Assembly: GCA_000320605.2 (NCBI GenBank)
Contig: KB445814.1
Location: 310,001-374,000, forward strand
Origin: Gelatoporia subvermispora B
Lineage: Eukaryota; Basidiomycota; Agaricomycetes; Polyporales; Gelatoporiaceae
Reading direction: 5' to 3'
DNA: 64,000 bases
Below the pieces are notes generated by a model, which worked only from the letters and a program-made list of their open reading frames with translations, did no database searches and was not told where the DNA came from. A program made the position numbers and the translations under genes. Positions 1-64,000 of this stretch are shown here, in pieces (position 1 is the first letter of the stretch; the number at the start of each line of letters is the position of its first letter).

Positions 1-436
1 ACACCAAAATGTGACGTATATTCATTTTCTATGACCATGTGGGAGGTAATGATGTCAATAAACGTACTTCATCTTGGTTTATGACTGACAAAAATCCACA
101 TAGGTCTTCACTGGTCTGATTCCCTTTCATGAATGTCGTTATGACGGGATTGTGATACTCGGAGTGATGTCCGGTGTACGCCCCGATCGTCCTTCCACGT
201 CGGACGCACTGAGTATCGGTTTGAATGATGCAATGTGGGCTTTGATGGAGAAATGTTGGAGTCATAACCCCTCCCAACGCCCCGATATTGACGGTGTACT
301 CGCCGTCTTGATGTCTCAGGACGTCGAACCAGAGTATCGCCCCTCGTCATGGCCGCTAGTGCTCGATGTGCGCACAGTGAGTGCCCATTTTTCTCGCCTC
401 GTACTGTCATTTCTCGGCTTAACGCTTTAACTCACT
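1..436 (+). CDS. TKL-type protein kinase, 3' end only
   Basis: This is the C-terminal lobe of a serine/threonine kinase of the tyrosine-kinase-like group; the rest of the gene lies left of the window. The first 45 bases encode a CDVYSFSMTMWE stretch (kinase subdomain IX). A GT-AG intron follows (46-103), then an exon reading VFTGLIPFHECRYDG and ending in the conserved subdomain XI segment MWALMEKCWSHNPSQRPDI (about 230-292). The closing SWPLVLDV matches the ends of the two complete kinases at 5789-8632 and 19745-22479. After LDVRT there is a GTGAGT donor at 376; a CTAG acceptor near 435 would give an immediate TAG stop, so the exact end is uncertain. Part of a local kinase family. Confidence 0.75.
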
Positions 437-913
437 AGTAGGATCCCCTTCATTTTGCAAATCACGGAAACACAGGGACTCGTACTACGGTGATTCAGAC
501 CGCACTTACCCGAGCATCGGATGGTATCTACCTCGATACCTCATTGAGGACGAGGTGAATAAGGAGAGAACAACGAGTACATAACACCAATTCCATCATC
601 CACTCGGATGGTGTGTAGTTCGTGCATGTGTCAGGAAAATGATGCGTTGGAGGTCAATGCAGTTCTCGGGTATAGATTGCACCTATGAGTGGTGTTTGTT
701 CAGAGCTATCGGCAGCATAAATATATATCGAAGGCGAACATTGGCGGGGACATAACTGGTTGGGATGCTATAGTAGATTGATTGTCCCGCGGTCAATGAT
801 CACGTCAACGGCAGATGTAGATTTGAGAAGGACCAACAGAGCGTATCATTGGTTCTCTCGCAGGCTCACGAGTGGTTCACTGGAGGGGACATCCTCATCA
901 CCCCACCACAGTT
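437..913. other. Intergenic stretch, nothing recognised
   Basis: About 480 bases between the end of the first kinase gene and the decayed kinase on the other strand. I see no long reading frame, no repeat shared with the rest of the window and no protein motif I recognise. Confidence 0.4.
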
Positions 914-2340
914 CTATCCAAGCAACAATGACCACGAAAATACAGGAGATACATATGCATACCATATCATAGCACATAAATTGATTCGATCAATCCAAGC
1001 CTCAGGGTCTCCACGCTGGTTTCTGCCGCATGCTCGACCCCGATCTAGACTCTGCAACGCTCCTCGCGCGGCGCAAGCCCTGATTCGCATCCAAAGACTG
1101 GCGCCGGATATCCTCAAATGTCTTGACCAAGTCCTTGACGCTTCACTAATGAATTTCTGTTATATATGAGTTCCTTATGCGTCGATGAATAGATGCGGCC
1201 ATACCTTGATTCTTGACTGGGCATTTCGATCATTACCATCGACCATCAACACCTTGAGCGCTACGTCGTCTGCGCCAAATCGCCCTCAGACGACATATGC
1301 CGAAGCGCCGATAGCGTCCGGTCGATGGTTAATTATTTTCACCGAGTGCGACGGGAGTATGTACGATTGCACTGGGATAAATACTTTTCTTGGTACATAT
1401 GCGCTTGAGTAGCTTCAAGCCACGCCGCCATTGAGCATCGCTGGATGTCATTTGACGCAACCTCTGCAACAGACTAGTTACGTCAGTGGCCGAAGGGACC
1501 ACGCATGATTACAACTTACTTCGTCCAGAACATTTACGATGTACTTTGCACTCGCATCTTCCATGGTTGCTATGACTGACATTAGGTATTGCTGTTCATC
1601 TAGGTCTTCAAGGTCCAGTAGCGTGTCTACGGGCTTTCGAAGGCCGTCCCTGTCTACATTCGCCGATGTACTCTTCCGGGACCATCTGATTGCAGCTCAA
1701 CAGAGACAACTCACCACGTGCGCTACTGGACCCATACGAGTATGGGGAACCCGGTTCAATCACCACTATTGGTGTACGTTGCCCGCTGCGCGAACGCGAT
1801 GATCGACTCCGAGGAGCGTGTCGGTGAGACCGAGCCAGCTGTAAAGTGCCTAAACTTGCCATGTCGGATAAAACAGAGAAGGGATGAGCAGGGTCGTACT
1901 GACCGTGTGATATATCTTGATTTCGGGTGTATTGCCTTTCTGAGTAATCCGAGTTTGGGCGATATCGTTGTTGTTCTACTCGGTAGGGCGATCGGTCACC
2001 TAGCGAGACTTCGGTACCTGATGGTGATCCGTTACTTGTCTCTGACGAAGTGTTACTCGCCCAGGTTGCATAGTCTTGATAGCTCACATCCGACCTGCTT
2101 GTGCTCCGTGTCGAGGATCCATTATACGTATCCGCTAGCGATCCGTCATAGCTTGCTTGTGGAGTCCATTATCAGGGTTTGATGTTGACTTATGCTCTGA
2201 CCAAGCGCATCTACTGCTGCTAATCCACGATAATTTCCTTGCGGATTATGGTCCGTCCGGAATATAGCATGTTGGCTTTGATTGCCTGTGTTCTCTCGAC
2301 GCGAGCTATTGCAGTGCGGTTACCTGGTAAGGCTGTCACG
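914..2340 (-). pseudogene. Decayed TKL kinase, N-terminal half
   Basis: On the minus strand this region reads like the N-terminal half of the kinases at 5789-8632 and 19745-22479. A Ser/Asn/Gln-rich region (about 2290-1660, including SYQDYATWASNTSSETSNG) runs into EDLDEQQYLMSVIATMEDAS and a GTAAGT donor near 1520. The next exon reads RRGLKLLKRIC, matching LKLLRHLC in the paralogues. The start of the N-lobe (GADDVALKV, about 1250) is recognisable. It is broken: a frameshift near 2150, a frameshift of about 4 bases near 1355, and an in-frame TGA where the paralogues have the Arg of RVFRG (about 1281). The catalytic loop, DFG and APE segments are absent. Between 914 and 1160 another open stretch cannot be aligned to the family. 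Assembly errors could mimic some breaks, but the missing C-lobe argues for a pseudogene. Confidence 0.6.
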
Positions 2341-2399
2341 CACTAGTAGCAGCCGATTGGTCACTCACAGAAGGCGTGACATGCAAGCCATTGTTTGAG

Positions 2400-3628
2400 C
2401 CTGCTGTCTGTCAATGCGCATAGCTCTTCTAGGCCAATTCTAATGTCAGTTTGATAGATAATATACGAAAGTGGCTTACCTTGAAGCGAGAGTCGCGAGA
2501 TAAATCCACGGGAGGGGTGATACCCAAGCCTGTCTTTTGGACGCCTGGTTCAGTACTCCTGAGGCAGTAAAATGAACGAAGAATCTAAAAGGGACGGGGG
2601 TGTTACCCTGGACACAGGCACGATGTTGCTGAGTGACAAAACGGGCGATAGTCTGCGACGAATCGATACGGCGAATAAGACGGGTAGACTGTAATATGCT
2701 ATTCACACACGTATTTAAGACCAATACGAATGGCATGACATCATCACCGAGACCATGATTATCTGTCCAGAGAAAGTACAGCGCTCGTGGCACCGGCATA
2801 TGTTCATGTCTCACAAGCGGAGAGGCCTTGTTATGGACCTGTTTCGAATCATAGAAGCCGGCACGAAGTGCAGTCTAGACTTCGCCACGAAGGGGTAAAC
2901 GTGAGAATCAAGTTCTGGCAACTGTGATATCTGTCAAGGGCGCATACAATAAGCTGTCTTCGCAATAATAGCAGAACCCGGACGATGAACCAGGTGTCCG
3001 GCGCGTGACTGGTATACGCTCTTCTTGAACATACCCGAGTACAGTCACTACAAGGCACATCCATTCGGGAGTAAGGTGCGCTGGGAAGTGAAACCTGAAG
3101 AAGGGGATAGTGGAAGTACGACCCGTGCACAGAATATAGGAGCAGATACTCAGGTCCCAAGTCTCGACATACATGGACTGATCGGTGAGCGCGGTTCTCT
3201 GTCTTTCTCAAGGCACATGACCGGGACCCTCCGTAAACGGTCTATATGTCCCAAACGTATCGCATTATTGCTGTGGTCAGGAAGCATCGGCTTGACGAAA
3301 AATGCGATGTACGGATACAGGCTCTACTTCCTCGCACTAGGCGCCCCGCACTATCATCTCGGCGTCCTTTGTTACTCCATCCCCGTTCTCAGAGCTTCTA
3401 GCCGTACAGGACAAGAACAACGCACCTAGTTCCGTTCACCTTCCGTAGCGGCAGCTCCAAGCTACCCGTGTCTTAGAGTTAACCATTAGCGGAAAAGCTT
3501 GGACCTCAGACAGCAGATCCGGAAACCGAAGACGGGGCCGCGAACACCCCTTAGAGTGCGAACAGTCTTCTCGTGTAGACATATGACAGATTGCCGGTTG
3601 GGAACTAGTTAGTGCACAGGATAAACCG
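2400..3628. other. Unassigned region with small ORFs
   Basis: Several frames of 66-134 codons exist on both strands (for example 2476-2814 and 2849-3211 minus, 3025-3429 plus). None carries a motif I can name and they overlap on opposite strands. The minus-strand frames have short hydrophobic runs and could be the remains of a membrane protein, but I cannot support a gene call. Confidence 0.3.
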
Positions 3629-5049
3629 TCAGTCATCCAGCTCGTCCTGCGCAGCCTTCATTGGCGCATATAGCCCATGCTGCTCGCCTAGCGTATACGT
3701 GAGCGTCGCCTGCTCGAAGACCGACGGACCGTCCTCCGGGCCCAGCTCGAGCTGCAAGGAACACAAGGTATCAGGTTTCGGATGCGCGCGAGCGAGAGGA
3801 GGTAGAAGACGGGGAGCGGATTACTCACGAGCGCGATGACATCGTCGAGGAGGTGTGCCTGACCGACGGACATGCCCGGCAGGCCGTTGTAGTTCACGTT
3901 CACGATGTGCACGTGGAAATGGTCTGTGCGCGCTGGCGTCAGCGGATGGCGCTTGCGAGGCGAGGAGATGAGGGGAGGTAAGGAGACAAGTAAAGGGGGG
4001 AAAAGGAATGCAAACCGACGATGGGATACTCACAATACGACGGCTGGTAGTGCACGAACATGCGCAGCGCGCCCTTTCCGAGGCCCCACCGCTCGCGCAC
4101 GACGCGCGCCGCCTCGCGCCGGATGCTACGCAGCATCCCAAGATGGCCGCCGTGGAGGTCGCGTAGGCTCCGCACATCTCGCGCCGACGCGATTGCGACG
4201 AGGTATAGTGACGAGATGGTTTTGAGATCCCATTTCATGTCCGGGAGGAGGACGTGGCCGTGCGTGGGCGAGCTATCGCGATGCAAAACCTTGTCGGCCT
4301 CGGATGTGCCAGAGAGGATATTTTCTACCCTGTGAGTGGGCGTGTGAGATGTGAGTGTGAGGATTAGATGATCGTTGGGAAGTTGGGAGGTAGAGAAGAT
4401 TCGCGAAGGAGCGGGAGGATAGGAGGACTCACCACTGCGTGCGGGCGGCAGGAAATGCGTCGATGTATGGCCGGACGATGCGTGCATATAGCGCAGGGGT
4501 CTCGCGTACGATGACTACCTGCTGCGCAGAGTACTGAGGGCGCGTTCAGCAGTCAGCACGCGACGCGCGGGCAGCGGGCGAGGCGACCCGCCTTGCGGAT
4601 GTGCACGTCAGTTGCGGGGTGGATAACGTTGATCTTCACGTCTGGCGCGTCCACAGAGCTTTCGAGCCAACCAAAGAGCCAGGTATACTGCGCAGAGCGT
4701 CCTCAGTACAAGGTAGCTTGCAGAGAAGGTAAGGTGGGCGATCGACGTACGATGTCGGTGCTCTCGATGAGGCGAGCGTCGCGTAGCGACTGCGAGAGCA
4801 GCTCCCCCGCGCGCTCTAACAACAACGCGGTCTTCTCGATGCGCACGATGGCGGGCGAACGGCCCTGTGCGCCCTCTGGGGCGGGGAAGCTTCCGAGGAG
4901 CGTGAGCGCGTGGGTGATCGGGTCTGCAAGTTGAGCGGCAGTTAGCGAGCAAACACGGGGCGGTCGACGGCGGGTTACCCACCCTCATTGAGGAGGCGGT
5001 CAAAATGGAATGACCGGAGAGTGTCAATGTCGGCAAGCGAGTTCGACAT
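3629..5049 (-). CDS. DCPS: Scavenger mRNA decapping enzyme (m7GpppX diphosphatase, HIT family)
   Basis: Hydrolyses the cap dinucleotide or short capped oligomers left after 3'-5' mRNA decay. Seven exons join in frame to 316 codons plus stop: 5049-4983, 4923-4751, 4687-4592, 4533-4433, 4329-4034, 3923-3829 and 3751-3629. The product starts MSNSLADIDTLRSFHFDRLL. The HIT-family histidine triad is seen as HYQPSYYHFHVHIVNV, built across the exon 5/6 junction; its middle His is the expected nucleophile. The preceding SLRDLHGGHLGMLRSI and the following GQAHLLDDVIAL are typical of DCPS, as is PDMKWDLKTISSLYLVAIAS. Length is close to the usual 320-340 residues. The third intron (4591-4534) has a GC-AG boundary and the other five are GT-AG. 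Two decayed plus-strand fragments of a related gene occur at 18715-19015 and 27040-27325. Likely functional. Confidence 0.93.
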
Positions 5050-5788
5050 GACGAAAGATGGCGGGAGGCGTAAGGTCGTCGTCGCCGACTCGTTGGTGGC
5101 TGAAGTGATCGCGTCTAACAGCTGGCGCTTGCTCGAGGCGGGCCTGCTATTTTAAGCCTATTTTCGCACGATAGGTTCACCTGCTCCAACAAGTCCGTCG
5201 AGATAGCTGCGCAGAGCATAACGAAGGCTGCGCAGGATGAGCTGAATAGTTGGAATGTTGGGACTATGCGTGAGAGGGCTTAGTAAAACTGGAACTCTCT
5301 CCGCGGCGGACAAAAGACATGCGAGAATATTTATGTATGCCCTGGACCAACGTGCCCGTATGTCGCTGTGGAAGAGGTGTTGCTGTGCGGAGAAAATACC
5401 AAAATTGTAAGGAAGACGTGTACGTCTGGCGATTTGATCTAAGAGCGAGTGCAAAGCGAAGCACTTAGCTTCGCCGCGTCAAGTTCCAACTTCCTTGAGC
5501 GATACAACTCAAACCGTGTTGGATATTCGCAACATTGCTTGCGTTGGAGTACAATTCTCGCAGATGTACAGCTTAGAAGATTGGGTAACTCAAAGAGGCG
5601 TCTATGCGAGACCGATTAAGTCTCGAAATATCACTCCCCCACATGCAACATGGCGGCTGCTGCCAGGAGGTGTTGCACGGGGAACATTTTGCTAGCACAG
5701 AAGATGTATTGTTGTAAGGTGTCCTAGACGATGAGAAGCACTAAACACGGTGACGAGACGACGAAAACAACGGGAGAAGTCGTACTTT
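5050..5788. other. Intergenic region between DCPS and kinase gene
   Basis: The minus strand holds a 98-codon frame (5454-5158) rich in Leu, Ile and Arg with no family I recognise and no convincing splice partner. It might be a short fungal-specific protein or chance. Nothing else is supported. Confidence 0.3.
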
Positions 5789-8632
5789 CTATGAAGGAAG
5801 CTCCAGAGGCCATGTAGGAGGATGGACCTCAGACTGAGAGTCCTCGGATAACAGAACGCTAAGCACGTCGTTGATAACAGGACGCCGGGAGGGATTATGG
5901 TCCCAACAGTTCTCCATCAGAGCCCAAATCGTATCCGTCAACCCAACGCTCAGTGCAACAGATCGAGGTGGAAAAGTAGGGCGCTTTTGGGACATCACTT
6001 TATGTATCACAGTCCCGTCGTTGTTGCAATGATGAAATGGGGGAAGGCCCGTAAATACCTGCAGGTGTAAAAATGAGAATCAGACTGATCGACCAGATCG
6101 ATCGGTATCCAATATCTTCTTACCTCCCACATTGTCATCGACAGAGAGTAGATATCACACTCGGAAGTGAATTTGCTCTCCTTGCGACCAACGAGTTCCG
6201 GGTCGAGAATTTCTGGAGCAGCCCAGCGTGTTGTCCCAGTAGTGGAAGTCATTGATGTAAATGTCACAGCGGCGTCTGTACTGAGCGTGGCAATGCCGAA
6301 GTCGATGAGACTGGCGATGTGCTGATCATTCACGAGAACGTTTGCCTGCATTAGTCGGAGAACATCCTGCATATGAATAGCTGTTGGTATCCGTCACAGT
6401 GTTGCTCACCGACTTCACGTCTGCGTGAACAATGTCTAATGCATGCAAGTATCCCAGACCATTTGCGATATCCACGAGCTACAAGGCCGTTAGCGACGAA
6501 GATCAGATGGGGTGCGAATGGCGAGTTACCAGCTTTATTCGATTCATATCTGGCTTCCGTGATAGAGTCTGCGCAATAGTACCCAGTGGCATCCATTCAG
6601 ATATGAGGCATAGCGCAAACAGCGACGTGTCAACGCCGTAGAAAGCAGTGATGTTGGGATGCCGAAGATGCCTCCATATAATCGCTTCCCCGTAGAATCT
6701 CTGTAGGTCATCAGCTCATGTACAGGTGGACAATAGTCGATATTGCAGAGGATGTTCGAAAGATCACGTCACATCACGTTCTTTAACTGCAAGACATTTT
6801 CCTGCATATCGAAAGCCGCAGAGCAGCGAGGAAGAGTAGAATTAAGTGTCGCTAGTTTGGATCGTACCTTGAGCTTGGTCTTCGACTCCTGACATGAAAG
6901 TTCGCGAGCGGTAGCGATAACTTTGACTGCGACCTGACCCGTGTCGTATTGTCCTCGAAATACACGCGAAGAGCCACCAAATGCCTCCACCTGCTCGCTC
7001 AATATCCGCAACGACTGAGGAGGAAGAATGAGCTCTTCAGGATATATTTGATTCTTCACACATAGGTGCCGGAGCAGCTTTAAGCGCAGGCGATAACCGT
7101 ATGTTGGAGTATTTCCATTCTGTGGTCGTATTTGTTCCAATTCCTGTAAAAGCTCCAGTGACAAAATATGGGGTCCAGTATTTCAACTTACTTTGTCTAG
7201 AGACTCTATAGCCGTTTTAGCGTCCGTGCCTCTCAAAGCTTTGATGATTGACAATGATTGTTTCTGCTGCATGCGTGTATTCTTATCCGGCTCTTCAACT
7301 CCCATAGTCGACAGCCAGCCACCAGTTACATCGGATTCCAGTTGAGCGGAGCCTGGTATCGATTTTAGTGGCCCGGCTAGGTTTTCTCCACTCGTATTAC
7401 TAGCGATTCCCATGTTGCGAGTAGCAGTGCTCAACTCACATGATGCAGTATCTATGGGATGACTGGCTGCCGATATGTCGCCTCCGGCGGTGGTACCAGC
7501 GCGATTCGGGGTGGATGCCCCTCTCGATTTAACGTGAATCCCTGGCTCTTTAGCCCTCGCCTTATTGCCTTTCTTGCGCGCCCTTTCGTCCTTTGACTTC
7601 TGACTCTGCTGCTCCTGCCCAGTTTCCTCCCTTCCCTGACGCCTCGTCTTCTTTGCCTTGGGCTTCTCTTTCTCCCTCACCTTTGTAGCTGACTTGACGG
7701 CTGTCCCGTGCGTGTGCTTTGCCAATTCTCCAGCTTTTTCAGACGGCTCTACCTCGTGCAGCTGTTTCTCGAGAAAGCGCTGCAACACCATATGTCTGTC
7801 CCCCTCGTCACTGGCCTCGTGCAAATCTGAGACCATAGAGTGACCCTCGACGAAGATCGGTCTTCGGGCGTCATCGAGCACATCAGGCTCTGGTCGAAGG
7901 AACGCTGGCTGGCTGACGTATCTGCGCTGAGAGGAGGGATGGTGTAATGGGGGTGGATTGAACAGCCGTACGCGCTTGCTCGGGGGAGGACTCGCACTGG
8001 CCCGTTGCAGTCGTTTCCCGGTCTGTGTGAAGGATTCTTGATTATTTGAAGGCTGGTTCGTCCTGAATCCAGGCGCTGCAGAGCAGTAAAGTCAATCGCT
8101 CGTTACGGCAACGATATCTCGTTCTCTGATGGTATGCTAGCAGCTACGCACATACCATTATGCGGCTGCGAGGTTTGCATCTTCCCAGGGGATGATTGTG
8201 GCCGGGGCGGGTCCTCGACGCCTATCTCCTGCCATGCAGACTCGTGCCATGCCTCTTCCATGATTTCGGAATGGTACGTATTAGATGGTATAGGTGCCTT
8301 TTGAGGGATACCGACTCCGAAGGCGGGTGTATGACAATCCTGTGGCTGTGTGGGACACTTGGCGTAGTGGTCGGTTGCGACTGCAGATGTAAGGTCCTGT
8401 CCGTGAATGCGTAAATAGCGTCTAAACAAGCATTGTAAGTGCACGTACCTTCAAGTGAATCCTGTAGCCATGGCTCAGCGGACGGCTCAGCGGACTATGC
8501 GCCGGAGCCCCAGCGACGAGGCGATGCTTATTTGTACGTACATGGTGATGGCAGCTGTGCGCTTTTGTCACCACGTGGTCCCTGAGCGATAGTAGAAAGC
8601 CCACTTTCGCTGGAGGCATATTGATCTGACAT
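5789..8632 (-). CDS. TKL-type protein kinase with long disordered N-terminus
   Basis: Predicted serine/threonine kinase. I start it at 8632, where MSDQYASSESGLSTIAQG opens an exon ending at a GTACGT donor (8541). The following exons encode a disordered region with a basic patch, SPPPSKRVRLFNPPP (about 7990), then a Lys/Arg/Glu-rich stretch (about 7750-7500). The family motif LRGTDAKTAIESLDK lies just before the kinase part (about 7225-7190), followed by LRLKLLRHLC. Kinase features in order: FGGSSRVFRG loop and VAVKV lysine (about 6985-6925), RHLRHPNI, catalytic loop VHADVKS in place of HRD, LIDFGIA (DFG, about 6300), WAAPEIL (APE, about 6225) and the C-lobe ending NCWDHNPSRRPVI. The stop follows PLELPS. 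About eight short introns. The upstream exon limits between 8541 and 8444 are uncertain. Substrates unknown. Confidence 0.8.
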
Positions 8633-8879
8633 GCCTAAGCACGTGAAGGGATTAGATTCCGTATAGCACGACGGTATCTGGTAGCTCGCTACAGTAATTC
8701 CTGTTCGGGTGCTACACTGTCACATTCTTTCCTGAATTCCCTTCGGGGAGACACTTGAATTGGTGCTCATCTCATCGGAAATCATTACATGCATACATCT
8801 TCGTAAAAACCGGGTCGCACAGTCACCAACACATAATCTATCGAGGTTTATTGTCCGACTACGATGCCAGTATTCTAAA

Positions 8880-10540
8880 CTAAACTTGGCTCACGTCAAG
8901 CTTGCTACTCTGCTGGACTTCCGGCCCGGCACCATACACATCAGTATCGAATCCGTCGGCCGACCCAAGGTCGAGAGACCCGCCCATTGGCGCCAGGAAC
9001 GAGACGAATCTGATACCGGATTGTTGTGAATCTAGATCGCCGCTCTCCGAGAAGCATGACAACGCTTGATGTTTGTCATGATGAATGAATGTGGTCTTGC
9101 ACGCGACGTCCCGGAGGTTTAGGAGGAAATGCGACACGATAATGGCTTGAAGGCTGCGACGGTGTGAGGAGATTGAGCGGAATAAGAGCAGCGTTGAATT
9201 ACGTACGGGACTTGGAAAACGAAGATGGTGCTCAAAACCTTGGCTCTAACAATCAGCTCCGTCTCGAGTCATCAGCAATGAATCATTTCTTACCCAGTTC
9301 ATGCCAATAGATTTACTCAAGTGAGCGGCGAGGTTGATTATATTGAGGAGCAGGAGGAGGCTGCATAATACTGTCAGAGCGCACAGAGCACTAGAGGTTG
9401 GGGTCCCGCATTACATGAAGTGAAGAACGCCTAACAAGGGAGTTGAAATGATGGGGTCAGGCTTCTTCTATCAGCAGTCGGAGCTCACGCACCATCCCGT
9501 AGGAGAATCGATGTAATGGAGGTATTGCTATAGGCCTGGCTTACGAAGCCCACCTTGCGACATGTCATAATGATTGCTGAAAGGTCCGCCAGTGCAGAAA
9601 TTGCGGAACCTGTAAGGGATATGATGTTTACTGGGGGACATTGGTCTGGATTAGTTATTGTAACAAGAAAACAGACGGCTCACTACTGTGGATTTACCAA
9701 GTTAGCATACGCCCAGGTAAGATTAATAGCGCATACCTCTCGAACTTGTCGCCTGTCCAGGAGCTTGTCTCCGCGCACGTCCAGAAAATCGACCCAAACC
9801 AGCTTTCGACAGGCTGTGGACCCGTGACGGCATACTGGAGAGTAGACGTGAGTGCCAGACTCATCATTAGTACGCATTCTACGCACTTCCAGATAGCCCA
9901 GCACTCCGCTCACACCGAAGACAAAGATGATAACGGAGATCACCAATTGGCCTTTGCTGAGTGCATAGACGCGAGATGCGATAAACGCTAGTACAAAAAA
10001 TGGTAAGCATTGCCTCTCGAGTCCGAATACATGATAATCTCGCATACCAGCCTGCACTATACCTATCAACATTTGTGACACGCAAAGGAGATTTTGTACG
10101 ACAGCGCAGCTGTAAATGTCTATTTACTAACTGTTTTACCGTCTACATGTCCTGATAGCACTCTTACCTCATAGACAATGTGAGTTCAATTGGGAACGCA
10201 ACTGTGGAAGTTGTCCCGAGCCCGAAATTGATGTACACTTTGAGCGAGGTCCACAAGAGCAGAGCCAGGCGATTCAAGAAGAATAATAGCGTGACGCTGC
10301 TGAACCTGCGACGCCAAATGTATTCCACTTCATCTGATAGTGTCATGATTTGGTCATAGAAAACCAGAACTAGAGGGAGTCAGTCGTGGAAGAAGGTCAC
10401 AAGTAGGAGGCAATGCACACAAATGCTAGCCATCGTCGACATTTCGCTTGCCCTGCTCGAGTGTTGTTGAGTCAGCAGTTGATGCAGGCCTGAAGTACGC
10501 ACGCATTCAGGGAGTAAACCTCCTCTATTGACATGGTCAT
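8880..10540 (-). CDS. DUF6533-domain multi-pass membrane protein
   Basis: A fungal membrane protein of unknown function, in a family abundant in Agaricomycetes. From the start near 10540 the exons give the DUF6533 signature: LVFYDQIMTLSDEVEYIW then RRRFSSVTLLFFLNR. Later pieces are CAVVQNLLCVSQMLIGIV, AFIASRVYALSKGQ, LVISVIIFVFGVSGVLGYLE, SWFGSIFWTCAE, SAISALADLSAIIMTC, SILLRDG, ALCALTVLCSLLLLLNIIN and finally SHFLLNLRDVACK, with a polar tail ending SQV. These junctions stay in frame when the short introns (for example 60 bases before AFIASRV) are removed. I count about six or seven hydrophobic segments, as expected for the family. The first two exons and the intron ends near 9730-9600 and 9290-9180 are the least certain. 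No break is seen. Confidence 0.72.
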
Positions 10541-12189
10541 GTCACAGGTACGGGAGAGATTGAGGTAGAATCTGTATGACCGCGCGTATCTGGTAGCTTT
10601 TATAACGGTGAGTATGGACCCTACTTTGGACGAACACATGAAGGTTCACCGTAGCGCCGGGCGCCGGGCGCGCAGATCCCGACACAACAACCTATGCCCG
10701 TAGGTTCGCGGCTAAGGGTGCAGAACTCGTGTCTTGCACAGGTGACTATCACCGGGCGAGCAAAGGCAGGTAGATGCAGTACATGTTAGCGCAGCAGGGC
10801 CCTGCTGAGTAAAGCACTGGTTAGCATCGGCGAAGTTTGTGCTTCGACGACTTCTGTTCTGTCCACACTAATGGCCATATTGTGGGGCTTTACTTATTGG
10901 CGTCTGGTGTCTACCATAGCGTAACAGCCTCAGATAACCACCGGGGTATGACTAAGAGCGAAGGTTGTAACTCTAATACATTGCCTCATCCAGATGCAAT
11001 GTGGTACAGTTGCGACAATCATAAGCACTCACAGCTACAACTCTACCAGTTGTATTGCAACCGTAGACTCAAACTCGTGAATTCAGAGAGTGCCTGTGGC
11101 ACCGAGGCTGGGCTGGATAGTTAATCAAAGCGTATAGACATGGGAATACTCATGTTTCTGACACACAATGAGGAAACCGGGATCCGATAAGGACCTTGAA
11201 AAGAGCGATGTCGGCATGCGACAGGGATGGGCATTTTGCTCTGCTGTCCGTCAGATCTGAGTGGATCACGCGATCGCTAGGTGCCGCCCGGTTTGGCGCT
11301 TGCACTCGTCTCATGTCCGTGCCTCCACTTGGCTGTGTTCTCTTCCAAGCTTACTGACTTCGATACGTCTTGACTGCCCTGCACCCTGGGAAGAAAATTC
11401 CGGTTATGGCAGATATCCATGTGGATATCGATGCTGTTGTGCCTCATGGTCTGCCTTTCCGGTCAATCTACATCTCTCGGATGGCGCGCTGTTACTTGCC
11501 TGCGGCCTCAAGATGCTCCGCGTACCTTCTTTCCACTCACCCGCCACTCACGCATTCCACAGGGGTAGACTTGGAGATTACCACTCCCAATCCACTCAGC
11601 ATAGCTTCCATGTCTACTCGGGTTGAGCATTATTTCCAGTCAACGGGCCAGGGCTGCGTGACGTGCGGGGTCATGTCAGGTGCTATGCAGAACTGTTTAG
11701 AGTTTCATCGACTGGAACTGGATAATGAAGCTTCCCCCCAGAATGAAAAACATATCCGACTCTCGTTCGCACATGGCCTGTATGATTTTGCTTCTTTTGA
11801 CACATCCTTCTTTCTGTGGCCTTTGTAATTGTGCCTCGCTGCTCGTCTTGCAGCTGTCTTGCAGCCCTCGTTAAGACCAGTTACCTGCAATAGTCCAATG
11901 TATATCGAATGCGCACAGCTTTGCTATCGGCAGTGTGTCGTCCGAAGGCGAAAATGACCAGTCTGATAGCGTGTGGACGTCTGTAGGGGCTGTAGCGCGG
12001 CAAAGATTGTTCAGGATGCCAAGTACCACATCGACAGTTAGCGTGCAGCCCATGCTATCCAGAGCTGGGTAGAGAGGGTGGGACGTTGCACTTGTGCGTA
12101 TTCTTGGCGTCCGTCATCTTGCTCTGCGTGAAACTGGGTCACAGATAAAGGACTTCGAAGGAGCGTTTGTCACTGGCTGTGTGACCTGA
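10541..12189. other. Long intergenic region, one unassigned ORF
   Basis: No gene is supported over about 1.6 kb. The best frame is 11370-11828 (+), 152 codons starting MTALHPGKKIPVMADIHVD, with no domain I recognise. A 60-codon minus frame at 12053-11871 is equally anonymous. Around 10650 there is a GC-rich patch without coding character. Confidence 0.35.
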
Positions 12190-12790
12190 TGTGCACCGAC
12201 AGACACACGAGACGACTTCGACGACGGGCCGGCGGCTGCAACCTGACGTAGGCAACGCGACCTTTGCCGCATATGGCAGGAGGGTTGCCAAACACAGAAG
12301 GGACACACGTGCGGGGACATGTCGGGGTGCGTTCAACTTCGCTGTCTGTCGTGATCTTGTCCTCCTTCTCATTCTCAACTCGCCGCTCCTATGCGCGCGC
12401 ACAGCTATTATCACCTCCCAGCTCCTCGCGCACGGTCGCCATAGTGTACCGACACACTGCCGCCCGCAATCGCGCCCTCCGCCGCCGCCTTCGACTTCCT
12501 CTCTCTCGTCTGCGCGGCCCCTGCAACCTGGCGTTCACACCGTTCACCAAGGCTGATTACTGCTAGAAAACGGGTTGCACATGCTGCAGAGGTTCCGCTC
12601 TACCCGCTCTACCCACACCCTAAACCTTGCGTCATCTATACACCGAATCGCCGATGGGACCGTTACGGTTACCGTCTTCTCCGACCTTCACGATGACGAG
12701 AACTCCTGGGACATGTGAGGCCCTCAACAGGACATCAGTACCGCATGACATATCATTCGTCTTCTGCAACAGGATGCCTATGTGCGGGTC
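12190..12790 (+). pseudogene. Metallophosphatase fragment, copy 1 (N-terminus)
   Basis: N-terminal remnant of a calcineurin-like metallophosphatase. It carries the shared upstream block (12261-12313, with CACGTG at 12306) and then a decayed leader region like those of copies 2, 5 and 7. Near 12665-12740 it reads TVTVFSDLHDDENSWDM, stop, GPQQDIS. SDLH is the metal-binding D-x-H motif of the superfamily. The similarity ends near 12790, so the rest of the enzyme (NGD, GNH and GHxH motifs) is missing. No continuous reading frame remains. Confidence 0.6.
12261..12313 (+). repeat. Shared upstream block R, copy 1
   Basis: First of five copies of a roughly 55-base block whose most constant core reads TATGGCAGGAGGGTTGCCAA. 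A CACGTG hexamer follows at 12306-12311. Confidence 0.7.
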
Positions 12791-13133
12791 ATTTGCTGAT
12801 CTCTAGGGCGAAATGCGGTAGAAACTCAGATTGACGGATATACGCATATATCCGCTCGTAACACGGTAAGCGCCCATCCGTTGGATGTATCCATTTGCAC
12901 AACTTACTCGTGTAGGATATATCCGACAATCTGAAGTCACTTGCATCGTATATATGTCATAATTGCAAAAGGGAACTCCCGCTGAGCATGAGATAGACAG
13001 GATACCATCGAACAATGTATAAGTAGGTGAATGAGCTACCAACAACGATAAAATTGGGTAAGAGAGAACCTCAAGTCGGGTCGCGTGAAAGTATTATGTA
13101 CAATGGGGACATAGCATGGCATGAGGACGACCA
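12791..13133. other. Intergenic, no gene seen
   Basis: AT-richer spacer between phosphatase copy 1 and the membrane-protein pseudogene. Around 12835-12930 there are short imperfect inverted motifs built on ATATATCCG, with no coding character. Confidence 0.35.
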
Positions 13134-14658
13134 TTAGATGGTGAAGAAGCCAGTCCAAGTAACCGTCTCAAACACACCATTTGGCATACGACGGAGCGAA
13201 ATGAACATCTCCACAAAGAGGAAGCCTCGTATGTAGAAGACAAGCATCGCCCATATGCTTAGCAGAGAGTATGCGAGTCTCTGCCGTTCGATCATTCAGA
13301 TGTTTCCAAATTCCCTTCTTGCATGAAATCGGGCGGGTTTTGATGTGCCAGACAATCCATAGGATTATTCCAGGGAGTGATGCCATGACAGATGCAATGC
13401 GCCATAGTAAACGTTCGATGTCGGTGGGAAAATAACTGCCCCAAGCGATGCAATGCTATGCCCCGAAGGTAGCGCTCACAAGGATGTAGATTAGTGAGAT
13501 GATCTTGCCGAGGTGCTTGTCGCTCTCGGATGGTGAAGGAGGTGCAAATATTTGAAGCAAATAGTCAGCGATTTCATAGCACAGTCGGACGAGGGTCTTC
13601 TTGTGAACATGGAGGATATATTTCGTGATGGTTTTTTGCTGAAGGTTACCGTGCTCAACATCAACCCACGCATCTCGGATGTCTCGGGCAACATCCCAGA
13701 TCTTCTTCGCAAGGAAACCCAGCGGTGAGGGAGTGGGTGGAGGACGACCATTATCGTGCGAGGAGGGCCAGATAGAACCATCTTCAATCTGGATACGTGT
13801 CTGAACATCCTTCGGCTTGTAGAACCAGACCAGGTACAGTATCACGGTGATTGCTACATAACCAAGGGTGCCGACTTCGAGGATTGAAAGTGGGAGATGT
13901 TGGGCAGTACGTGCGCAACATTGCAGCACGAACCACATCACCTGCGTGAGAGTGATCAGTTTGGAAAATGTGTCGGCCTTGCTTTTGTCGTTGATCTGGA
14001 AAGTGAATGTTGTTGAACGAGCGATCTGCCGTTTGTCCTCGAGTTCGATAATCCTCTCCAACGTCACAACGGTCTCCCGGTGGCCATCGCGTAAACCAAT
14101 ATCAAACCCTCCCATCCGAGCGTAAAATCCTTCAGTCAGAGTCTACCTCTCTCGTTCCCTTGGCGACTCCTTCTCTGGAGGATCATCCTCTGACATATCA
14201 TCCCCTCCATCTCCTCCATCCTGCTCGTGCCCTGCGTCCCCTCCGCCCCCTTCTTCTTGTCCCCCTTCTCTTGCACGCATTTCCTGGTACTTTCCGCGGC
14301 CCCGGTCTGCTTGTGGGACATGGAATTCGCCGGCAAGACTCGAAAGGAAAGTTGAAGGAGTGTCAGGCAAGCTGGCATTTTCCTGATCTGACGGATGAGA
14401 CTGACAGAGGGCTTTGTTACACCTCCGTACGTCGCGTCGCACGTAGATGAATTCGGTAATGGCGAACGTTAATGTGAGTTCTGGAGAAACGATCATGAAC
14501 AATGCCCACAGCATCTTATATAGAGTCAGATGTCTGGTGATATCGGTGCGAACAGACGTCCAGGTACAGAGAATCAGGAGCGAGATACATGTCCTGAGAA
14601 TATCGAATGTCCCGCGAGATGAGGGGTCTGGGAAAATCCCATCATGTGTATCTTCCGA
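13134..14658 (-). pseudogene. Decaying multi-pass membrane protein gene
   Basis: Uncharacterised membrane protein of a family common in Polyporales-like fungi. From 14658 the minus strand reads SEDTHDGIFPDPSSRGTFDI, then CTWTSVRTDITRHLTLYKML and PELTLTFAITEFIYVRRD, an acidic Gly/Asp/Glu-rich loop, EGFYARMGGFDIGL, further hydrophobic segments (LGYVAITVILYLVWFYKP and LGKIISLIYILVSATFGA), SYFPTDIERLLWRIASV, and a final helix with FLFVEMFISLRRMPNGVFE before the stop at 13134. Two in-frame TAG codons interrupt it (14143-14145 and 13456-13458). A frame change near 13300 separates the last helix from the rest. The first exon upstream of 14658 is not identified. The protein similarity is otherwise well kept, so inactivation looks recent, or the assembly carries errors. 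Confidence 0.65.
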
Positions 14659-16460
14659 CTAGGAAAGTAGCGCAATGTGTTTCAGTAGTGTCCGAAAGAA
14701 GGGAATGTGTGTGGACAGACCATCGAGTCGAGCAGACCTTCCCGCTTGTACGAGGGAATGGGCACGGAGGAGTTGGTACACAGCGGGAGTGAAATTGAAA
14801 GAAGAGCGGGTCAACCAAAGGCCTATCAATGCGTAGGATTCACAGAAATATCATGACCAAGTAGAGCATCATGTCAACAGCGCAGCAGTAAACGTTGCAT
14901 ATGAGCCGTGAACAAAACATTCTAGTATAACAGGCACCAGAAGTTCTCAGGAGCGTGTGCGCATATGCTTGTGCTTCCAGGCGTCGAATACATGCCGTGA
15001 CAGCTGCCGCAGCGCTCCAGGGAGTAACAACGGGGTTTGATGCGTGCGAGGGCACAGTGCGCAACAATGGCAGGCGCCGAGAAGGAGCCTCAAGTTCATC
15101 GATCGACATGTCCACCCGCAAGATTTCTCTTATCTGGTTCTGACATAGAGATTGATAATTCCTGCATTTCGAGCACTGTCGAGGGAGAGCAAATCTAAAT
15201 TGTGCGACAAGCAGGTCTTCGAAGGCTGTACGGCAGAGCGGCAAATTCAACGGACACACCGCCAACCCATGACAGTTCGGTCGGTGTTATCTGAGCCGCG
15301 AAGGCTTCCCTTCAATCCATGGCATCCCCTTGACCTCAAGGCTGCAGCGTGTGCTATCACGTGATGAATATACCTATCCGAATGCACCTGCGTCGAGACT
15401 CCGGGAGTCTGGACGCAGGTGCAGTCTGATTCCACGTAGATACGCCGGAACTGAGCGAGAAACCAGGTCTAATCGTTTAGACACATCCTCTGATTGGGCC
15501 GCGAGCAAGGCATGTCACAAAGCCAATACTGCAAGAACTCAGTTGAGCGGACGCTCTACGCAGTGCAAGGTGACATCCTCGAGATGAAAGTTGAGTTAAT
15601 GAGTGGTATCGGTTTGAATGATTCATTCGAGGTTTATCAGCACTGATTGGAAAGTTTGCAGAAGGTGATGTGCATACGGAGAGCTCTCCACACTATCGCC
15701 TATGGGACCAGTCTCTGTCAGTTACGGATCCGTCACATGCAGGTCAAGTGAAGGGCTCACGTCGGCGACTATGTGTGCGAGCACGAGTTCGCGCTCAAGT
15801 CCATCGGCACAATGTTACTTCAAGCTCGGACCCTAGATCAGGTCCTCGTTCAAGTCGGTTACCAGGACGCCGCCTGTACATGGTCTCGCCGCCGCGTAGT
15901 GCACACCGCGGGTATTTCCGCGGGTGTTTAGCCATCTATCCGTACCCATCGCGTCTAAGCCTGTGGGCTTGAAGCACAGCTTGTTGTGCTTGTAATTCAA
16001 CGGTGAGAATGCGTACCTCCTGGTCAAGCTAGTTAACGCTGAAGCATCTTTTTACCCTCATTGCACAATCAATTCGATCTTCGGTCCATAGGCAGGGATG
16101 AAGTGCTGTAGCCTCTGAAGCTAGAAGGTGTCGATTCTTGAAGTGCAGCCATCAGGCGCAAAGGCACGCGTACCTGGAAGACCATCTACGTTGGAATATA
16201 GGGACTCGGTGTAGCCCGGACATGATGCAGTCTTGAGGACTTGCAGGACGAGCTGTACCATCTACGTCGTCGCTGCCAGGCTTACGATGTGGGATTTGCA
16301 TGTATGTCGCCGCCGGCCAGACATCCGATGGGTTGCTTGCTTGACGCCTGGCCAGAAGATCGCAACAGAATCTCGGTGACATTGAGTGAGGATCGAGGAT
16401 CGAAGATCGACACTCGACACTCGAGAAGTACCGATATGTGATAGACGGGAAGAAAGCGCA
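14659..16460. other. Long region without a supported gene
   Basis: Several frames of 60-141 codons (for example 15265-14840 minus and 15670-15972 plus) show no family motif and overlap frames on the other strand. The 5' exon of the membrane-protein pseudogene probably lies near 14700-14830. I recognise nothing else. Confidence 0.35.
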
Positions 16461-18020
16461 CATGCGTGGCCGGAATTTGGCGCGAGGAATGTGAACTTTG
16501 CCAGATATGGCAGGAGGGTTGCCAAATGCAGACGAGAACGCACGTGCACAGACGCGTCATCCATGCGTGGGCGCGCAGTTCCCTCTGGCTTCTCGGAGTC
16601 GTTCTGTCAGCGGCATATACGCTCAGCTCAATCGCTTTCTTCGCCTTGTCCGGGCTTGGTATAACTTCGCTCCTTTGCGCGCGCACAGCACATGTAACCG
16701 GGGCACCGTCGTCCCGAGCGGCATTCTCTTTGCATGCTCTCTCCTACCCGATCAAGCCCAACGCCGCGTTTCACTCTGGCCGCATGCTCAAGATGGGCGT
16801 ATTCTCTGACCCTCACTACGGCGAGGAATCCCTGGGACGCGTGAGCCACAACAAGACACCAATACCGCATCTGATGAATTTTGTCTTCGCCGACGAGAAG
16901 CTCGGCTACGTATGAGTGTCGAGCTGGGAAGGGGCGAAGGAAGGTAGATGGACTTGTATTGAATGGCGACCTTACCATCGGAGAATGTTAGTGCACGTAT
17001 TTGGGCTTCTTGAAGCATCGCTGACTTTCGTCCGACGTATTCCCATGGACATTGTTCTCGCGGATGAGCAGCCCGATTATATGTAGGCTATTTGGTTGTG
17101 TCGAGGGAGAAATGGGTGGGAGGGACCTCATTGCCAGGGTTAGTGAGTATCCCCTCGCTCTGCTCGCCGCATGGCCAACTCTTGCCAGTCATCGTTTTCT
17201 AGAATTCGTTCCAGCTCATCGACGAGCTCGCCCCGTCCCTCGACAGCTGCCGCATCTCCTCGTTCATACACGGCGTATACCCCTCACTTCCCGCGCTCAC
17301 CTTCCCGCTTCCACCGCCCTCTACACTGGCACTGCGCTTCCTGGAGTCGTCAGCGAGGTGAGATCCGGAATGTACTGTGTCCCCACGAGTCCCTGGACCT
17401 CCGCACCACACTTTGGATCGCGGCGTGTGTGCTGATGAATTACGGTGCAGGTGTATCAGCACGAGAGTAGTGCGTCACGGTGATCCTCGACTGGGTATAC
17501 GCACTGCCAAAAGGCTGGGACACACGTGCATCTGCCGTTCGTGTGGTCCTCCCATCTATTGTCTACGTCTCGATCACATCTCTTCTCTCTCCGTAGCAAA
17601 GATCGCACTAGTCTTGCCGCCACTCGCAAAGTTACCATAAAACGCTAAGCATCACCTAGCTTGAAGAGAACCACACATTGTCCGCTTTGTTTACGCGCGG
17701 CTGAAGTAGCACTGGGGTGGAGTACACAGATGCGCCGCCCGTGCTCATGCTATGATTGTCCGACTCGCGAGGTGTGTGTGCTCGTAATTTCACTTAGCTG
17801 TGTGGCTGACTTCGTCCTCTTCCAGAGTTCTACATCTGGCACCGTGCAGTTTCCCGCCACTTTGCACCTCTCTAGCCCATCCCCGCTCGCCTTTCCGCTC
17901 TTCCTGGCGGCTTGTCTCCCAGTAGGAGCTCTACAACCGTCCCAGACTGGGTCGAGAACACTGTCGCGGGCAGGGTCGAGCAGTAGACCTCGCTGATGAA
18001 CGCCGCAGGGGTATTCCGGA
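16461..18020 (+). pseudogene. Metallophosphatase pseudogene, copy 2
   Basis: One of the longer decayed phosphatase copies. After block R (16489-16548) a frame reaches GRMLKMGVFSDPHYGEE (about 16775-16825), preserving the D-x-H motif, followed by MNFVFADEKLGYV and a stop. Around 16950 the NGD motif survives in LVLNGDLTIGEC. Scattered fragments in changing frames follow to about 17460. A late segment at 17905-17995 reads TVPDWVENTVAGRVEQ, a stop, then TSLMNAAG. The C-terminal GHxH part is absent. Many stops and frame changes; no splicing pattern restores an open frame. Confidence 0.7.
16489..16548 (+). repeat. Shared upstream block R, copy 2
   Basis: Second copy of the block, with the core TATGGCAGGAGGGTTGCCAA identical to copy 1 and CACGTG at 16541-16546. 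Confidence 0.75.
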
Positions 18021-18059
18021 GAACTCCGCCACTGTGACGAGATCGACAAGCACCAGGAG

Positions 18060-18714
18060 ACAGGTGAGAGCGGCTACGTGCGGTGTTCACGCGCGGTTAG
18101 AGCCCAGCGCTAGAAACGTGAACTTTGCCTGCTATGGAAGGAGAGTTGCCAAATGCAGAAGAGGGCGCACGTGCGACGACACGCCAGGGCGCGTCCATGC
18201 GCACGGCAGCTCCGCTCGCGCTTCTCTCTGGCTTCAAAGTCCTGCGTCAACCTCCACTCTACGACACCATCAATATTGTCGTCCTCTTTGATGTCCACTA
18301 TGGCGAGAACCTATGCGACGCGTGCGATCAAAAGCAGAATGTCAACAACTCCCTCCTGAATTCAGTACATCGTCCTCGCCGACCAGAGGCCAGAATATGT
18401 ATGGGCTATCTGGTTATTTCGAGAGCGGGATTGATATGACTATTGCGGCTTGCGGCTTTTTGAACGAGGAGCCCATTATCAGAGAGAGTGAGTAACCCCC
18501 GCGCCGCTCGCCGCCTCGCTAACTTCCACCAGACATCTTCCTCAAGGATCCCTCATCAGCGGGATCATCATGCTCCTCATCGGCTACCACATCTTCTTGT
18601 CGTTCGCACGCGGCGTACATCTCTCCCTCTCTTCCCGGGAGCGCTGCCTTTGGCGGCAATGAGCCGGATTGCCCATCTCTAGCCATCGTATTTCATGTCT
18701 TTCCTGACGTGCGC
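18060..18714 (+). pseudogene. Metallophosphatase fragment, copy 3 (N-terminus)
   Basis: Starts with block R at 18116-18175. Near 18270-18345 it reads VVLFDVHYGENLCDACDQ, keeping the D-x-H signature in the form DVHYGE, then QNVNNSLLN before the frame is lost. Short remnants continue to about 18700, including GYLVISRAG near 18400. Directly downstream is a DCPS-like fragment rather than the rest of the phosphatase, so the copy was joined to other sequence by deletion or rearrangement. Confidence 0.62.
18116..18175 (+). repeat. Shared upstream block R, copy 3
   Basis: Third copy; the core has two changes from copies 1 and 2. CACGTG at 18168-18173. Confidence 0.7.
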
Positions 18715-19015
18715 ACGCGCCACCGCGAGGTATGTTCTCTGCACACTCACTCGGGTAGCCTCCTCAATGTGGATACTCAGTCCGCTATAGACTTCTCGCC
18801 GCTGCTCTCCACGCCTACCGATCTGCAGTCCCAATTGTCCATGCTCTCTGGAAGCTCGCCAGGGCACAGAAGGCCTCTCGTTCGCCATCGTCCGCAACAG
18901 AGGACCGACCCCACAAGTCTAGCGCGGGAGAGCAGCTTCAATAGGCACTGCGCAACGCGGAGCTCATCAAGAGCACCGACATTGTGCATTACCTGGTACT
19001 GAGGGCACATCGCTC
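18715..19015 (+). pseudogene. DCPS-like fragment (exons 1-2)
   Basis: The DNA around 18855-18975 aligns by eye with exon 2 of the intact DCPS gene at 3629-5049. The clearest stretches are FAIVRN (intact: PAIVRI) and LRNAELIKSTDIV (intact: LRDARLIESTDI), the latter near 18950-18990. A stop lies in the middle (about 18920) and there is no open frame across the fragment. It is on the opposite strand to the intact gene and is flanked by phosphatase remnants. Confidence 0.65.
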
Positions 19016-19129
19016 TACCCGCTACACGCTCGCCGGAGGCTAGATGTTCGAGGGTCCCGCAGTATCCCGCGCAGCTCTGGAGGGAGCCCTCAGACCTCTA
19101 CCGCGTTTTGTTTTGGCTGCACAACGACA

Positions 19130-19440
19130 ATTATCTTCTCCCGCCACGAGCCGCTTACCGTGTCAGTCAGCGAAGGGCCCCGGGGGCTATGCGTACTGGG
19201 TGCCACAGACATGCGCTGGACGTTGACGTTCCTGCATCTACCGCCATGCGTCATCTTTTTTTGTAGTCTCGATATCGTGGGTCCGAACGCGGGGAGCTAG
19301 GGGCGTATACGGTTCGATTGTTTCGAACAGGCGCGCAATCCAGGTGCTACGGCCGACGCTCAACAGTATGTAGGACCCCAGGTTGACCCGGCCCTTTGCC
19401 TCGCCCTGTTGTCCCATGGCGTGGTATCGCAACTTCTCGT
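19130..19440 (+). pseudogene. Metallophosphatase internal fragment
   Basis: Short decayed piece. GPGGYAYWVP near 19175-19205 resembles GEEGPGMY in copy 5. AIQVLRPTLNSM near 19335-19372 matches HAIQTLQPTLNST of copy 4, and DPRL follows the stop as in the other copies. It probably belongs to the same damaged unit as copy 3. Confidence 0.5.
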
Positions 19441-19744
19441 GCCTCTAGCTGGGGCTAGCTGTACGCAACACTCGGGAGTCGGCACGCGGAGCACTCTCAA
19501 CGGCGTCTCATGTTACTGAATAGCAGTTGCTACTGAGTTCGCCTGTCCGATGTGTTATACCTGGTCTGCGAATTCTGCTTGTATTTGTCCCTCCGCACAT
19601 CCTAATTCAGTTCATGTGGTTCGGGGGTGACCACATTGTATAAGATCTAGATAGGGAACTGGACAACGACGAAAGACAAATAACGGTAGTTCTAAGAGGA
19701 TAAATCATAAGAATGGCATCATATTGCACGTGCTAAGAGCTCGA

Positions 19745-22479
19745 TTAGAACATGCGGACCCTCTTTGATGAGGACGAGGAAGGAATTGACGATGTTGCTC
19801 CAGGTCCGAGCGTACCAGCGGGAGAGTCCTCTGCCTTGCGTTTCAATATTGGGCGAAAATCTTGATCGAGAACCTCATTGCTGACTGCACGTCCTGTATC
19901 AGCTGACTGAGGCTCAAGTTTGCAAGTCAGAATGAGCCTACGCACCGGTTTCTGATATCGCTTCGACCTCGTCACTCCGTTCCTGTGACGAACAAGCCTC
20001 GGAGTTTTCATCGCTCTACAGTATCAGGGGTTCGAGGCAGTCGCGCTCAGGAAAAAGAACAGGCAGACGGACCTGGTATTCGTCAAGCTCCAGGGGCCAT
20101 GATAGAGGTCCTTGATCTGTACTCAAATCCTCTCCTTGTACGACACTCAGAACATCAGTGATCTCCGGTCGTCTAGAACAGTCCTCAGACCAGCAGCTCT
20201 CCATCAGTGTCCACATTGAGTCGGTCAAACCGACGGTTGATGTGACCGAGTGAGGGGGACGAGCAGGTCGTACGCCTCTTGTTATTTTGCGAATAACTTG
20301 GCCATCATTTTGGAAGTTATGGAAGGGGACATGTCCTGTGAAAACCTGCGCACACGTGACGATGCATTAGACAACACCATGTCAGGTAAATATGACTCTG
20401 ACCTCCCACATCGTCATCGATAATGAGTATATGTCGGACGCTTTGGTGAATCTACTTATGTCGGGCAATCCAAATTGCTCTGGGTCCAGAACCTCGGGAG
20501 CAGCCCATCGTATTGTCCCAGTCATAGGAGTCGTGGGCGTAAACGAAGTTCCGAGGTCAGTGATCAGTGTTGCTATCCCAAAGTCGATCAGACTCGCAAC
20601 ATGCTCCTTGTTGACAAGTACATTTGCCTATGTTCATAAATCAGTAATGTACGCGACAGAGATCATTAGTGATATTAACCGCTTTGAGGTCCGCGTGCAC
20701 GATTTCTAATGCATGTAAATATGCTAAACCGTCCGCAATGTCCCGCACCTGCAATGGTGTCAGTGGTGATGAGGCTGATATATGTACGATATTACCAGCT
20801 TGGTACGGTTCGACCTTGGGTTTTTGAAAAGATACTGCGAGACAGTGCCTAATGGCACCCATTCTGATACGAGGCAAAGAGGGTATAAGGACACATCAAC
20901 GCCGTGAAAGGTCGCAATATTTCTGTGCCGAAGATGCCTCCAGATCATTGCTTCTCTGAGAACCCGCTGGTTCATTTTCAGCTGACCCATATTGGACTGG
21001 TGCGGAGATAGCACTATACCTTTACAATTCGTGGATCACACCCGAATTCACGGCTGGACACAACCACCTTCAACGCAACATCCTTTTCATCGAGCTTCCC
21101 TCGAAACACACGCGAAGAGCCCCCAAATGCTTCTGCAGTGTCTCCAACCTGCTGTAACGATTGCAACCGGAGGACGACGGCTTGCGGATAAATTTGGTTC
21201 TTGGCGCATAGATGTCTGAGTAACTTCAAACCACGCTGATGACGGGTCTTGTTTGTCGGATCAGTGTGACATAGCCCCTGCATTTGGCGAGCGGCGTTAG
21301 TGACAAGCAGAATCAAACTCGGGACCAAGGCAATGTAAGTTGTGAAACAATGTACACACCTGATCTAAAAGGTCTACGGCAATTTTTGCATCTGCACCGC
21401 CCAGAGCCTTGAGAGTTGACAATGCAGTCTGTACTATATTCTCATTGACACCCGTATGTTGTGTGTCGAATATCTGATCAATGAGCACATCAATTGCGGG
21501 GATCTTGGGGTCACTGCATGATAGTACAGAATGCACCAGTTCTGGCACTTGTTTGCGAGTTTCTTCCTGTAATTCGCCAGCTGGACCTTCTTCCCCCCGT
21601 GGCTCCTGTTCATGCCCCTGTCTCAATGCGTCATCGCTATGATTTAGTGCTTGGCATTGACGCTCTCTCCTTATCGTGTCTACAAAGCGATTGTGCGCTT
21701 CTTCTGCCTCTTCCTCAACCATTTTCAATAGCTTTTCATGGCGTCGTCGCGATTCTTCCGGGAGCATCTCGGCAGCTGCTATCAAACTAGGAAAATTGGA
21801 TCCATCAGGCCCTATCGACTACTGAGCAATATTGATGCTCGTGACTCGTACCGTCGATGGGCTTGTGCAGCTTCCATTATGTTGTCACTACGAGAAATCC
21901 AGTGGTGTCTAGGCAGACTCAACAGCTCTTTGAATTCCAGTCTATCCTCAGGAAACAATAGTGCAGAATGATAGACTACTCACCCGTCGATTCGGACGAG
22001 TTGATCCCCCCCTGCTCGCCACCCAACCTAGCATCATCTGTATTGTGTAACGAAGCGGACTCGTATTGATCGGTTTCTGCCTCAGGATTGTCTCCGGGAG
22101 TTCGAGCCAACACGAGCTCGTCCACTGTGTCCGCTTCCTCCTGCTTCTCCGTGGCGCGCTCCTCCGATCTAATCATTACTTGTGCCCTCTGCTCTTCCCA
22201 TTCTAGACAGGATCCTAGAGTAGGAGCCGGTCCGAGTTCAAGGCCACACTGTTCAGCTGGTAGTGCCAGATTTGTCATACAGGCCGGGGTGTCTTTGGAT
22301 GAGTAGATCTGGGGCTGGAATAGTTCAATTCCCGAGTGTAAGTGCGGTATGTGATGTCCTAGGCTACACAAACAGGACAAGGTGGAGATGAGTTGAGTGG
22401 ACACTGTAGGGTAGGCAGTGGAAGTGTGAGCACAGCCGAGGACATCTTGTACAGGCACGTATCCCATCGTGGACATCAC
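19745..22479 (-). CDS. TKL-type protein kinase with basic C-terminal tail
   Basis: Second complete family member. The N-terminal exon (from 22479, start uncertain) holds an acidic disordered region ending GEQGGINSSESTG. Then come EMLPEESRRRHEKLLKMVEE, a Glu/Arg-rich helix, and STLKALGGADAKIAVDLLDQ just before the kinase part. Kinase features: FGGSSRVFRG, VALKV, MIWRHLRHRNIATFHGVD, catalytic loop VHADLKA (Ala for the Arg of HRD), LIDFGIA, RWAAPEV, SLSMTMWEVFTG and ESCWSEDCSRRPEI. Unlike the kinase at 5789-8632, an intron after LDEYQ leads to a tail, SDENSEACSSQERSDE, and a last exon ending SSSSSKRVRMF, a likely nuclear localisation patch. The intron near 21840-21800 does not join in frame with the signals I chose, so the N-terminal model may hold an error. 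Confidence 0.75.
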
Positions 22480-22929
22480 CCGATGTACCGATTTAGGTCA
22501 TGCTATGTACATCGCAGAAATAGAATAAGATTTCTCTCCATCTCCCTGGACGAATTGTAGAGGAAACATATATACGATACTCCCAATGTATGATCGCATT
22601 ACCTCACAGCCTACCTCGCTCGGTATATCGTATTTGTGCTGGCTGAGTACACCTTGTACACATCATAAATTGATCCTTAACACACTACAGAATATACCAG
22701 CTGTCGCTGGGACTTGATTGGCTGGATCGGATGTCCCATGCCGGTATATTGAGAATCTTCTCAGTCCCAACCGTTGAACGTTGAGAGCGTACATCAGGAA
22801 AACATCGCGTTGACTTTGACGCCTTCTACCTGCCTTTCGAGGCTTGCTGGCGTCTTCACCGCCCTGTTGCGCGCCAAAAAGGTGTCAAAGTCGCGCCCAA
22901 GAACCAAAAAGGCAGGCAAGTAAAATGGA
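22480..22929. other. Spacer between kinase gene and phosphatase copy 4
   Basis: Upstream region of the minus-strand kinase. No coding frame with a recognisable motif and no block R copy. Confidence 0.35.
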
Positions 22930-24510
22930 TGTTTTCCTGATGTACTCACTACAATCCAGTCATTATCTGCTTAGACAGCACGTTCAAGATCACCGTCTTC
23001 TGCAACCTGATAGCACGAGGCCCATGAGCATCGTCCCTGCGGATGGGAAGCCTGACTCAGGCCAGTGTCTCGTTACTCTGAGTCTGAGGCAAGATGCGGT
23101 GGATGGACTGTGTTTCAGTGTTCTGAACGGAGATCTTTCACCGGAGAATGTGAGATTACCCTCGGACTGCTCAAGATGTTGCTAGCTAGTAACACCAGAC
23201 ACATCCCGCCAGAACTTGACGAAACTCATCGACGAGATTGTTGCGCCCCTCGATATCTTCCGCATCGCATTCTCGTCTACCTACAGCGTACGCCATCCTC
23301 GTCCTCCTCTACCCGCCTTCCGTGACTCGACCATTTTCCTTCTCTCTGCTTGCGCTCTGCACTTTGAGCCCTTCGTGTTCGCCTTCGCAAAGATCACGCT
23401 GATACCATCACCTCGCAGAACCCGAACATCACCCACCTCGAAGAGATCCGGCCCGAGCAATTCGTCGCGCCTCTCAGATACACTCGCACCGTGCCTCTAG
23501 GCATCAGCAGCGGGACCTCGGGAGGGCCCCTAGATGTACTGAGGACCAGTGAGCGTAGCACACCAGGTCTGCACGCGTGGGCCACTGATGGTTATTTGGC
23601 TCTGCACAGGTATGTAAGCACGAGAATGGTTCGTCGGGGTAATGTTTACCGTGCATGCGCGGCTGAAGTGCGCTTGGGGTAACTCGCATGCACACGCAGC
23701 ACCCGTGTTTGTCCTGTGATTCCTCAACCCGCGCGGTACGTTCACTCACCGTGCCCTCCCGTCCGCATAGCTGACATTGTCTGATCCTGCGTCAACCTCG
23801 TGCATAATCATTGCATCTCACTGACCCGCATATCTTCTCCTCATCTCACCGCCTTTGGATCCCCCACGCTCCATCTCCCTTCTTCCACCGCGCTCACAAG
23901 CGGCTTCTCCCCCGGCGAGGACTTGACCGCTGCCCCGGACTGGGTGGACGACACCGTCGCGGGCTAGATCGAGCAGCAGACTGCGCTGACGGACACTGCA
24001 CGGGGAGCCCCGGGCGACATTCGTGCCGCGCTCACGTTTGTGTGTATCCCACCGTGCGTTGTCTTGTTTGCGTCACTGTTTGCTGCTCTTCTTCTACATT
24101 CAACCCGCGTGGCTTCGCACGCTAAGGGACTTGCGTTGGTCCCAAGCACTGTATGCGCGTGCTTGCGCCGTTTTTCTCCCCACCCGCAGCGATTTCCGTC
24201 GAGTCGTTCCAGGCTTACGCTGTTTGTTTTGGGACGTCACGCAATCCAGACGCTCCAGCCGACGCTCAACAGCACATAGGACTCCGGACTGAGCGGTGCG
24301 CACCACATAGGCTCATCATACATTGTGGATCCGCAATTGACTGGAGGGGTTGACTCGGGCTCGACGCAGGTGACGGCGGACTTGGCGGACCTCGGGAAGG
24401 ATCAGCCCTTCTCGGACTCGCTCAATGCAGACGTCAAGAATCTGCATGCTGTCATTTCAGGGCGTGGTGCGTATGCGGCAATCTGGCTAGTACGCTGGCG
24501 CCGATAAAAG
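22930..24510 (+). pseudogene. Metallophosphatase pseudogene, copy 4
   Basis: The most complete decayed copy, readable from motif 1 nearly to the C-terminal metal site. Order seen: TFKITVF then CNL where SDL is expected (about 22980-23010, D-x-H lost), VLNGDLSPENV (about 23120), KLIDEIVAPLDIFRIAFSST (about 23220-23280), NPNITHLEEIRPEQFVAPLR then YTRTVPLG (about 23415-23500), AAPDWVDDTVAG, stop, IEQQTALTD (about 23930-23995), HAIQTLQPTLNST (about 24238-24278) and GKDQPFSDSLNADVKNLHAV then ISGR (about 24395-24465). In the last segment SGR stands where a GHxH motif would be expected. Block R is absent. Several stops and frame changes. Confidence 0.75.
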
Positions 24511-24979
24511 TGAGGAGTGAATGTGCCAGGACAGGCCATCTGCAGAGGGACTTCGCGCTTACATGGGAAGATGGACTTGGCGGGATCTGCGATGAAACTG
24601 CGCGCAGTCGCTCAAGCTATGCACTGAGCACTTATACTTGCTCGTATAAACTAGTTCTGCGGGTTAGATTAGGTGGATCCCCTGTGATCAACAGCCTTTG
24701 CGGGTATCTATGTGTCATCGAGGCCTGATAGATGCGGAGAATCTGTGGTTGGAACGTCCATGGCAAGTGTGGAGCGAGTAAGGATTACCATGCTCCGTGT
24801 GTTGTCAATTTCTGTGCAGTGAACCTTGGATATACTCGGGAGATATGAATAAGCCATACATACGTGAGCGGAGGGAATCAGCTCGACATGACGCCGACGT
24901 GCGCAGTCTGAGTGCGACTGGTTGCTGAATCTCGTTCTCCTGTGTGCGGCAGAGCAAGCAGACAGAAACTCGATGGACA
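24511..24979. other. Spacer between phosphatase copies 4 and 5
   Basis: Nothing recognisable. Small frames on both strands lack motifs. Confidence 0.3.
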
Positions 24980-26940
24980 GATGAGAAGAAGGCGCGCGCG
25001 GGGTGTTTGCCCGGCGCGAGCAAAGTGAACTTCGCCGGATATGGCAGGAGAGTTGCCAAATGCAGACGAGGACGCACGTGCGCAAACGCGTTAGTGGCGC
25101 GTCTACGCGCGCGGCGGCTCCGCTCGTTGACCTAGTGTGCGTCTGGGCCTGCTCGGGATCGCTGCTCCTTCGCGCGCACACAGCGCATACAACCACCCTG
25201 TTCCTCGCGCACGACGTTGTCCCCGCTGCACGTACAACTACACGCTGCTCGCGGTCGTCCTATCCGCCACAGCTCTCGACCTCCTTCTCGCCGTCCGCGT
25301 GGCCCGAGACAGCCCCTGGGACGCAGCAGCACGTCTACGAGCAGACGAGAAGCGTGACCATGTCCAATTGGTCCGAGGCGGGAGGCAGTACAAAACTATA
25401 TTATAGCGTCCGGTATGGCGAAGTGATCATCCAAGAGAGTGAGCTGCTCACGCCGTCGCTAGCGCTAAGTGGTCCTTACAGACGTCTCCCGCCAGAATCC
25501 GACGAAGATCATCGACGAGGCCGCCTCGCCCCCAGCTGCCCAGTGCGCATACTATGTTCCTCCACACATGGCGTGCTTCCTTTCTCCCCTCCCTTGCCTC
25601 ACTTTCGCGCGTCGACCGTGCCCGTTCCCCGGCTCCTTATTCCGTATGTACCGCGCTGGTATTGCCGCACCCGGCGCGCAGCCAGGACAACGAGTCAAAC
25701 ATCACACTTCGAGGGTAGTCACCGCGAGCAGCTCGTCACGTCGCTCGAATATACCCGCGCATTGTCTTCCAGCGTCGGCGGTGAGGAGGGTCCGGGGATG
25801 TACCAAGCACCGATGAGCGCCAGCGCACCAAGTGTCATGCGCAGGTTACCGACCAGGTGTATCATGACGCCGAGAATGGTGCGTCCAGGTAGCTTTTTGT
25901 AACGTGTATGTGCGGCTCAAGGTCGGTTGGGAGCAGACGCGGCCTGTGCTTTTTCTGTGGTCCTTCAATTCACGCGATATGTACATGGTGCGCTCACCAC
26001 GAATTCCTGCCCACGTCGCCGACTTGACTGTAACCTGTGTCCGTTTCATGCCTCATTTCTTCTCATTACTCGGCGTCTCCCCTGGTCCTGGTTCATATTT
26101 TCCCGTATCCACTCTCGCAACCCGCCACTTGCGAATGCGAATGCCCGGCGGACCCTCCACTCTTCTCCCGCGCCCTACGCCACTACCTCTTCCGCCGCAC
26201 GCCACCCTCAACTTCCAACTCCTCGCATCACCGCCGCCGCCTCGCGTCGAGCTCACAAACGGCTTTTATCCGAGCTAGAACTCGACCGCCGTGTGTGACT
26301 GGGTCGAAGACACCCTCGCGGGCTGGATCAAGCAGCAGACCGTGCTCACGGACGCCGCGTGCCGGACGGGGTGTGCGAGATGTTCGCATTTGTGCACATA
26401 CCGCCGTGCGTCGCGGTCTCTGCTGATCCGCGTTATTTCGCTGCCTTGTCCTGTTCCGTCCGTCGTGTCGCCGGCGCCAGGCGGCTTCATCCTTGGCTTG
26501 TGTCCACGCGGCATGCTCGTGGCAGACTCCAGGCTCGGATGGACGCGACGCCGCTTCGCTTTGTGCCCGTGGTGTCGTCGAAGAGAAGAGAGGAGAGGAG
26601 GGTCACGCTGACGCACTTCGTGTGGCGCGGCCCCGGGCACACTGCGATACGGGCGCTGCAGAGGACGCTCGACAGCACGTAGGGCCCAAGGCTGGACGCT
26701 ACCTCCCCCGACCTTGCTGCACGAACACGGACAAGGCTGACGCGTGCCGCAGCGGGCTTCGACGATCCGGTTCGATGTAGGCGATGGGCCAATGGCCGGC
26801 TCAGTGGACCAGGGCGATGATCATGGAGGATACAGGGACGCCAGCTGGGCTATGGCGTGCGAGTCGTTGTGCTCCCGTGGCACACGCTGGAGTCATGGTT
26901 TCAAGCTGAGGGTGGGGAGATACGAGTGAGAGTGCCGCTG
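24980..26940 (+). pseudogene. Metallophosphatase pseudogene, copy 5
   Basis: Starts with block R (25024-25082). A 299-codon frame (25003-25902) runs through but mixes homologous and shifted segments, so it is not an intact gene. Recognisable parts: SRQNPTKIIDEAASP (about 25488-25530), CSSTHG (about 25553), HREQLVTSLEYTRALS then VGGEEGPGMY (about 25718-25803), TAVCDWVEDTLAGWIKQQTV (about 26283-26343) and TAIRALQRTLDST (about 26640-26680). A C-terminal piece follows near 26815-26935, with PWHTLESWF and EIRVRVPLDED. It is followed by a DCPS-like fragment in the same orientation. Confidence 0.7.
25024..25082 (+). repeat. Shared upstream block R, copy 4
   Basis: Fourth copy; the core reads TATGGCAGGAGAGTTGCCAA and is followed by CACGTG at 25075-25080. 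Confidence 0.75.
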
Positions 26941-27039
26941 GATGAGGATCGAAACTAGGGAATGTATCTTGGTATACCTTCCCCTCTGCCGCCCCCCTTC
27001 CTTCGCATCCCTCGCTCTACCTCTTCGAATAAGTTTCTC

Positions 27040-27325
27040 CGCATGCTCCACTATGATTGCCCCAACAGGTATGCAGCCCTCCATCGTCCACCCACTACAG
27101 CTCGCTAACCCGACCGATCTGCAGAGCTGCCGCTCGCGCTCTCACGGCTTACGGAAGCTTCCCATACGCTGAAGCGCTATGCGCATTACCCTGGCCCTCG
27201 GTTGGCTCGCAGCTCAGAAAATGAAGACGCACCCGAGGTCGAAATCAACATCATGCGCCCCGCTATTGAGGTGTGCATTAGCAAGGCGCGTCACGCCGCC
27301 TTAATCCCGAAGACGTAGTTCTATG
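27040..27325 (+). pseudogene. DCPS-like fragment (exons 1-3)
   Basis: Near 27215-27290 the plus strand reads ENEDAPEVEINIMRPAIEVC then ISK, matching exon 3 of the intact gene (SVDAPDVKINVIHPATDVHIRK, split here as SVDAPDVKIN and VIHPATDVHIRK). The sequence after ISK continues as GCGCG, the same place where the intact gene has its GC-type donor. Upstream, 27115-27200 holds scattered exon 1-2 remnants. It lies directly after the C-terminal piece of phosphatase copy 5, so the two genes were probably neighbours in the duplicated segment. Confidence 0.65.
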
Positions 27326-27399
27326 CAGCCTCGCCAACGCGGCGCACGCACTGCCGCCCGAAATTTGCCAGGGCAACCAACTAGTGCCTGTCACCCCTC

Positions 27400-27720
27400 T
27401 GGGCCATGCCCGTTCGCATCCCCGCTTTTACAGGCGGCTTGTCTCCCAGCAGGAGCACAACAGCTGGCCCAGTCTGGGGCGAGGTTACCATTGCGGGCAG
27501 GATCGGGCAGCACAATGACTCCGCGACTGCCGCCGAAATCGCCGCGCAGCGAGGAGAACGTTGTGTGCGGTTTGCGGAGCCAGGCGCGGGTAACGTGGCT
27601 TTTGCTATATATGGCAGGAGAGTTGCCAAATGCAGACACGCGCGGCGGCTCCGCTGGGGCCTCTCTGTGCGCTTCGCGGGGTCGATCTCACCGTGGGCAT
27701 AGTCCGATGTCCCGATTCGG
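27400..27720 (+). pseudogene. Metallophosphatase internal fragment, copy 6
   Basis: Reads GGLSPSRSTTAGPVWGEVTI then AGRIGQ (about 27430-27510), aligned with GGLSPSRSSTTVPDWVENTV of copy 2. It then runs straight into block R (27595-27640). The same join, internal phosphatase sequence followed by block R, also occurs from copy 2 into copy 3 (17905-18175), so the two junctions look like copies of one rearrangement. Confidence 0.6.
27595..27640 (+). repeat. Shared upstream block R, copy 5
   Basis: Fifth copy of the block, with the core as in copy 4. The CACGTG found after the other four copies is missing here. Confidence 0.7.
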
Positions 27721-27979
27721 GGCACGCTGAGCACATGCTGTGAAACTATCATATTTCCTCTAGGTGTAACCCACGTGTCTCTTTTGAACACATGCCGAAC
27801 ACAGTTAAAATGTACTAGAAATCTATCCTGTGCTCAGGATGTCCCAGGGATTTTTGGGAACATTAATCATGTACTCAAACTTTTCATACCTTGAACATCG
27901 ATGGTATGTGTGGGGGACAAACAGTATTTGAGCGATCTGGATCTAGCATGTCCCAAGTCAGGACATCAGTCTATGCCCA

Positions 27980-29700
27980 CGGTGTCTGTGCTTCTGCTTG
28001 ACTTCTGCGCACGACCTGGACTATCGCGTTCTGAGCTGTGGCCGGACCTGCTCGGGCTCGCTCCTTTGCGCGCGCATAACGCATACGACCTCCTCGATCG
28101 TGCTGCGTGCGCGGTCGCCCTGTACATTCACGATGGTGCCCCGCCGCAGCCCTTGGGAACCTAGGCCTGTATGTCGTCTGCAAACACGAGGTACGCACCG
28201 CTCGTCCCGGCTGCTCGCTGCTCGCTGACGAGCTGCACATGCGGCAGATGCCGCGCTCAACCCGCTCGACCTGCCCGACTCATGTCCAACCGAGCCCCGC
28301 ATCGCCTTCGATCCCGGCGGCAACAGGATCACCGTCCTTGCCGACCTCGACGAGAAGCCCGATCACGCGCGAGCCCCCGGTTGGTCTGAGCGGGCAAAGT
28401 ACGGTGGACTTGTATCGGAGCGGCCTGAATGGCGGTCTTATCACCGGAGAGAACTGCTCGCGCCGTCGCTGACAATATGCGCCAGAGCTTAACGAAGCTC
28501 GTTACGAAATCCCCGGTCGCTCCCCACCCGGGTGTCGCGCTCCGGCGTACGTCTCTCGCGTGCTGCACCCGAACCCCATCCCCATCTCGATCGTGTTCCC
28601 TCCCCGACTCTCGACCTCTGTGCAGATCAAGGTCATACTATCGCCTCGCGCAGAACCACGGCAACTAGCCGAACGCTACCCGTCTCGAGGGATCGTCGCG
28701 AGCAACTCGTTGCGCCCCTCATCTAGTTTAGAACTGCGCCCTCTGCGCCGGGCGGTGAGGGGACCCCGGGTACGCACATACTCTTCATAAATCCCCCGCG
28801 ACGTGTTTCGGGTCTCGGCGTGCGTGCTGATGAGCCCAACCCTTGGCGCAGGTGTATGAGCACGGGAAGGATGCGTTGAGACGCTGATCTGACCGCGTGT
28901 ATGCGCGACCGAAGTATGGCTGGATGCTGTGCACGTCGACGTCGTGCCGGTGCTCGTGCTCGTACTGTGATTCTTCCACACCTGTGGTACGTGCGCTGTG
29001 CGTGTCCCCCGTCCGCGCCGCTGACCATGTCTGCTCCCTGTATTGACGTCCTACTTTACATTTTCTAGCCGTCCCGTGTCTCCTCGACCCATCTCCCTGT
29101 CCCCTCCCGATGCACCACACTGCCACTGCGCCCACAGGCGTCTTCTCTCCCGACGAGAACTCGACCGCCGTCCCAGACTAGCTCGATGACACCGTCGCAT
29201 GATGAGTCGAGCAGCAACCACGCCGATGGATGCCGCGTGGGGCGCACCGGATGACGCGCATGGCGCGCTTGCTTTTGTGCACGTCCGCCGTGCGTCCTTG
29301 GTTCTTCTGCGTCGCTTCGTTCCGTTCACTCCTGATCGGTTGTATCTGGTTCTTCTGCGTTTGATTTCGCTGGTCTCACGCGCACGCGCTGAGGGCTTTG
29401 CATCAGACCCCACTGCCGTATGCACATCCGCCGATGCTCTTCTACTTTGTGCCCGCAGAGTTCTCGTTGAGAAAACCAGACCGGCGCGGTGCAACGAACA
29501 CACACGCGAAGGCTGAACAGTGCGCGGGACTCTGGGCTGAATGGTGCACCCCTTTTCCCCTCCTCGTCGTACCTCTGACGTGAGCTGCAGCGGACCTCCT
29601 CGACGCAGGCGGTGACGGGCGCGCTGAACGCGAAGTTGCGAACAGAGAGATCTGCATGTGGTCATCTCGTAACACGGTGAGTCTATGTAAATTTGTTTGC
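27980..29700 (+). pseudogene. Metallophosphatase pseudogene, copy 7
   Basis: Long decayed copy. GGNRITVLADLDEKP (about 28315-28362) replaces the usual SDLHYGE, so the D-x-H motif is lost. LNGGLITGENCS (about 28420-28455) carries Gly for the Asp of NGD. Further pieces are RREQLVAPL (about 28690), VEQQ near 29205 followed in another frame by MDAAWGAPDD then AHGALAFVHV (about 29228-29285), and SSTQAVTGALNAKL near 29595-29640. Stops occur throughout. The unit ends about 70 bases before the stop codon of the minus-strand F-box gene. Confidence 0.68.
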
Positions 29701-29767
29701 AGATCTCGGGGCGCTCACCCTCTGTCGCCCCGCGCAGATCCTGGGAACGAGAGGTGTCGTCGCGAGC

Positions 29768-32139
29768 TCATTTGTGGTGGGTGTGATGTAACAGATATAG
29801 CGACGCGGGATGGGAACATGGTGTGTGCATCATTGTGTTCTTGTCAACGCACCCGGAGGACAGGCTCGAGTCCTGGATCTGGGTCGAGAGCGAGGGAGCT
29901 GTTGGGCAAGAATTATAGTGATTGAAGAAGATCGTGTATACCTCTGTGTATTTCAATACGGTCAGGGCACAATACAAGAAAGCTGTTTGCAAGGTTTGCA
30001 AGTAATGTTTGGACTGGGTAGGGGAGACATCAAACTCGGCAAGTAGGTTCAATAGTCTACTGAATGGTGTATATACAACAGGAAATTCACGACGTCTACG
30101 AGCAGCGTTCATGAGCCCGCGATTGGCTTCACAACAATGCGTCGGATATTTCGCTGATGCTGGTCGAGCTGCATGAGCATCGACATCAGTATCAGCACCT
30201 GCATACGAGCACATTGCGATGAATGGACGCACATCCAGGCCGATGATGCCGTCCTCGTCAAGGAGCAGGCTGTTGTGCCCGTGCGGTTCCGCGCCGACGA
30301 TCTCCGCGTATGGCAGCGCCGTCACCACCGGCTCGCCGAACACGTCCGCGTCCGACTCCGAGGGCTGCTCGACGAGCTGTATGCGCGCGAGTGCGCCCTC
30401 GTCCTCCGAGTCGAACGCGTGTCCGCCCTCCGCGTCGAGCGAGCCCCCGCACTCCGCGCCCGCCGCCGCATGACGCGCGAGGAGCCGCCGGTACGGCACG
30501 ACGTTGAAGTCGCACAGGTGCGCGGGCTCGGGGTGCAGCGCCGCCCGTCGGAGGGAGCTGTTCAGGACGAAGCGCTGCCCGCAGGTTGTGGTGATCCAGC
30601 GCGTAGCGAGCGCGTCGGCGGGGAAGAGGCGGCAGGCGGGCGGGCCCCAGGTGGACCAGGGGATGAGTGGCGTGTGCGAGGGATCGGATGCCGGGTGTTC
30701 GCGCAGGCGTTCGGGTGCGTCTTCGCCGTTGTCTTCGGCTCTGCGCTCTGGTTCTGATGAAGGCGAGGAGGGAGAGGGAGGGGATGGGAGCGATCGGGCT
30801 GGGTATGGGCGCAGGAGCGCGGCGCGGTGCGTGACGAGCGAGAACGTGTGCAAGCGCTGCCGCGTGTCGAGGATGAAGATGTTGAAGAGCGCGATCGCCG
30901 CGCTGGGTGCTGGGCGGAACGGCGCGCGTGCGCGGGCTTCTGCAGGGGCGGTGCGCTGGGCGGGCCCGCCGGTCGGGGTCGGTTCGGCGCGGCACCAGAT
31001 ACGGAAGGGGATTGCGTGCACGGCGAGCGGTGGGAGCGCGAGGTGGCGCAGGGTGCGGAGAGGGGCGGGTGGAGAGGGGGATGGGGGGGAGGAGACGTCG
31101 CAGAGCTCGAGTGTGTGCAGGTGCAGGTTCGGGAGGACGACCGTGTCTGCGTCGAGGAACGCGAACGCGTCGTACGTCCCGTGCTCGGCCTCGCGGAACT
31201 ATGGCGGAGCACACTGTGAGGACGCCGCAGTGGAATGGAGTAAACGCGAGGAAGGACTCACAAAATGCGGGTGACCGGTCCTCCAGTCGATGAGGTAGAA
31301 CGCGGACTCGCGCGGCTCGATCTGCGTGAACGGGAAGTTGAGGAGCAGCCCGAGCTTGTTGCCGACGATCTCAACGGACAGCGAGCACTCGCCCGGGACG
31401 AAGGGGCCCTCGCAGACGGCGATGCACGGCTTGGATGCCGCCGGGTGGTACTCGCCCGTGGAGAGCTGCACGAGGTGGATGCTGATCGCCGCGGTGAGGT
31501 AGTCCTGCCGCTCAGGGAGGAAGCTGGCTGTGTGTTAGTAGTCATTGAGAGCAAGAGGCAGACGACGCACTTGTAGGTCACCACTGCTATCAAATCATGC
31601 TCGTGCACCGCTAACCCCACGTCGATAATCTTCTGATTGAGGTTGATGGTCTGCCAGACCGAGTCGCCCGGCTGCTTGATGACCTCCGAGTTGACACGTG
31701 CGGTGCGCACGGCGTCCGTCCCACCAAAAAGCGACGCCGAGTGCGTCTGCCCGAGGAGGAAGACCCCGGAGCTGAGGTCGTAGATGCTCGAGGGGTTGAA
31801 GGACACGGAGATGGAGTGCGAGGGTCCAAACTCGAGACGTTGCCAGGCACGCTCTCTGGCCCTGAGGAGGCGACAGCGCTCCGCGAGAGGGACCGTCGAG
31901 TCGGGGTTGTCCTCATACGCTGCGATGCCGAGCTCGATGAGGTACTGCAGTTGAGCGCTGCCTGTCACAAGTTCGCGGAGGAGTCGGCATGTTTGTTGGC
32001 TCGCTAGAATGTCGCCATAGTCCAGATAAGATAATATATGAAGAAGCAGTTCGGGGGGGAGGTCTAGCAGAGGCGAGAGCTGTATAGTGGGGGTCGAGGA
32101 TGCGGCCGAGGACACCGGAGGCATGTTGGTCGCGCTCAT
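29768..32139 (-). CDS. F-box protein
   Basis: Substrate-receptor type F-box protein, expected to bind Skp1 in an SCF ubiquitin ligase. Three exons join in frame: 32139-31571, 31523-31262 and 31198-29768. The start MSATNMPPVSSAAS is chosen because an upstream in-frame ATG (32268) would overlap the divergent deacetylase gene. The F-box is clear: LSPLLDLPPELLLHILSYLD then ILASQQTCRLLRELV (about residues 20-60). The remainder is the long beta-strand-rich region common in agaricomycete F-box proteins, with FREAEHGTYDAFAFLDADTV, IFILDTRQRLHTFSLVTHR and TALPYAEIVGAEPHGHNSLL. The last 155 codons after DEDGIIGLD do not look like the family; an intron starting at the GTGCGT there, or an earlier end, is possible. 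The third exon is very GC-rich. Confidence 0.82.
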
Positions 32140-32247
32140 CACGGTCAAAGTCGAAGAGCCGATGACGTTGTGCCCGCCGCAATAGGCAACTGCCTCGAGC
32201 TCCTTGTACTTCAACTCGTCTTGTCGTCCACTCAGCTGTGCATTGAC
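32140..32247. promoter_or_regulatory. Shared divergent promoter, F-box / histone deacetylase
   Basis: Only 108 bases separate the two inferred start codons, so both transcripts must start from this segment or from inside the neighbouring gene. It contains a TGACGT (CREB/ATF-like half site) near 32162; I see no clear TATA box. Inferred from gene layout. Confidence 0.45.
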
Positions 32248-33806
32248 ATGGAGCCGACTCCAGAACACGCAGAACTTGGGGCGACCCCCGTACGAAGAGT
32301 TGCCTATGTAGTGTCCAAGAGGCTAATCCAGGTGTGTTCTCGATGTTTCTCTTGTCGTGGCCCTGATTCTGATGACATACAGGTCTCTGCCCTGCTACCA
32401 TCGAACCGGCAACGCTCGCTACTGGTTCATACGCTGATTTCGCGCTTTGGCTTGCTATCAAATGAAGGGAATTCCTCAAAAGCAGTCGTCCGGGTTGTCG
32501 AACCTATGCCCGCCACCGACCGGGAGCTAGCCGCCTACCATGATCGCGACTACCTCGATTTCATTCTGGACGACAAGAACATGAGCGAGCCATCGGAAGA
32601 TGACCCGAGATACGCCGAGTTCGGGCTAGAGGATGTAAGGAATCAATTCAGCTGCGGTCAATTACATGGCTCACGTCTCGCAGGACTGCCCACCATTTCG
32701 CGCTCTACCGGAGTATGTCCGGCTTGTTGCGGGTGCGTCACTAACAGGTAACAGAACAAAGTGGTTATATGTGGGAAAGCATTGCTGATCTAATGTGTCT
32801 ACAAGCTGCTAGGCAGCTCTCAGAGGAAAAAGCCGATATTGCTGTCTGCTGGGACGGCGGCAGGTTTGATTTTCGGAGAATGACCCGCCGCCTGTCGCTG
32901 ACGGTTTCCTAGGCACCACGCTCACAAGTCGCATGCTTCTGGCTTCTGCTACGTTGCAGACTGTGTTCTCGCCATTCTTGCTCTCAAACGGTCTCTGACG
33001 CCTTCTGGACAGCGACCACGGATCTTGTACCTGGACCTCGACGTGCACTTCTCTGACGGCGTCTCTCAGGCATTCGCTGCATCTGCTCGGGGCTCTTCGA
33101 CTCCTCAGGTCCTTACTATCTCGCTTCATCATGCAGCACCTGGTTTCTTCCCCGCTTCGCCTCTCGCAGAGTTGTCTGACCCAACAAGTCCTTCCTTTGA
33201 CCCGTATACAATCTCCATCCCTCTCGCTCGAGGTGCATCCGACGCTACCTTCGCATTGCTCTGGCCCTCTATTGAGCAAATTGCACATGCATTCGGGCCA
33301 GATTACGTAGTTGTCCAATGCGGTGTGGACGGTCTAGCAGGGGATCCCTGTGGTGTCTGGAACTGGTCCCTCGCAGAGGCCGAAGGTAGCTTTGCATGGT
33401 GTGTTGACCGAATTTGCAACAAGTGGGGCTACAAGACCTTACTCCTAGGTGGAGGTATGTGCATATATCTGAGATTGGCTCACGATTTAACCTGTATTAC
33501 AGGGGGTTACAATTCACCAAATGCTGCTCGAGCTTGGACATACTTGATGTCCCTTGCAGTATGTGCTCTTTCACTTTCCAAAACTTGATGTAATCTATAT
33601 ATATTTAATAGTGCCAGAGACAACTATCAGTCGAAGCCAATATACCACATCACAGTGCTTTCCCATTATATGCACCTTCTTTCACATTAGATGTCTCTAG
33701 TGGCACAATGCAAGACCTTAATAGTATAAAGTATTTGAACCATGCAAGACACATGTTGTTGAAATGCAACAGATATTATGAAAAGGATGCAGGGGACTGT
33801 ATGTGA
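32248..33806 (+). CDS. Class I-type histone deacetylase (HDAC8/HOS-like)
   Basis: Zinc-dependent lysine deacetylase. Seven exons give 416 codons plus stop: 32248-32331, 32383-32634, 32684-32747, 32806-32863, 32913-33454, 33503-33558 and 33612-33806, all with GT-AG introns. Active-site elements are present: GGRHHAHKSHASGFCYVAD (His pair), LYLDLDVHFSDGV (zinc ligands Asp and His), VQCGVDGLAGDP (third zinc ligand Asp) and GGGGYNSPNAARAWTYL (catalytic Tyr), the last formed across the exon 5/6 junction. Length is near that of HDAC8-like enzymes. The final exon, SVEANIPHHSAFPLYAPSF then TLDVSSGTMQD, is conserved in sequence but notably AT-rich, and lies at the edge of the AT-rich transposon block. 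No break found. Confidence 0.92.
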
Positions 33807-34137
33807 CACATATGTAACAGTATGACATCATAGGCTGTTGGCCAAGGATTTTGTGCCTTTAAACAAATTTAATATCAATTACGTAAGTCTAATTGATGAT
33901 GGTGCTCACCTCCGGGTAAGCTCGTGCACGAGCCACTGAGGTCACCGTAACCTGCAGCGTATCCGGCCATACTCCATGAATGCACTATGTATCCAGTCAA
34001 GCACCTGTGCTGACTGCATATCCCATCAGTAAAGCCCTGGCTGGCGGCAAACCTCAGGCATCTGACATAAGGCTCAAGTGGCAATACCCTAATAGGGTAA
34101 TTCGCCAATTGTCAGCCTTCTTACTTATAGCGGGCAG
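33807..34137. other. AT-rich spacer after the deacetylase gene
   Basis: Base composition drops sharply here. No gene is supported; a 77-codon minus frame at 34108-33875 has no motif. Confidence 0.4.
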
Positions 34138-34388
34138 GGGCATCTGGAAGAACTTCATTTTCTAGAGGCAACTAATTGTTGAAAAAGTACTAGTCTAGTA
34201 CTAGCTGATTACTAATCTACTACTAATTTAGCTATCTTAGAACTAATTTAGTGCTAGTCTAGTACTAATCTAGCTAGATTAGTTGTAGATTAGTGGTAGA
34301 TTAGTTGTCAGCTAGTACTAGATTAGTACTTTTTCAAAGATTAGTAGCCGTTAGCTGCTTCTAGAAAATAAGGTTTTTCCAGATGCCG
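34138..34388. repeat. Fold-back inverted-repeat element
   Basis: A 250-base imperfect palindrome. The left arm starts GGCATCTGGAAGAACTTCAT and carries TTGAAAAAGTACTAGTCTAG. The right arm is its reverse complement with few differences, ending CTTTTTCAA... and TCCAGATGCC. Arms are about 90-100 bases with a loop rich in CTAGTACTAG-type words. It has no coding capacity. It resembles a small fold-back or MITE-type element; target-site duplications could not be fixed by eye. Confidence 0.7.
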
Positions 34389-34557
34389 CCAGCGAGTGGT
34401 GCAAAAACTTTCCATTTTTTGCTTTAGCTGCCCATTACTGCTCGCTAGGTGAGTCGCCCTGAGAGCCCATTTTTCTGCTTTGGCCACCCATGGCTGATCA
34501 TGGTGTAGTTCTGCACTAGATAAACTCATTTACACTCCCATATATCCACTCAATACA

Positions 34558-35037
34558 TGTCAATAGATGCTGGAAATCCATCGGGAACGACAGGGGTTAC
34601 CCCCTTGCAGATTGAAAGTTTGCAACAAATGAACACTCTATTATTGCAATGTCAAGCCGTTGTTGACAAGTATACCAAAGGAGAAATTGGACGTCTATAA
34701 GCCAATCATGCTCTCAGTTCAATTGTTCTCTCAGGGAGCGCCAAAGGTGACATTAAGTATATCTCTGCCTACACCTCGTTCCAGTCCTACATTGGGATAT
34801 TGGATGCCCATGATGCTCTCCTTGGAGGAGGAGGATATATTACCCGGTACGGTCCCCATCAGGAACACTGGGGTCTGTACCCATATTAGGCAGGGCAGGT
34901 ACTACCTAACATGTACAGAACATGACCACCTCGCCAAGGGCTGCGCCATGTGCTACGAGCAAGTAAGCTACTGTAAACTACTTAGGCAACGAGTCCAGGC
35001 CATCATCACATACCGACTATTTCACAGGGTTTGATAA
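34558..35037 (+). mobile_element. DIRS-like retrotransposon, 5' part of gag
   Basis: Reads MSIDAGNPSGTTGVTP, LQIESLQQMNTLLLQCQAVV, then DKYTKGEIGRL, stop, and after a frame change YIGILDAHDALLGG. This layout resembles the N-terminal part of the Gag-like protein of agaricomycete DIRS-type elements. The reading is broken by a TAA near 34697 and by a frame change near 34750. The rest of that protein resumes at about 40880, beyond an antisense LINE, so I infer that this is the left piece of one element split by the LINE insertion. Confidence 0.5.
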
Positions 35038-35298
35038 ACAGTCAGTGTCACGGGTGCGTCCCCCACGATATAAAGTGGAACTGATTTGAACACATTAACC
35101 ATGTTTTGTGTGTATTTCGCCAGCAGCGTGTGCATCTCTCTCTTCTCCAGTATCATCCGTAAGGTGTCCCCAGGTGTCCACGCACGTGCACCAATCCACG
35201 GGCACTCTGCATTGACCTTCACCCACAGCTCTCAGCGCAGTGCTGCGACCTCCGCATTTCCCTCGCATTAGAACAGTGCATATAGCGGCTCTTCCACA

Positions 35299-36104
35299 TC
35301 ATCCCAGCACAGGTGGCACACTCAGAGGTATTGTGGTATGCAGGGATGGTAGCGCTCTGTCCAGCGGAGACATTCCATGGCCAAGGGGTGGTCGGACACC
35401 AGGAGGCGCATTAGCATTGTGCGGTGTTCGGGCACTTGCACATTGAGATAGTGCCGGAATGCCAGAACCTCTTTTCGTCCTCACAGGAGCACCAGCTTCA
35501 GAAATGCTGCCACTGCATCCGTAAGATACTGCCGCAGGGACTTTTGCACAAGCTCCCCCAGTGTACTTGCTCGGTCGGTGTCGAAGCCGCCACGGAAGTC
35601 AAAGAACACTGGCACTGGGAGGCTTGAGAGGACGTGATGAAGGTCAGATACCCACAACGTGTGACCTGTCCATGCTAGCTGCAAGCTTTTCGCGAGCACT
35701 GCACGAACCAGTGGTGCGTGGTCAGCTAGAGAGCAGGCATACTAGAGATAACATAGGGCCAGTTCTACTCTGCGGTACCACAGGGAATGCAGCCCAAGTT
35801 CTGTGAATAGGGGTGCAAGTATGCATCGAGATGAGAGCCCAAGTACGCGCTGTAGGTGCAGGTGTTGGATGTCTTCTAGTATCTCCAGCAACTTTGAGTC
35901 GACGTCCAGCATTACCTTGCATGCATATGTGAGGTGCGAGTCCACGAGGCTAAAATAGAGCAAGCACCCTTCCCATGTGGGTATGTGGCCGACAAAGGCC
36001 TTGGTGACAAATGATGAGGATGACACTTGGCGCACCTTATCTGCCTTGATTTTGTAGTGTGGCACAAAGATATTGCGCTCCATTGAGCAAAAGTGTGCTC
36101 CCAA
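35299..36104 (-). pseudogene. LINE ORF2 C-terminal part
   Basis: Downstream of the reverse transcriptase the minus strand continues with FCSMERNIFVPHYKIKADKV, VGHIPTWEGCLLYFSLVDSH and YACKVMLDVDSKLLEILEDI, the region that follows the catalytic core in such elements. Further on, in another frame, comes a Cys-rich PPVLG/VCHLCWDDVE segment. Frame changes separate these pieces. Confidence 0.6.
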
Positions 36105-36236
36105 GAAGCACGTCTCTGAGACCTAGCGAACTTGCACTGATCTCAGGTGTAATTTCAGCGGCTTCATTGGCAGGGGGCCAAACGCCATTGCGACCATCTT
36201 GACAACATTTGTCTGGACAAGCACTTTGGTATTGCC

Positions 36237-39050
36237 TCAGCGGAGTACAGCATCAAGCTTGACCTGTGTGCTAGCTAGCAATGTGCTCCAAGTCACCAGG
36301 TCGTCTGCCTGTTCAATGCGTGACACAACCTGACTGTTAAGCACCACGTTGTCGACATGCTTGGGCACACGTAAGTTCACCATGAAAAGTAGCCACAGAA
36401 TAGGTGAGGCGGAGTTGCTGGCCAGGATCCTGATCAACGCATGAAACGTCAGCGAGTAGGTTCTATCGAGACGCACAGTGTACTGCATCCGGTCATACAC
36501 CATTCTCAGCCAGTCAAGCACTGGACCCCCCGCACCCATCACGCGTAGTTTCAGCCATAGTGTTGGTTGATCCGTGGAGGGAAAGGCATTGGTGAGATCT
36601 AGAAACACCACATATAATGTGCGCTTCAGCGCCCGTGCCTTCTTAATCGCCGCCTGGAGCATAAAGATATTGTTGGCCATTCTGCATTTCTCGCAAAAGC
36701 TGTTCTGTGAAGGGGGGATAATTGTGCGATCTTCGGCCCAGCAATGCAGGCGCCATTCCACGAGCAGTGTTATGAGCTTCAAGAGACAGCACTCTAGCCC
36801 AATCACACGATAGCTATTGGCTTTGTCCACTGGCTTCCCTTTCTTGGGTATACCAATCAGCACCATGGTAAGCCACTTTCCAGGCACATCGTGCACATAG
36901 ATATACTTGTTAAACAGGTAGAGCAGCCTCCAGTTGCTCATAACAAGGATCTCATGGTATAATACCCTGTCGATCCCCATGGCGCCCCGCAGATACAATT
37001 CCTTCACCCGTGTCTTTGCCCAGGCCATCTCCTTCTGGTCAAATGGGCGAGAAAAGCACCCTTCCGGTGTCATGTCAATCGTGCGAGCTGGTAGGCGGGC
37101 AGCCTGTAATGCATTTAGATGCATTTCGATGGTGTCGAAGTCAGGCGGCAGCTCTGCTGGTGGATTCATGCGCATCTCAAATACGGTGGCAAGGTTCTGC
37201 AGAGATACATGCGTAGGCCATCGTTTTCTATCAAGCCATCGCCAAAGCAGGTACCAGTACTCAGCCTCCGAGCGGCAAGCCACAAGCTGCTGCAAGTTGT
37301 CCCAATGCAGGTGGTGGACCCATGTGCGTCCTCTGTGTGCTGGCAAATCCCACTTCTCAGGCATCTCGGCAGGCTGTTGTGCCCCAGGTGCACGTTTGCA
37401 TGGCAGCGTCGTGGACACTTTTGAACCTGTGACAGCTTCTTCCTCTGGCTCCAGCTGCCAGTCGGGCAGTTGCAGTGGACAGTAATCGTCCTCCTGCAGG
37501 GAATTGCACGCGCCTGCCTTCACCAGGTGATTTGCTGCCTTGTTGTGTGCATTCCCACTGTGGCCCTTTACCCAGTGAAATATCGTCCTCACTGGGCGCA
37601 GTTGCAGTAGTTACACCACATCCTGTAGCATGTCCGCATTTGTGCAGTCCTACCCTGTTGCCTCGTGCTGCGGTGTCCAGTGGCATAGGGAGTGAATCAT
37701 ATAGGCGGAGTCGGTGTAGACCACAAGCATTTGACACAGGTCCGTGTCTTGGAGCGCCAGAATCACTGCAAGCAGTTCTCCACGATTGTTCGACTGATGA
37801 CCTGGCACACGGTTCCATGCCGCATTTGGACCCCAGTATATCCCCGTACCTGCACATGCAGAAGGCTTCTTTGGGTCAAAGCAAGAACCGTCAGTGCAAA
37901 CCGTCACAGGCCGTGTATCATAGTAGGCAGGGCCATACATATCGTCAACCTCCTCTGTTGGTGACCTCGCATTGCTGGCTACTGCGTTTGCTAGGAGCGT
38001 GTCCAGGTGGGGATGTAGTGTTGCAGGTGGTGCGGGGTGGTATAGCAGACCACGCTCAGGCAGGGGATAGCTGAGCGCTGTCGATGCACAAGGTATTGTG
38101 AGGTTCAATGTGAGGTATGCATGATCAGACCACTATGTCTCTCCAGACACTGCCAATGATTCCACCAGCGGCAGTGCTGTCAGCGATGCTAGCACATAAT
38201 CTACCACAGCTGTCCTGTTTGGCTGGAACGACATTCAGACACCTGGGCAGTTCACATCCAGGCTTGAACCATTCAGGATGGCAATGTGGCTTTCCTCACA
38301 GGATACCACGAGACGTCTCCCACGCGTGTTGCAGGTGCCATCCCCTGACGACCGCAACACATGGGCTGGTTATGGGCTGAGACCACCCATGCACACGTTG
38401 AAGTCTCCCATTAGCACACTCGCTGCCCAATTGAGTCCAGCGTGTACATGAGGTCACACAGATGTTCATCGGGTGTGGCAGGTAGCAACTGCATCACTGG
38501 CAATGATGCAGGTGGGGTGTACATGTTCACAAGGTATAAGTCACCGAGCTGTAGAAACCATCAGTCTGCGGCCTATTGGCATAGACGAGTATGTGAACCT
38601 TCAGGACCATCAGATCCAGGGAGCATAGCTCGTCACACACGACCACTTTCAAGTGCACACGCCAGATTACCGCCACCCTGCCCCAAATGTGTGATGAGTG
38701 GTCAGTGACATCCCGCATTCGCAACGCAATGCAATATCCCCACAGTAGGAGTAGGCTATCAATGTGCGCGTCAGGGTGATGAGTTTCTTGGAGTAGGATG
38801 ATATCAAAATTTTCGACAATGCGGGACACTTTGGGGCTGGAGAGTTTAGATGTAGACAGGCCTTCTATATTCCAGCTACACACAGTGAGATACAAGGAGT
38901 CACTTGCATGGTCTACATCAGCATCAGGCTCTTCTCCAGCCCCCATCAGTTTTCTGCCATGTAGGCATAAACTGCTTCCCATCCGTTCCCTCCATGCGTC
39001 TTGGACCATTCTTGGACAAAGTCTTGCATGGCAGCAGCATTGTTGAACCG
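36237..39050 (-). pseudogene. LINE ORF2: endonuclease, RNase H, reverse transcriptase
   Basis: Domain order is unusual. The AP-type endonuclease comes first: TVCSWNIEGLSTSKL, ILLQETHHPDAHID, MGDFNV, VDYVLAS and SDHAYLTL. Next, in the same frame, comes RNase H: VCTDGSCFDP, NNRGELLAVILAL, VVYTDSAYMIHSL, and FHWVKGHSGNAHNKAANHLV just after a stop. The reverse transcriptase follows: IGIPKKGKPV, YRVIGLECCLLKL, VVFLDLTNAFPSTD (catalytic Asp), a region with SPILWLLFMVNL and EQADDLV in place of the usual (Y/F)ADD. In-frame stops and frame changes occur near 38527, 38400, 37650 and 36236, so the protein cannot be made whole. Confidence 0.75.
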
Positions 39051-40321
39051 CAGGGAGTAAAAGTTCACATCTGCGCACTGTACCGACATCAAGCAAGTCG
39101 CCAGGAAACATGCGCTTGGCAGGAGCAGGTTGTGCATGAGCATTTTAGCCACATACAGCAGGTTTGGGTTGGTGAAGTCGGGGGGTCCATCATCTCCGCT
39201 GAGTAGAACATCTACAAATACCGGCCCCGTGCTAGGTCCTGCAGCAGTGCATGCACGTTTCCCAGGCGGCGTTGCTGATCCCACGCCAGCCTGGGAAGCG
39301 GGACACTTTGGCACATGCGGCGTACCACCTTGGGTGCGGCTTCCCCGGGAAGGGGATGCCACAGTGCTACTCAGTTCCCCAGGTAGTCCTGGTGCCGCTA
39401 CTGCTGTGCACAAGGGCGGCATTGCGCTGCATCCCAGCTGGGGCAGCATAGCCGTGGGGGTCGACGTGGGTGGCAGGCCATGGGTCATGGCATTCCTGAT
39501 CATGTTCTGGATGTCCACGCGAGAAGGCAGGGTGTCGACATGGCTCATCAGCTTGGCCGCCCATGCATACACCTCCGCCAGGCCTTTGATGATACCTGCT
39601 TGTTTTTTGAGTAATTTGTGAAGCATTGCCGGGGGCGGCATCTTGGCCAGAAGTCGCCTCAGCTGTGCGTCATCCTTGTGCTGGGGAGGGTTTGCCAGAA
39701 GGTCATTCACAAGCGTGGTGACTTGCTGCAGCTAGGACTTGCTGTCTGTGTGCACTTCCTCGAGCAGCTGCACAACGTGGGCGAGGTTACCATCCATTCG
39801 CCATTGCAGCTGCTGCACGGTCTCGTGCGTGATGGGTGCTGAGGTAAACCCGGGAAGCAGCATAGTAGTTACCGCCATCTCTGCATCTGACATAGTGCGG
39901 GACAAGCTATGCCCTCCTGTCTCGGCTGACCCAGCCATGCCTCATTGGTGGCGCCCATGGTGCTCTGTCAAGTGTTCATCAGGAGGCAGCAGGGGAGGCA
40001 GGGGAATGAGACATGGGGCTCAGGCAGTGTCACTGGCTCCTGTGGTGTACCCACAGTGGCTGAGCGGAAGGACACCTCCCGCTGTCATAGCATTAGGCAG
40101 TTGCTCGACGGAGGCAGGCACTGAACAGGGCTCACCTCATGCTCCTCCTCCATTGTCGAGGGCATCACGTCTGGCATGCTTACTTGCAGGGGGGGCAAAG
40201 CAGCAGTGGGGAGCTCTGGTAGCGCCTGAGTCCGCAAAGGAGGATCAAGGTATTTGAGTTTATCAGGGGGCTGCACGGGAGGTCCATCGTCGAGCATGGT
40301 CGGCATGGGTGACGAGGCCAT
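38946..40321 (-). pseudogene. LINE ORF1 (Gag-like)
   Basis: The first ORF of the LINE. It starts MASSPMPTMLDDGPPVQPPD (40321), continues in other frames, then MAGSAETGGHSLSRTMSDAE (from 39938) and a Leu-rich region, LLAKMPPPAMLHKLLKKQAG, Pro/Ser-rich central part, and a C-terminal FYSLRFNNAAAMQDFVQEW that could be an RRM-like or esterase-like fold. An in-frame TAG lies near 39733 and there is a frame change near 40085. No CCHC zinc knuckle was seen. Presumed RNA-binding; function inferred from position. Confidence 0.55.
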
Positions 40322-40859
40322 TAGGCAAACATAACAAGATTAATAAGCTATAGTGTGAACACGTGAAGAGAGTCACGCCAGCCTGAGAAGGGCGACACGT
40401 GCTCATTAAGAGCCCCACCCATGCATTCCCATGACGCAGATAAATTTACATTCTCATGGCGCAGACGCCTGCATCTGTCTCCTGCCCTGCCCGCAAGAGA
40501 TGGAGCGGTGGGCGCGCAGGTGCGCTCAGGCATTGTTAAGCAGTTCTCCACCGGGTGCCCCCTGTGATGCATGTCAGGTAGCGACGTGGTCCAGCCAGGC
40601 ATGTGGGTCGCCCACCCGTGGGCGCACCTGCACAATGGCCAGCCAGCCATAAGTGTGTGACATGTTACCACAAATTGACCAGACTGTCTGATGCACAGGG
40701 CCGTTGTCATCATTGTCACGTGCATGCAGCACAGCGGTGATGCTGTTAAGATGGCCTAGCAGGTCGCAGCTCTCTCTGGGGTGTCCCGTAGACCAGTCTC
40801 GAAGGAGGGAAGCCATCCACAATCTGGTTAGAGGTGTGCCGGTCTGGGCCCATTTAAGT
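40322..40859. other. Probable LINE 5' leader and DIRS junction
   Basis: No coding motif. It lies between the first ATG of LINE ORF1 (minus) and resumption of the DIRS-like reading on plus, so it should hold the LINE 5' untranslated region and the right insertion junction. The target-site duplication was not identified by eye. Confidence 0.4.
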
Positions 40860-40879
40860 GAACCGAGACCATTGAGGAC

Positions 40880-41815
40880 CCTCCTCGAGAGAATGAGTCA
40901 GTTCCCAATGCTGCAGTACTTGAGTGCTCCGAAAGTCGAGAACAGCCCTGCTCTCGATCTGACACCTCTATCAGCGATGACGAGAAAACTAAATATCGGC
41001 GAGCTAATCCTGACCACTGGCCTTGAATTGCTACAGACCGGCTTCTCACTGGGCGACATCTCTCGTCATTGTGCCGGGCAACCTTGCAGCTCCTCAGAAC
41101 CTATAGTGTTGAGCCCAAATATACTTGACAGTCAATCATGCAGTCTGCTACTGCGCCTGCGTTTCCTGAGTCCAAGTGGACCAGCATCTTGGCTGGAAAG
41201 CCTATCGACCTTGACAAAGTCCTCACAAGCCTCTTCTTTCTCGGGCGAGATGACAAGCATATCAAGAAAATTAGAGATTTCGAGCTTATGCACCCTCGAC
41301 TCATTCCTCTCAAGCGAATCTGGACCAAGGGCAAATGGTATCACATCTGGAACATCACAGTGGAAGCTATCTCCTTCGCCTTCCCACACTGTCACGCCAA
41401 GCTTCTCAAGTATGGGCAATACATCTCAGAAGTCTTCTCGTCCATCAGAGAATCACATCAGTAGCGAGTACTCGACTTTAACTGTGCCGTTCAGCAATAT
41501 GTGTCTACCTATTAGAACATGGAGCTTACCGACACAGGGTAGTTCTCCAGCTTACATACCAAATTTTTCCAATCTATTGGAGCTAGAGCAGACCCTGAAC
41601 CGAGCAAAGGGCAGGATCGAACACGCTTGGCACCTGCTAAACTGCGTGGTAAACCGTGCCACTGCTAGAACATCGGGGTCTGTCTCTCCAATGCAGGCAC
41701 ATACCGCTACTGGCATGTCTGCAGTCAGTGTGACTCTGGCGCGCACATTGTTGGTGCCTGCCCTGTCTGCAAGGATTGAGTCTACCAACCCCAACCCTTC
41801 ATGATGGCCCAAGTA
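40880..41815 (+). pseudogene. DIRS Gag-like protein, C-terminal half
   Basis: In a frame starting near 41137: FPESKWTSILAGKPIDLDKV followed by LTSLFFLGRDDKHIKKIRDF and WYHIWNITVEAISFAFPHCH, a block that I know from agaricomycete DIRS-type Gag proteins. In other frames there follows a Cys/His cluster at 41670-41790, RYWHVCSQCDSGAHIVGACP then VC, resembling the zinc knuckle at the end of these proteins. A 366-codon frame covering 40704-41804 is mostly out of phase with this homology. Confidence 0.65.
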
Positions 41816-42148
41816 CACTTGCAGCCTACTGTGGATGATGCCGGCCTGGATATCTTCATGGTTGCTAACTCCACACTCTATTATTCCCTGCTCCCAGATA
41901 TGCCTAATTTGGAACTCAACGATCTAATCATGAATGCCACGCTACACGATCATAGTTATCTATTCCGTATTGTGACACCCATTAAGGTCGACCATTCATT
42001 GACTTAGTCCTCCGTGGACTTTGAGAAGGCTTTCAGCCGTGGGCAAAACAGCCCAAAGACTACCTAGTTACATGGGATGAGGCCTATCCTCCCACCTCAG
42101 ATAAAGCTGTCGCTGCCTTCCTTGAGCAACAGTGGCAAGAAAAGCTAG

Positions 42149-42725
42149 TGTTACAACTTTTTGTTTTCTTGTTGACTATGCTCACCACGTGACAATCCCA
42201 GTCACCTGACCTGGTTTTCAGTCCTGAACAGACCCAGAAGGTGGCAGATCATCGGATCGCCCTTCCTGTATACCCTGATACTGCCACCGGTGGTGGTCGC
42301 CCTTCGGCTTCCTTTCCCGATTCACAGCTTCCCGCCTCCCTGACCCCCAATTCCCTTCTCAGTTCTCATCTTCCCATTGCTCCTATAAGCGCTAACCCCT
42401 TATGTTTTGACAACGGCCATTGGTAAACTAGTGGACAGCTAACCGATTGCGACATACCTTTGATAGATGGTATGATACTGCGTGCAAGTAGTATGACAAA
42501 TAGTTGTTCAATATCATACGATACGACTTGGAAAACAACTCACACAAGTAGTATAAAAACACGGTTACTGTAGCTACATTCCTTAGTCTTTCGCTTTTTT
42601 GTACCTTGCCTCGAGCAATACAAAGAGTTCTTCATTGGCTATTGTTTCGTCGTACATTACAACACTTATTTCAAAGCTTAGAGCAGCCCTCTAAGACCCT
42701 TTGACAAGTTAAGTAAAGTGACCGA
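42149..42725 (+). repeat. LTR-like repeat, copy 1, inside the DIRS element
   Basis: About 580 bases matching 57575-58165 by eye at high identity. It begins TGTTACAACTTTTTG, contains a TATAAAA (about 42551) and, about 50-60 bases on, a TACCTTGCC..CAATACAAAGAG region. The terminal TACATTACAACA near 42664 looks like an LTR end, followed by TTTCAAAGCTTAGAGC, which could be a damaged primer-binding site. AAAGC occurs next to both outer ends (about 42142 and 42720), a possible 5-base target duplication. Read as an LTR, solo or truncated; the exact ends are uncertain. Confidence 0.6.
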
Positions 42726-42729
42726 AAGC

Positions 42730-44135
42730 CCAGAATGTACTGTATGCCCGTTCATGTGGTACCCAACCACATTCAGACAAGATATACTTAGTCACCAATC
42801 ACAGTGTGGGAGCTTGTTTACTTAACTTTATGATCTCCTGTGAGGCTGTATTGGGTGTCGTGCTAGATGGCATCCCCGTGCTTGGCCAGGCTCTATGTCA
42901 GATTTGAAAAGAACATCAGCGATCTCTTGTGGTGTGGAAATCCGATGTTTCTCATGCCTATCGACTTATGCTTATGTCCCCATACTGGCAAATAAAGCAA
43001 ATTGTCACCATTGCTAGGAAAAGGCACATTGATCACTGCAATGTTTTTGGGCACCGTGGCTCCTAGCGAATCTGGAATGCATTTATTAGTCTCGTCATCT
43101 GGTTGATTATTCAACTCTACTTGATCACCTTGCTTGGATATGTCAACAACAACTTTGGTACCAAGGAAGCAAACTAACTGGAATACTACAAGCCTTATGG
43201 ATACTATTACCCAAGAGCACAGGTTCTCCTCCTGCAAGTGTGGGATGAGCTCAGCATCTCACATGAATTTAAAAAACAGGTTTATGGACCCAAGATCCCC
43301 ATTATCAGCTTCAACATGGATTCAAACAAGATGACCGTCACAATGATGCTCAACAGCAAGTAACAGCTTTTCCATGCCATCGAGAAATTTCGCCCAGCTC
43401 CTGGACAGACTTACCAACATACGCTGTGGGAATTTCTGTCCCTGGCCAGCTATGTCAACTGGTCCTTCAACGTTTTTTTGTTGCTTAAACCCACGTTGTC
43501 TAACCTGTATGCAAAGACTGCAGGGAAAGACAAGATGAACACTAAAATGCACGTTAATCAACCAATCATCAATAATCTCGATTGGCTCACCCATCATGTC
43601 GAGAACTCCTCTGGCATTCATGTCCTTGGTGCCAAGGAATGGGGCATCGAGGATCTCACCCTAAAGGATGCCACTCACAAGCTTGTCTTTGTTAACGTTC
43701 CAGGCATCGGACCAGAAATGTACTTCCCTTGGATGAGTGTTGGGTATCACAGCGAGATCCCCGCTGAGGTGCCACCCGGCATCATCTTCTTTACAGAGGC
43801 ACTCGCTGCCTGCACAGCTGTGCACAAGGTGGCAGACTTCAGTCAGATGGGGCAACATGTCAAACGTCTTGGGATCTATTCCGACAATACTAACACAGTT
43901 AGCATCTTCAATTCTTTGTGAGCTGAGCCAGAGTACAATAAAATCTTGAAGTCCGTGGTCGATGTTCGACTCCAGCACGACTTGAATGTTTGCATGAACT
44001 GGTTGCCCAATTAACAGAATGAGGTCGCAGATGCTCTTCTGTGGAAAGACTTCACATGTGCCCTGGTGCTATACCCTACTCTCAATATTCTTCCCTTCAT
44101 ACCCCCTTGAGATGCGCTGGGGGCGGTGAAAAAAT
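42730..44135 (+). pseudogene. DIRS reverse transcriptase / RNase H
   Basis: Frames joined by similarity: HVVPNHIQTRYT, then a stretch ending ISLVIWLIIQLYLITLLGYV followed by NNNFG at 43139-43156. This sits where the reverse transcriptase active site YVDD is expected, so both aspartates read as asparagine. Next are VWDELSISHEFKKQ, ISFNMDSNKMTVTMM, FLSLASYVNWSFNVFLLLKP, LYAKTAGKD, and then LGIYSDNTNTVSIFNSL (43868-43919), typical of DIRS RNase H regions. The YSDNTNT block is followed by a stop. Inactive: stops throughout and a lost catalytic pair. Confidence 0.72.
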
Positions 44136-44179
44136 GATCCTCGACGCCTCTCAGGCACAGCAACTATAACGGCAACTGT

Positions 44180-45110
44180 GGCTATTGGACTGTTTGATCC
44201 GAGCCCAATCTGTGACTCTCAGTCATGTGATTGATGTTTCAACAAAGCAGACCTACTCCTTAGCCTTGCACTCATACCTTGATTTTTATAATCTCCACAA
44301 CCTCCTCATCGCACCTACTGGGGACACACTCAGTTTCTACGTGATGTTCATGTGCACGCACATCGAGCTGTGTTCAGTCGATTCCTATTTGTCCAGAATC
44401 TGTCACAAGCTGGAGAAATTTTTCCCAGATGTGCGCAAGTTACGCGCCTTACATCTGGTCTCTTAAACCTTAAAAGGCTACAAATGTATGTTCAGCAAAC
44501 CTCTTAATCGCAAGAAAGCTCTTACGACATCAGACCTTCACGTTGTGGTTCACGCGTTGTTATCTTCTGAGCACCTCAATGATAAGCTCTTTCTTGCCAT
44601 GCTCATTACTGGGTTTCACGCATTGCTTTGTCTGGGAGAGATGGTCCAGTCAGACAAGGTGGAGCTGCGAAATCCAAGTAAATTAACACTATGACTTACC
44701 ACCCAACTTCACCCCAATTACTGCAAGTTCCTGTTGCCTGTATATAAGACCAACCCTCTGTTCGAGGAAAATTGCATTATTGTTCGTCCGTTCCCCAGGG
44801 CACCCAACACCCTTGGAATATTTGCAAGATGCTTAGAATACTGTGACAGCCATTTTTCTTTCTATCCTGCACTATGGTTGGACACGACAGGCCAGTCTCT
44901 CACATGCCTGTGGTTCAGACATTGCATGCATCAGTACTTTCTTATGGACATGTTGGGCCACTTACTGCGTGTGGAAGGAGTGACAGCGCTAGCCAAAATG
45001 TGTGTGCCCCCCAAGATAATTCAAGCTGCAGGGTGATGGGCATCTTCTGCGTGGTCTGCATATATATGCAAATACCCTATGTTGTACAACAGTTTCCTTT
45101 TCCCAAAAGT
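44180..45110 (+). pseudogene. DIRS tyrosine recombinase
   Basis: Integrase of the DIRS element. N-terminal core-binding part: KQTYSLALHSYLDFYNLHNL, APTGDTLSFYVMFMCTHIEL and CSVDSYLSRICHKLEKFFPD, ending at a stop (44464). Then, in frame pieces, SKPLNRKKALTTSDLHVVVH and LITGFHALLCLGEMVQSDKV (first catalytic region, the expected Arg not visible). The C-terminal block is HLLRVEGVTALAKMCVPPKI then IQAAG, stop, WASSAWSAYICKYPMLYNS, where the Tyr of AYI is the likely nucleophile. Three or more stops and frame changes. Confidence 0.75.
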
Positions 45111-48100
45111 GCCGTCCCCTGCAGGACCCGCGTGAGCATAATATGTTACTTTCGACTCTCTACTCTCGTCTGCTGTAATAGTCTATATGCAAGTTACACA
45201 ATTGCAACTTTGGTCTACCATCTGGTGAATCACATTTTCAAACCACTCAAACTAATACTCCAAAACACAACTCTCAATAGCCTATAGGCATCGACCAATG
45301 AAAAAACAGGCCCCACTGGGTGCTCAGCTAGCAGGGCTGCAATTGTGTAGACTAAAACTCTCATCACAAACACTCACTTGAGCTCCCAGAAGATTAGAAA
45401 GGCTAAAGAACATATGTATGCCTTTCTTGAGCTGAAATCTAGAATTTACCATATATCAAATAAAAAGTAAACTTCAACTCAGTCTCTTGTTCATGTAAAA
45501 GACTATGCTAGGTATTGCTTGGTATGCAATCAATGTTAGTTTTACAAGCTTGGCTGTGTCAGCTGCACAGATCTGGATATGCGATGTAGTTACTATAAGA
45601 CCTCAGACAGAATGAAAAGTCTGCATATTACTAAGTATCTAGATATGGAAAAGTTTGTATATTACTAAGTTAGTTGCTATTAGACCAGTGCACCAGTCAG
45701 TTATATGTATTGTATGGTAAATAGCCTGTTTACTCACCCTTAGGCAGTATTGCGGATAAAATGGAAAGTCTAAGGGCCACTATGCTATGTTGGACAAACA
45801 AAATAAATATGAGATTACCTAAAGTACTAAAGGCAACATTGTCGCCCCTTCCAGGTACTTGATAATATAGTTATTTCTGCACAACTAAGATATTAAGCAT
45901 AACATTGTTACTCCACTAATAGCTTATGAGCCTCAAAGTGACAGAACGAGAAAATGACCATAATGGCCTATATAGCATACCTTAATGAACAGCTGATAAT
46001 GCTAATTGGCCAGTTTTCAAGATATGACTCACATGGGCCCTTGATATGAGAGAATTGCTAGGCCACCTCACAGTGAGGAACCCTAAACCAAAAGATTATC
46101 TCACCAACTGGCTTGCCAGCAGGGCATTTACTCTATCTCTCCAAGATAATAAAGCAGCAATTGCCACTATTACAAATGGGAAAAAGCTCCAGATTAGCAT
46201 GGAAGACAAGAAGCTTTACAAAAAGTTTATTGAGGTTTACTAACTCTGGCACAAGGGCAAAGCAAAAGCTTGTGATCTTTTAGTGTGTCTTGTCCTAGAC
46301 ATAGTTTTGCATCACATGGAGCAAATAGTAATATAGTTGGCAGCATATAAGTGTGAATCTATAGGAAAGTCAAATACAAGACCCCATTGGTTTAATCCAA
46401 GATCTTAAAATACTTTCAGACTCTCTGCTGTGCCATGGCCAGAAAGCATTATTTGGACATGTGCAATCTTGTGTTGTGTCAATTCTTGTCCTCAAAGTCT
46501 CCCATTCTTCCTGACTGTGCTGGCATGCTTGCCCTTGTAAAATTGCACAAAATAGAAGTTCTTAGTATGGGATGAATCCGGAATCAGGCCATCTACTAAA
46601 AGTATGCAAATTTGCAAAAGAGCTCCCAGAGAATGGTGCAGGCACTACTTTGAGCTTAGCTTGTGCCATGCATCAGGCAGACAGCAATGCCTACTACAAG
46701 GTCCCAAGTCGCAGGCCATGTATTCTTGCCTCTTCAAAGGCTCACCAGGCTAACTTATGGAAATTATGAATCCAGTCAGAAATGTGGAAGGATAGTAGAA
46801 TATTACACCTGCTTGGCGAGGGCCAGCTGTACCAAAACAGAACCTTGAAGTGAAGACCTCTCGCTTTTACCCATGTCACCTTACACAACCAGTGAAGGTG
46901 TAGCCGTAAAGTTTTCCAGTACCAGATATTGATTTAAGCAGAAGATACCTTCTACTGAGCTGTCCACCAAAAGCGATCCAAGGTATAGCATGAGCTCCAT
47001 TGATAAGCGGGGTTTTATTTTACCTTATCAACCACTATGTTAACCTGTCATTATGTAAGCTAGTTTTTCCTCAGCTCTGTTGCTGCATTTGTCTTTCATT
47101 GCTAGTAGTTAGTGTGCTCATTCACTTGCAATGTCCGACTGGTCCTCACCACAAGACATTTTAATTAATGAGAGTGAGTCCCAGTGGCTCTGAATGTCAG
47201 TCTCATATGCTCATAAATCAGCCTCACCGAAATATCCATATAAAACTACTTCATTTGCTTGCAGGATGGTCCATGTATGTGCTGATGAGCGATGTAACAC
47301 CCGGCTGACTCTCAGTAAACTTACTGAATAGCTAGAAGGTTATGTTGTCACTAGACTTCGAGTGATTGTTTATCAGGGGAAAGAGAAAATTCAGATGGCT
47401 ACTGGTGAGTGCTTTTAGAACTGTTTTACTAGCTTAGGCGCAGTCTAACACTGCACCATTTGAATACAATGTCTAGGTGTTCTATTTCACCAGATGATAA
47501 TGCCTTCTTTTTGGTCTCATTGACATGCCAGTGTGTGCACTAGTGCTGATAGCTTTAGTCCTGACCTAGTGATGATAGTTTAATTACTGTCGATTTCATA
47601 ATATTTGTGCTATCAGTATACATAACCTCTAAGACATTACCCACTGACAAGCAAACTGTAGGAAAATCAATCGCCAGATCTTATAGACTTCCAACCAGGT
47701 GTGTATTTGAATACCTTTACTAGCTTTACAATTGATATTCTGATCTGCTTTGTGATAGTTCATGTGTAATGCAGCTATTGGGTTTGCAAGCATTAATCTA
47801 GCCTTACGTACAATGGCAATGTAGTACTATTTGATATAGATCGTACTCCCGCTAGTACTCTTCATTCTTGGTCATTAGGCACTTATTCTGTATGATGTTC
47901 TTCTCTATGCACAGCGGGCACCAGGTCTCGGCTGTCAAATTGTACAAACAAATAACATAATACTAGCAGCAAATTTCATTTGTTCAATGGGCCTTGATGC
48001 CATCATCTTTACTCTGACCACCTGGAAGCCGGTGAACAAGCATTCTGAGGCTAGCTCACAATTGGCCAATATGCTTCTCAATGACAGGCTTATATATTTT

Positions 48101-51100
48101 CTGAGTGCATGAGTGTCTAAATTGCAGACCACAATGATCACATTAATGGTTCACCGAGCAGAGTTGGTGTTAATTTGACTGTGACAGTGTTCATATTGCT
48201 TAACCACAACCCCATATTAAGTGTCATTCTCAATGTGCTGGCTGTGATTGCATCAATAGTATGTTAATCAGGTTTAGCATTTGATAGCTCCTTGAAATGT
48301 CTAAGACTCAAAATGGTCCTAGATTGTCGCATCTCGTGCAGTGCGGCAGCTTAAGCAATTTATACCGGATGAGCAAGCTACTGGGTACATTCACAGTTGC
48401 ATATGGTCTCCATAATGCAGTTGTTGATATCGTTAACCATAGCAAAGTTGAGACAGCTAGTAGTTCATGTGGGAACTAGTAAGCCCTTGCTACCCTGATT
48501 GTTAGTCACTTTCACTTGTCCTCAGACTGAACCATCATCTTCCTCCAGAATCTGTGCTTATCATTGAACTTTCGTTTGGTCATGTAGAACATACTTTATA
48601 AGATCCAAAATTGAATGGTAAATAGGGCATTAAACATAACACGCATTTTTCGCAAATTTCTCTAACTGCACATATAGTGGACTGAGTGAAGGAAAGCACT
48701 AGCGTGCTCCCTGCTTGACTTGGGGCATGTACAACATGAGGGTGGAGCTACAATCAATGTCAAGAAAGGGCTCGCAAGCTGATTCCAAATTGGCACGATG
48801 AATGGTCCAGAAATTGATGAAGTGAAATTGGACACAGCAGGGGCTCTGATCAGCCTTGAGTATGAGTAGGTTAATGCAGGTGCATAACACCTAAATGTAT
48901 GCCTTTAGTTCACACACTGCATGTACAGAGATTACGATAGCATAGGCTTATATAACATACTGTTAGTGAGCAGAACAAGGTAGAATGCCGGATGGAAGTT
49001 GTCCTTGGAGTAGCTAATACACTTTGTGTGACTCATGATCAAGGCAAAGGGAGCATTTTCAGATAGCGTTAGCGTTGAACAGATCAGCAAGAAAATGTTG
49101 AGCACCCACATACCAATTGCTCTTGGTAAAGATTGTGACATTGACACCATGATTAGTGCACCAATAGCGATGCACTGGGATTGGCCCGATAGGTTGCAGG
49201 CTGCTGTGCACTGGCATCATGGGCGAGACATTCACCAAATTGTACTTGCTCTTGATGAACCCCTGTCCTGTGTTTGCTCTGTGCTCAAGTACTTAGCTTT
49301 CCCAAAAGTTCTACAAGGTCTCTGTTGACAGTGTGGGAAGTTGATGTTTGACAGTTTAGAAAGTTAGAACTTTGACAGCTCGGAACATTCTTTGCTTATG
49401 CCATGAGGCTCAGGAAGTGCTTCGAAAAGCTTCTTAACTACTCAAACAAAGTCAAATATTGTCACTCTGAAGTTGATAATCTAAAATATTACGAATTCGG
49501 ACTCAACATTTACATATGTTTTGCGGGTGACATGTTATTTACATCAATAGCTACACAGGGAAGACATGGGTCAAACTATGCTCAGGTTAGTTGTGCTTAT
49601 GTAAGGGTGATATAGGCAGGAAAGTAGGCAGACCAGACTTGTAATGGTTTGTCTCTGTCCTTAGGTATAAAGGTGACAATAACCTGATGCTGATGCAGTA
49701 TTTGAATATGCTGTAACAGTACAAATTTAGTGACATACATCAATGGTCTGTATACCTGTGATAGCCCCATGAAGAGATGTTCTGTTTGAAGTAAATTATT
49801 TCCATTCTTATCTATGTTTCGCTGGTCAGGACATTGTAGAGTTAGCAGGTCATCATCTTACTGTGAAGTTAGCCATATTTGATGGTATCGGTGCTATACT
49901 CCTGAGTGCAGATGTTCTGGTAGTACTGCATTTTACTCGAAATATGCTGGTAATATCGTGCCTCTATTGACCTGTATGCCAGTTCCACAAAGGAGAAAAG
50001 AGATTTAGCATCTTTGGCAACTTGCTACACACACCAGCTGGGAGTACGGCACACGGATATTGCCTTGAGGTTCTGGGTTGCCACATAATGTGAGATATCT
50101 ACATATGGAGTCCTGGGTATCACAGAGATACTCTAATGCCTCGTATTTCTGTTTGGTAACGTCCTGGCCAAAAGTCTTCCCACTGTACCTGCTAGCACCT
50201 GGACCAAGGGTTCCTCCTGGGGCTGGGGCTTTTTCAAAGAAATAACCTCCTCTGTGATGAGCTCATCAAACCATGCATTATAACCTGCTATATCTGCTTT
50301 AGCAAGACTGACCCAGGTCTCGCACTGGTCAACACTAATGCAGCTTTCCATAATTGAGTTAGTATAGTTCTATGTAAAAGTGTCACAGAAGCAATACAGA
50401 AGTGTAAACCTATATTCCCATTCACTTCAGTGATTCTCGCAAAATATGGCAATTCTAGACAAGTTGAGACTTGCATTTTCTTATAGAGCACGTGGGTTGG
50501 GTATATTACTGTGAGTTAAGCAGAGGAGATTTGCGTAGTTGCAGTCTATCAAATTGTGCACAGGGCCACAGTAATGTAATGGTCTACATCAATATTCAGG
50601 CTCTGAAACTGTAGATTTAATTGCCCTTAATTTATACCTCAGGATTGATTTTGATCCTAGATCACATTTTTTCACTGCTGATTTTACCCGTGTGTTTACC
50701 CTTACCTTATAGCATTCTAATCTATGCCGCTGAATTCTGATCAATGCTCATATTGTACAATTACCCCGCTGAACACATAAAAGGCATGAGAATATACAGT
50801 GGTAGGCTAGTAGGCAACCTGTGTGTAACAGGACCTATCTTTGCACCTGCCAACAAGTTCTTTGTTAATAAGCCTTTGTACTGGTTAATACCAAGGCACT
50901 GAAGATATTTTTCAACATGCTGAGATAAACTTTGATATCATTCAAGTTAATAAAGTATCAAATTGGGCAAGTACATGTGATGTCTCCGGTTTACTCTAGA
51001 CAGGTGCTACAGATATTAACAAACTTTCCTCAATATTTTGCATATGTTAATTGGTTGGGTAATAAATGTCATGATTCCTCAGGTGTTTTGTCAAGAATGT

Positions 51101-53850
51101 AGAGGTGTTAAACTCTGGGACTCATATGATTCCCCAGTCTAGAGTGATCCAGAGCTATACTTAGTCTAGAGCCAGTCCAGACCTGTTGATCCTCTATCAG
51201 TGCCTTATCACTCATCATCACTTATAACTACTGATTATCAGTGGTGTGACTCACTCTCTTATATGCATGAGCCAGAGCAATATCAGAATGAGTCAGTATG
51301 ACTCTGTATGACTCAGGCTGACTGGTGAACTTGGTAAGACACTGTAGGTGTCACATGGTCATTGTAGATAGGTTTCCGTGATATATATAAGCAGCCTAGG
51401 TCTGAGCTGAGTTTCCCAGTGACTCACCTCAGACTCTAATCAACCAGCACTTTCAGTGTTAGCAATGTACAGTGATTTATCTCAGACTTGTTTGTGTGAA
51501 GTTGTAGCTAAAGCCTTTGTGTACCAGGACACTCCCTTGCCTGGTTGTAACAATATGCTCTGTGGGTACTATGCCAAAATTAATCCTGCTTGCCTGATTA
51601 CCATGACAAATGCATGAAACCCTAAGCAAGGATGCAAAACCAAAGCTCTCTATTAAGCTGGATATGGAAGCCAGTGCATCGGTTTGCACAGCAGGCAAGG
51701 CCAACAAATCTCCAAGCAGCTCTTCAAAGACCTCAAATCCATACAGTACTATGCTTGTAACACAAGTAATCTACACATCAGCAAAGCCAAAGAAAATTAT
51801 CTGAACTTTTGACACGTATAACAGGAGTATAGAGGCCAAGGTGTTTGGGCTGGGAAAAAGTGCCTGTGGGTCATGCATCAGCATCACACCTGGTATGGAC
51901 TGTGTTGCAGGGCCAACAACGCGCATTTCTGCTCATTACATAGCAGCAGGAGCTAAAACCGACCAGGCAGCAAATACAACTTGCAGATTTCCTATATGTA
52001 CTTCCTCAAATACCGCAGTCAAAGTGTGTCAGCATTGGTTTTAGAGCCAGCAGCCCCAGTCATAGGTAGTACATGGACAGAAACATCTTAGCCCTAAGCA
52101 GCTAACATGTATAGCAGAGGTGTTGGATGCCTCCAGTGAGAAAGTTTGAATGCAGTCCACCAGTCTGCAAGGTTATGATCACTGCCCAACACAATACAAA
52201 CACATCACCCCTCATTAGCCTGTGCACACACCAGTTGAAATGAGGGCTTTGTCTTTAGAGCTGCAGAGTCGCAGAATAAGAAGGGGGCCAAATCTAAAGC
52301 TGTCAGAGATGCAAGGCGAGCAATGGAGGCCGTAGAGGCTGTTAAAGTAGGAACTAACACTATCTGCGCTTAAATCTGAATCCCAGAGGCCGGGATTGAG
52401 TTGTGCATGCTCTGCCTAGAATATGGGAATTAGCGGACAAGATGACACAATAGGCAAAGTGACATACTAAGCAGGGCGGACAAATGGCCATAATAGCCAA
52501 GGAACCTATGCCCACACCTTCCAATACCCAGATAACTAGATACTGGCAGTAGGAACAAGGAAATTGGCAAATACCAGCTCTACCACATAGTTGTTATAAT
52601 TGTATCTGTGAAAGAATGTAGAACAGGACCAGCCACCAACCATAACCCATTCACAAGAATGAACGGTTAATACCCGGTTTATCCAGACATCCCTATTTGT
52701 GTATCACAGATCCAGATATGCAGTGGTAGAGTTCACTTGGGGCAATGTATAATATAGATTGGAGAAGTGGGTATATATAGGATGTAGCCAGATAGAAGTT
52801 CAAGATGATAATGCAAACCAATCTGGTCATGCAAGTTGTTCAAGTCAGGAGTTGCACAGAAATAGTGCTAATCGGCATTCATATAGTCCAGAGCAACTGG
52901 AAGAGATGGAATAGATAGGAGAGTGATATAAGTAAAAAGCATTGTTAGGAAAATAGGCAATTAAAAAGAAGGGTGGGAACAAGGGTTGCACAAATTATGA
53001 TGTGGACCACCAAGACAAACTGCAACAATGATCAGAAAGCAGACCTGGACATGAAGAGCCATCAAATTCTCACTATCAAAGGTTTGGGTTCAGAAACCAT
53101 AATACCAGGCTTAGTCACTACCAGTGTGAGAAAAAATCCAGAAAGTTCCCAGGTGCACAGTCATTGTGAGAAAGTCTAAACTTATAATAAACTAGCATGC
53201 TGATCCATAGAAAATCCTAGGAATCATACACACATTTGAGCGCAAGCTGAGCAGGCCAGAATCATGGGTATAGAGATGGCGACAAGTGCAGGAGAAGGGC
53301 AGGAAGGACAAGGTGCAGTGAGAGGCACGACATTGAGTAAATGGTACTGGGAGTAACATTGTAACATCTTCAGCATATACTCAGTCCATAGTTTCATTTA
53401 GAGCAAGCAATAAACACTACTGGTAATTGCACGCCAAAATGAGAACACAATAGATAACCAAACCAAGAGGTCTCTTTTGTTATCTCAAAATGGCAAACAA
53501 TGAGCCAAAGCAAGATGGTAAATATAAAAGGCCATTCCTGCCCAATAATAGGAATTAAGACCCTCCCATACAAGAGAAAAATAAATTTCTGGCCCATTTA
53601 GAGTCAGAATTGGATAAGGAAATCCTATTACACACCCAATTTAGGTACAGACCCCTCATTGTAGTACTAATTTAGTAACACCTACTTTCTTTTGTTGTCC
53701 CATTACAGTACACATTTTTATTTTTATTATACCCTCTTTGTTCACCTGATTTGTGTGCCTTTCCCATGAGCTTTTGCCGATATGAAGGGCTCAGAAAGTT
53801 GGGAAAAGAAAACTGAACAACAGCAACAGAAGCACTATGAATTAGAACAA
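45111..53850. other. AT-rich region without recognisable genes
   Basis: Nearly 9 kb of AT-rich DNA. Frames are short (60-97 codons), scattered on both strands and carry no motif I can name. Examples: 46046-46243, 49035-49328 and 51610-51804 on plus, and 50351-50133 on minus. Composition and dense stop codons fit old, mutated transposon sequence, but no family was identified. No tRNA or repeat array was noticed. Confidence 0.5.
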
Positions 53851-54198
53851 ACATAGTATTTGAACTAGGTAAACTCTAAAAGTTTACCATCTTACATCTA
53901 TAGCTTACATAGTGACTAACATGGGTCACTTTTGTAAGAACACTTCTAGTTTATTGTAACTAGACAATATTGCTCTTGGACTAGCTATCACGACGATAGT
54001 AGTTCATACTCGGAATCTATTATATCTTTAACTCGCCCTCCACTGTGTATTAACTTACACAGTTTTGTGATCTAGAAGTTGTAGCAGGTTGTATATCTGT
54101 CTATAACTTATCTCTGGCATTAGCTCGTTACTACAAGAACAACTGTGTAAGCTATCTGGTCTAACAACTGACCTAATCCGCGCAGGTAGCTGATTAGG

Positions 54199-56790
54199 TT
54201 GATTATAAGTTTTAACTTATATCAATCAACAGTTACACTCATCAAAGTGGAGCCCACCACGAGGGGTAGTAATATAAGCTCTACAGTTTATTACTATCTT
54301 ATTATTGTACTCATTTACATCTCTTATCAAGTAGTTGCTGCTGGGAAGGACTTAAAAAGTGGAACATGCCACCCAGGAATCCTTCCCAACTACCAGATCA
54401 TCACCAGAAGTGTAGGATCTGTCACTTTATCTCTCCCAAGTTCCCTGTTAGTTTCCGACTTATTCAGTCCCAGTGCCTTGGCCCATAGTTGCCAGTTACC
54501 CAGTCCTGCAGTTGTCTTGAGCCCAGACAACTCACAAACTGGTAATATCCCTGTTCCAATACCTGCAGTAGCTAGTATACCCAGTTGTGTGCCCACCATA
54601 TTATTGCCATGCTTACTTGTATCACAAGTAACTGCACCCGTTATGTTAACCAGGTCAGTATTGGATTTATTACCTCGGAACTCTCGTCATGTCCCTGAAA
54701 CCTTTAAAGGGCAGTTGCACTATGTCAAAAAATTCTTAGAGGAGTATAATTGTTTATTACAATATAACAATGTAACTGCCGATCAGAAGAAATATGTAAA
54801 CTTAAAACAATATTGTAGTCACTCCATTAAGGAGATTTTGGAAAATTTGTCCTCATGCCAGAGTAACAACTATGACAATCTGAAAGCCACGCTGTTAGAA
54901 ATATTTGATTCCAAAACGAAAAACTTGAAATATCAGCAACGGGATCTTAAAGACTTTTGCTGCATGGCGTGCCACTTCACGCTCAAATCATTAGAAGACA
55001 TAAGAGCCTATCATGAAAATTTTATTAAGATTGCTGGATAGCTTAAGCGCAAGAGCAAGGTCAACGATAGCAATATGAACGAGGCATTTTGGGAAGGATT
55101 ACCAAAGGCCTTATGATCACATATAGAATCCCGTATCCTAATCACCCATGCCTCTCACAGTTTGAAGGACCCCTTTACAATTGAGCAAATAAATGCTGCA
55201 TTCAAAACAATATTTCACTGTGACCGGTTTGACACAGAATTATCTGATTCAGATAGTTCTAACGATGATGAGAAAGCAAGTGATGCTTCTAGCTCTAATT
55301 TGGATTCAGAATTATCAGACTTGTCTAGTTCAGATGATGAAGAAAATTGCCCTACAACAAAGAAAAAGAAGCCTGTAAAGAAGTCAAGTAGTTTGCCCAA
55401 GGCTAGACCCGAGATATTTCGGAAATCAGTCAGATGCAAGACCGTGCGCCAAAGATTACAAGCACTAGAAGAAGAAGGTGAACGAGCACAAAGCCAAGAT
55501 GAGGTTGAAGGAATCATGAAGTGACTACAAAACATATCACTTGATAATCCAAATTACACCACATTATACTTTTGGGAATACAAATTAGATAAAGACATAA
55601 TATTTGTTATTAAACCACCAGGCCATAGTAGTGAACTACCTACACCACAGCTAGTTAACTATAATAGCTATTCCTCCCTTAGGTCAGAAAGCTGTGAGAC
55701 AGGATGTTATAGTTATGGCAGTCTAGGACATGCTATGTATGATTTCCCGCAAGTCATAGAATTACTTGCCAAAGAAATAATTAAGCGAGATAAAGAAGGT
55801 AAACTTGTCATAAGTGACGGAACACAAATTATGTGTAACTGGAATAAAACATTCATTATTGCACTTAACAAGCTTCAAGCAATGCAAGCCCATTTTGTAA
55901 TGTTGGCAATTGATTTATATTATAATAGCAACTCGGAAGAAGAAGAGTTAGTTATAATGCTCACTGAACATAGTTAGAAGTTAACAAAGGAAACCCGCAA
56001 GCTTCAATTTAAAGGTGTTTTTCTACCACCCAAACACAAATGGGTGCACAAGTTAGATAGTCAGTTGGCACCTCCACCGAAATGGTCTAAGGTATCTGAC
56101 TTACCACCACATACACCAGTCAACACTTACCCACAACAAACATCTAATCCTTAGGATGATAATGCAATCATACAAGACGCAACTACACAACCCAAGACCA
56201 AGCGCGCACCAGCTAAGACTTAAGCACCGGGCAGTCCCGCCACACCAACTCTGCCCATGCTAAAAGGTGTATCACTGCCAAAGTCCATGTTAGCACAACA
56301 AATGTTGCCATATCAAGTCCTTGAAAAAGTCTTTAATGCACCAGTTACAATCTCAGTAGGTGAAATGTTGGGAACATCACGAGAAGTATCTAGTCAAATG
56401 CAATGTGCACTAGACATGCAAAATGGCCCACCACTGCAATTGTTGTCCCTACCATTGTCACTATGGACCAGACAGGTCTATTTCACCTATAGGCAGAGTG
56501 TGATGGGAGACCTAGCAATGCTATAGTTGACACCCAGTTAATGATTAACATATTTTATAAGCAAACATGGCAAGATATGGCCAAACAGCCCAAGGATAAC
56601 ACAACAACTATAATAAAAGATGCAAATGGAGGAAATGGAAAGCTACTCAGCAAAGTCAAGTTTGTCCCACTTACCTGCAGAGGTGCAGAAACCTGGGCAG
56701 GCTTACATATAGCAGATCATGTCTCATTTGATTTATTACTTGGATGGCCATGGCAGCACAGAAATCTAATTTCAATTGATAAATAAGATG
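54199..56790 (+). mobile_element. Gypsy-type gag-protease remnant
   Basis: Three adjoining frames form a Gag and part of a protease of a Ty3/Gypsy-like element. Gag block (54660-55130): VPETFKGQLHYVKKFLEEYN, KKYVNLKQYCSHSIKEILEN, LKATLLEIFDSKTKNLKYQQ, RDLKDFC, then after a stop LKRKSKVNDSNMNEAFWEGL. A Ser/Asp/Glu-rich linker (55230-55420) precedes further Gag-like sequence. The segment ending DHVSFDLLLGWPWQHRNLIS (56718-56777) resembles the end of a retroviral-type aspartic protease domain. No reverse transcriptase or integrase follows. Stops at 55039, 55522, 55975 and 56524. Confidence 0.65.
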
Positions 56791-57574
56791 ATAGTACCTA
56801 TTTAATATTTAATAATCCCTTTACTAACAAACCCCATCTAGAGCTTAGAGTCAACTCTAGACAAATGCCAGCCTATAGGCCAGAGAGACAAGTTCACAAA
56901 ATTATAGAACAAGAGATACCAGAAATCTAGGAAGTTGAGCCTGAGCCCCAGGTTAAGCCCGAGATTAAACAGGAAGATTGGGACCAAAATTTACCCCAGG
57001 CAGAATTTCCCAAAGAACTGATCCATTCAAGAACAAAACAGGACAGCAATTTCAGATTCAACCTTTCTGATAATCTCCTACAATCTATCATATATGTATT
57101 TATATTGGGCAACCAGTCTGAATTGGATCACCTGGACCCTGTATGGCTGATTGCCTACTACGCCCAGCCAGCAATACTGGCCATATTCCTTCCTGGTTCA
57201 GGTCTATATAAACTCGCAAACTATCATCATATGCGCACTTCAAATTTGACTGTGAATAGCTTGGCCATTGCACTTCAACAGCATGTTTGTGACCCCTTTT
57301 GTTTGCCCTGTTATTCTGTGTTTGAGAAGATACCATATGTAAATGTTGATTTGCCTGTTTCTAATCTCAATGGCTGCAAAGATGTTACTAGTATGTCATT
57401 TTCACCACAGCTACTACACCCTTCAGCTATGGCTGATATTGTTTGTGATTTTACTCTTGGCATACATTCTGAAGAAATACAGAAGTCCGTTTGTGCAGTG
57501 TGTGCAAGGCTGGTGTCAAAAACTAAAATCAGTATAATGGATATATCCAGTGTTCCTCATCTATCGATACTGTG
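56791..57574 (+). other. Downstream part of the Gypsy remnant, unassigned
   Basis: A linker rich in Glu and Pro (EPEPQVKPEIKQEDWDQN, about 56940) is followed by a 221-codon frame from 57105. The frame reads GNQSELDHLDPVWLIAYYAQ and on through the left edge of the LTR-like repeat. I recognise no polymerase motif. It may be a captured or family-specific 3' reading frame, or chance. Confidence 0.4.
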
Positions 57575-58165
57575 TGTTATGACTTTTTCGTTTTCTCGTT
57601 CGCCATGCTCACCACGTGACGATCCCAGTCACTCGATCTGGTTCTCGGTCCTGAACAGACCCGGAAGGTGGCAGATCATCGGATCACCCTTCCCGCATAC
57701 CCTGACACCGCCACCGGTGGCGGTCGCTTTTTGGCTTCCTTTCCCAATCCACGGCTTCCCGCTTCTCTGATCCCCAATTCCCTTCTCGGATTTCGCCTTC
57801 CCGTCGCACTTACTCCCGCTCCGTAAGCGCCGACGTCTTGTGTTTCAACAACGGTCATTGGTAGACTAGTAGACCGCTGACCGATTGCAACATACCTCTG
57901 ACAGATGGTACGATACTACGCACAAGCAGTGTGACAAATAGTTGTCCGACAATCGTACAATACAACTCAGAAAACGACTCGCACAGGTAGTATAAAAGCA
58001 CGGTCACTGTAGCTACATTCCTTAGTCTTTTGCTCTTGTGTACCTCACCCTGAGTAATACGAAGAGTTCTTCATTGGCTAATGTTTTGTCATGCATTACA
58101 ACGCTGGTTTCAAAGCTTAGAGCAGCCCTCTAAGACCCCTTTGACAAGTCTAGTAAAAGCGACCA
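57575..58165 (+). repeat. LTR-like repeat, copy 2
   Basis: Second copy of the repeat at 42149-42725, same orientation. Begins TGTTATGACTTTTTCG; a TATAAAA lies near 57990. The presumed LTR end is near 58103, followed directly by TGGTTTCAAAGCT, close to the TGGTATCAGAGC-type primer-binding site of many plant and fungal LTR elements. Both copies lose similarity at about the same base (near 58165 and 42725), so the repeated unit may be longer than one LTR. Confidence 0.6.
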
Positions 58166-58449
58166 AAAGTTGCTCCAGGCACTTTCGTAACACTGTGCAG
58201 AGCCAAAAACATTGCCGCAAAGCACTCTCACTGCAAGCCAAATGGGGTGTCAGAACAGATTAATGGCCCATTATTGTGTGCAGCAGGAATGTCTATTTTA
58301 GAAGGTTCATAACACTTGCAGTGTTATGCTTCATGTTTGTTCTTGCTAAAATGGCAAAGAATGCCTGTTAAATGTTGGCGAATGGACTCTGAATCGGTGA
58401 TGTTCCTCCAGAACTTAGTGGTCTAAATTTTGTGAAAAAGCTGGTCATT

Positions 58450-60476
58450 AGTTCTTGCAGACACAATGCCTGTGTGGTCAAGTTGTCACAGGGGCAGTGA
58501 AAATTGTCTGGCAATGCGATTGTATTCTCTCAGCGTGTGGAAAAGTTCTATAAGAAGCTTCCCCCACCTCCATCAGACCTAGATGAATGTCTGGTTGTGT
58601 TGTTCATAGGACCATGCCAGCCTACTGAAAAGGACTTTAAGTGCATACCCTTGTTGGTGCGAAAACAGGAGGTGTTGGCTGCCCTTGAGTGGCTTGTTCT
58701 CAATCATAGCAACTATATGGATCTAAAAATATCCCGAGAGAATTTAAAAAGTATCCAGATGATAGGCCACCTGTAGCAGTCATTCATCGGGTAACAGATG
58801 GTCAAATTGAGGCTGAGGTGCAGGCATCCTATGAAGCTGATGATAAATATGATACTAAAGTTGGGCCTTGCACATTTTAGTACAAGGCCTTACTGGAGCT
58901 GTTTGGCAATCTGGACTCACGATATGCGAGTCACCACTGCAATGAAGCATTTGAAAGAGAATAATCCTATTTTGATGTATGGCCATTCTGACCAACCTGA
59001 TTCAATATATAATAACCCGTCACTATTTCCATCTATGTTTCTGTGGTTGTTTCTTCACGGCCTGGGTGGTTTTGATAATTCACTGTAGATAAAGAAGATC
59101 AAGTATTCTGCACACATGCAGTGGTTAGCAATGTATCATAATTGATGATTCCAGATCGATAAGTACTGTTTGTACATGCTGCTCAATTACCGGCAAGTCA
59201 GAGATGCGACCCATGTTAGTTATCTGGTCACTGGCTGATTGAATTTTGTGGATGTCTTATAAAAGTTATTGGACCTAGACAAACATGCCCTGGACGCCAT
59301 TGTCAAGCATGGTAAACAGAAACAGTCAATTGCACCTGAAAACAAGGCAGAAAGGCAATGTTTTGACGTCCTTTCTGTCATTGATTATATGTCTGGGCAT
59401 GTTCAGGGCTCAAATGCTGCTTGAAAATACTAGCAAAATAAGATATGTGCACTGATGTACAGGGAAGGCTTACCTGTTATTTTCTTAACATTTGCGCCTG
59501 TGGACTTCAAGAATGCACTGTGTTTATACTACTATGGGGAACCGATTGTCCTTGGTTTATTTGGTGCCATCTTAGACACTGACGAGCAGAAAAGCTGAGC
59601 AGTCACTAACAATCTGGTTACATGTGCTTACTTCTTTGACGTGACAGTAAGGTTGTTTGTCCGCCATGTACTCCGCTACCCATCAGACAACAGAGGGTTT
59701 GGCCTGTTAGTTCAACAAAGGCATATTATGGTACAGTTAAATCTTAGGGACAATTAGCTCTTCATCTTCACCTGCTGTTATGGATTAGCAACACGTTGTC
59801 GCCACTGGAAATCTAAGAGCAAGTAATGGCACAAGAGCCAGAATTTTGTTCTGCAATGATTGCTTGGCTAGAGAGCTGCCAGCAAGGTAAACTAAACACA
59901 GGCGATATATCACAGATAGGTACTCGTATACAACTGACAAAGAACGGCTCTTTAGAATCTGAGAAGCTCCTAAGCCAATCAGCAGCTACATTGTCACAAT
60001 CTCAGGATCCTAATTGCAAGTTACCACCACCTCCGGTGCAATTCCACATACAGGAAGATATTCAGTCGTGGTATCAACATTTTCAGGTGATAGTTGATGA
60101 AGTTGTATTTATGTCCAATCAACATGACCCAAAGCACAGCAAAGAATGTATCCGTGGTTCAGAAAATTATTGTAGGGCCCACTTTCCACGTGAGATTAGA
60201 TAAGAATCGTATGTTGAATCTGCTACTGGAGCTACTTATCTTAAAAAAAGAAAAGCTTAAATTAACACTTTCTCTAACATACTTACTTACCTCCTGCGAT
60301 GCAATACTGATATTACAAGCTTGTTATCAGGGTTAGCAGCAAAGGCTGTGATCATATACATCAGCGACTACATTACAAAGGGCACTTTCAAGATGTACAG
60401 TATTTTTGAAAGTGTTCACATGGTTCAGAATAAGCAGCTGTCCATGATCGCTGCAGATAAAATCTCAGAACATTAT
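58450..60476 (+). mobile_element. Helitron Rep/helicase N-terminal fragment, decayed
   Basis: Plus-strand remains of a Helitron transposase N-terminal region. GNAIVFSQRVEKFYKKLPPP then SDLDECLVVLFIGPCQPTE and VLAALEWLVLNHSNYMDLKI (58504-58770); SIYNNPSLFPSMFLWLFLHG then LGGF (59008-59074); RQCFDVLSVIDYMSGHVQGS (about 59355-59415); VIFLTFAPVDFKNALCLYYY (about 59480-59535); IAWLESCQQGKLNTGDI and YCRAHFPREI (59860-60200); then, across frames, LLRCNTDITSL-like sequence and YISDYITKGTF (about 60360-60390). These match in order the first part of agaricomycete Helitron proteins. The helicase half is missing, cut off at the palindrome array and assembly gap. Confidence 0.75.
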
Positions 60477-61665
60477 TAACAATGTGAGCCACATTGTACC
60501 ATATATATACCACAATGTGAACCACATTGTCAATATTGCTAATAATATGGGCCACGTTGCACTAGATTTTCTTCTACAATGTGAGTCACATTGTATCGTC
60601 ACACAAAATATAACCCATTTTGTACCCTATATTGCATACCATAATGTTCACAATATAGCTCACGTGGTCCTCGGAAACCTGCACAATATGATCCACAATT
60701 GTTATTTTTATATGCTACAATATNNNNNNNNNNNNNNNNNNNNNNNNNNNNNNNNNNNNNNNNNNNNNNNNNNNNNNNNNNNNNNNNNNNNNNNNNNNNN
60801 NNNNNNNNNNNNNNNNNNNNNNNNNNNNNNNNNNNNNNNNNNNNNNNNNNNNNNNNNNNNNNNNNNNNNNNNNNNNNNNNNNNNNNNNNNNNNNNNNNNN
60901 NNNNNNNNNNNNNNNNNNNNNNNNNNNNNNNNNNNNNNNNNNNNNNNNNNNNNNNNNNNNNNNNNNNNNNNNNNNNNNNNNNNNNNNNNNNNNNNNNNNN
61001 NNNNNNNNNNNNNNNNNNNNNNNNNNNNNNNNNNNNNNNNNNNNNNNNNNNNNNNNNNNNNNNNNNNNNNNNNNNNNNNNNNNNNNNNNNNNNNNNNNNN
61101 NNNNNNNNNNNNNNNNNNNNNNNNNNNNNNNNNNNNNNNNNNNNNNNNNNNNNNNNNNNNNNNNNNNNNNNNNNNNNNNNNNNNNNNNNNNNNNNNNNNN
61201 NNNNNNNNNNNNNNNNNNNNNNNNNNNNNNNNNNNNNNNNNNNNNNNNNNNNNNNNNNNNNNNNNNNNNNNNNNNNNNNNNNNNNNNNNNNNNNNNNNNN
61301 NNNNNNNNNNNNNNNNNNNNNNNNNNNNNNNNNNNNNNNNNNNNNNNNNNNNNNNNNNNNNNNNNNNNNNNNNNNNNNNNNNNNNNNNNNNNNNNNNNNN
61401 NNNNNNNNNNNNNNNNNNNNNNNNNNNNNNNNNNNNNNNNNNNNNNNNNNNNNNNNNNNNNNNNNNNNNNNNNNNNNNNNNNNNNNNNNNNNNNNNNNNN
61501 NNNNNNNNNNNNNNNNNNNNNNNNNNNNNNNNNNNNNNNATTTGCTACATTATAACCTACATTGTACTTAGGATATATACAATGTGCACCGCCATTGTCT
61601 AGGCAGGTCACTTGACAATGTGCCTCATATTGTCTGTACAATTGTGAGACCACCTTGTAATAAAC
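60477..61665. repeat. Array of imperfect 19-base palindromes around the gap
   Basis: Repeated hairpins built on ACAATGTGAGCCACATTGT: two 8-base arms with a 3-base centre. Clear copies at 60479-60497, 60512-60530 and 60576-60594. Worn copies are at 60545-60560, 60603-60623, 61579-61598 and 61614-61634. Spacing is irregular (about 30-65 bases). The array runs into an assembly gap from both sides, so its true length is unknown; the gap itself may be caused by it. Confidence 0.7.
60724..61539. other. Assembly gap (816 undetermined bases)
   Basis: A run of N. Reading frames that cross it are artefacts of unknown sequence and are not annotated. Confidence 0.99.
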
Positions 61666-63424
61666 TTAACAAACTGGTTCACAGTAGACATAACATGTTG
61701 ACCACAGGTGTGGGCAGGTTGTGATACAATCTTGGAGGCCACGCCTGTTACGGGTGGCAATATTTATGAGACTCGTGTTGTAGAGCTGATAGAGTACTAC
61801 GGAAAGGGGGCATCCCTGATCAATTCCACTGCGAATCTCAAAGGGAGCCGAGGTGAAGTCATCAAAGGAAAGGGTTGTACAGTGACCTCTTAGCTTCTCT
61901 CGTAGCCATAGCGCCAGATTCTCTGGGATTCCGCCGAGCCTCATATCGTGAAATAAGTGTTCTGGGTCTGCACTAGGGAAGGTGGCTTTGATGTCCAGGA
62001 AGAGGATAGATGTGACATGACCCTTTCGCCATGCATCCTTGATGGTCTTCGTAACAAGGTGTAGGGAGTCTGTTGTGGTTCTACCCGGACGGCTGCTAAA
62101 ATGGGTGTTAGCAAGGATCTCGTGATGCTCAGACTCGTAGACCAGGACATCAGTAATGCATGAGGAGAAGATTTTTGAGATGCAGTTAAGTAGTGCAATG
62201 GGGCGATACGACTTGCCAATGGTGTAGTTACTCCGGCCTGGCTTGCGAAGGACACTCCCAGTGTTCCTGCTTTGCATGTCGAATTTTATTCCCATAGCGG
62301 TTTTGAGCCTGTCTCCACTCTGCGTGTATGGGATGCTCGGGGCTGCTTCACAGCTTAGACAATCGCCGATAAAGACACTGCACCTTTGCTTGTTGTTTCT
62401 CAAGGTTTTTGTTTCACCACTGCTTGCGATACTGGGATGTGGATATAAACGGGACATGTTTCTCGACTGCTGCATTCAGCGCTGACATAAGCACCTTGCG
62501 TGTTTGCTCGAAGTCATCGATGCATGTTATCTCTGCAGGGCCACTGCCAGAGCGGAGAGTGCGGCGCAGCGTCTTCTCAAATTCAGACCATATGACCATT
62601 TGGAAGTTGCAATAGGGATCTTCTTGTGTGGCAGGTAGTGGCAGCATGAGAGATGTGGCTATCAGGAAGTGGTCGGCTTTCGGAGGTTGGTGTTTGGGGA
62701 GAACCGAGCAGGTAAGTAGTCTGTCCAGAAGACCTTCTAAGCTGAAGACATTGTCTGGGTGTGTTAGATTCTTTGTGTTAGATGCTTCAAGCGTGGGGAG
62801 ACCATGTGAGAGGAGCATGTGTAAGTCAAACTCTCGAAGCCGGTCGAAAAGAGGTTGTGCAAGGTCCAATGCCGCTGGTGTAAAGAGGTGATGGTTACGT
62901 TCCTCATCCCACATAGGATGGTGTCTGTTGAAATCTCCAGCCCAAAGAAGATGGAAGCATCTGCCATCTTGTTCAACTTCTTGGCAAAGCCTGCGGCACA
63001 GAGCAAAAAGCTTGAGCAGCTCTGTATTGCTCTTGGTGTTAGCATAGATGTTGAAAAAGTGAAAGACCTCAGTCTCGATTGATAGCACAAGACCCGTAAT
63101 ATCCGGTGAGTCGATAGCAATAGGTGTCCAAGAGTTCGTTTGGAGTCGGGAGCTGATCAGTGTGTATAAGCGAGTGCGATCATCTGCGTCACGGTGTGAT
63201 GGGGGATATATTGGATACCAGCAAGAGAGCGCTCGGGAATTCTTAAGATGGTCAATATACGGTTCTTGGATAAGTACAATGTCGGTATTATTCGGAGTGA
63301 TATCATGAAGCATTGCTTGTTGAGATATGAGCGACTTGTGCACATTCTGCTGCCAGATACGAAGGGTTGGGGAAATGGCAAAGTTACTCAGCATACTCAA
63401 GGTCTCCAGAAGCCCTATCATCAT
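61666..63424 (-). pseudogene. LINE 2 ORF2: endonuclease and partial reverse transcriptase
   Basis: Endonuclease: LRIWQQNVHKSLISQQAML, TDIVLIQEPYID, LLWAGDFNRHHPMWDEERNH and PKADHFLIATSL in place of the usual SDH segment. Reverse transcriptase: KPGRSNYTIGKSYRPIALLN, CISKI, SILFLDIKATFPSADPEHLF (first catalytic Asp) and SGIDQGCPLSVVLYQLYN (the QGxPLS motif), then divergence and a stop at 61666. The two parts lie in different frames with a break near 62450, so a frameshift separates them. Confidence 0.78.
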
Positions 63425-63638
63425 TCTCGGTCAGGTGAACACATGCAGCCTGTTTCTGCGTTGGCTGGAAATGGTCAAGTGTGGCCTGGCGAAGTCGAGA
63501 CTGGGAGCGGTGTTGCCAGGGAGTGTGGGATGGACCAGCTGGGGACCAGGGAAGCTCCTCCTCTACTTGGTCTGACCATGCACAATGAGCTTGTTCTGGA
63601 GTTGCATGCGGGAGTCAGCAACGAGTGTTGTCATCCAT

Positions 63639-63992
63639 CTAATGGTGACCGCTATTGTCACTATGGCGGCCTCGGTATTGCTGATGTGAGGGTGTCGTGC
63701 CAGAGTGATCCCATGATTGCTCCCACGTAAGGGGATCATTTGTCAGATAGAACACGTACTGATCCTCAGGGTGCTGTGACATCAGCCGATCGCGGCGAGC
63801 CAAGAAGACTGGACAGTCACGGCTCCACGATGCGTGTCCATCTGCTCTGCAGTCAACACAGTGAAATTTCTGTGTGTCCATTACCTTGCATTCTGATGTA
63901 GTGTGTTGTGTCGATTCACATGTCCTGCAGGTGTCATGTATATGCTTGCAGTCCCTGGCGAGGTGTGGAGGGTCAAAGCGCTGGCACTTCAA
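63639..63992 (-). pseudogene. LINE 2 ORF1, zinc-knuckle end
   Basis: Reads KCQRFDPPHLARDCKHIHDT then CRTC, HTTSEC and FHCVDCRADGHASWSRDCPV, Cys/His knuckles typical of the end of LINE ORF1 proteins, which bind the element RNA. The protein begins beyond the window edge (after 64000). A stop after SGHH at 63639 fits a natural or nearly natural end; ORF2 starts about 215 bases downstream. Confidence 0.7.
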
Positions 63993-64000
63993 GCGAGGTC

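Follow-up and report, generated by a model that had tools for sequence, protein, structure and literature searches.

One calcineurin-like phosphatase gene (PF00149) is present in the window (the whole 64-kb stretch of DNA analysed here) as seven partial copies, named A-G, all on the plus strand (Table 1). The original prediction of at least seven same-strand copies therefore stands, and the limits it set (12190..29700) were roughly right, the measured ends being 12254 and about 29919. Comparison of the intact unit with the window (blastn) gave collinear blocks which resolve into the seven copies. The unit that was duplicated begins at about -330 and ends at the stop codon. Every segment aligns to a single parent protein and, across the introns as well, to a single parent gene. 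The proposed tblastn check with a polypore homologue (Obba rivulosa, P0001) placed its matches in the array: 17 HSPs were found at E<=1e-3 in the 64-kb window, all 17 on the plus strand inside 12190-29990. The control queries (the reversed protein and 50 shuffled proteins) gave 0 tblastn matches in the window.

Table 1. Positions of the phosphatase copies, their promoter cores, and the neighbouring kinase gene in the window.
Feature	Positions	Strand	Description
Copy A	12254..12745	+	Truncated copy with promoter block, exon 1, and the larger part of exon 2; the W67 codon reads TGA
Promoter core, copy A	12272..12298	+	Two changes from the copy consensus
Copy B	16465..18011	+	From the promoter block through exon 8; contains stops; donor of exon 2 lost; exon 5 partial; SDPHYGE and NGDL readable
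Promoter core, copy B	16506..16532	+	
Copy C	18101..19386	+	From the promoter block through exon 9, with loss of exon 1; DVHYGE readable
Promoter core, copy C	18133..18159	+	One change from the copy consensus
Protein kinase gene pieces	20136..21548	-	Head-to-head with copy D, between C and D; Pfam PF07714/PF00069 on 20382-20627
Copy D	22959..24482	+	Partial exon 2 to exon 10; introns kept; promoter lost; stops in exons 5, 7, 8, and 9
Copy E	24984..26956	+	From the promoter block through the last exon, with loss of exon 11 and the greater part of exon 2; exons 8, 9, and 10 contain stops
Promoter core, copy E	25040..25066	+	
Copy F	27392..27534	+	Exon 8 alone, preceded by the end of intron 7
Copy G	27578..29919	+	From the promoter block through the last exon; carries deletions and stops, and its promoter a MITE-like insertion
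Promoter core, copy G	27610..27636	+	27/27 identical to E

None of the copies has a continuous reading frame or a full exon set, and the window thus holds no intact copy, as had been predicted. Stops, indels, missing exons, or lost splice sites are present in A-E and G (6 of 7). Copy F is a single-exon fragment. The motifs reported earlier were all recovered: SDPHYGE in B, DVHYGE in C, and NGDL in D as well as in B, where it is read from the DNA. Copy D is the best preserved and gives a single blastn alignment (23010-24472, 68%, E 7.7e-135) running through the introns. Copy A matches the intact unit at 78% and 68-69% (blastn), and the F fragment is 73.5% identical to the intact gene and 77% to copy B. 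In copy C no further blastn match was found beyond exon 9. The promoter block is present in A, B, C, E, and G and was lost from D and F.

The working copy was expected to lie outside the window, and a complete gene was indeed found on the same contig about 96 kb from the array, on the opposite strand (C24:438088-436086, minus strand). This parent gene was reached via the read-through of copy D. It has 12 exons, 382 aa, and GT-AG borders in 11/11 introns, in a model built by homology with exon boundaries placed by hand to fit Obba P0001. The spliced gene scores 50.9 bits against PF00149 (Pfam cut-off 21.5), and its protein is 89% identical to the Obba rivulosa protein. The translation carries SDLHYGE, NGDL, GNHD, and HDHGN; in the copies such motifs are scattered and incomplete. 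The DxH, GD, GNHD, and HDH motifs are the metal-binding motifs of the PF00149 family. A search of P0001 against the PDB gave no sequence match at E 0.01.

In a genome-wide search with the unit, all 21 of 21 matches were the intact gene itself or lay inside the array; this search missed an eighth relic (H), and more decayed relics elsewhere are possible. Relic H lies about 10 kb from the intact gene, which brings the total on this one contig to one intact gene and eight relics. An exon-by-exon genome scan with PF00149 listed neither the window copies nor the intact gene and is uninformative about the copies. Loci from that scan were considered as the parent and rejected: tblastn of their open frames gave six weak matches (best E 3e-4), judged to be chance. 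The intact phosphatase is, like copy D, head-to-head with a kinase gene, and the two kinase genes are related (tblastn on the contig).

The copies are duplicates of one parent, in agreement with the predicted tandem duplication and decay, but their arrangement is not one of plain head-to-tail repeats: C and D are separated by a kinase gene, and the survivor lies about 96 kb off in inverted orientation. Retroposition (processed pseudogenes) is ruled out, as the copies kept introns. The array very probably consists of unprocessed pseudogenes which arose by birth-and-death evolution of one phosphatase gene.

When the copies were compared with the intact gene with CpG masked, codon positions 1+2 were better kept than position 3 in B (p=4.5e-4), D (1.5e-4), E (7.6e-4), and G (3e-5), a comparison which includes the intact gene's own constrained branch. 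Against the intact gene the signature is weak in A (p=0.046) and absent in C (p=0.53). Among copy-copy pairs the codon-position bias was significant in 3/15 and not in 12/15. The bias measured against the intact gene suggests that selection once acted on the proteins of B, D, E, and G, before these copies died. Relaxed selection, which the original prediction anticipated, holds in part; in these four copies the codon signature points to earlier purifying selection. The protein tree separates the intact gene, together with six copies, from 12 proteins of other species with a support of 97%. Branching among the copies is weak (support 14-77 in the protein tree and 31-45 in the DNA tree), and the alignments were made to the intact gene, which pulls the trees towards a star shape.

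The copies probably arose from an ancestral gene by segmental or tandem duplication, which on one or more occasions included a divergent neighbouring kinase and took place at about the time of the divergence from the Obba lineage or later. Judging by the codon-position pattern, B, D, E, and G would have been functional for some time. Death would have come by point mutations, indels, deletions, and small insertions, until one copy was left. In the least certain step, decay would have been slower in the promoter core of the dead copies than elsewhere in the unit, perhaps because the core is still bound or used. Duplication after death was also considered: two stops are each common to three copies, but such sharing is not significantly in excess (triples P=0.078, pairs P=0.086), and the shared stops were rejected as proof. 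Killing of the duplicated copies by repeat-induced point mutation (RIP) or a related genome defence is extremely unlikely. Several of the stops are TGG>TAG or CAG>TAG, which speaks for it, but C>T plus G>A rates (0.105-0.139) are overall no higher than T>C plus A>G rates (0.107-0.180; both unpolarised, with no outgroup). CpA is not the preferred context either (C>T at CpA 5-12%, at CpG 12-23%).

Unexpectedly, the best conserved stretch of the unit across the dead copies is a 27-bp promoter core, TATGGCAGGAGRGTTGCCAAATGCAGA, found in A, B, C, E, and G. Copy-copy identity is 93% in the core, 66% at near-invariant-residue sites, and 60% in introns; under the strictest filter the comparison sites (introns and formerly near-invariant codon sites) reach 71-75%. 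The most conserved 24-mer of 553 windows sits in the core, with a mismatch of 0.042 against a mean of 0.193 (sd 0.047) and 0.10 in the best exon window. Nine runs of column and block permutations, of 2000 each, matched the conservation of the core 0 or 1 times per run. Departures from the copy consensus number 3/130 in the core and 155/777 at near-invariant-residue sites (p=1.6e-8, Fisher), for a core chosen because it looked conserved and a test which treats cells as independent. Scored against the intact gene, the contrast is weaker (10/135 vs 150/744, p=2.3e-4), and under stricter alignment filters it gives p=0.004 and 0.17. Post-mortem constraint on the core is thus suggested, with a significance that depends on the measure used.

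Conservation of the whole promoter (a "zombie promoter") was rejected: the -330 to -190 block is 0.75-0.83 identical to the intact gene, no better than codon positions 1 and 2. Within the promoter block, only the core stands out. Its 21-bp part has six genome matches at <=1 mismatch, only at the five copies and the intact gene, and the intact gene carries one change inside the core palindrome. The bare palindrome has 3 exact genome matches, all in the array, and 11 one-mismatch matches, 3 in the phosphatase family and 8 elsewhere. A general binding site was also considered: a relaxed palindrome pattern (<=2 mismatches) has 56+56 genome matches vs 17+23 for the backward pattern, and the bare palindrome may be a wider motif. 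No Rfam match was found in 11000-31000 up to E 1. A conserved RNA fold was rejected; compensatory changes occur in 4 of the 26 predicted pairs, but the covariation term (+0.7) speaks against a fold.

The copies might be dead as enzymes and still active as promoters, the core driving non-coding or new short transcripts or clustering binding sites, and being kept by selection. This reading is tentative. Conservation of the core above the best exon windows, introns, and near-invariant-residue sites favours it, as does the confinement of the 21-bp part to this family. It is weakened by the smaller contrast with the intact gene, by the choice of the core and the assumption of independence in the tests, and by the changed palindrome of the survivor. 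Possibly, the array as such is kept as promoters without genes: the core would be selected in five copies, where it would fire non-coding RNA or hold a factor for the survivor about 96 kb away.

The same conservation could be a by-product of gene conversion among the copies, or of a local mutation cold spot, and have no function. This is rather unlikely: the cores of E and G are identical, yet the surrounding promoter block is 68% identical between these two copies. It would be unusual for gene conversion to leave tracts this short at exactly the same place in five copies. A still translated short coding exon or upstream ORF, of which the core would be a part, is very improbable. The plus-strand frame YGRRVAKCR is open in 6/6 sequences and 19/36 changes in the 55-column block fall at its third positions, but this phase bias has P=0.085, and 5/6 sequences have no in-frame ATG upstream of the core. 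Downstream, lengths and sequences diverge, and in the ATG frame within the core the changes are mostly non-synonymous (by eye).

Clusters of dead gene copies are common, and the array alone is therefore a clean example and not a surprise. Its value is that a single contig carries the parent, the copies, and their flanks, so that the decay of the dead genes can be gauged at sites which the family otherwise keeps near-invariant. Measured in this way, a short promoter element seems to have survived longer than the genes it belonged to. Should RNA and other species bear this out, the array would directly exemplify promoter conservation beyond the death of the coding sequence and would provide a testable model for the persistence of such arrays.

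The nearest relatives of the locus are PF00149 calcineurin-like phosphoesterase genes (fungal "metallo-dependent phosphatase", nearest Obba rivulosa P0001). The intact gene passes the Pfam cut-off, whereas the copies are readable pieces of it, differing from such genes by the loss of a continuous frame and of the full exon set. Dead copies may retain regulatory roles, as summarized for regulatory or transcribed pseudogenes (PMC12747553, PMC6993246); in comparison, what the array copies show is sequence conservation. In literature listings and the beginnings of abstracts, no report was found that describes this array or the retention of a promoter core by copies of this kind. Birth-and-death evolution is described for fungal class II hydrophobins (PMC2253510). 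The array resembles the tandem or segmental clusters of unprocessed pseudogenes of birth-and-death families in having several same-strand, intron-bearing, decayed copies and one survivor. Unlike these clusters, its ~17.7 kb hold seven dead and zero live copies, five of which keep a short promoter core.

The array in the window (C24:310001-374000, part of a 37.7-Mb, 52-contig genome) is a real graveyard of one calcineurin-like phosphatase gene. The read-through of copy D matched 26 homologous proteins, 25 of them with the precomputed PF00149 domain, and its best match was an Obba rivulosa protein (56% over 98% of the query). A TBLASTN search of the window with this polypore protein, as the original prediction proposed, returned 17 HSPs at E<=1e-3. 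All were on the + strand and clustered at 12190-29990; neither the reversed protein nor any of 50 shuffled proteins gave HSPs in the window. A DNA search with the intact gene resolved the pieces into seven collinear copies, A-G. Six of the seven have in-frame stops, frame-changing indels, missing exons or lost splice sites (small indel counts are upper estimates, as the alignment used cheap gaps), and F is a single exon.

Coordinates of phosphatase copies and neighbouring features
Feature	Position	Strand	Basis
Copy A	window 12254-12745	+	DNA match to intact gene
Copy B	window 16465-18011	+	DNA match to intact gene
Copy C	window 18101-19386	+	DNA match to intact gene
Copy D	window 22959-24482	+	DNA match to intact gene; best copy
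Copy E	window 24984-26956	+	DNA match to intact gene
Copy F	window 27392-27534	+	DNA match to intact gene; exon 8 only
Copy G	window 27578-29919	+	DNA match to intact gene
Intact gene	C24:438088-436086	-	
Eighth relic	C24:425546-426018	+	Other searches; exons 3-7 region
Kinase, intact gene	C24:439.5-441.6 kb		
Kinase, copy D	window 20136-21548		PF07714/PF00069
Kinase, copy A	window 5852-7263	-	
Kinase, eighth relic	C24:426.8-428.2 kb	-	
Retroelement piece	window 36237-37610	-	Reverse transcriptase match (PF00078)
Retroelement piece	window 62414-63430	-	Endonuclease/reverse-transcriptase match (PF14529)
Inverted repeat, 27 nt	window 15376-15430		89% complementary; arms one base apart

The suggestion of a birth-and-death locus with its working copy outside the window is supported by a complete gene ~96 kb from the array end on the same contig. 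It is intron-rich, with 12 exons, 11/11 introns GT-AG and a 382-aa product (boundaries predicted by manual fitting to the Obba protein alone), which carries PF00149 and is 89% identical to the Obba protein. By eye, its N-terminal residues look signal-peptide-like. The many introns, and Obba rivulosa as the source of the nearest named protein, make a polypore-like basidiomycete the probable host. A genome-wide search with the duplicated unit gave at least 21 matches, 21/21 being the intact gene itself or the array; such counts are lower bounds, and an eighth relic outside the window was missed by this search. A distant relative was found on C4 (32% identity, genome protein search). In the tree, 97% support separates the copies and intact gene from 12 proteins of other species, and the branching order among copies was not resolved.

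Compared with the intact gene (CpG sites masked), codon positions 1+2 have changed less than position 3 in B (identity 0.82/0.64), D (0.86/0.73), E (0.81/0.66) and G (0.84/0.66), with p of 3e-5 to 7.6e-4. The signal was borderline in A (p=0.046) and not significant in C (p=0.53). Between copies, 3 of 15 pairs were significant (D-E 0.021, D-G 0.0095, E-G 0.04). Several copies therefore probably still encoded a protein for some time once duplicated. Stops are common to B, D and G (codon 191), to C, D and E (codon 262) and to two copies each at codons 67 and 219, which is not clearly above chance (triples P=0.078, pairs P=0.086; few eligible codons). RIP was rejected as a cause, its pattern being absent from the array copies. 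Copy E contains a 305-codon open frame through promoter, exons and introns (window 24985-25902), possibly by chance.

The homologous unit spans ~-330 to the stop codon. Related kinases stand head-to-head with the intact gene and with copy D (the latter presumably TKL-type); the divergent pair was thus probably duplicated together at least once. Kinases of this family are numerous, with 118 matches across the genome. About 0.75 kb separates the end of copy C from D's kinase, another kinase lies ~5 kb upstream of A, and another adjoins the eighth relic; along the contig no kinase piece was found beside B, E, F or G. Twice, a truncated exon 8 directly precedes the next copy's promoter (B to C, 17906-18133; F to G, 27430-27610). 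The 77% similarity of B and F in these stretches is a hint that a two-copy block was duplicated.

A 27-bp promoter core, TATGGCAGGAGRGTTGCCAAATGCAGA, lies ~270 bp before the start in five copies (A, B, C, E and G) and in the intact gene; this region is gone from D and F. The core contains a gapped palindrome, TGGCA-N7-TGCCA, in which C and the intact gene each have one change, and CACGTG comes after the core in every one of the six except G. Genome-wide, a 21-bp part occurs with 0 or 1 mismatch at six places, only the five copies and the intact gene, and at three more with three mismatches; its backward control matched nowhere in the genome. The palindrome alone, with up to two mismatches allowed, turns up more often. 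Just after the core, the promoter of G has a ~296-bp MITE-like insertion (window 27689-27984; 40-bp terminal inverted repeats, 83% complementary). The element occurs at 10 other genome places, 7 near full length, and with a 99% identical copy at C24:174842-175138 the insertion is probably recent.

The core ranks first in conservation among the 553 windows of 24 bp that have four or more copies aligned: its mismatch is 0.042, against a mean of 0.193 (sd 0.047) and 0.10 for the best exon window. Single-column or block permutations account for choosing the core, and in nine runs of 2000 each, none reached its value more than once; the p-values of the clock comparisons do not account for this choice. 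The clock, a yardstick for decay since gene death, was the non-degenerate codon sites of 153 residues at least 95% identical over 24/26 homologues. Five copies differ at 155/777 clock sites (20%) and the core differs from its consensus at 3/130 (2%; p=1.6e-8), a comparison favouring the core because the consensus was built from the copies with one variable column omitted. Against the intact gene, changes were 10/135 in the core and 150/744 in the clock (p=2.3e-4; column bootstrap 237/100000). Stricter alignment filters gave p=0.004 (1222/100000) and 0.17 (6539/100000), the latter with 62 clock columns picked for high similarity. Copy-copy identity was 252/270 in the core, 496/754 at clock sites and 675/1123 in introns; under the strictest filter, clock sites had 88/118 and introns 39/55. 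Judging by these sequence comparisons, the core is probably under constraint in the dead copies. This kept promoter core is the part of the array that merits attention; a gene graveyard of this sort is an already known kind of thing.
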